From assembly GCA_013297695.1 (NCBI GenBank), contig JAAFHX010000016.1, forward strand, positions 1 to 37,157: a stretch of 37,157 bases of DNA, in the 5' to 3' direction. Under the pieces are notes generated by a model. That model was given only the letters and a program-made list of their open reading frames with translations, was not told the DNA's origin and made no database searches. This DNA is from Rhodobacterales bacterium. Lineage in GTDB: Bacteria > Pseudomonadota > Alphaproteobacteria > Rhodobacterales > Rhodobacteraceae. Shown in pieces: positions 1 through 37,157 of this stretch. The position numbers and the translations under genes are program-made. Numbering within the stretch: position 1 is the first letter of the stretch; each line of letters opens with the position of its first letter.

Positions 1-768
1 GGCGGCGGCAAAGATCGGCAGCAGCAGCTGGAAATAGGTGAAGGGCTTGAAGCTCTTGTCCAGTCCGTACAGCACACCCGCGATAGTGGCGAGCGTTGCG
101 GCGATGATCCAGGTGATCATCACCACCCGTTCCGGGTTGATCCCCGACAGCAGGGCAAGGTCCTCGTTGTCGGAAAAGGCGCGCATCGACTTGCCGGTGC
201 GGGTGCGGTTCAGGAACCAGAACAGCAGCGCCACCACCACCACGGCAAAGACCAGCGTGATCGCCTGCGTGGTGCGGATCGCCAGCCCCTCGGCAAGCCC
301 CGTCGCCGCCTTGAAATCGGCGGCCGAGATCACGAAGCGGCTTCCGTCGGCAAAGTTGATTTCCTCGACCCCGATGCAGAAGCGCACGATCCCGTTCATC
401 ACGAACATCACGCCAAGCGAGACGATCACCAGGATCGAGGGGGATGCCTTCTGCTTGCGGTAGAACCGGTACACCACCCGGTCGGTTGCCAGAACCAGGG
501 CCACGGTGCCCGCAACGGCCACCGGCAGTGCCAGAAGCGCCGTCGGCAGGGGGCCGAAACCGATGCCCCGTGCCTGCAGGCCCCAGGTGCACAGGATCGC
601 GATCATCGTGCCGAACGCCATGGTGTCGCCATGGGCAAAGTTGGAAAAGCGCAGGATGCCGTAGATCAGCGTCACGCCAAGCGCGCCGATGGCAAGCTGC
701 GCACCATAAGCCACCGCCGGAATGAACACGAAATTGGCAAAGGCCACGAGGGCGTTGAGCAGGTCCAT
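1..768 (-). CDS. livH: Branched-chain amino acid ABC transporter permease, LivH-type (C-terminus runs off the window)
   Basis: Reverse strand is open from ATG at 768 to the window edge; starts MDLLNALVAFANFVFIPAVAYGAQLAIGALGVTLIYGILRFSNFAHGDTMAFGT, typical of LivH; in operon with livF/livG/livJ. Absent from the supplied ORF list because it is open-ended. Confidence 0.9.
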   Translation of the reverse strand, partial: MDLLNALVAFANFVFIPAVAYGAQLAIGALGVTLIYGILRFSNFAHGDTMAFGTMIAILCTWGLQARGIGFGPLPTALLALPVAVAGTVALVLATDRVVYRFYRKQKASPSILVIVSLGVMFVMNGIVRFCIGVEEINFADGSRFVISAADFKAATGLAEGLAIRTTQAITLVFAVVVVALLFWFLNRTRTGKSMRAFSDNEDLALLSGINPERVVMITWIIAATLATIAGVLYGLDKSFKPFTYFQLLLPIFAAA

Positions 769-1137
769 TCAGGGCGTCTCCGGGGTGCAGCGGCCAAGGG
801 CGGTCTCGACATGGGGGCCGTCGATGTCTTCCTGCGTGGTCATCGCAAAAGCCCCGCCGGGATAAAGCGACAGCAGCACCGTCACCGAGGCGGGGCCCGA
901 CACCACGAAACTGCGCACGGCGGCTTCGGGCGGGCTGACCGGGGCCAGCCGAATTTCGCCCGCGTCGATGAAGACCCGCAAGCCGTCTCCGTCCGGCATC
1001 AGGCCAAAGCCTTCGGTCGCCGTCTCGCAGCCCGCGTCAGGGGTGCACAGCCGGTCCAGCCGACAATCGAGCGCGGGCAGCCCGGCAGCCAGCGCAGGCG
1101 GGGCAGACAGCAGGGCGGCGAACAGCACCGCGCGCAT
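769..1137 (-). CDS. Small secreted protein of unknown function within the liv operon
   Basis: 122 aa from ATG at 1137 (MRAVLFAALLSAPPALAAGLPALDCRLDRLC...), signal-peptide-like N-terminus, four cysteines after the signal region; overlaps or abuts livF and livH on the same strand. Confidence 0.7.
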   Translation of the reverse strand: MRAVLFAALLSAPPALAAGLPALDCRLDRLCTPDAGCETATEGFGLMPDGDGLRVFIDAGEIRLAPVSPPEAAVRSFVVSGPASVTVLLSLYPGGAFAMTTQEDIDGPHVETALGRCTPETP

Positions 1138-1141
1138 CGGC

Positions 1142-1852
1142 TCAGCCCCCCAGAAAGGTGCGCCGCACCTCGGGGTCGGCCAGCAGTTCCGCGCCCGTCC
1201 CGGTGAACCGGTTCGCCCCCTGCACCAGCACATAACCCCGGTCGGCAATGGTCAGCGCCTGCCGGGCATTCTGTTCGACCATCAGGATGCTGATCCCGGT
1301 GCGCGCCACCTCGATGATGCGGTCAAAGAGTTCGTCCATCACGATCGGCGACACGCCGGCGGTCGGTTCGTCCAGCATCAGCACCTGCGGCTGGGTCATC
1401 AGCGCGCGGCCCACGGCCACCTGCTGGCGCTGGCCGCCCGACAACTCGCCCGCCGCCTGGCGGCGCTTGGCAGCGAGGATCGGGAACAGGTGATAGACCT
1501 GTTCCAGCGTGGGCCTGATGTCGTCGCGGCGCAGGAAGGCACCCATTTCCAGGTTTTCCTCGACCGTCATCGAGGTGAAGATGTTGTGGGTCTGCGGTAC
1601 AAAGGCCATGCCTTTGGCGACGCGGGCCTGCGGCGACAGCGCAGTGATGTCCTCGCCCTTCAGCCGGACCTGGCCGCCGCGCAGGCGCAGCATGCCGAAG
1701 ACGGCCTTCATGGCCGTGGACTTGCCCGCCCCGTTCGGGCCGACGATCACCGCGATCTGCCCGCGGTCCACCGCCACGGTGCAGCGGTGCAGGATGTCGG
1801 TTGCGCCATAGCCCCCGGTCATGGCGTCTCCGATCAGAACCGCCTCAGCCAT
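1142..1852 (-). CDS. livF: Branched-chain amino acid ABC transporter ATP-binding protein LivF
   Basis: Walker A GPNGAGKST, signature LSGGQRQQ, Walker B VLMLDEPTAG. Start at 1852 (MAEAVLIGD) gives 236 aa; an alternative start at 1960 (MTVAQPANFLAKI...) overlaps the livG stop codon. Confidence 0.92.
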   Translation of the reverse strand: MAEAVLIGDAMTGGYGATDILHRCTVAVDRGQIAVIVGPNGAGKSTAMKAVFGMLRLRGGQVRLKGEDITALSPQARVAKGMAFVPQTHNIFTSMTVEENLEMGAFLRRDDIRPTLEQVYHLFPILAAKRRQAAGELSGGQRQQVAVGRALMTQPQVLMLDEPTAGVSPIVMDELFDRIIEVARTGISILMVEQNARQALTIADRGYVLVQGANRFTGTGAELLADPEVRRTFLGG

Positions 1853-1873
1853 GTGGCACCCGTGCGGGCAGGG

Positions 1874-1942
1874 GCGAATTTTCTGGCGAAAATTCGGCGA
1901 AACGTCCGAAGTCCGGGACTGAATTTTCGCGAGAAAATTCGC
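1874..1942. repeat. Compound palindromic element (REP/BIME-like) at the livG-livF junction
   Basis: GCGAATTTTCTGGCGAAAATTC (1874-1895) and GAATTTTCGCGAGAAAATTCGC (1921-1942) are inverted repeats with 21/22 matches; each arm is itself palindromic (GAATTTTC-N4-GAAAATTC). Confidence 0.85.
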
Positions 1943-1956
1943 AGGCTGGGCGACGG

Positions 1957-2745
1957 TCATGCATGGGCAGCGACCTTGTTCTTCAGGCCGGTGCCCAGAT
2001 AGGCCTCGATCACCCGCTCGTCGTTCTTGACCTGATCGACCGTTCCCTGCGCCAGCACATGCCCCTCGGCCATCACGATCACCGGGTTGCACAGGCGGGC
2101 GATGAAATCCATGTCATGCTCGATCACGCAGAAGGTATAGCCGCGTTCGCGGTTCAGCCGCAGGATGGCGTCTGCGATGGTGTTCAGCAGCGTGCGGTTC
2201 ACGCCCGCGCCCACCTCGTCCAGAAACACGATCTTCGCATCGACCATCATCGTACGGCCCAGTTCCAGCAGCTTTTTCTGCCCGCCCGAGATGTTGCTGG
2301 CCCGTTCATCGGCCAGATGGCTGATGGTCAGGAACTCCAGCACCTCGTCGGCCTTGCGGGCCAGGGCGCGCTCCTCGGCTGCAACGGCGCGGCGGCCGAA
2401 CCAGGCGTTCCACAACGTCTCGCCCGACTGGGCGGCGGGGACCATCATCAGGTTTTCGCGCACAGACATCGACCCGAATTCATGCGCGATCTGGAAGGTC
2501 CGCAAGAGCCCCTTGTGGAACAGCTCGTGCGGGCTGAGCCCGGTAATGTCCTCGCCCGCCATCGTGACGCGCCCAAAGGTGGGCTTCAGCCGACCGGCGA
2601 TCACGTTGAACAGCGTGGTCTTGCCCGCCCCGTTCGGGCCGATCAGCCCGGTGATCGACCCCGTCTCGACTTTCAGCGACACGCCATCGACGGCGTGGAA
2701 CCCACCAAAGTGCTTGTGCAGGTTTTCGACTGCAATCATCCGCAT
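1957..2745 (-). CDS. livG: Branched-chain amino acid ABC transporter ATP-binding protein LivG
   Basis: 262 aa; GPNGAGKTTLFNVIAG, ISGGQKKLLELGRTMM, IVFLDEVGAG; typical LivG length and neighbours. Confidence 0.92.
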   Translation of the reverse strand: MRMIAVENLHKHFGGFHAVDGVSLKVETGSITGLIGPNGAGKTTLFNVIAGRLKPTFGRVTMAGEDITGLSPHELFHKGLLRTFQIAHEFGSMSVRENLMMVPAAQSGETLWNAWFGRRAVAAEERALARKADEVLEFLTISHLADERASNISGGQKKLLELGRTMMVDAKIVFLDEVGAGVNRTLLNTIADAILRLNRERGYTFCVIEHDMDFIARLCNPVIVMAEGHVLAQGTVDQVKNDERVIEAYLGTGLKNKVAAHA

Positions 2746-2805
2746 TCCCCGTCTGCCCGATGGTCTTCGCCTGTGACGGCGCGCCGGGGCTTTCTTGCTT
2801 GTGGC

Positions 2806-2841
2806 AACGGCCCGGGGCGCATCCGCGCAACCCGGGCCGTT
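2806..2841 (-). promoter_or_regulatory. Strong hairpin in the livJ-livG intergenic region (candidate attenuator or mRNA-stabilising stem)
   Basis: AACGGCCCGGG (2806-2816) and CCCGGGCCGTT (2831-2841) form a perfect 11-bp stem, with an inner GCGC-ATCC-GCGC; no long U-tract. Confidence 0.65.
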
Positions 2842-2865
2842 TCCTGTCGCCCCTTGCGGGTTCGC

Positions 2866-4050
2866 CTAGCGGAACTTCACCGTTTCATAGACGCCGCCCT
2901 TGACGACGAATTCGCGGTAGCGCCCGGCGCTTTCGCCCGGCCCGATCAGTTCCACCGCCGAAGCGCCTTCATAGTCGATGTCGGTCCCCGCCTTCAGCAG
3001 TTCCAGACCCTTGGCAATCTCGCCGGGATAGATCTTCTCGCCGGGACCGTTGGCAACCTCAAGCACCTTTTCCTTGTACTTGGCCGGGTCGGACGAGCCT
3101 GCCGCCTGCATCGCCAGCATGAACAGCGCCGCCGCGTCATAGCTTTCCATCGTATAGGGGCTGTCGCCGACGAAGCCGCCGGCCTTTGCCATGTCGATGA
3201 ACGTGGTGGCACCGGGGGCGTCGGACTGGGCAACCTGGCCGTACGAGCCGTCAAGCGCCGGGCCGATGGCCTTGGGCAGGTTCTCGCCCACCATCCCGCC
3301 GGGCAGACCGAAGGTGGTGAAGGCGCCCGAGTCGAGCGAGGCCTGGATGATGCCCTTGCCGCCCTGATCCAGATAGCCAGCAACGACCAGAAGATCGCCG
3401 CCGGCAGAAGACAGCGCCGCGACTTCGGCCGAATAGTCGGCCTTGCCGTCTTCATGGCTGGCGTTGATCGTGACCTTGCCGCCCTTGGCGATGAAGGCGT
3501 TCGCGATGGCGTCCGACAGGCCCTTGCCATAGTCGTTGTTGGTATAGGTCATCGCGATCGACTTGACGCCCTTTTCGGTCAGGATGTCGGCCATGATTTC
3601 GCCTTCGCGCGCGTCGGACGGCGCGGTGCGGAAGAACAGGCCGTCATCCTCGGCGGTGGTCAGCGCGGGCGAGGTGGCCGAGGGCGAGATCATCACGATC
3701 CCGTTCGGGCGCGCCACGTTCTGCAGCACGGCCCCGGTCACCCCGGAACAGTCGCCGCCGACGATGCCCTTGACGCCATCTGCCGTGATCAGCCGTTCGG
3801 CCGCAGCCGTTGCAGCGGCGGCATCGACGCAGGTGCTGTCGGCCTTGACGACCGTGACCGTCGAGCCGTCAAGCAGCATCTTGGAATCGTTCGCCTCCTT
3901 CACGGCCATGTCGACGCCCGCCGCCATGTTGCCGGTCAGCGATTCAATGGGGCCGGTGAACCCGATCAGGACGCCCAGCTTGATGTCTTCGGCCCAAGCC
4001 GCTCCGGCAGCCAACGCGCATGCGGCGGTGGCGAGAAGCAGTTTTTTCAT
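2866..4050 (-). CDS. livJ: Branched-chain amino acid ABC transporter substrate-binding protein (LivJ/LivK family)
   Basis: Signal peptide MKKLLLATAACALAAGAAWAEDIKLGVLIGFTGPIESLTG; periplasmic-binding type I fold sequence; first gene of the liv operon. Confidence 0.9.
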   Translation of the reverse strand: MKKLLLATAACALAAGAAWAEDIKLGVLIGFTGPIESLTGNMAAGVDMAVKEANDSKMLLDGSTVTVVKADSTCVDAAAATAAAERLITADGVKGIVGGDCSGVTGAVLQNVARPNGIVMISPSATSPALTTAEDDGLFFRTAPSDAREGEIMADILTEKGVKSIAMTYTNNDYGKGLSDAIANAFIAKGGKVTINASHEDGKADYSAEVAALSSAGGDLLVVAGYLDQGGKGIIQASLDSGAFTTFGLPGGMVGENLPKAIGPALDGSYGQVAQSDAPGATTFIDMAKAGGFVGDSPYTMESYDAAALFMLAMQAAGSSDPAKYKEKVLEVANGPGEKIYPGEIAKGLELLKAGTDIDYEGASAVELIGPGESAGRYREFVVKGGVYETVKFR

Positions 4051-4230
4051 TGCAGTCTCCCTTGTTGGAACATTGTCCTGCGGCAAACCTAAGGGACGCG
4101 TTCACAAAAGGAAAGCGCCTGAACGCGCGGTTTCCCCTTCGTCAGGGGCAACAGTTCGTGTCCCCCCTCTGGCAGTCTGGCCCCGCTTCTCCTACGTCCT
4201 GCCGATATCCCGGTCGATGACGGAGGAACC

Positions 4231-5334
4231 ATGCCCCGCCTTCCTTGTGGCCTTGCGGCCTGCCTGATCGCCATGACAGCCCTCGTCCGCGCCGAAGTGC
4301 GCGCAGCCTCGGCTGGCGATCTGGCCGTCACTGCGATGGCGACGGGACTGGACGAGCCATGGGGGCTGGCGTTTCTGCCGGATGGCCGGTTTCTGGTGAC
4401 CGAGCGAGACGGGCGGCTGACGCTGTTTGCGCAAGGCGGGGGGGCGGGCCGGTCCGTGGCAGGTCTGCCCGAGGTGGCGGCCATCGGGCAGGGCGGGCTG
4501 CTTGATGTCCTGGTCCCGCGCGACTTTGGCACCAGCCGCGAGGTCTGGCTGACCTTTTCGCAGCCTGCGGGCAACGGTGCGGCAACCGCCGTCGGAAAGG
4601 GGCGGCTGTCGGCGGATGGCACGCAGATCGACGGATTTGCAACGCTGTACGCAGGCGATCCGCTGCCCGGCGGGCGGCATTTCGGCGCGCGTCTGGTCGA
4701 GGCACCGGATGGCACGGTGTTCCTGACAACCGGGGATCGCGGCACCGGACCGGACGGCCTGCAGGCGCAGGACCCGCAACGGGTGGAAGGCAAGGTGATC
4801 GCGCTGAACCGCGACGGCAGCCCTGCGGTGGTGCGCCCGGGGTGGCGGGATGGCGTGTATTCGCGCGGGCACCGCAACCCGCAGGGTGCGGCGCTGGACG
4901 GGCAGGGGCGGCTGTGGCTGGTGGACCATGGTGCGCAGGGGGGCGACGAGCTGAACCTGATCCGGCCCGGCGCGAACTATGGCTGGCCTGTCATCGCCCA
5001 TGGCACCGATTATGACGGCAGCAGGATCGGAACCGGAACGGCCGCCCCCGGTCTGGAACAGCCGGCCTTCTTCTGGGACCCGTCCATCGCGCCGTCGGGC
5101 CTGATGATCTATGACGGGGCGATGTTCCCCGAATGGCAGGGCGATGTGTTCACCGGCAGTCTGAAATTCGACTATCTGTCGCGGCTCGACCCCGACCGGG
5201 GCTATGCCGAGGAACGGATCGCGGGGCCGGAGACGGGCCGGGTGCGCGACGTGCGGCAGGCCCCCGACGGCGCGATCTGGTTCCTGTCGGTCCACGAGGG
5301 CGCGGTGTTCCGGCTGGCCCGCACCTTGCGGTGA
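4231..5334 (+). CDS. PQQ-dependent sugar dehydrogenase (soluble aldose dehydrogenase/YliI-like, glucose/sorbosone dehydrogenase family)
   Basis: Signal peptide, then LDEPWGLAFLPDGRFLVTERDGRL, YSRGHRNPQGAALDGQGRLWLVDHGAQGGDELNLIRPGANYGWP motifs. Confidence 0.9.
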   Translation: MPRLPCGLAACLIAMTALVRAEVRAASAGDLAVTAMATGLDEPWGLAFLPDGRFLVTERDGRLTLFAQGGGAGRSVAGLPEVAAIGQGGLLDVLVPRDFGTSREVWLTFSQPAGNGAATAVGKGRLSADGTQIDGFATLYAGDPLPGGRHFGARLVEAPDGTVFLTTGDRGTGPDGLQAQDPQRVEGKVIALNRDGSPAVVRPGWRDGVYSRGHRNPQGAALDGQGRLWLVDHGAQGGDELNLIRPGANYGWPVIAHGTDYDGSRIGTGTAAPGLEQPAFFWDPSIAPSGLMIYDGAMFPEWQGDVFTGSLKFDYLSRLDPDRGYAEERIAGPETGRVRDVRQAPDGAIWFLSVHEGAVFRLARTLR

Positions 5335-5343
5335 CGGCGCAAT

Positions 5344-6372
5344 TCAGATCGACAGCCGTGCCCCGCCCAGCACGGGCGACGCGCCCTGCGTTCCGCGCTC
5401 GCGGTAGGGCGTGGTCGAATAATGCGCGCGGTAGCATTTCGAGAAATGCGAGGGCGAGGCGAACCCGCAGGCCAGCGCCACGTTGATCACGCTCATGTCG
5501 GTCTGCATCAGCAGGTTGCGCGCCTTCTGCAGGCGCAGTTCCATGTAATAGCGTTTCGGGCTGCGGTTCAGATAGCGGCGGAACAGCCGCTCAAGCTGGC
5601 GGGTGGACATGCCCACATCCTCGGCCAGGTCAGAGGGGCTGATCGGGTCTTCTATGGCCTGTTCCATCATCTGGATGACCTGGCTCAGCTTGGGGTGGCG
5701 CACGCCGATCCGGGTGGGGATCGACAGGCGCTGCGTGTCCTGGTCGGTGCGGATCGACGAATAGATCAACTGGTCGGCCACGGTATTCGCGATCTCGTCG
5801 CCATGGTCGGCGGCGATCAGCTTCAGCATCAGGTCGATGGAACTGGTGCCCCCGGCGGTGGACAGCCGGTTGCCATCGACCACGAAGACCGACTTGGTCA
5901 GCTTCACATCCTCGAATTCCTCAAGAAAGCCGTCCTGGTTTTCCCAGTGGATGGTGGCTTTCTTTCCGTCCAGCAACCCGGCCTTTGCGACCGCCCAGCT
6001 TCCCGTGCACAGCCCCCCGATGGCCAGCCCGCGCCGCGCCTCGCGCCGCAGCCAGGCGACGATGGGCTTCGACGTCGCCCGCTGCACGTCGATCCCGCCG
6101 CAGACCAGCAGCGTATCGTCACGGTCCAGATCGCCAAGGCCCATGTCGAGCTTGAACGCGGCTCCGTTGGAACAGGTCGCGGTCTCGCCTCCCTCGCCGG
6201 CGAGTTTCCATTCGTACAGCGTCTTGCCCGCCACGCGGTTGGCGATGCGCAGCGGTTCGATGGCCCCGGCAAAGGACAGCATGGTGAACCGGTCCAGCAG
6301 CAGGAACACGAACCGGCGCGGCCGGTTCGCCTCACGCGGGCGCGTGTCGGCATGAAGCTGCGGGCGAAGCAT
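5344..6372 (-). CDS. GlxA family transcriptional regulator (DJ-1/PfpI-like domain plus AraC HTH)
   Basis: 342 aa; N-terminal RRFVFLLLDRFTMLSFAGAIEPLRIANR, C-terminal AraC HTH (DLAEDVGMSTRQLERLFRRYLNRSPKRYYMELRLQKARNLL). Confidence 0.9.
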   Translation of the reverse strand: MLRPQLHADTRPREANRPRRFVFLLLDRFTMLSFAGAIEPLRIANRVAGKTLYEWKLAGEGGETATCSNGAAFKLDMGLGDLDRDDTLLVCGGIDVQRATSKPIVAWLRREARRGLAIGGLCTGSWAVAKAGLLDGKKATIHWENQDGFLEEFEDVKLTKSVFVVDGNRLSTAGGTSSIDLMLKLIAADHGDEIANTVADQLIYSSIRTDQDTQRLSIPTRIGVRHPKLSQVIQMMEQAIEDPISPSDLAEDVGMSTRQLERLFRRYLNRSPKRYYMELRLQKARNLLMQTDMSVINVALACGFASPSHFSKCYRAHYSTTPYRERGTQGASPVLGGARLSI

Positions 6373-6534
6373 TTTGCGACCTCTTTGTGTCGTTCGCCGA
6401 CACTCAATCAGGGAAAGCGCAAAGCCGCAAGGGGCGACGCGCGGTGTCGCCCGGGGGACGTCATCGTGCTGTCACATCGCCGTGGCAGCCCCTGCGCTGA
6501 GATCGCGGCGGTGGGCTGGCGATGCGGGGATCGC

Positions 6535-7101
6535 ATGACGAGATGGCTGTTTCTGGGCTTCAAGGTGGTCGTCTATGGCCTGCTGATCCAGAATTCCTAC
6601 CACTACTTCCACGGGAAAGAGACGCTGACCGCATTTGTCGACCAGATGGCCTGGCTGACGCTTCTGGGCACGATGGAGTATGAAAGCACGACGCTGGACA
6701 AGGAATACTCCGGCCCCTGGGAAAAGCGGATCGTGTGGTCGGTGACCGCTGCCGCGTATGGCTTCATCGTCTTTGCCTGGGCCAGCTACATCGCCGAACG
6801 CGAATGGCTCAACGTGGTGAACGCGACGGCCTGGCTTGCGATCTGTGCCGTGCTGTTGTGGAACATCTACGGCCCGGGCAGCCCGGAGGAACGCGACCCG
6901 CCGCTGGTCAAGCGGCTGAAGCTGGGCCTTTACCTGGTGGTGGGGGCCTGCGCCGTGGTCTGGACGGCGCAGGGCGAAAAGCCGCTGGATGCCTTTGATG
7001 CCTGGTTGTGGATCGTCTGTTTCCTGGTGATCGAGATGAACGTGTTCGGTTTCCAGAAAGACGCGCCGCCCCCCGCCTCGGGAACGCCCGACCCGGCCTG
7101 A
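6535..7101 (+). CDS. Integral membrane protein of unknown function
   Basis: 188 aa from ATG 6535 ([31 protein letters not shown]...), several hydrophobic segments; no family recognised. Confidence 0.7.
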
Positions 7102-7175
7102 CCGCGCCTTTCTCTCTTTGCAAAGCCGTGCCGAGTGCTTATACGCTCGCCCACTGTTTATCTGTGGAGGAAGCC

Positions 7176-8546
7176 ATGACCAAGGGCTGGAGCAAATCGG
7201 ACTGGCGTGCCAAGGCGCGGATCCAGATGCCGGATTATCCCGATGCTGCCGCGCTGACCGCCGTCGAGGCGCAGCTTGCAAAGTATCCGCCGCTGGTCTT
7301 TGCGGGCGAGGCGCGCAAGCTGAAGAAGGTGCTGGGCGAGGTGGCCGAGGGCAAGGCGTTCCTGCTGCAGGGCGGCGACTGCGCCGAAAGCTTTGCCGAA
7401 TTCAGCGCCGACAACATCCGCGACACGTTCCGCGTGATGCTGCAGATGGCGGTGGTGCTGACCTATGGGGCCAAGGTGCCGGTGGTGAAGGTGGGCCGCA
7501 TGGCGGGCCAGTTCGCCAAGCCGCGCTCGGCCGGAACCGAGGTCATCGGCGGGGTGGAACTGCCGTCCTACCGGGGCGACATCATCAACGGCTTCGACTT
7601 CACGCCGGATGCCCGCGTGCCCGACCCGCAGCGGATGCTGCAGGCCTACACCCAGGCGGCGGCCAGCCTGAACCTGCTGCGCGCCTTTTCGACGGGTGGT
7701 TTCGCGGATATCCACCGCGTGCACGCCTGGACCCTGGGCTTTGCCGAAAGCGACAAGGCGGAACGCTATCGCGAGCTGTCGAACCGCATCTCGGACGCGC
7801 TGGATTTCATGAACGCGGCGGGCATCAATTCGGACACCGCGCACAGCCTTTCGACCGTGGATTTCTACACCAGCCACGAGGCCTTGCTGCTGGAATACGA
7901 AGAGGCGCTGTGCCGGATCGACAGCATCACCGGGCAGCCGGTGGCGGGGTCGGGGCACATGATCTGGATCGGCGACCGCACGCGGCAGCCCGACGGCGCG
8001 CATGTGGAATTCTGTCGGGGCGTGCTGAACCCCATCGGGCTGAAATGCGGGCCGACGACCACGGCGGAAGACCTCAAGGTGCTGATGGCCAAGCTGAACC
8101 CGGCCAACGAACCCGGTCGGCTGACGCTGATCGCGCGGTTTGGTGCGGGCAAGGTGGGCGACCATCTGCCGCGCCTGATCCGCACGGTCCGCGAAGAGGG
8201 CGCGAATGTAGTCTGGTCCTGCGATCCGATGCACGGCAACACGATCAAGGCGGCATCCGGCTACAAGACCCGGCCCTTTGAATCCGTGCTGCGCGAGGTG
8301 CGCGAGTTCTTCGCGATCCACAAGGCCGAAGGCACGATCCCTGGCGGCGTGCATTTCGAGATGACGGGCAAGGACGTGACCGAATGCACGGGCGGCCTGC
8401 GCGCCGTCAAGGACGAGGACCTGTCCGACCGCTATCACACCGCCTGCGACCCGCGCCTGAATGCCAGCCAGTCGCTGGAACTGGCGTTTCTGGTCGCGGA
8501 AGAACTTTCCGGCCTGCGCGCCAGCCCGCGCCGCATCGCGATGTGA
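7176..8546 (+). CDS. Class II 3-deoxy-7-phosphoheptulonate synthase (DAHP synthase)
   Basis: [60 protein letters not shown] motifs; RBS GGAGG upstream of ATG 7176. Confidence 0.95.
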
Positions 8547-8551
8547 TACGC

Positions 8552-8572
8552 GGCAGCGCCCCGCTGCCTTTT
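8552..8572 (+). terminator. Intrinsic terminator after the DAHP synthase gene
   Basis: GGCAGCG-CCC-CGCTGCC-TTTT: perfect 7-bp GC-rich stem, 3-nt loop and U-run six bases after the stop codon. Confidence 0.8.
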
Positions 8573-8755
8573 GTCGCGGGCGACCGATCCGGCAGAGCAA
8601 GCCGGATCGGTGGCGCTGCAGACCCCCAAAAAAAATCTGTCATCTTCTTGCGTTTTCAATGCCTTGTCCGGCGCTTGCACGGCGTCGTGCCAATAGGTCT
8701 GTCATCGTTGCGGCGACCTGTCTTGTCGGGGTGGCCTGTTTCTGTCTTATGAATA

Positions 8756-8783
8756 TTGAGATTTGAATTTAACAATGTATATG
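8756..8783 (+). promoter_or_regulatory. Candidate promoter of the sqr-RND operon
   Basis: Locally AT-rich island; TTGAGA (8756-8761), 16-bp spacer, TATATG (8778-8783), about 48 bp before the ATG at 8831. Confidence 0.4.
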
Positions 8784-8830
8784 GTGCTCCAACCGAGTCC
8801 CGCCGTTCAGGGGGGCGCGCGGGAGGGGGG

Positions 8831-10132
8831 ATGCAGATGGCGCAGGTGGTTGTTCTGGGGGCTGGTCTGGGCGGGGTCGTCATGGCCTACGAGATGATGG
8901 ATCATCTGGGTCGGGATGACCGGCTGACGGTGATCTCGAAGGGCGACTGGTACAGTTTCGTGCCGTCGAACCCCTGGGTGGCCGTGGGCTGGCGAGACCG
9001 GGCCGAGATCGAGGTTGACCTGAAAGATGCCATGAACCGCCGGGGGATCACGCTTTTGACCCAGGGGGCCGCGCTGGTGCACCCCGGAGAAAACCGGGTC
9101 GAACTGACCGATGGCCAAAGCGTCGGCTACGACTATCTCGTGATCGCGACCGGCCCTGACCTCGCTTTCGACGAGATACCGGGACTTGGGCCGGAAGGAC
9201 ATACCGAGTCGGTGTGCCACATCGACCACGCCGAACGGGCCGAAAGGGCGGTAAAGCGGCTGATCGCCAATCCCGGCCCGGTTGTCATCGGTGCCGTGCA
9301 GGGGGCAAGTTGCTTTGGCCCGGCCTATGAGTTTCTCTTCATCCTGGAAACCGCCCTGCGCCGGGCGAGGGTGCGCGACCGCGTGCCGATGACCTTTGTG
9401 ACTGCCGAGCCCTACATCGGGCATCTCGGGCTGGACGGTGTGGGTGACACGCGCGGCCTGCTGGAAGGCCAGATGCGGGCCCATCACGTCAAGTGGATCA
9501 CCAATGCCAAGGTATCCTCGGTCGATCCGGGCATGATGCATGTCGAAGAGGTGAACGAGGACGGCGGCACGAAGAAGCTGCACGACCTGCCCTTTGCCTT
9601 TTCGATGATGCTGCCCGCGTTCCGCGGCGTGCCCGCCGTGCGCGGCACGCCGGGGCTGACCAACCCGCGCGGTTTCGTTCTGGTCGACAAGTATCAGCGC
9701 AACCCGACGTTCCGGAATGTCTTCGGCGTGGGCGTGGGCGTCGCGATCCCGCCGATGGGGCCGACGCCGGTTCCCGTCGGGGTGCCCAAGACCGGCTTCA
9801 TGATCGAAAGCATGGTCACCGCCACCGCCATGAACATCGCAAGCCTGATCCGGGGGCAGGAGCCGTCGGAAGTCGGCTCATGGAACGCTGTCTGCCTGGC
9901 GGATTTCGGCGATGGCGGCGTGGCCTTTGTGGCGCAACCGCAGATACCGCCGCGCAACGTCAACTGGTCTTCGCAGGGCACATGGGTCCACTATGCCAAG
10001 ATCGGGTTCGAGAAGTACTTTCTGCGCAAGATTCGCCTGGGCAAGTCGGAACCCTTCTACGAACGCCTCGCGCTGCAGGCGCTTGGGATCGACAAGCTGA
10101 AATCCACCCATCGCGAACCCGGAGAAGCCTGA
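8831..10132 (+). CDS. sqr: Sulfide:quinone oxidoreductase-type FAD-dependent oxidoreductase
   Basis: N-terminal FAD motif VVVLGAGLGGVVMAYEM; exactly three cysteines at 129, 161 and 355 in SQR-like contexts (ESVCHIDHAE, GASCFGPAYEF, NAVCLADFGD); start ATG 8831 after a G-rich RBS (GGGAGGGGGG). Confidence 0.85.
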   Translation: MQMAQVVVLGAGLGGVVMAYEMMDHLGRDDRLTVISKGDWYSFVPSNPWVAVGWRDRAEIEVDLKDAMNRRGITLLTQGAALVHPGENRVELTDGQSVGYDYLVIATGPDLAFDEIPGLGPEGHTESVCHIDHAERAERAVKRLIANPGPVVIGAVQGASCFGPAYEFLFILETALRRARVRDRVPMTFVTAEPYIGHLGLDGVGDTRGLLEGQMRAHHVKWITNAKVSSVDPGMMHVEEVNEDGGTKKLHDLPFAFSMMLPAFRGVPAVRGTPGLTNPRGFVLVDKYQRNPTFRNVFGVGVGVAIPPMGPTPVPVGVPKTGFMIESMVTATAMNIASLIRGQEPSEVGSWNAVCLADFGDGGVAFVAQPQIPPRNVNWSSQGTWVHYAKIGFEKYFLRKIRLGKSEPFYERLALQALGIDKLKSTHREPGEA

Positions 10133-10329
10133 TGACCGTCAACCGTGCCGTCACCGCCTTTGCCGGCTTCCTGGTGCTTCTGTCGCTGGTCCTCGCCTGG
10201 GCGGTGTCGCCCTGGTTTCTGGGCCTGACCGCCTTTGTGGGGGCAAACCTGCTGCAGTCCGCCTTCACCGGGTTTTGCCCGGCGGCGTCGTTCTTCCGCA
10301 AGGTCGGCCTGCCCGAAACCGCCGCCTGA
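10132..10329 (+). CDS. DUF2892-like (YgaP transmembrane-type) small membrane protein
   Basis: 65 aa, two hydrophobic helices, ATGA overlap with sqr; MTVNRAVTAFAGFLVLLSLVLAWAVSPWFLGLTAFVGANLLQSAFTGFCPAASFFRKVGL. Confidence 0.75.
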   Translation: MTVNRAVTAFAGFLVLLSLVLAWAVSPWFLGLTAFVGANLLQSAFTGFCPAASFFRKVGLPETAA

Positions 10330-10344
10330 CCCCAAGGATCGACC

Positions 10345-11325
10345 ATGCGCCTGACGTTCCACCGTGTTTTCTTGCCGGTCTTGCTTGCGCTGTGTGCCGC
10401 CGGGTCCGGGCTGGCCGGGGAACTGGTGCTGGCCCCGGTCAAGGTGCCCGAGACCAAGGCCCTGTTCGGCCAGATCGAAAGCCGCTTTGTCGTGCCTGCC
10501 CGCAGCCGGATCGGCGGCACGATCACGGCGCTGGACGTGACCGAGGGGGATGAGGTTCAGGCCGGGCAGGTCATCGCGCGGATCGTGGATGACAAGCTGC
10601 AACTGCAGCTTTCCGCCGCCGTCGCCCGACTTGCCGCAGCCACCTCCGAACTTGACAACGCCCTGGTCGAACAGACCCGCAGCGAGGCGCTGCTGGCGCG
10701 CGGATCCACTACGGCGCAGGCGGTTGACCGCGTTCGGACCCAGGTGACCGTGGCCCGCAACGCGGTGGCCGAACTCGCCTCGGGCAAGTCGGTGATCGAA
10801 CAGCAGATGGCCGAAGGGGCCGTGATCGCCCCGGCTGCCGGGCGCGTGCTGACCATCCCCGCCCGTCTGGGCGAGGTGGTGATGGCGGGCGAGGCGGTGG
10901 CCTCGGTTGCGGCCGGGCAGGTGTTCCTGCGGCTGGCCATTCCCGAACGCCATGCCGGGGGCCTGTCGGTCGGGGCGCCGGTTGCCGTGGGGGACGGAGG
11001 GTTCTTGCGCGAAGGCCGGATCGAACGGATATATCCGCTGATCGAGGCAGGTCGGGTGACCGCCGATGTGGCCGTTGACGGGCTGTCCGACAGCTTTATC
11101 GGTCAGCGCGTCCTGGTGCGGGTGCAGGTCGGCACACGGACGGCGCTGGCGGTGCCTGCTGCCGCGATCCGGCGCAGCGCCGGGCTTGATCTTGTAAAGA
11201 TCATGACGGACGGGATGCTGCGGACTGTGACGGTGGTGCCAGGCCAGACGGTCCTTGCCCCGGATGGACCACGGGTCGAAATCCTGTCGGGCCTGCGCAG
11301 CGGCGATATCGTGCTGCTGCCATGA
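10345..11325 (+). CDS. RND efflux transporter periplasmic adaptor subunit (HlyD/MFP family)
   Basis: Signal peptide; barrel-sandwich motifs GGTITALDVTEGDEVQAGQVIARI and VIAPAAGRVLTIPARLGEVVMAGEAVASVA; overlaps the RND gene. Confidence 0.9.
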   Translation: MRLTFHRVFLPVLLALCAAGSGLAGELVLAPVKVPETKALFGQIESRFVVPARSRIGGTITALDVTEGDEVQAGQVIARIVDDKLQLQLSAAVARLAAATSELDNALVEQTRSEALLARGSTTAQAVDRVRTQVTVARNAVAELASGKSVIEQQMAEGAVIAPAAGRVLTIPARLGEVVMAGEAVASVAAGQVFLRLAIPERHAGGLSVGAPVAVGDGGFLREGRIERIYPLIEAGRVTADVAVDGLSDSFIGQRVLVRVQVGTRTALAVPAAAIRRSAGLDLVKIMTDGMLRTVTVVPGQTVLAPDGPRVEILSGLRSGDIVLLP

Positions 11326-14300
11326 TCCCATCGCCGGAACGTGGCATCGCCGGGGCGCTGACGGATGCCTTCATCACCTCTCCCCTGACGCCTCTGGCGC
11401 TGGTGGCGGCGGTTCTCATGGGTCTGGTTGCCCTCATCACCCTGCCGCGCGAGGAAGAGCCGCAGATTTCGGTGCCGATGGTGGACATCCACGTTCAGGC
11501 CCAGGGCCTGCGCGCCGAGGATGCCGTCAAGCTGGTGACCGAACCGCTGGAAACCATCGTCACCTCGATTCCGGGGGTGGATCATGTCTATTCGCAGACG
11601 CGGGACGACGCTGTTCTGGTCACAGCGCGCTTTGCGGTCGGCACCTCGTCGGACGCCGCCATCCTGCGGGTGCATGAAAAGGTCCGTGCGAACCTTGACC
11701 GCATTCCCAAGGGGATTCCCGATCCGCTGATCGTCGGGCGGGGAATCGACGACGTGGCCGTCAAGGTGCTGACCCTGGCCCCGCGCCCCGAGGCCGCCGA
11801 CCGCTGGACCCCTGCCGACCTGACCCGCGTTGCGCGCGAGGTGCAGGTGGCCGTGGCCGCGCTGCCCGAAATCGGGCTGACCTACATCGTGGGCGAGACG
11901 CCCGAAGAGATTCGCATCCGCCCCGATCCGGAACGGCTGGCGCAGGCCGGGCTGACGCTGCAGGCGCTGGCGGCCAAGGTCGAAGGCGCGAACCGCAGCT
12001 TTTCGGCGGGTCTCTTGCGCGAGAACGGGCAACAGATCGGCCTGACCGCAGGCCGCACCCTGGCCGACCTGTCCGAGATCGAAAACCTGCTGGTCACCAC
12101 CCGCGACGGGCGCGCCGTCTATGTCCGCGACGTGGCCGATGTCAGCCTTGCCACCGACACGACCGAGGCGCGGGTGTTCCAGATGGACCGCGACGGCGCG
12201 GGCTTTTCCCGCGTGCCCGCCGTGTCGCTGGCCATTGCCAAGCGGCCCGGCGCCAATGCCGTGACCATCGGAGACGAGATCGGGCAGGCCGTCGCACGCC
12301 TGCAGGGCCGCGTGATTCCCGATGATCTGGTGGTGCATGTCACCCGCGACTATGGCGAGTCGGCGAACGAAAAGGCCAACGAGCTGCTGTTCCATCTGGG
12401 CCTTGCCACGTTGTCCATCGTGGCGCTGGTCTGGGTCGCCATCGGCTGGCGCGAGGCGCTGGTGGTGCTGATCGTCATTCCCGTCACCATCCTGCTGACG
12501 CTGTTTGCGGCGCGGTTGATGGGCTACACGCTGAACCGCGTCAGCCTGTTCGCGCTGATCTTTTCCATCGGCATCCTGGTCGATGACGCCATCGTGGTGA
12601 TCGAGAACATCGCGCGGCACTGGGGCATGCATGACGGCCGCAGCCGCCGCACCGCCGCCGTCGATGCGGTGGGCGAGGTCGGCAACCCGACCATCGTGGC
12701 CACCCTGACCGTGGTGGCGGCGCTGCTGCCGATGCTGTTCGTGTCGGGCATGATGGGGCCGTACATGAGCCCCATTCCCGCCAATGCCTCGGCGGCGATG
12801 GTGTTTTCGTTCTTTGTGGCGGTCATCATCACGCCCTGGCTGATGCTGAAACTTGGCAAGGCCCATGCCGGGGGCGCGCATGGCGCAGGTCAGGGGGACG
12901 GCGGGCACATGGGGCGCATCTACCGGGCGGTGGCGCGGCCTGTCCTGAAATCGCGCGCGCGGTCCCGGGCCTTTCTTCTGGCGGTGCTGGCGCTGACCCT
13001 GGGCTCGATGGGGTTCTTCTATACCGCCGCCGTGACGGTCAAGCTTCTGCCTTTTGACAACAAGTCGGAACTGTCGGTCATGCTGGACATGCCGCGCGGC
13101 ACCTCGGTCGAAGAGACCGACCGCACCCTTGCCGATCTGGCCGCACTTCTGGGCGGCATCCCCGAAGTCACGTCGATCCAGTCGCACGCGGGCACGGCCG
13201 CGCCCTTCAACTTCAACGGCCTTGTCCGGCACAGCTATCTGCGTGCCCAACCGCATCTGGGCGACCTTCAGGTGAACCTGTCGCCCAAGGCCGGGCGGTC
13301 GCGCGAAAGCCATGCCATCGCGCTGGACATGCGGGGCAGGCTGGCAGCGCTGCCGCTGCCTGCCGGGGCCTCGGTCAAGGTGGTCGAGCCGCCGCCCGGA
13401 CCGCCGGTCATGGCGACCCTGCTGGCCGAAATCTACGGCCCCGATCCCGAAACCCGCCGCGCCGTGGCAGCGAAGGTGCGCGAGGCCTTTGCGACGGTGC
13501 CCTATATCGTCGATATCGACGACAGCTTTGGCGTGCCCGCGCCCCGGCTGCGGCTGATGCTGGACGATGCGAACCTCGATTTCTACAAGGTCGATCCGTC
13601 GGATGTCTTCGATACGGTCGGTCTGCTTTACGGCGGCAAGACCGTGGGCTTTTCGCACCGGGGCGAAGGGCGCGCGCCGCTGCCGATCCGCGTGGCTCCG
13701 GCCAGGGCCGACCGGGCGCTGGATGAACGCGCGCTGGCAACGCCGGTTCCCGCCGATGTGCTGCCCGGCGACCGTGGGGTGGTGGAACTGGGCGACGTGG
13801 TGCAGATCGCGTCCGAAACCGCATCGTTCCCGATCTTCCGTCACAACGGCAAGGCCGCCGAGATGGTCACGGCCGAGCTTGCGGGGGCCTTCGAGGCCCC
13901 GCTTTACGGCCAGATCGCCGTGGGCCGGGCGATTGCCGCCGCCGACTGGGGCGACCTGCCCAAGCCTGCAATCGTGCAGCATGGCCAGCCGCAGGATACC
14001 GCCGCGCCGGCCCTGCTGTGGGATGGCGAATGGGAGGTGACCTGGGTCACCTTTCGCGACATGGGGGCGGCGTTCGGCGTGGCGCTGGTGGGCATCTACA
14101 TCCTTGTCGTGATGCAGTTCGGGTCGTTCCGCCTGCCGCTGGTGGTGCTGACCCCGGTGCCGCTGACGCTGATCGGCATCCTGTTCGGCCACTGGCTGTT
14201 CGGCGCGCCGTTTTCGGCCACGTCGATGATCGGTTTCATCGCGCTGGCGGGGATCATCGTGCGCAACTCGATCCTGCTGGTGGATTTCATCCGCCATGCC

Positions 14301-14537
14301 CCGGGCGACGGACGGCCGATGCTGGATGTGGTGCTGCAGGCGGGGTCGATCCGGTTCAAGCCCATCCTGCTGACGGCGCTGGCGGCGATGATCGGGGCGG
14401 TGACGATCCTGACCGACCCGATCTTTCAGGGGCTTGCGATCTCGCTGCTGTTCGGCCTGCTGTCCTCGACCATCCTGACGGTGCTGGTCATTCCGGCGAT
14501 CTATGTGATCTTCCGCAGCGGGCGGGGGGCAGCCTGA
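11322..14537 (+). CDS. RND family efflux transporter permease (AcrB/AcrD/AcrF superfamily)
   Basis: 1071 aa; LPREEEPQISVPMVDIHV, GILVDDAIVVIENIARH, IALAGIIVRNSILLVDFIR, GSIRFKPILLTALAAMIGAV motifs; ATGA overlap with the adaptor gene. Confidence 0.95.
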   Translation: MIPSPERGIAGALTDAFITSPLTPLALVAAVLMGLVALITLPREEEPQISVPMVDIHVQAQGLRAEDAVKLVTEPLETIVTSIPGVDHVYSQTRDDAVLVTARFAVGTSSDAAILRVHEKVRANLDRIPKGIPDPLIVGRGIDDVAVKVLTLAPRPEAADRWTPADLTRVAREVQVAVAALPEIGLTYIVGETPEEIRIRPDPERLAQAGLTLQALAAKVEGANRSFSAGLLRENGQQIGLTAGRTLADLSEIENLLVTTRDGRAVYVRDVADVSLATDTTEARVFQMDRDGAGFSRVPAVSLAIAKRPGANAVTIGDEIGQAVARLQGRVIPDDLVVHVTRDYGESANEKANELLFHLGLATLSIVALVWVAIGWREALVVLIVIPVTILLTLFAARLMGYTLNRVSLFALIFSIGILVDDAIVVIENIARHWGMHDGRSRRTAAVDAVGEVGNPTIVATLTVVAALLPMLFVSGMMGPYMSPIPANASAAMVFSFFVAVIITPWLMLKLGKAHAGGAHGAGQGDGGHMGRIYRAVARPVLKSRARSRAFLLAVLALTLGSMGFFYTAAVTVKLLPFDNKSELSVMLDMPRGTSVEETDRTLADLAALLGGIPEVTSIQSHAGTAAPFNFNGLVRHSYLRAQPHLGDLQVNLSPKAGRSRESHAIALDMRGRLAALPLPAGASVKVVEPPPGPPVMATLLAEIYGPDPETRRAVAAKVREAFATVPYIVDIDDSFGVPAPRLRLMLDDANLDFYKVDPSDVFDTVGLLYGGKTVGFSHRGEGRAPLPIRVAPARADRALDERALATPVPADVLPGDRGVVELGDVVQIASETASFPIFRHNGKAAEMVTAELAGAFEAPLYGQIAVGRAIAAADWGDLPKPAIVQHGQPQDTAAPALLWDGEWEVTWVTFRDMGAAFGVALVGIYILVVMQFGSFRLPLVVLTPVPLTLIGILFGHWLFGAPFSATSMIGFIALAGIIVRNSILLVDFIRHAPGDGRPMLDVVLQAGSIRFKPILLTALAAMIGAVTILTDPIFQGLAISLLFGLLSSTILTVLVIPAIYVIFRSGRGAA

Positions 14538-14614
14538 GGCAAGGCTTTCCTTGAACCGGCGGTGCAAGCCGTGCCAACTGTGCGGCACGCCCCATTTTGT
14601 CCGCGAGGCCCGCC

Positions 14615-16097
14615 GTGACCCCTTCCCTGATCCGCGATCACCGCAGCGACCTGCCGGACGATGCGCCGGTGGTCGTGCTGTTCCGGTGGTCCGCGGGGGC
14701 GTCCGGGGCCAGGGCGGCGGCGCTGGACCGGCAGACCGGCGGCGCAATCTTGCGCGCCTGCACCGCCGCGCGCGGCGACGGGGCGGCGGGAACGGTGGTG
14801 GACGTGCTCGCCCCGCCGGGTCTGGCTGCGCGGCGTGTCATTGTTTTGTCGCTTGGTGCGCCCGAGGCGCTGACGGCGAACGGGGCTGTTCTGGCCGGGG
14901 CGGCGCTGGCCGGGCATCTGGAACACGTCGGCGAAACTGCTGCGGCGCTGCTGGCCGAAGCGTTCGACGACAGCCCGATTGCGCCGGGCGATCTGGTCGC
15001 CAACCTGCTTCTGGGGATGCGGCTGCGCAACTACCGGTTCGCGATGCGGCCGAAGGCGGTGCTGCATCACGACCTGTCCCTGACCCTTGTGGCCGACGCG
15101 GTGGACCCGGCCCCGCTGCACCGCGCCGCAGCCATTGCCGAAGGGGTGACGCTTGCGCGGTCGCTGGTCAACCTGCCCGCAAGCCACCTGAACCCCGACA
15201 CTTTCGCCGACCATCTGGGCCCGCTGCGCGACGCGGGCATCGCGGTCGAGGTGCTGGACCCCGCTGATCTGGAACGCCTGGGAATGCAGGCGATCCTTGC
15301 CGTGGGCAACGGATCGGACCGCAAGCCACGGGTGATCGTGCTGACCTGGGCGGGTGGCCCCGGCGCGCCGCTGGCGCTGGTCGGCAAGGGTGTGTGTTTC
15401 GATGCCGGCGGGCTGGCGATCAAGACCGGGCCGCAGATGTTCGGCATGAAGGGCGACATGGGCGGGGCGGCGGCGGTGATCGGCACGATGCTGGCACTGG
15501 CCCGGCAGAAGGCGCAGGTTCCGGTCGTCGGCGTGCTGGGCGTGGCCGAGAACATGCTGTCGGGGGCGTCCTACAAGCCCGGCGATGTGGTCACCACGAT
15601 GTCGGGCCGCACGGTCGAGGTGTTCGACACCGATTGCGAGGGGCGCATGGTGCTGGCCGATGTGCTGCACTATGCCGCCACGCGGTTCGCACCGCGCGCC
15701 ATCGTCGATCTGGCGACACTGACCTATTCGGTGATGCGCGGTCTTGGCCATGTCTTTGCCGGTCTGTTCGCCACGCATGACCCTCTGGCGCAAGGCCTGC
15801 TGGCGGCAGGCGAGGCCACGGGCGAGAGGTTCTGGCGCCTGCCGCTCGACCCTGCCTATGACGAAAGCCTGCGGTCCGCCATCGCCGACCTGCGCCAGCA
15901 TGGCCGCGATCTGGAAGATGGCGATGCCCCAGTCGCCGCCGCCTTTCTGCGCCATTTTGCCGAAGGCCGCCCCTGGGTGCATCTGGACATCGCAGGCAAG
16001 GAACTGATCGACGCGGATCGCCCGCTGGCCCGCGCAGGCGGGCAGGGGTTCGGCGTGCGCCTGCTGGAAGAGTGGATCACCGGCCTCGGCCCCGGCC

Positions 16098-16111
<14 letters not shown>
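14615..16111 (+). CDS. Leucyl aminopeptidase family (M17) protein
   Basis: GKGVCFDAGGLAIKTGPQMFGMKGDMGGAAAV and VFDTDCEGRMVLADVLHYA match M17 metal/active-site regions; GTG start at 14615 (TTG at 14597 also possible). Confidence 0.88.
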
Positions 16112-17074
<963 letters not shown>

Positions 17075-17078
<4 letters not shown>

Positions 17079-18031
17079 GTGCCCGGCTCCAGATGGCAGG
17101 CCACCTCATGCCCGGCCCCGCGCAGGGCGGGGACCTGTGCGCATGCCGCAAAGGCGCTGCGGCAGCGGGGGGCAAAGGCGCAGCCCCTCGGGCGGAAAAG
17201 CGGCGAGGGGGGCGCGCCTTCGATGGCCTGCAGGCGGTGCGGGCGCGGACCCTCCAACGGCGGGATCGAATCGAGCAGGGCAAGGGTGTAGGGGTGCCGG
17301 GGGTCGGCGAAGAGGGCATCCGCAGGCGCACGCTCCACGATCCGGCCCGCGTACATCACCATGATCCGGTCGGCGAGTTCTGCCATGACGCCCAGATCAT
17401 GCGTGATGAACACGATGGCCGATCCGTGTTTCGCCTGCAGGTTCCGCAGAAGGTCCAGTATCTGCGCCTGCACGGTCACATCCAGCGCAGTTGTCGGCTC
17501 GTCGGCCACCAGCAGCGCGGGGTTGCAGGTCAACGCCATGGCGATCACCGCGCGCTGCCGCATGCCGCCCGACAACTGGTGCGGATAGCGGTGCACGGCC
17601 TCTTCGGGCCGGGGGATGCCGACCTCGGCCAGAAGGTCGATGGCGCGGTCCCAGGCGGCGCGCCTGGTCACCTTCCGGTGCGCCAGAACCTGTTCGGCGA
17701 TCTGCCAGCCGATGGTATAGACCGGGGTCAGCGCGGTCATCGGGTCCTGGAAGATCATCGCCATGTCGCGCCCGCGCAACTGCCGGATTTCGCGCGCGGG
17801 AAGGCCGACCAGTTCCCGGCCCCGAAACCGGATCGACCCTTCGATCCGCGCGTTCAGGTCGGCGATCAGCGCCATCACCGCCAGCATCGTCACCGTCTTG
17901 CCCGACCCGCTTTCGCCGACGATGCCGAGAATCTCGCCCTCGGCCACGTCGAAACTGACACCATCCAGCACGCGGACCAGCCCGGCTTCGGTGTTGAACG
18001 ACACCTTCAGATCGCGCACGGAAAGGATCAT
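17075..18031 (-). CDS. Peptide ABC transporter ATP-binding protein, DppD/OppD-type
   Basis: 318 aa; [52 protein letters not shown] overlap with the downstream ATPase gene. Confidence 0.93.
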
Positions 18032-18999
18032 GCGCTGCGCACCCGCGGGTCGAGCAGGATATAGACCACATCGACCACCGCATTGGCCATCACCACGAAG
18101 AAGCTGGCGTACAGCACCGTCGTCATGATCACCGGCAGATCAAGGTTCTGCAGCGCGTCATAGGTCAGCTTGCCCACACCCTGCAGACCGAACACCACCT
18201 CGGTCAGCAGCGCCGATCCGCCGACGAGCGCGCCGAAATCGAGGCCGAACAGCGTGACAAAGGCAATCAGCGAGGTGCGCAGGGCGTGCACCAGCAGGAT
18301 GCGCGTTTCCGACAGGCCCTTGGCGCGGGCGGTGCGGATGTAGTCTTCCTGCAAGGCCTCGGTGATGCTGGCGCGCAGCACGCGGGCATAAAGCCCGATG
18401 TACAGGATCGACAGCGTGATCCAGGGGATCACCAGCGCGAGGAACCAGCCCTTCGGGCTTTCCGAAAACGGCACATAGCCAAGCGGCGGCACCCATCCGA
18501 GGAACCATGTGTCCTTGAACCGGCTTTGGGTCAGCAGGTTCATCACCTCGCCCAGCCAGTAGACCGGCATCGAAATGCCGATCAGCCCCAGGATCATCAG
18601 CAGCTTGTCCGGCCAGCGGTCGCGGCAGGCGGCTGCCACGACGCCGATGATGACCGAGAACACCACCCACAGCACCGCCGCCCCGAACACCAGCGACAGG
18701 GTCACCGGTATCGTGTCCAGCACCGCGGGCACGACCTTCCAGCCCCGGTTGACGAAGGATGTCAGATCACCGGTAACGAAGATCTTCTGCATCATCGTCA
18801 GGTACTGGATGTAGAACGGCTGATCGAAACCGAACGAGATGCGCACCGCCTCCAGCACCTCGGGCGAGGCGTTGCGGCCGGCGATCCGTGCCGCCGGGTC
18901 AACGCCGGGCGTGGCGAAAAAGATCAGGAAGACCAGCATGGAAATCCCGACCATCACAAAGACCATCTGGGCCAGCCGCTGAAGGATCGCGAACACCAT
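18028..18999 (-). CDS. Peptide ABC transporter permease, DppB-type
   Basis: 323 aa; LQRLAQMVFVMVGISMLVFLIFF N-terminus, YIRTARAKGLSETRILLVHALRTSL EAA-type loop. Confidence 0.92.
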   Translation of the reverse strand: MVFAILQRLAQMVFVMVGISMLVFLIFFATPGVDPAARIAGRNASPEVLEAVRISFGFDQPFYIQYLTMMQKIFVTGDLTSFVNRGWKVVPAVLDTIPVTLSLVFGAAVLWVVFSVIIGVVAAACRDRWPDKLLMILGLIGISMPVYWLGEVMNLLTQSRFKDTWFLGWVPPLGYVPFSESPKGWFLALVIPWITLSILYIGLYARVLRASITEALQEDYIRTARAKGLSETRILLVHALRTSLIAFVTLFGLDFGALVGGSALLTEVVFGLQGVGKLTYDALQNLDLPVIMTTVLYASFFVVMANAVVDVVYILLDPRVRSA

Positions 19000-20003
19000 C
19001 AGCCGCGCCCCAGCTTGACCCTGGATTTCGGGTCCAGCGCGTCGCGCAAGCCGTCCCCGAACACGTTCAGCGACAGCACCGACAGCACGATCATGATGCC
19101 GGGCGCCAGCGCCACCCAGGGCCGGGTGTACAGCAGCGACTGCCCGTCCTGGATGATGGTGCCCCAGCTTGCATTCGGCGGCTGCACACCGATCGACAGG
19201 AACGACAGCGCGCTTTCGGTCAGCATATTCAGCGCCAACATGATCGGGACAAAGACAATCAGCGTGGTCGAGACATTGGGCAGGATGTCCTTGCGCAGGA
19301 TGCGCCCGGGCGAGGCACCAAGCCCGATGGCCGCCATCACGAAATCAGACTGGCGCAGGCTCATCACCTGACCGCGCACGGGACGGGCCACATAGGGAAT
19401 GTAGATCAGCCCGATGATGAAGATCGGCAGGGCAAGCGACCCGGAGTCGATCTCGACCGGGCCAAGCCTGATGCCCTGCGTGATCATCACGACCGACAGC
19501 GAGATCGCCAGCAGGTAGACCGGAAAGGCCCAGAGCACGTCCAGCACGCGGCTGATGATGGTATCGGCCAGACCGCCATAGAACCCGGCAACCAGCCCCA
19601 GCAGGGTTGCGAAGGCCAGCGTCAGGATCGTGGCGATGCCCGCGATGGTGATCGAATTCAGCCCGCCGTACAACAGCCGCGCCATCACGTCGCGCCCCTG
19701 GTTGTCGGCCCCCAGAAAGTAGTTTCCCGGCTGCCACGTCGGCCCGATGGGCGAAAACCCAAGCGCAAGCCCGGTCTTTGGCAGTTCCATCACGGGTTGC
19801 TCCACCCCGTTCACGATGATGACCGCATCCAGCGTGGACCGGAACGGATCGACGCCGGCCCAGGAGGCATAGACCGGGGCCAGCGCGCAGCACACAAGGA
19901 TCAGAACGAACACCGACAGTGCGGCCATGGCAGAACCGTCACGGCGCAACCGCCGCAGCGCCGTGGCCCAGGGGCCACGGCTGAGGGTCGGGGCTGCCGT
20001 CAC
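18999..20003 (-). CDS. Peptide ABC transporter permease, DppC-type
   Basis: 334 aa; LGADNQGRDVMARLLYGG and SDFVMAAIGLGASPGRILRKDILPN motifs typical of DppC. Confidence 0.92.
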   Translation of the reverse strand: MTAAPTLSRGPWATALRRLRRDGSAMAALSVFVLILVCCALAPVYASWAGVDPFRSTLDAVIIVNGVEQPVMELPKTGLALGFSPIGPTWQPGNYFLGADNQGRDVMARLLYGGLNSITIAGIATILTLAFATLLGLVAGFYGGLADTIISRVLDVLWAFPVYLLAISLSVVMITQGIRLGPVEIDSGSLALPIFIIGLIYIPYVARPVRGQVMSLRQSDFVMAAIGLGASPGRILRKDILPNVSTTLIVFVPIMLALNMLTESALSFLSIGVQPPNASWGTIIQDGQSLLYTRPWVALAPGIMIVLSVLSLNVFGDGLRDALDPKSRVKLGRG

Positions 20004-21653
20004 CTACTGGACCCAGGACTGCGAGACCATCCAGTAGAACTGGTTGTTGAACTGGAAGTTGCCGACACGCTTTGACACGAAGTCGATGCGCTTGGGCGTG
20101 AACAGGGCGGCCATCGGGGCGGCATCGGTCACCGCACGGTCGATGTCGGCCCACATCTTGTTGGCGGCCTCGGGGTCGGTCACGCCCAGCAGCATCGCCT
20201 CGTCCATCTTCGCCTGGATGTCCTTGTCACAGAAGCCTGCGATGTTGATGGAACTGTCGGACCCCGGCGTGAACGAGGCGCAGCCGAACAGGATGTTCAG
20301 GAAATCCGACGCGGCCGGATAGTCCTGATACCACTGCGTGATGCTGATCTGCACGTTGTTGCTGGTGTTCTGGATATAGGTGAACTGGATGTTCGGCGAC
20401 AGCGGCTTGACCTCGGCGTCATAGCCGATGTCGGTCAGAACCGATTGCATGTAGGTGCCGATGGCCTTGGAGATGGCGGTATCTTCGGCGATCACGGTCA
20501 CCTTCTGTCCCTTGGTGCCCGACTCCTCGACCAGCGCGCGGGCCTTTTCAAGATCGGGGGCCGACCAGACCTGATCGGGGTTCTTGGTATAGGGGCAATA
20601 GGGCACATGGCCGGGAAAGCCGGGCGGCAGGACCTGACAGACCGGGCTTGCCAGCACCGGGCCGCCGAACAGGTTGACCAGAGCATTCCGGTCGATGGCA
20701 AAGTTCACGGCCTGCCGGGCCTTCACATTGTCGAAGGGCGGGATGTTGGTGTTCATCGGCGCATACCACCAGGCGGTCAGCGGGGTGATATGGACCTGAT
20801 CGGCATAGGTCGATCCGATCTCGGCCAGACGGTCGGCGGGCGGCTGGTCATACATCCAGTCGGCCTCGCCGTTCATCACTGCATTCACCTCGGCCTCGTC
20901 GGTCAGGCCGAAATCGTACTGGATCACGTCGGGATAACCGTCGGGCTGGGCATCCTCGCTCCACACCTTGAAATGCGGGTTGCGGGTCATGGTCATGCCG
21001 CTGTTCGGGTCATAGGCGGAAATCATGTAGGCGCCGGTGCCGGGAACGGGGGCGGTGCCCACGTCCTGCGCGGGCGTGTCGGCGGGCAGGATCACGGCAT
21101 GGGGCAGGGCCAGCTTGTCCAGGAATTCGGCATCGGGCCGGGTCAGGGTGATGGTGATGACGCCCGTCGCCTCGTCGGCGGAAACCCCGCCCTCCAGCGT
21201 GCAGGTGGCCGGTTCCGCAAGGCAGGCATCCGCGCCAACGATCACCGAATAGAACCCGCCTGCCGTAGGCGACGATACCTTGAAGATGCGCTGGAGGCTG
21301 GCCACCACGTCTTTCGTCGTCACCTCCTGCCCGTTCGAGAACTTGATCCCGGGGCGCAGCTTGAAGGTATAGGTCTTGCCGTCGGCGCTGACCTCGGGCA
21401 TCGCCTCGGCCAGATCGGGAACCTTGGTAAAGCCATCTTCGCCCGCCGCCTTCTTGAAGGCCAGAAGCCCGTCATACAGACCCTGATAGATCTGCCAGTA
21501 TTGCAGCGTGTAATTAATGTGCGGGTCCACCGTGCCCGCCGCCGACCGCGCCACAAGGCGCATCGTGCCCCCGCGATGTTCTTCCTTGTATTCTGCCCAG
21601 GCGGGCAGCGCCAGGACCAGCGCCGCAGATGTGGCAAGCAGCAGTTTCTTCAT
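20004..21653 (-). CDS. Peptide ABC transporter substrate-binding protein (SBP family 5)
   Basis: 549 aa; signal peptide MKKLLLATSAALVLALPAWA; VPDLAEAMPEVSADGKTYTFKLRPGIKFSNGQEVTTKDVVASLQRI. Confidence 0.93.
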   Translation of the reverse strand: MKKLLLATSAALVLALPAWAEYKEEHRGGTMRLVARSAAGTVDPHINYTLQYWQIYQGLYDGLLAFKKAAGEDGFTKVPDLAEAMPEVSADGKTYTFKLRPGIKFSNGQEVTTKDVVASLQRIFKVSSPTAGGFYSVIVGADACLAEPATCTLEGGVSADEATGVITITLTRPDAEFLDKLALPHAVILPADTPAQDVGTAPVPGTGAYMISAYDPNSGMTMTRNPHFKVWSEDAQPDGYPDVIQYDFGLTDEAEVNAVMNGEADWMYDQPPADRLAEIGSTYADQVHITPLTAWWYAPMNTNIPPFDNVKARQAVNFAIDRNALVNLFGGPVLASPVCQVLPPGFPGHVPYCPYTKNPDQVWSAPDLEKARALVEESGTKGQKVTVIAEDTAISKAIGTYMQSVLTDIGYDAEVKPLSPNIQFTYIQNTSNNVQISITQWYQDYPAASDFLNILFGCASFTPGSDSSINIAGFCDKDIQAKMDEAMLLGVTDPEAANKMWADIDRAVTDAAPMAALFTPKRIDFVSKRVGNFQFNNQFYWMVSQSWVQ

Positions 21654-21668
21654 GTGCAGGCTCCCTGT

Positions 21669-22568
21669 TCAGTCGTTGTCGTTGAGGAATGCCGAGACGG
21701 TGGCCATGCAGGCCTCCGTTTCCTCGACATGCGGCATGTGGCTGCTGTCTTCAAAGATTACCCATCGCGCGCCGGGGATCAGGGTGGCATAGGGTTCGAC
21801 GCAGGCCGGTGTCGCCTCGTCATGCCGCCCCGAGATCACCAGCGTCGGCACGGCGATCTGCGGCAAGGCAGGGCGGATGTCCCAGTCCTTCAGCGTGCCG
21901 ATCACGAAGAACTCGTTCGGGCCGTTCATCGTGAAGTAGACGGTCGGGTCGGCGGCAAGCTGGGCAAAGCTGGCCACCACCTCGGGCGGGTTCGGCACCA
22001 CGCGGCAGACGTGGCGGGCATAGACCCAGTCGGTCGCGGCCTTGTAGGCCGGGTTGTCATAATCCTGCGCCGCCTCGTGCGTGTTCAGCGCATCCTGAAT
22101 GTCCTGCGGCATTTCAGACCGTTGGCGCATCGCCTCGGAGGTCCACAGCGACATCGACGCGGGTGAGTTGGCGATGGTCAGCGACTTCAGGCCCACAGGC
22201 CGCCGCACACCGTATTCGGCCCCCAGCATCCCGCCCCAGCTTTGCCCCAGCACATGAAAACCACCCCTCTGGCCCAGATGGTCCACAAGGTTTTCCAGTT
22301 CGTCGATGAAGAATTGCGGGGTCCAGAAGTCGGGCCCCCGGTCAGGCAGGTGGGTGGAATTGCCGCAGCCGATCTGGTCGTAATGGATGACCGCCCGCCC
22401 GTCGCGCGCCAGAAGCTTGTAGGCGTCGATATAGTTGTGCGCCGCCCCCGGCCCGCCATGCAGCAGAAAGACAGGGGCTTTGCCAGAGGCAAGATCGCCG
22501 GTGATGCGGTACCACGTCTGAAACCCGCGAAACGGTGCGCGGCCTTCGACCTGCGTCAGTTCAACCAT
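21669..22568 (-). CDS. Proline iminopeptidase-family alpha/beta hydrolase (S33; possibly an L-amino-acid amidase)
   Basis: 299 aa; VFLLHGGPGAAHNY, GQSWGGMLGAEYG nucleophile elbow, VISGRHDEATPA and DSSHMPHVEE for Asp/His. Confidence 0.88.
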   Translation of the reverse strand: MVELTQVEGRAPFRGFQTWYRITGDLASGKAPVFLLHGGPGAAHNYIDAYKLLARDGRAVIHYDQIGCGNSTHLPDRGPDFWTPQFFIDELENLVDHLGQRGGFHVLGQSWGGMLGAEYGVRRPVGLKSLTIANSPASMSLWTSEAMRQRSEMPQDIQDALNTHEAAQDYDNPAYKAATDWVYARHVCRVVPNPPEVVASFAQLAADPTVYFTMNGPNEFFVIGTLKDWDIRPALPQIAVPTLVISGRHDEATPACVEPYATLIPGARWVIFEDSSHMPHVEETEACMATVSAFLNDND

Positions 22569-22697
22569 CGGTCTGTCCCTGTCGGTTTGCCGGACTGCTG
22601 TGTGCCCTTGACACAGACGGTGGCGTTCCGCGCGCCGTAGTCAAGGTTCTTCACGCAAGGGAAACACACAATCCGCAGGCACCTGCCGAAAAAAGCA

Positions 22698-23639
22698 TCA
22701 CTCGAACACGCAGCGGGGGAAGTAAAAGCTGACGACCCAGTTCGGCATGTCGACGATTTCCGAAATCCGCAGGTCGCCGCAGGTCGAGCACAGCATGTAG
22801 GCGTCAACCGGGGAAAGCTTGTACGCGGCGCACAGCAGGTCGATCATGGCCGACACCGCGTCGCGCGCGCCCGACATCAGGTCGGGGCCGATGCCGGTCG
22901 TGGCCTCGTAGCCCTTGGCATCCAGGTGCCGGGTCACCGGGCCGGGCGTGGTAAAGCGCGGCGTCTTCAGATGCACGCCCTTCACCAGATCAAGCGTCAG
23001 CACCACATCCATCGGGCTTTCGATGGCGGTGCCGCAGACCTCTCCATCACCTTGGGCCGCATGGGTGTCGCCCACGCTGAACAGCGCACCCGCCACCTCG
23101 ACGGGCAGATACAGCGTGGTGCCCGCCGCAAGGTCGCGGATATCCAGATTGCCGCCGACCCGGCGCGGAGGCACGACCGAATGCAGCCCCGCTGCGGCGG
23201 GCGCGCAGCCGATGGTGCCCGCAAAGGGCTTCAGCGGCACGCGGCCATTCCGGCCATAAAGCGCGGGCGACAGGGCGGAATCATATGTCCAGACATGCAG
23301 CGCCGGGTCGGGAAACTGGTCGGCCAGCAGGCCGAAACCGGGGATGTTCGCCGTCCACCCCCAGCCCGAGGGCGCAAAGCTGTCGATGGTGACCTTCAGC
23401 GCGTCGCCGGGTTCGGCCCCTTCGATGTGGATCGGGCCGGAGACCGGGTTCACCTTGCCGAAATCGAGCGCGGTCACATCGGCCACGGTCGAGCGCGCCG
23501 AAAGCTGGCCGGCCGAGCTGTCAAGGCACTGGAACAGGATCGTCGATCCCGGGGCCACACGCTCGGCCGGGGGCAGGGAATTGTCCCAGCCGAAATGATG
23601 CTGCGCGCCATGAATGGTATAGTCGCAAGCCTTGCACAT
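22698..23639 (-). CDS. Acetamidase/formamidase family protein
   Basis: 313 aa; start at 23639 (MCKACDYTIHGAQHHFGWDNSLPPA), GPIHIEGAEPGDALKVTI, SVGDTHAAQGDGEVCGTAIE characteristic of FmdA/AmdA. Confidence 0.9.
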   Translation of the reverse strand: MCKACDYTIHGAQHHFGWDNSLPPAERVAPGSTILFQCLDSSAGQLSARSTVADVTALDFGKVNPVSGPIHIEGAEPGDALKVTIDSFAPSGWGWTANIPGFGLLADQFPDPALHVWTYDSALSPALYGRNGRVPLKPFAGTIGCAPAAAGLHSVVPPRRVGGNLDIRDLAAGTTLYLPVEVAGALFSVGDTHAAQGDGEVCGTAIESPMDVVLTLDLVKGVHLKTPRFTTPGPVTRHLDAKGYEATTGIGPDLMSGARDAVSAMIDLLCAAYKLSPVDAYMLCSTCGDLRISEIVDMPNWVVSFYFPRCVFE

Positions 23640-23846
23640 CTTTCGTCTCCCTGTCGCGGTTTGTCCGCCTTGCACAAGGTTATGACCCGAACCGGACCGC
23701 GATCAAGCGGGCAGGGGATGCGCGGCATCCGAAGGCCGGCCGGGTCGATGCGCCGGCACAGGGCACGGCACCTTCCGCACGGGCAGCATTTCTGCGCGGC
23801 CCGCAGTCCGGTTGCATCTTTTCCGGGCAACCGGTCCCGAAGGGCA

Positions 23847-23900
23847 TTGACAGCGGGGCTGGCCGTTCGTCCAATCAGCCTTGGGGGCGACCATGGTCGC
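23847..23900 (+). promoter_or_regulatory. Candidate promoter and palindromic operator upstream of the second peptide transporter operon
   Basis: TTGACA (23847-23852), 17-bp spacer, TCCAAT (23870-23875), then a perfect 14-bp palindrome GCGACCATGGTCGC (23887-23900), then RBS GAGGGAG and start ATG. Confidence 0.5.
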
Positions 23901-23933
23901 GATCCCGCAAGAACAGACAAGAGGGAGATGGAC

Positions 23934-25532
23934 ATGCAGCTCGGGCATGGATTTGGTCGCGCGGCGGCCCTTGCGGTGCTGATGGCCGGCACGGCCCCGA
24001 TGGCTTTGTTGGCCGAAACGCCGGCCGATACGCTGGTGATTGCCGATGCCATAGACGACATCGTGTCGATCGACCCGGCAGAGGCCTTTGAATTCTCGGG
24101 CGTCGATCTGAACAATAACACCTACGACACGCTGATCGAGCTGGACCCGACCAAGCCGGGCGAACTGGTGCCGGGGCTGGCCGAAAGCTGGTCGGTCGCC
24201 GATGACGGCATGACCTACAGCTTCAAGATCCGGCCGGGCGTCACCTTCTCCAGCGGCAACCCGCTGACGGCCGAGGATGCGGCCCTGTCGCTGCGCCGGG
24301 TGGTCAAGCTGAACAAGACCCCCGCCTTCATCATCACCCAGTTCGGCCTGACGCCCGAGAACGTCGATCAGATGATCACCGCCGACGGCGATACGGTGAC
24401 GCTGAAGACCGACAAGGCCTATGCGCCGTCGTTCGTCTACAACTGCCTGACGGCGGGCGTGGCGAACATCGTCGATGTCAAGACCGCCATGGCGAACGAG
24501 GCTGACGGCGACATGGGCAATGCCTGGCTGAAGGCCAACAGCGCCGGCACCGGGGCCTATGTGCTGAAATCCTTCAAGCCGAACGAAGGCTATGTGCTGG
24601 AAGCCCGGCAAGGCCACTGGCGCGGCGATGCCAAGCTGAAGACCGTGTTCATGCAGCACATTCCCGAAGGCGCGACGCAGCGCCTGCTGCTGGAGAAGGG
24701 CGATATCGACATCGCGCGCGAGATGACGCCGACCGATATCGAGGGTCTGGCGGGCAACCCTGACGTCAAGGTGCAGAACGATGTCGGCGGGCAGGTCTAT
24801 TACCTGGGCCTGAACCAGAAGACCCCGGCCCTTGCCAACCCCAAGGTGCAGGAGGCAATGCGCTGGGCGGTGGATTACAAGGGCATGACCGACACCATCC
24901 TGCGCGGGCAGTGGGTGGTGCATCAGGCCTTCCTGCCGCTGGGGTTCCTGGGCGCGCTGGACGAGAACGTCTATACGCTCGACATCGCGAAGGCCAAGGC
25001 ACTGATGGCGGAATCGGGCCTGCCGCTGCCGCTGGAGGTGAAGTTCACCGTCCGCAACAACCAGGAACGGCTGGATATCGCGACCTCGCTGCAGAACACC
25101 TTCGCGCAGGCGGGCATCAACCTGGTGATGGACGTGGGCGACGGCAAGCAGGGGCTGGAGGTCTATCGCGGCCGCAAGCACGAGATGACGCTGCAGACCT
25201 GGGGCCCGGACTATCCCGACCCGCACACCAACGCCTCGACCTTCGCGATGAACCCCGACAACAGCGATGCGGCCAATGCCACCGGCTATCTGGCCTGGCG
25301 CAACGCCTGGGACCCGGGCCCCTTGAACGCGCTGACCGAGGCCGCCGTGGTGGAAAAGGACGCCGCCAAGCGCGCCGCGATGTATGAGGACATCCAGCGC
25401 CAGCAGCGCGACAACAGCGCCTTCGTGATGATGTTCCAGCAGGCCAAGCAGGATGCCCTGCGCGCCAATGTGAACGGCTTCTTCGCAGGTGGCGCGACGG
25501 ACGCCGCGACCTACTGGACGATCACGAAGTGA
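23934..25532 (+). CDS. Peptide ABC transporter substrate-binding protein (SBP family 5)
   Basis: About 532 aa from ATG 23934 (23928 also possible); signal peptide, then LVPGLAESWSVADDGMTYSFKIRPGVTFSSGNPLTAEDAALSLRRV. Confidence 0.93.
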   Translation: MQLGHGFGRAAALAVLMAGTAPMALLAETPADTLVIADAIDDIVSIDPAEAFEFSGVDLNNNTYDTLIELDPTKPGELVPGLAESWSVADDGMTYSFKIRPGVTFSSGNPLTAEDAALSLRRVVKLNKTPAFIITQFGLTPENVDQMITADGDTVTLKTDKAYAPSFVYNCLTAGVANIVDVKTAMANEADGDMGNAWLKANSAGTGAYVLKSFKPNEGYVLEARQGHWRGDAKLKTVFMQHIPEGATQRLLLEKGDIDIAREMTPTDIEGLAGNPDVKVQNDVGGQVYYLGLNQKTPALANPKVQEAMRWAVDYKGMTDTILRGQWVVHQAFLPLGFLGALDENVYTLDIAKAKALMAESGLPLPLEVKFTVRNNQERLDIATSLQNTFAQAGINLVMDVGDGKQGLEVYRGRKHEMTLQTWGPDYPDPHTNASTFAMNPDNSDAANATGYLAWRNAWDPGPLNALTEAAVVEKDAAKRAAMYEDIQRQQRDNSAFVMMFQQAKQDALRANVNGFFAGGATDAATYWTITK

Positions 25533-25537
25533 CCGGA

Positions 25538-25567
25538 CGGGCCGCCTTCCACCCGGGCGGCGGCCCG
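25538..25567 (+). promoter_or_regulatory. Hairpin between substrate-binding protein and permease genes (candidate attenuator or stabilising stem)
   Basis: CGGGCCGCC (25538-25546) and GGCGGCCCG (25559-25567): perfect 9-bp stem, 12-nt loop, 5 nt after the SBP stop codon; no U-tract. Confidence 0.6.
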
Positions 25568-25575
25568 ACCTTCGC

Positions 25576-26634
25576 ATGACCGGCAGTCCTGTTTCCGGCA
25601 ACCGCGCGTTTGTTCTGGCGGGGCGCATCGGCCTTGGCCTCGGGTCGCTTGCGATCACGATCCTGGGCCTTCTGCTCATCACCTTCCTGATCAGCCGCGT
25701 CGTGCCCATCGACCCGGTGCTGTCCATCGTGGGCGAGCGCGCGACCGAAGCGCAGATCGCGGCGGTGCGCGCCAAGCTGGGCCTTGACCTGCCGATGTGG
25801 CAGCAGTTCCTGATCTATGTCCGCGATGCGCTGACGGGCGACCTTGGAACGTCGATCCGCACCGGGGAACCGGTCGCGGCGGAAATCGCGCGCTATTTCC
25901 CCGCCACGCTGGAGCTTGCGACGCTCGGCACGATCTTCGGCACGCTGGTCGGGGTGCCTGCGGGCGTGCTGGCCGCGACCCGCCCGGGCAGCCTGGCGGA
26001 TCAGGTGGTGCGGGTGATCGGCCTGATGGGCTATTCGATGCCGGTGTTCTGGCTGGGGCTGATCGGGCTTCTGGTGTTCTACGGGCAGCTTGACTGGGTG
26101 TCCGGGCCGGGGCGGCTCGACCCGACCTATGACATGATGATGCAGTTCACCCTGACGCCCTATACCGGGATGATCCTGATCGATTCCGCGCTGAACGGCG
26201 CCTGGGACGTGTTCGGCAACGCGGTCAGCCACATCATCCTGCCGGCCGGGCTGCTGGGCTATGTCTCGATGGCCTACATCAGCCGGATGACCCGCAGCTT
26301 CATGATGAACGAGCTGGGGCAGGAATACATCACCACCGCCCGCGTCAAGGGCATGCCGGAATGGCGCGTGGTCTGGGTACATGCGATGAAGAACGCGCTG
26401 GTGCCGCTGATCACGGTCATCACGCTGTCCTATGCCTATCTGCTGGAAGGGTCGGTCCTGACCGAGACGATCTTTGCCTGGCCGGGCCTGGGCAGCTATA
26501 TCACCGACGCGCTGTTCGCCGCCGACATGCCCGCCGTGCTGGGGGGCACGGTGGTCGTGGGGGCGGTGTTCATCACGCTGAACATGGCGTCGGACCTGCT
26601 GTATCGTCTGGTGGACCCGAGGGCGCGGGCATGA
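25576..26634 (+). CDS. Peptide ABC transporter permease, DppB-type
   Basis: 352 aa from ATG 25576; FLISRVVPIDPVLSIVGERATEAQIAAVRAKLGLDLPMWQQFLIYVRDALTGDLGTSI. Confidence 0.93.
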   Translation: MTGSPVSGNRAFVLAGRIGLGLGSLAITILGLLLITFLISRVVPIDPVLSIVGERATEAQIAAVRAKLGLDLPMWQQFLIYVRDALTGDLGTSIRTGEPVAAEIARYFPATLELATLGTIFGTLVGVPAGVLAATRPGSLADQVVRVIGLMGYSMPVFWLGLIGLLVFYGQLDWVSGPGRLDPTYDMMMQFTLTPYTGMILIDSALNGAWDVFGNAVSHIILPAGLLGYVSMAYISRMTRSFMMNELGQEYITTARVKGMPEWRVVWVHAMKNALVPLITVITLSYAYLLEGSVLTETIFAWPGLGSYITDALFAADMPAVLGGTVVVGAVFITLNMASDLLYRLVDPRARA

Positions 26635-27536
26635 CGGCGCTGCGCCAGTGGCTGCAGGACCCGAGCCCCGCGTCGCGCAGGCAGGCGCGGCTGGGGCAGA
26701 TGTGGCTGGCCTGGCTGCGCATCAGGCGCAACCGGCTGGCCATGGCGGGGCTGGTGATCGTGGGCACCTTGCTGGTGGTGGCGGCACTCGCCCCGTGGAT
26801 CGCGCCGCATGATCCGCTGGCACAGGACCTGACGCGCCGCCTTCTGCCGCCGCTGACGCCCGGAAACCTGCTGGGCACCGACGATTTCGGGCGCGATATC
26901 CTATCGCGCATCATCTATGGCGCGCGCATCACGCTGTATATCATCGGGCTGGTGGCGGTGACCGCCCCGGTGCTGGGCCTGCTGATCGGCACCGTGGCGG
27001 GCTATTTCGGCGGCTGGGTCGATGCCACGCTGATGCGGCTGACCGACATCTTCCTGGCCTTTCCGCGCCTGATCCTGGCGCTGGCGCTGGTGGCCGTGCT
27101 GGGGCCGGGGATCGGCAACGCGATCCTTGCCATCGCGCTGACCGCCTGGCCACCCTATGCCCGCGTCGCCCGGGCCGAGACGCTGACCGTGCGCAATTCC
27201 GACTACATCGCCGCGATCCGCCTGCAGGGCGCGTCCCCGGCGCGGATCATCGCGGGCCATGTGGTGCCGATGTGCCTGCCGTCGGTCATCATCCGCGTCA
27301 CGCTCGACATGGCGGGGGTGATCCTGATCGCTGCCGGACTGGGGTTCCTGGGCCTCGGCGTGCAGCCGCCCCTGCCGGAATGGGGGCTGATGATCTCATC
27401 AGGCCGGAAATACCTGTTCGAGCAGTGGTGGGTCGCCACCATGCCGGGCCTTGCGATCTTTGTCGTCTCGCTTGGCTTCAACCTGCTGGGCGACGGGTTG
27501 CGCGACGTGCTGGACCCGCGGAGCGCCGCGCGATGA
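26631..27536 (+). CDS. Peptide ABC transporter permease, DppC-type
   Basis: 301 aa; LLGTDDFGRDILSRIIYGARITL and SDYIAAIRLQGASPARIIAGHVVP; ATGA overlap upstream. Confidence 0.93.
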   Translation: MTALRQWLQDPSPASRRQARLGQMWLAWLRIRRNRLAMAGLVIVGTLLVVAALAPWIAPHDPLAQDLTRRLLPPLTPGNLLGTDDFGRDILSRIIYGARITLYIIGLVAVTAPVLGLLIGTVAGYFGGWVDATLMRLTDIFLAFPRLILALALVAVLGPGIGNAILAIALTAWPPYARVARAETLTVRNSDYIAAIRLQGASPARIIAGHVVPMCLPSVIIRVTLDMAGVILIAAGLGFLGLGVQPPLPEWGLMISSGRKYLFEQWWVATMPGLAIFVVSLGFNLLGDGLRDVLDPRSAAR

Positions 27537-28371
27537 CGCTGCTGGATGTGCGCAACCTGCGCGTCACCTTCCAGACGGAAACCGGCCCGGTGCAGGCGGT
27601 GCGCGGCGTGTCCTTCTCGCTTGGCCGCGAACGGCTGGGCATCGTGGGCGAGAGCGGGTCCGGCAAGACCATCACGGGCCGTGCGGTGCTGCGCCTGATC
27701 CGCCCGCCGGGCAGGGTCGAGGCCGATGCCATGGTCTTCGACGGGCAGGACCTGCTGCACGCCACCGACCGCGAGATGCGCGCCCTGCGCGGCAAGCGCA
27801 TCGGCATGGTGATGCAGGACCCGAAGTATTCGCTGAACCCGGTGATGACCGTGGGCCGGCAACTGACCGAAGGGCTGCGCCTGCGCGACGGGCTGGGCCG
27901 GGCCGATGCCGGGGCCAAGGCACGCGCCGCGCTGGAGGCGGTGCAGATCCGTGATCCCGACCGGGTGATGGACGCCTATCCGCACGAGCTGTCGGGCGGC
28001 ATGGGCCAGCGGGTGATGATCGCCATGATGCTGATCCCCGAACCCGACCTGCTGATCGCCGACGAGCCCACCAGCGCGCTGGACGTGACCGTGCAGGCCG
28101 AGGTGCTGTCGATCCTCGATGCGCTGGTGCGCGACCGGGGGATGGGGCTGATCTTCATCAGTCACGACCTGCGGCTTGTCGCCCGGTTCTGCGACCGGGT
28201 TCTGGTCATGTACAAGGGCCGCATCGTCGAGGAAATCGCGGCGCGCGACCTGATGGCGGCGCGCCACCCCTATACGCAGGGCCTGCTGAATTGCCTGCCG
28301 CGCATCGGCGGCCCGCGCACGCCCCTGCCGGGGCTGGACCGCTCGGGTGCCTGGGCATCCGGGGGCGCGCC

Positions 28372-28375
<4 letters not shown>
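27533..28375 (+). CDS. Peptide ABC transporter ATP-binding protein, DppD-type
   Basis: 280 aa; [52 protein letters not shown]; overlaps neighbours. Confidence 0.93.
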
Positions 28376-29148
<773 letters not shown>

Positions 29149-29282
29149 CAGGCTGACAAGGGCAGCGAACCGCAGGCCGCCCGGGGTCTGCGGCCCCCGT
29201 GGCCCTGGTTTGCAGCTATCGTCCGGACCATGCCCCGGTATGGTGGCCGCAGCGAGTCGGTTGCGGGCAGGATGAGAGCACG

Positions 29283-30182
29283 ATGGATCTGACGCAGGTA
29301 CGCTACTTCCTGACCCTGGCCGAGACGCTGAGCTTCACGAAAGCTGCCGAATTGTGCGGTGTCACGCAGCCCACCATGTCGCGCGGGATCAAGCTGCTGG
29401 AACAGGAATTCGGGGCCGAACTGGTGCGACGCGAGCGCGGACACACCCATCTGACCGAACTGGGCCACATCATCCGCCCCAAGCTTGAACAGGCCCTTGG
29501 CATGATGGAGGCTGTGCAGGCCGAGGCGGTGGAATTCTCGTCGATGGCGAAGGCGACGCTGAAGCTTGGCATCATGTGCACCATCGGGCCGTCCCGCCTG
29601 ATCCCGACGATTTCCAGCCTGACCATGCGGGCACCCCAGTTGAGCCTGGAACTGCTTGAGGCGTCGGGGGAAAAGATCATCGGCATGCTGGTTGACGGTG
29701 ATATCGATGTGGCCCTTGTCGGAATGCCGGATTACCCCGATGTGATTTCGCTTCAGCCGCTTTACGAGGAATCCTACGTCGTCGCGTTCCCCAAGGGACA
29801 CCGGTTTTCCCGGATGGAAACCGTGCCGGTGGCGGAACTGACGGGCGAGCCTTATCTGGAACGGCTGAATTGCGAATATGTCGCGCATTACATTGCACAT
29901 GGTGATCCCTTCGAGATCGATCTCGACATCCGGTACCGCAGCGAACATGAGGAATGGATTCAGGCGATGATCCAGGCCGGAATGGGCTGCGCCTGCATGC
30001 CGGAATACATGATGCTTCTTCCGGCAATGAATCACAGACGGCTGGTGGAACCGTCGATCCGGCGAACGATTTCGGTCGCCACGGTGCGCGGGCGCAAGCA
30101 CACACCGGCCATCGACCTGTTCACGCGGATCTGCATGGAACTGCACCGCGAAGGCCGCGAGGCGGTCGACACGCGGGCGTGA
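29283..30182 (+). CDS. LysR family transcriptional regulator
   Basis: 299 aa; N-terminal HTH MDLTQVRYFLTLAETLSFTKAAELCGVTQPTMSRGIKLLEQEFG. Confidence 0.92.
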   Translation: MDLTQVRYFLTLAETLSFTKAAELCGVTQPTMSRGIKLLEQEFGAELVRRERGHTHLTELGHIIRPKLEQALGMMEAVQAEAVEFSSMAKATLKLGIMCTIGPSRLIPTISSLTMRAPQLSLELLEASGEKIIGMLVDGDIDVALVGMPDYPDVISLQPLYEESYVVAFPKGHRFSRMETVPVAELTGEPYLERLNCEYVAHYIAHGDPFEIDLDIRYRSEHEEWIQAMIQAGMGCACMPEYMMLLPAMNHRRLVEPSIRRTISVATVRGRKHTPAIDLFTRICMELHREGREAVDTRA

Positions 30183-30317
30183 CCCTTTCGGGCGTTTGCC
30201 CGCCGTTCCGGAAGCGTTTGCAGACTGTCACTTCCGCGTGAAATTCCGGACGGTCCGGCAGGGTGCCTCTGCGCCGGACGGTGTCTGTCGCGCCGGCGGT
30301 TGGGCAGTCCGATCACG

Positions 30318-30328
30318 CTGCCCGGCAG
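30318..30328. promoter_or_regulatory. Candidate PhaR binding site (CTGC-N3-GCAG)
   Basis: CTGCCCGGCAG, perfect match to the CTGC-N3-GCAG motif described for PhaR of Paracoccus/Rhodobacter, upstream of a phasin-like gene. Confidence 0.5.
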
Positions 30329-30348
30329 GCCGTCATCGTCAATAAATA

Positions 30349-30365
30349 TATGAAATCGTTTCATA
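30349..30365. promoter_or_regulatory. AT-rich palindrome, candidate operator
   Basis: TATGAAA-TCG-TTTCATA: perfect 7-bp arms within an AT-rich stretch in GC-rich DNA. Confidence 0.45.
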
Positions 30366-30556
30366 AAGGTGGCGTGACCGCTTGAGCGCGGGGTGAAGGA
30401 TCACGGATGCGCGATGTTTCAGGATACGCGCCGCGCATGGGCTTGATACGCGCCGCGATATTCTTGGCGGTCGGTCCATCGGCTATCACCGGTGCAGGGA
30501 AATCAGACGCGATGCGACGCGAAGGTCCTGCCGAAAACGATGGGGAATGAACGATC

Positions 30557-30940
30557 ATGACAAGCAAGATCAATCAGGGCGAGATGCAAAAGCAGGTCAG
30601 CGCATTTGCCGATCTGCATTCCGTCGCGCGCCAGGCCCTTGCCGGAAACGTCGCAAAGGCCGTCGAGGTGCAGGCGGTCCTGGCCGAAAGCGCGGCAGAC
30701 ATCGCACGCCTGATGATCGACGCCGCCGAAAGGTCCCGGCGCGACATTGCGCAGATGACGCTACATGCCGTGTCGAGCGGCGATCCGGTTGCGCTCATGA
30801 CGCTGGCACCGCGCGCGGCGCAGACCGGCCTTCGCGAGGCGATGTCTTTTGCAAGCGACGCCCTGCAGGCCGCCGGGGCGCTTGGCAAGGCCGTTGCAGC
30901 AGGCCCCGAATCCACGGCTGACGGGGCCGACAGGTCCTGA
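30557..30940 (+). CDS. Phasin-like (PHA granule-associated) protein
   Basis: 127 aa, low-complexity, alanine-rich, helical amphipathic sequence (FADLHSVARQALAGNVAKAVEVQAVLAESAADIARLMIDAAERSRRDIAQM); neighbouring 3-hydroxybutyrate dehydrogenase and patatin. Confidence 0.6.
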   Translation: MTSKINQGEMQKQVSAFADLHSVARQALAGNVAKAVEVQAVLAESAADIARLMIDAAERSRRDIAQMTLHAVSSGDPVALMTLAPRAAQTGLREAMSFASDALQAAGALGKAVAAGPESTADGADRS

Positions 30941-30992
30941 CAGCCCCCGCCCCCCCCGAACCCCAACCCTTGGCAAGATGGAGCATCCCGAC

Positions 30993-31472
30993 ATGACCCG
31001 ACATATCCTTTCAACCGCCGCTTTCCTGCTGATCGCGGCAGTCGCCACCGGCGCCCAGGCCGAGTCCTGCCCCAAGGACAAGGTTCTGAGCACACCGCGT
31101 GCGCTGGAGCAGATTCCGGCGGGTTTGCTGAAGCGCGAAGTCATCGCCAACGTCCGCCTGGAAGGCTGGCGCGACATGGGCGGCTTCATCCTGCGGATGC
31201 GTCGGCTGGAAGTGCAGCCGGGTGGCTTCATCCCGACGCACGACCATTCCGACCGCCCGGCCATCGTCTACGTCGTCAAGGGCACGGTGACCGAGCACAA
31301 CAACTTCTGTGCCGTTCCGATCGTGCATACGGCCGGCAGCGTGACCGAGGAATTCGGCCCCGGATTCATGCACTGGTGGGAAAACACGGGCAACGAGGTT
31401 GTCACCTTCATTTCGACCGACGTGCTGCCCTATGACAGCAAGGACGCGCCCTTCGTCGGGTTCGAGCCGTGA
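30993..31472 (+). CDS. Secreted cupin-domain protein
   Basis: 159 aa; signal peptide; cupin motif THDHSDRPAIVYVVKGTVTEHN...GFMHWWENTG retains His/His/Glu/His. Confidence 0.8.
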   Translation: MTRHILSTAAFLLIAAVATGAQAESCPKDKVLSTPRALEQIPAGLLKREVIANVRLEGWRDMGGFILRMRRLEVQPGGFIPTHDHSDRPAIVYVVKGTVTEHNNFCAVPIVHTAGSVTEEFGPGFMHWWENTGNEVVTFISTDVLPYDSKDAPFVGFEP

Positions 31473-31939
31473 GCCGGGCCGGGCTGCTGTTGTCCGTTCT
31501 CGGGGGCGCTTTGCTGATGGTCAGCAGCGCCCCTGCGATGGCGGACACCCGGGACGAGGTGCTTTCGGTCTATCGCGGCTTTGCCGAGGCCCAGAATGCC
31601 CGCGATCTTGACCGGATCGGTGCCTACCTTGTCGATGGCCCCGATTTCCTGTGGGTGTCCGACGGCCAGTCGGTCTGGGGGCGCCCCGATGCGCTGAAGC
31701 GGATGGGCGGCTTTCAGAAGGCAGAGGTCTGGCACGTCGTGCCCGACCTTGACCACGCGCGGGTGGTGGAACTCGATCCCGATGTTGCCATGCTGCACAT
31801 GCCGCTGGTGCTGGAACTTGGCAGTGCTGCGGCCCCCGACAGGTTGCGGTTTCTGGTCAGCATCCTGTTTCGAAACCAGCAGGACGGCTGGAAGATCGCA
31901 TCGCTGCTGACCACCACGCAAAAGGCGGCGGCACCCTGA
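31469..31939 (+). CDS. Secreted NTF2/SnoaL-like protein (DUF4440-type)
   Basis: 156 aa, GTG start overlapping the cupin stop; signal peptide; DEVLSVYRGFAEAQNARDLDRIGAYLVDGPDFLWVSDGQSVWGR. Confidence 0.75.
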   Translation: MSRAGLLLSVLGGALLMVSSAPAMADTRDEVLSVYRGFAEAQNARDLDRIGAYLVDGPDFLWVSDGQSVWGRPDALKRMGGFQKAEVWHVVPDLDHARVVELDPDVAMLHMPLVLELGSAAAPDRLRFLVSILFRNQQDGWKIASLLTTTQKAAAP

Positions 31940-32096
31940 CGCACGACAAACCCGGCCCGCCCGGCGGGCCGCTGGACAGGATGGCGAACAATCCCGTTCC
32001 GTCATCAGCCGGTTTCTTCGCGCGGGTCACAACGGGACCGCCGCGATCCGTCCGACGGACCCCAAGAGACCGACACTTTTTCAGGAGGCGGCGCGA

Positions 32097-33233
32097 ATGA
32101 CGGCGTTGAACGCGGAAATCAGGAAACTCGGCCAAGTCGTTCTGGTGCTGCAGGGCGGTGGCGCGCTTGGGGCCTATCAGGTCGGCGTGTTCCAGGCGCT
32201 GCACGAGGCGGGGATCGAGCCGGACTGGGTGATCGGCACCTCGATCGGGGCGATCAATGCCGCGATCATCGCCGGAAATGCGCCCGCCGACCGGCTGGAC
32301 CGGCTGACCGAGTTCTGGTCGCGGGTCGAATACAAGCAGCATTTCGGCCTGCCCGACTACTGGCTGGGCGCGATGTCGCGCACGTTGCAGACGGTCTCGA
32401 TGGGGTTGCCGGGGTTCTTCGTGCCGCGCCCGGCGGCGCTGTTCAGCCCGCATTCCAGACTGGGGGCGGAAAGTGCCGGATACTATTCGGTCGATCCGTT
32501 GCGCGAAACGCTGTCGGGGCTGATCGATTTCGATCATCTCGCCAGTTCCGGAACACGGCTGACAGTCGGAGCGTCATCGGTCCGCACCGCCGAGATGCGG
32601 TATTTCGACAGCCGCGATACACCGCTGAACCTGGAGCATGTGATCGCCTCGGGCGCCCTGCCGCCGTCCTTTCCGGCGGTTCGGATCGACGGCGAGCTGT
32701 ACTGGGACGGCGGCATCCTGTCGAACACGCCGGTCGAAGTGGTGTTCGACGACAAGCCGCGCCGCGACTCGCTGGTCTTTGCGGTGCATCTGTGGAACCC
32801 GGACGGTGCCGAACCCGAAACGATCTGGGATGTGTCGAACCGCCAGAAGGACATCACCTATTCCAGCCGCGCCGTGTCGCATATCCGGCGGCAGCGCCAG
32901 CTTCACCGGCTGCGCCATGTGGTTGCCGAACTTGGCAAGCTGTTGCCGGAAGAGGCGCTGAAGTCCAACGCGGTGCGCGAACTTCTGGGCTATGGCTGTC
33001 TGACGCGGATGCATGTCGTGCGTCTGCTGGCCCCGACGCTGCCCGGCGAGGATCACCTGAAGGACATCGACTTCAGCCGCGACGGCATCCGCCAGCGGCG
33101 CGAAGCCGGGTATCGCCACACCAGGGAAACGCTGGAAAAGGCCCCCTGGCGCGCGCCGCATGATCCGATGGAAGGCTTCCTTCTGCACGAGGCCTGCGGC
33201 GGCGAGATGATCGAGACGCCCGCCGCAAAGTGA
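32097..33233 (+). CDS. Patatin-like phospholipase family protein
   Basis: 378 aa; LQGGGALGAYQVGVF, nucleophile GTSIGAINAA, catalytic Asp in YWDGGILSNTP; extended C-terminal DUF3734-like region. Confidence 0.92.
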   Translation: MTALNAEIRKLGQVVLVLQGGGALGAYQVGVFQALHEAGIEPDWVIGTSIGAINAAIIAGNAPADRLDRLTEFWSRVEYKQHFGLPDYWLGAMSRTLQTVSMGLPGFFVPRPAALFSPHSRLGAESAGYYSVDPLRETLSGLIDFDHLASSGTRLTVGASSVRTAEMRYFDSRDTPLNLEHVIASGALPPSFPAVRIDGELYWDGGILSNTPVEVVFDDKPRRDSLVFAVHLWNPDGAEPETIWDVSNRQKDITYSSRAVSHIRRQRQLHRLRHVVAELGKLLPEEALKSNAVRELLGYGCLTRMHVVRLLAPTLPGEDHLKDIDFSRDGIRQRREAGYRHTRETLEKAPWRAPHDPMEGFLLHEACGGEMIETPAAK

Positions 33234-33270
33234 ATCCCAGGACAATCCAGCACAAGGACGGAGATTTCAG

Positions 33271-34056
33271 ATGGATTTGACAGGCAAGACCGTGGTGGTG
33301 ACCGGATCGACCTCCGGCATCGGTCTGGGCATCGCGCGGGGCTTTGCGGCCGCAGGCGCGAACGTGGTGATGAACGGCTTCGGCGATGCGTCCGAGATTG
33401 CGCAGGTCACAGCCGAGGTGGAGGCTCTGGGGGCGGGATCGGTCGTTTATGACGCTGCCGACATGTCGAAGCCCGACCAGATCGTCGCCATGATCGAAAA
33501 CGCCGAGGCGCGGTTCGGGTCGGTGGACGTGCTGGTGAACAACGCGGGCATCCAGACGGTCGGGCCGGTAGAAACCTTTCCGCCCGAACGATGGGACCTG
33601 ATCGTTGCGATCAACATGAATTCGGCCTTTCACACCACCCGCGCGGCCCTGCCGGGCATGAAACGGCGGGGCTGGGGGCGGATCATCAACATCTCGTCCG
33701 CGCATGGGCTGGTCGCCTCGCCTTTCAAGTCGGCCTATGTCACGGCAAAGCACGGCATCACCGGGTTCACCAAGACCGTGGCGCTTGAGGCGGCCGAGCA
33801 TGGGGTGACGGTGAATGCGATCTGCCCCGGCTATGTGCTGACCCCGCTGGTGGAAAAGCAGATTCCGGAAACCGCCGCCGCGCGCGGGATTTCCGAAGAG
33901 GCAGTCAAGCGCGACGTGCTGCTGGCCGCACAGTGGACGAAGAAATTCGTGACCGTCGCGCAACTGGCCGGAGTGGCACTGTTCCTGTGTTCGGACGCCG
34001 CCGAGAACATCACCGGCGTATCCCTGCCGGTCGACGGCGGCTGGACCGCCGCCTGA
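33271..34056 (+). CDS. bdhA: 3-hydroxybutyrate dehydrogenase (SDR family)
   Basis: 261 aa; TGSTSGIGLGIARGFAAAGANVVMNGFG, NNAGIQ, YVTAKHG, CPGYVLTPLVEKQIPE typical of 3-hydroxybutyrate dehydrogenase. Confidence 0.92.
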   Translation: MDLTGKTVVVTGSTSGIGLGIARGFAAAGANVVMNGFGDASEIAQVTAEVEALGAGSVVYDAADMSKPDQIVAMIENAEARFGSVDVLVNNAGIQTVGPVETFPPERWDLIVAINMNSAFHTTRAALPGMKRRGWGRIINISSAHGLVASPFKSAYVTAKHGITGFTKTVALEAAEHGVTVNAICPGYVLTPLVEKQIPETAAARGISEEAVKRDVLLAAQWTKKFVTVAQLAGVALFLCSDAAENITGVSLPVDGGWTAA

Positions 34057-34081
34057 CGGAACGCCCCCGCGCCTGCCGCCC

Positions 34082-34106
34082 CCCTGCCGCGCGGATTGCG
34101 GCAGGG
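34082..34106 (+). other. Intergenic hairpin between bdhA and the MFS gene
   Basis: CCCTGCCGC (34082-34090) and GCGGCAGGG (34098-34106), perfect 9-bp stem, 7-nt loop, no U-tract; flanked by direct copies of GGAACGCCCCCG (34058-34069 and 34105-34116). Confidence 0.55.
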
Positions 34107-34154
34107 AACGCCCCCGGCCTGCCCGGCCCGGCCATTTCATCGGAGAACAGACCC

Positions 34155-35336
34155 ATGCCGATTGCGACCAGAGGCCTTTTGCGGGGGGATCGCCCGCGCG
34201 ACGTGCTGCGCCGGTCGACCATCATCGCGATCATCAGCTTTCTGACGCTGATCGACCTTTTCGGCGCGCAGGCGCTGCTGCCGCAGATCATCCTGGCCTT
34301 CAACTCGGACCCGGGAACCGCCGGGTTCGCGGTCAACGCCGCAACCCTTGGCATGGCCATTTCGGGCCTGACCGTCGCCTGGTTCGCCGACCGGATCGAC
34401 CGCAAGCGCGGCATCTGGATCTGTCTTGCCGTGCTGTCCATCCCCACCGCGCTGCTGGCGATCACCGGCTCGATCTGGGTGTTCATGGCGCTGCGCGTCG
34501 TGCAGGGCATGCTGATGGCGGCAGCCTTTACCCTGACCATGACCTATCTGTCCGAACAGTGCGACCTGATGGCCCGGGGCGGGGCGCTTGCGGCCTATAT
34601 CACGGGCAACGTCGCCTCGAACCTTGTCGGGCGGCTGCTGGCGGTCAGCCTGACGGATGCAACCTCGCTGGCCGGGTGTTTCCTGTTCTTTGCCGGATTG
34701 AACATCGCCGGGGCTGTTCTGGCCTATACCCTGATCGGACCCCGGGACGACGTGCAGCCGATGCGCGGTGGCCCGGCGCTGGAAATCTGGCGGCGCCATT
34801 TCGCCAGCCCGCCCCTGCGCGCGGCCTTCGCCATCGGCTTTCTGATCCTGTTCGTGTTCGTCGGTGTCTTCACCTACATCAACCTGCATCTGGTCACCGG
34901 CCTCGGGCTGCCGCCGATGGCGCTTGGGCTTGTCTATCTGGTCTTCGCCCCGGCGATCATCACCACACCCATGGCCGGACGCATGGTGGGCAGGATCGGG
35001 CCGCGCAGGTCGCTCATGCTGTCGCTGGCGGGTGCCTTCTGCGGGCTGATGCTGACCTTGTCAGGCAGCATCTGGATCGTCCTTCCGGGGATGGCGCTGA
35101 TCGGCGTATCGACGTTTTCCGCACAGGCTGCGGCAACCGGCTATGTCTCGGCCAACGTGACCTCGGACCGGGCGCAGGCCAACGGGCTGTATCTGACAAG
35201 CTACTATCTGGGCGGCGTGGTCGGCGCGCTGTTTCTGGGCCAGATCAACGCCCATTTCGGCTGGCACGCAACTGTCCTCGGCATCGCCGCCTCGCTTGCC
35301 GCCGCGATCCTGATCGCCCGCAGCCTTGAGCGATGA
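34155..35336 (+). CDS. Major facilitator superfamily transporter
   Basis: 393 aa with about 12 hydrophobic segments; GLTVAWFADRIDRKRGIW MFS loop motif. Confidence 0.88.
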   Translation: MPIATRGLLRGDRPRDVLRRSTIIAIISFLTLIDLFGAQALLPQIILAFNSDPGTAGFAVNAATLGMAISGLTVAWFADRIDRKRGIWICLAVLSIPTALLAITGSIWVFMALRVVQGMLMAAAFTLTMTYLSEQCDLMARGGALAAYITGNVASNLVGRLLAVSLTDATSLAGCFLFFAGLNIAGAVLAYTLIGPRDDVQPMRGGPALEIWRRHFASPPLRAAFAIGFLILFVFVGVFTYINLHLVTGLGLPPMALGLVYLVFAPAIITTPMAGRMVGRIGPRRSLMLSLAGAFCGLMLTLSGSIWIVLPGMALIGVSTFSAQAAATGYVSANVTSDRAQANGLYLTSYYLGGVVGALFLGQINAHFGWHATVLGIAASLAAAILIARSLER

Positions 35337-35481
35337 CAGATCGGAACGCGACAGGCCAGCCTGTGCAGATGCGCGACCGGCGCGCCGCCCCGGGCATGCG
35401 GGCAAGGGCAGGGCAGGGCCGCCGGCGATCATCCCCAAGGGCGTTGCGACAGGCCACCCCGCACGCCGCCCCCGCCCGGGA

Positions 35482-35949
35482 TCAGAGGGGTGCCCCCGGT
35501 TCTGACGGCGGGCCAAAGCGGTCCAGCATCCGCGTCCTGATCTGGTCACGGGCCTGGCGATAGGCGGAAAGCTTGGCCTCGCGCGCCTCGCCCAGGCCGG
35601 TCGGGTCCAGGATGGGCCAGTATTCGACCTCCAGATGGTTGAACCGCGTCAGTTCCAGCGCCTGGCGCTGGCTGGCGGGCGACAGTGCAACGATCAGGTC
35701 GAACTGCGACAGGTCATCGCCCCACTGTTCCATCTCGTCAAAGCTCCGCGACCGGTGGCGCGACAGCTCGATCCCCAGTTCCTTGCAGACGGCGACGGAA
35801 AAGCCGTCAACCTCCATGTCGTTGCGCACACCGGCAGACTGCACATAGGCGCGCTGGCCGTACAGCTTTTTCATCAGCCCCTCGGCCATGGGCGAGCGCA
35901 CCGCATTGTGGTCGCAGCAGAACAGCACCGAGGCGGGAAACTTGCCCAC
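35482..35949 (-). CDS. Low molecular weight protein-tyrosine-phosphatase-like protein
   Basis: 155 aa, GTG start; CDHNAVRS fits the CX5RS P-loop, and ILDPTG carries the DP acid motif. Confidence 0.85.
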   Translation of the reverse strand: MGKFPASVLFCCDHNAVRSPMAEGLMKKLYGQRAYVQSAGVRNDMEVDGFSVAVCKELGIELSRHRSRSFDEMEQWGDDLSQFDLIVALSPASQRQALELTRFNHLEVEYWPILDPTGLGEAREAKLSAYRQARDQIRTRMLDRFGPPSEPGAPL

Positions 35950-35950
35950 A

Positions 35951-36427
35951 TCAGCCCCAGTGCAGCACGCAGATCAGCGTGAACAGCCGCCGCGCCGTGT
36001 CGATATCGACCGCCGCCTTGCCGTCCAGCCGTTCCTGCAGCACCCGCGCGCCTTCGTTGTGGATACCGCGCCGGGCCATGTCGATGGCCTCGATCTGGCT
36101 GGGCGGAAGGCGCTTGACCGCCTCGAAATAGCTTTCGCAGATCTGGAAATAGTCCTTCACCACCTGTCGGAACGGACCGAGCGACAGGTGGAACTCGCCC
36201 ACCGGTTCCGCGGTTTCCGAAGCCAGGCCGAACACCAGCCGCCCCTCGCGGATCGCCAGCGACAGCCGGTAGGGGCCGGGATGGGGCACGCGGCCTTCGC
36301 GCGCGGGCAGGGCAAAGCTGTTGTCCTCCAGCAGGTCAAAGATCGCCACGCGGCGTTCCTGCTCGATCTCGGGGGTCGGGCGGGCAAGGCCGCGCTCGTC
36401 GATCTCGATATGGCAGATGCGGTTCAT
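35951..36427 (-). CDS. UPF0262 family protein
   Basis: 158 aa from ATG 36427 ([38 protein letters not shown]...); conserved position between hisD and a LMW phosphatase in alphaproteobacteria. Confidence 0.85.
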
Positions 36428-37157
36428 GCGTCTTCGGTCCCGTCGGACAGGTCGGCATTCAGCCGGTCCAGCCGTGCGCGCACCGACAGCCCGTGCGCCT
36501 GCAGCGATTCCGACATCGCCAGCCGCTCCGCCGCCGGGCCGATCCGGGCCAGGGCGGCGGGCGTCATCCGGGAAAGGGTGGTGCGCTTGAGGAAATCCAT
36601 GACCGACAGCCCCGAGGAAAAGCGTGCCGAACGTGCCGTGGGCAGCACATGGTTCGGCCCACCGATGTAATCGCCGATTGCTTCCGGTGTCCATGCCCCC
36701 AGAAAGATCGCCCCGGCATGGCGGATGCGGGCCGCAAGCCGCCCGGGGTCGGCCACGCAGAGTTCCAGATGTTCGGGGGCGATCCGGTCGGACAGGGCCG
36801 CCGCCTCGTCCAGATCGCGCACCACGATCACCGCGCCATGTGCGGCCCAACTGGCCCCCGCAATGGCGCGTCGGTCAAGTGTTTGCAGCCGCTTTTCGAC
36901 CGCCGCCGCCACGGCGCGGCCGAAGTCCGCGTCCGTCGTGATGAGGATCGCCTGCGCGCTTGTGTCATGTTCGGCCTGTGACAGCAGGTCAAGCGCGATC
37001 CAGTCGGGGTCGTTGTCACGGTCGGCGATGACAAGGATTTCCGACGGCCCCGCGATCATGTCGATGCCCACATGGCCAAAGACGCGCCGTTTGGCGGCGG
37101 CGACCCAGGCGTTGCCGGGGCCGGTGATCTTGTCCACCGGCGCAATCGTCTCGGTGC
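36424..37157 (-). CDS. hisD: Histidinol dehydrogenase (N-terminus beyond the window)
   Basis: [70 protein letters not shown] motifs; open to the window edge. Confidence 0.95.

What the first reader, a model, noticed from the sequence alone, without database searches (positions are those of the whole stretch)
8745..14537. Compact operon linking a three-cysteine SQR, a DUF2892 protein and an RND pump
Seen directly: sqr and the DUF2892-like gene overlap by ATGA, the adaptor follows within 16 bp, and adaptor and RND pump overlap by ATGA. The SQR-like protein has only three cysteines (129, 161, 355), with spacings that match, as I recall, the catalytic/disulfide cysteines of Rhodobacter capsulatus SQR (127/159/353). 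No outer-membrane TolC-like gene and no sulfur dioxygenase or rhodanese gene is present. Established knowledge: SQR makes persulfide/polysulfide from sulfide. Inference: the RND system may export the reactive sulfur product (polysulfide, thiosulfate or low-molecular-weight persulfides), with the DUF2892 protein as membrane partner. To my knowledge such an export role is not established.
Basis: partly seen in the sequence, partly recalled or inferred. Interest (0 to 1): 0.6.

Follow-up and report, generated by a model that had tools for sequence, protein, structure and literature searches.

The report
Sulfide-oxidising enzyme operon with export pump
In this Rhodobacter-like bacterium the enzyme that oxidises hydrogen sulfide sits in one operon with an export pump, and the pairing recurs across many bacteria beside sulfur-sensing repressor genes, so the pump is a good but untested candidate for how bacteria push the sulfur they make out of the cell.

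Summary
In detail: one compact operon encodes type I sulfide:quinone oxidoreductase (SQR, 8837-10132), a 65-aa DUF2892/YgaP-TM protein, a periplasmic adaptor and an RND permease. One detail is wrong: the first junction is TGATG (1-nt overlap), not ATGA.

The arrangement is not unique. In an even sample of 399 genomes of the phylum, 33 other genomes carry a close RND relative (57-73% identity). Of these, 23 have type I SQR within 7 kb, 25 have DUF2892, and 25 have an ArsR repressor. In a mostly alphaproteobacterial set of loci, 63 of 82 such ArsRs carry the SqrR/BigR cysteine pair. The published SqrR operator ATTC-N8-GAAT lies upstream in 32 of 113 ArsR loci, against 0.8% of control stretches. 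In four loci an unrelated type II-like SQR with a Tat-like signal takes the place of type I SQR. More distant pumps (37-45% identity) also sit beside SQR in 14 genomes.

The pump keeps the proton relay, has no cysteine and no CusA methionine triad, and lies outside AcrB/AcrD/MdtBC/CusA in a tree. Best explanation: a sulfide-induced tripartite exporter of SQR-derived sulfane sulfur; substrate unproven.

Earlier work reported an SQR-RND-MFP operon (Azospira, 2017) and RND genes near sulfane-sulfur sensors (2025), so the link is known in part, the function not.

The parts
8739..8754 (.). possible SqrR-type operator TTTC-N8-GAAT (one mismatch to ATTC-N8-GAAT), in an AT-rich island upstream of sqr
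   Evidence: one site with at most 1 mismatch; about 5% of local shuffles give as many, so weak. The same region carries exact sites in relatives L023 and L024. Consensus as given in PMC9774250
8837..10132 (+). type I sulfide:quinone oxidoreductase (431 aa; alternative start 8831), cysteines 127/159/353
   Evidence: A. ferrooxidans SQR (3sz0) E 8e-147, A. aeolicus 1.6e-104, human type II only 7.5e-10; cysteines conserved in 67-68 of 68 aligned SQRs
10132..10329 (+). DUF2892 / YgaP-like TM membrane protein (65 aa), single cysteine in TGFCP motif (C49)
   Evidence: PF11127 47.9 bits; C49 present in 120 of 120 aligned sequences
10345..11325 (+). RND periplasmic adaptor (membrane fusion protein, 326 aa)
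   Evidence: TIGR01730 117 bits over the cut-off of 94.9; HlyD_D23, HlyD_3
11322..14537 (+). RND permease (1071 aa) of an uncharacterised SQR-linked family; proton relay D421 D422 R981 R1011 T1018

Best explanation
The operon is a sulfide-induced 'oxidise and expel' module. Type I SQR oxidises sulfide at the cytoplasmic membrane, gives electrons to the quinone pool, and releases sulfane sulfur (polysulfide, or a persulfide on a small thiol). The adaptor and RND permease form a proton-driven tripartite exporter with a shared TolC-type channel encoded elsewhere. The exporter takes that reactive, probably anionic sulfane-sulfur product from the periplasm or outer leaflet and expels it, which prevents poisoning and could feed extracellular sulfur. 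DUF2892, with its invariant membrane cysteine, may hand sulfur from SQR towards the pump. In most relatives a SqrR/BigR-type dithiol repressor controls the module; here it would act in trans. SHOWN by computation: operon, gene families, recurrence, nearby SqrR-type repressors and operators in relatives, proton relay. INFERRED: substrate, direction, periplasmic capture, DUF2892 role, control in this genome.
For: Linkage: among 33 other genomes of an even phylum sample with a close RND (57-73% identity), 23 have type I SQR within 7 kb, DUF2892 in 25, ArsR in 25; where both genes exist they are adjacent in 23 of 25 (expected 0.12). Co-occurrence in 289 genomes of the class: odds ratio 49, p 1e-8. 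Gene order varies (SQR upstream, downstream or divergent), so it is not one frozen block. Replacement: in L102, L104, L028 and L144 a type II-like SQR (211 bits to human SQR) with a Tat-like leader stands beside the same pump, which favours a periplasmic product. Control: 63 of 82 neighbouring ArsRs have both SqrR/BigR cysteines; exact ATTC-N8-GAAT within 350 bp upstream of ArsR in 32 of 113 loci against 0.8% of control stretches (consensus from PMC9774250). Pump: complete proton relay, no Cys, CusA Met triad not conserved, AcrB phenylalanine pocket replaced by small or polar residues, invariant R342 at the AcrB Y327 position, family-specific FNFNGLVRH-YLR segment at the AcrB switch loop. Family monophyletic (100) and apart from AcrB/AcrD/MdtB/MdtC/CusA. 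Azospira operon Dsui_3440-3443 (unknown, RND, SQR, MFP) raised by H2S with Bar-seq effect (PMC5358917).
Against: No transport or phenotype data for this family. In Azospira, deleting the SQR operon did not change the H2S oxidation rate (PMC5358917), though sulfur export was not tested in the passages read and the RND's membership in this family was not checked here. Ten of 33 sampled loci have no type I SQR within 7 kb, and several carry only the adaptor and RND, with or without DUF2892. A sister branch of RNDs (L184-L187, L190-L192, L194) has no sulfur neighbours found. The window has no adjacent repressor and only a one-mismatch operator. E. coli MdtB/MdtC also lack most AcrB pocket phenylalanines, so the pocket argument is weak. 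The AF2 model is of low confidence (pLDDT 65).
Confidence: 0.5

Rival explanations
1. Metal or metal-sulfide efflux: sulfide stress disturbs metal homeostasis, and the pump exports metal ions or metal-sulfide complexes from the periplasm.
For: The Azospira authors propose this for the RND genes raised by H2S (PMC5358917). The adaptor has some similarity to CzcB (55.7 bits, far below the cut-off of 319). Many ArsR proteins sense metals.
Against: The permease scores lower with the CusA/CzcA model (240 bits, cut-off 701) than with HAE drug-pump models (411 bits, cut-off 1250), reaching neither cut-off. The CusA Met triad is not conserved, there is no Cys, and AcrB D408 is kept, which CusA lacks. 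The neighbouring ArsRs carry the sulfur-sensing cysteine pair.
Confidence: 0.13
2. Ordinary multidrug or stress efflux pump that has come under sulfane-sulfur control, because reactive sulfur signals stress; its substrate is not a sulfur compound.
For: MarR-family regulators of drug efflux are known to sense sulfane sulfur (PMC8614764, PMC11211675, abstracts listed). Fold and closest solved structures are drug pumps (BpeF, OqxB, AcrB).
Against: Those drug pumps are only about 20-23% identical, and the NCBIfam drug-pump models are far below cut-off. Joint operon and co-occurrence with two unrelated SQR types goes beyond shared control.
Confidence: 0.15
3. Exporter of fully processed sulfur anions (thiosulfate, sulfite) or of organic persulfides made downstream of SQR, rather than of the direct SQR product.
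For: PDO-like dioxygenase, rhodanese-like or YeeE genes neighbour the pump in some loci (L102, L160, L163, L165, L171), and this genome has a Blh/PDO-like gene elsewhere.
Against: The genes most often joined to the pump are SQR and DUF2892, not dioxygenase or sulfurtransferase. TauE- and YeiH-type sulfite exporters already serve sulfite (PMC12423496).
Confidence: 0.17

Closest known systems
Azospira suillum PS operon Dsui_3440-3443 (PMC5358917)
   Same: One operon with SQR, an RND pump, an RND adaptor and an unknown protein; raised by H2S and with Bar-seq fitness effect.
   Different: Gene order differs; a betaproteobacterium by my own knowledge; whether its RND belongs to this family was not tested here; the authors suggested metal-sulfide export, and deletion did not slow H2S oxidation.
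RND genes near sulfane-sulfur-responsive ArsR repressors (survey in PMC12423496, 2025)
   Same: Proposes RND efflux pumps as targets of SqrR/sHdrR-type sensors and as likely transporters of sulfur compounds.
R. capsulatus type I SQR under SqrR (PMC9995734)
   Same: Same SQR type; same cysteine positions as recalled for it; SqrR-type control in relatives.
   Different: No pump is discussed in the passages found; how its extracellular sulfur globules relate to SQR products is stated to be unknown.
BigR operon (Xylella, Agrobacterium; PMC5823870)
   Same: Dithiol ArsR repressor of a sulfide-handling operon; the Paracoccus relative L102 joins such genes to this pump.
   Different: Detoxifies by Blh sulfurtransferase/dioxygenase rather than by an RND exporter.
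AcrAB-TolC / BpeF / OqxB tripartite RND exporters
   Same: Fold, full-length ACR_tran match, adaptor, proton-relay residues.
   Different: About 20-23% identity; Arg in place of Lys940; phenylalanine drug pocket not kept; different genomic partners.

Membership tests
Type I sulfide:quinone oxidoreductase | Closest solved relatives are type I SQRs | tested here: met
   A. ferrooxidans E 8e-147, A. aeolicus 1.6e-104; type II (human) 7.5e-10, type V (3h8i) 5e-18; the type labels are from my own knowledge
Type I sulfide:quinone oxidoreductase | Three redox-active cysteines (127/159/353) | tested here: met
   exact positions, conserved in 67-68 of 68
Type I sulfide:quinone oxidoreductase | Sulfide-dependent quinone reduction | not testable with these tools
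   needs enzyme assay
Proton-driven RND exporter of HAE type | Full-length ACR_tran fold | tested here: met
   (model of low confidence)
Proton-driven RND exporter of HAE type | Proton relay D407, D408, K940, R971, T978 | tested here: met
   all positions invariant in 107 of 107 clade members, with Arg for Lys940
Proton-driven RND exporter of HAE type | Reaches the curated cut-off of a drug-pump family model | tested here: not met
   RND_permease_2 411 of 1250 bits; 2A0602 265 of 940
Heavy-metal RND exporter (CusA/CzcA) | Reaches the TIGR00914 cut-off | tested here: not met
   240 of 701 bits
Heavy-metal RND exporter (CusA/CzcA) | CusA Met573/Met623/Met672 triad | tested here: not met
   M, L, A in the window; not conserved in the clade
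Tripartite system | Own outer-membrane channel in the operon | tested here: not met
   no OMF in the operon; a single OEP/TolC-like gene elsewhere in the genome
SqrR/BigR regulon | Dithiol ArsR repressor adjacent | tested here: not met
   none next to the window operon; met in most relatives; two such repressors lie elsewhere in this genome
SqrR/BigR regulon | ATTC-N8-GAAT operator upstream | tested here: inconclusive
   one-mismatch site at 8739-8754; about 5% of shuffles give one
YgaP-like TM / DUF2892 | PF11127 over gathering score | tested here: met
   47.9 against 25.3 bits

The most novel reading that the evidence does not exclude
This RND family is a dedicated sulfane-sulfur exporter: it carries polysulfide or persulfide made by SQR through a TolC-type channel out of the cell, with the DUF2892 cysteine as membrane sulfur carrier, and so supplies the missing route by which Gram-negative sulfide oxidisers form extracellular sulfur.
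Probability: 0.35. Interest if true: 0.82.

Novelty: new variant of a known kind. Interest (0 to 1): 0.58.

Why it matters
How sulfur made from sulfide leaves Gram-negative cells is open: R. capsulatus work says the link between its polysulfide formation and its extracellular globules is unknown (PMC9995734), and Chlorobaculum work calls the process an unknown mechanism (PMC12285230). A conserved, regulator-linked pump joined to SQR gives a concrete gene to delete, and would add a sulfur substrate class to a transporter superfamily known for drugs and metals.

Tried and rejected
Unique or chance arrangement: rejected by the survey. Grouping with the E. coli drug or copper pumps: rejected by tree and family scores; the tree is a quick one with long reference branches, so only the separation is used, not deep order. 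All-ORF clustering of the neighbourhoods failed because of shadow ORFs in GC-rich DNA; targeted tblastn replaced it. The AF2 model was too poor for pocket mapping. Sox: a SoxY search found nothing, but no control genome rang and the assembly is 84% complete, so absence is not shown. The original SqrR paper (PMC5338557) is not held, so the operator was taken from PMC9774250. Azospira suillum Dsui_3441 was not obtained for comparison.

Full report
What is there. Four + strand genes form one compact operon: type I SQR 8837-10132, DUF2892 10132-10329, adaptor 10345-11325, RND permease 11322-14537. The best solved relative is the A. ferrooxidans SQR. Upstream lies a class II DAHP synthase, downstream an M17 aminopeptidase; none of the other window genes that were checked points to sulfur.

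Is it more than chance? Two surveys were made. The first took the 80 nearest RND relatives in GTDB genomes; in most the permease is preceded by an adaptor and DUF2892, and in many also by SQR and a divergent ArsR. That set leans to near relatives. The second was an even draw of 399 genomes of the phylum. Thirty-three other genomes have an RND of 57-73% identity; after that there is a clear gap to 46%. In these 33 loci type I SQR lies within 7 kb in 23, DUF2892 in 25, an ArsR in 25. Twenty-five of them encode type I SQR at all, and in 23 it is adjacent, against 0.12 expected from genome size (this treats genomes as independent, so the exact p-value should not be leaned on). In an even sample of the class, SQR and this RND co-occur with odds ratio 49. 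The order varies between co-directional upstream, downstream and divergent, so repeated assembly is more likely than mere inheritance of one block.

The link reaches further out. RNDs of 37-45% identity sit within about 6 kb of a type I SQR in 14 genomes of four other families of the phylum (coordinates compared; for those fetched: L178, L193, L200, L203), and many have DUF2892 and ArsR. One sister branch (L184-L187, L190-L192, L194) shows none of these.

Replacement of the enzyme. In L102 (Paracoccus denitrificans PD1222 plasmid 1), L104 (Azospirillum lipoferum), L028 and L144, the flavoprotein beside the pump is not type I SQR but a type II-like one, closest to human mitochondrial SQR (3e-61 for the Paracoccus protein), with an N-terminal twin-arginine-like leader. 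Two unrelated SQR types paired with one pump argue that the reaction, not the enzyme, is the link, and a Tat leader would place the product in the periplasm, where RND pumps take up substrate. The leader was read by eye, not with a predictor.

Control. Of 82 ArsR genes at these loci, 80 lie within 4 kb of the pump, and 63 have both cysteines of the SqrR/BigR dithiol sensor. The published recognition sequence ATTC-N8-GAAT (PMC9774250) occurs exactly within 350 bp upstream of 32 of 113 ArsR genes, against 0.8% of random stretches from the same loci (some loci are counted twice because two fetches overlap). The window operon has no adjacent ArsR. Its genome encodes two dithiol ArsRs elsewhere: one at C188, on the same contig as the genome's only TolC-like gene and about 6 kb from it, and one at C238 beside a Blh/PDO-like dioxygenase and YeeE-type genes. 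The window has only a one-mismatch operator, at 8739-8754. Trans control here is therefore plausible, not shown.

The pump. It is a full-length ACR_tran protein of AcrB-like fold. All 107 clade members keep the proton relay, with Arg for Lys940; there is no cysteine in the window protein (0.17 on average in the clade) and no conserved Met triad. The AcrB phenylalanine cluster is replaced by small or polar residues, Arg342 is invariant at the Tyr327 position, and an invariant FNFNGLVRH-YLR segment lies at the switch loop. Some of these losses also occur in E. coli MdtB/MdtC, so only a polar, possibly anion-binding pocket is suggested, and weakly. In a tree the family is one clade (support 100) apart from AcrB, AcrD, MdtB, MdtC, CusA and three other RNDs of the same genome.

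DUF2892. The 65-aa protein has a single cysteine in a TGFCP motif that is present in all 120 aligned sequences. A role as membrane sulfur carrier is attractive but unsupported by data.

How it most likely works. Sulfide is oxidised by SQR, the sulfane sulfur is released, and the pump with a shared TolC channel expels it. This fits the gene pairing, the regulators and the product location in the Tat-SQR variant. Rivals are metal efflux, drug efflux under sulfur control, and export of processed sulfur anions.

Relation to what is known. The operon SQR-RND-MFP-unknown was reported in Azospira suillum, with H2S induction and a Bar-seq effect, but operon deletion did not slow H2S oxidation, and the authors favoured metal-sulfide export (PMC5358917). 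A 2025 survey of sulfane-sulfur sensors lists RND pumps among likely targets (PMC12423496). What is added here is the defined RND family, its phylum-wide linkage with counts, the pairing with two SQR types, the operator evidence and the conserved DUF2892 partner. No experiment shows transport of any sulfur compound.

Noticed in passing
L102 (Paracoccus denitrificans PD1222 plasmid 1) 2719-13021: PDO-like MBL protein, DUF2892, YeeE, DUF6691, DUF442 sulfurtransferase, ArsR, a cytochrome c / cytochrome b pair, then DUF2892-adaptor-RND, DUF5368 and a Tat-leader type II-like SQR: a large sulfur-handling island on a plasmid.
   Followed up: partly
L028, L102, L104, L144 (type II-like SQR beside the pump): Bacterial SQRs close to the human mitochondrial enzyme but with a twin-arginine-like leader, next to DUF5368; a periplasmic type II SQR would be unusual.
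   Followed up: partly
L208 (G000:C188) 3301-4683 and 10422-10814: The genome's only TolC-like gene and a SqrR/BigR-like ArsR lie about 6 kb apart on one contig; no operator match was found near the ArsR.
   Followed up: partly
L209 (G000:C238) 4133-6373: Blh/PDO-like dioxygenase, DUF6691 and YeeE genes divergent from a dithiol ArsR: a BigR-type operon in the same genome.
   Followed up: partly
L184-L187, L190-L192, L194: Sister branch of the RND family (about 45% identity) without SQR, DUF2892 or ArsR neighbours; its partners and substrate are unknown.
   Followed up: no
window 16098-21653 and 22701-28372: Two Opp/Dpp-type ABC transporter clusters, the second near an FmdA/AmdA-type amidase; ordinary-looking peptide or amide uptake.
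   Followed up: no
window 5344-6372: AraC-type regulator with a DJ-1/PfpI domain on the - strand; not linked to the sulfur operon.
   Followed up: no
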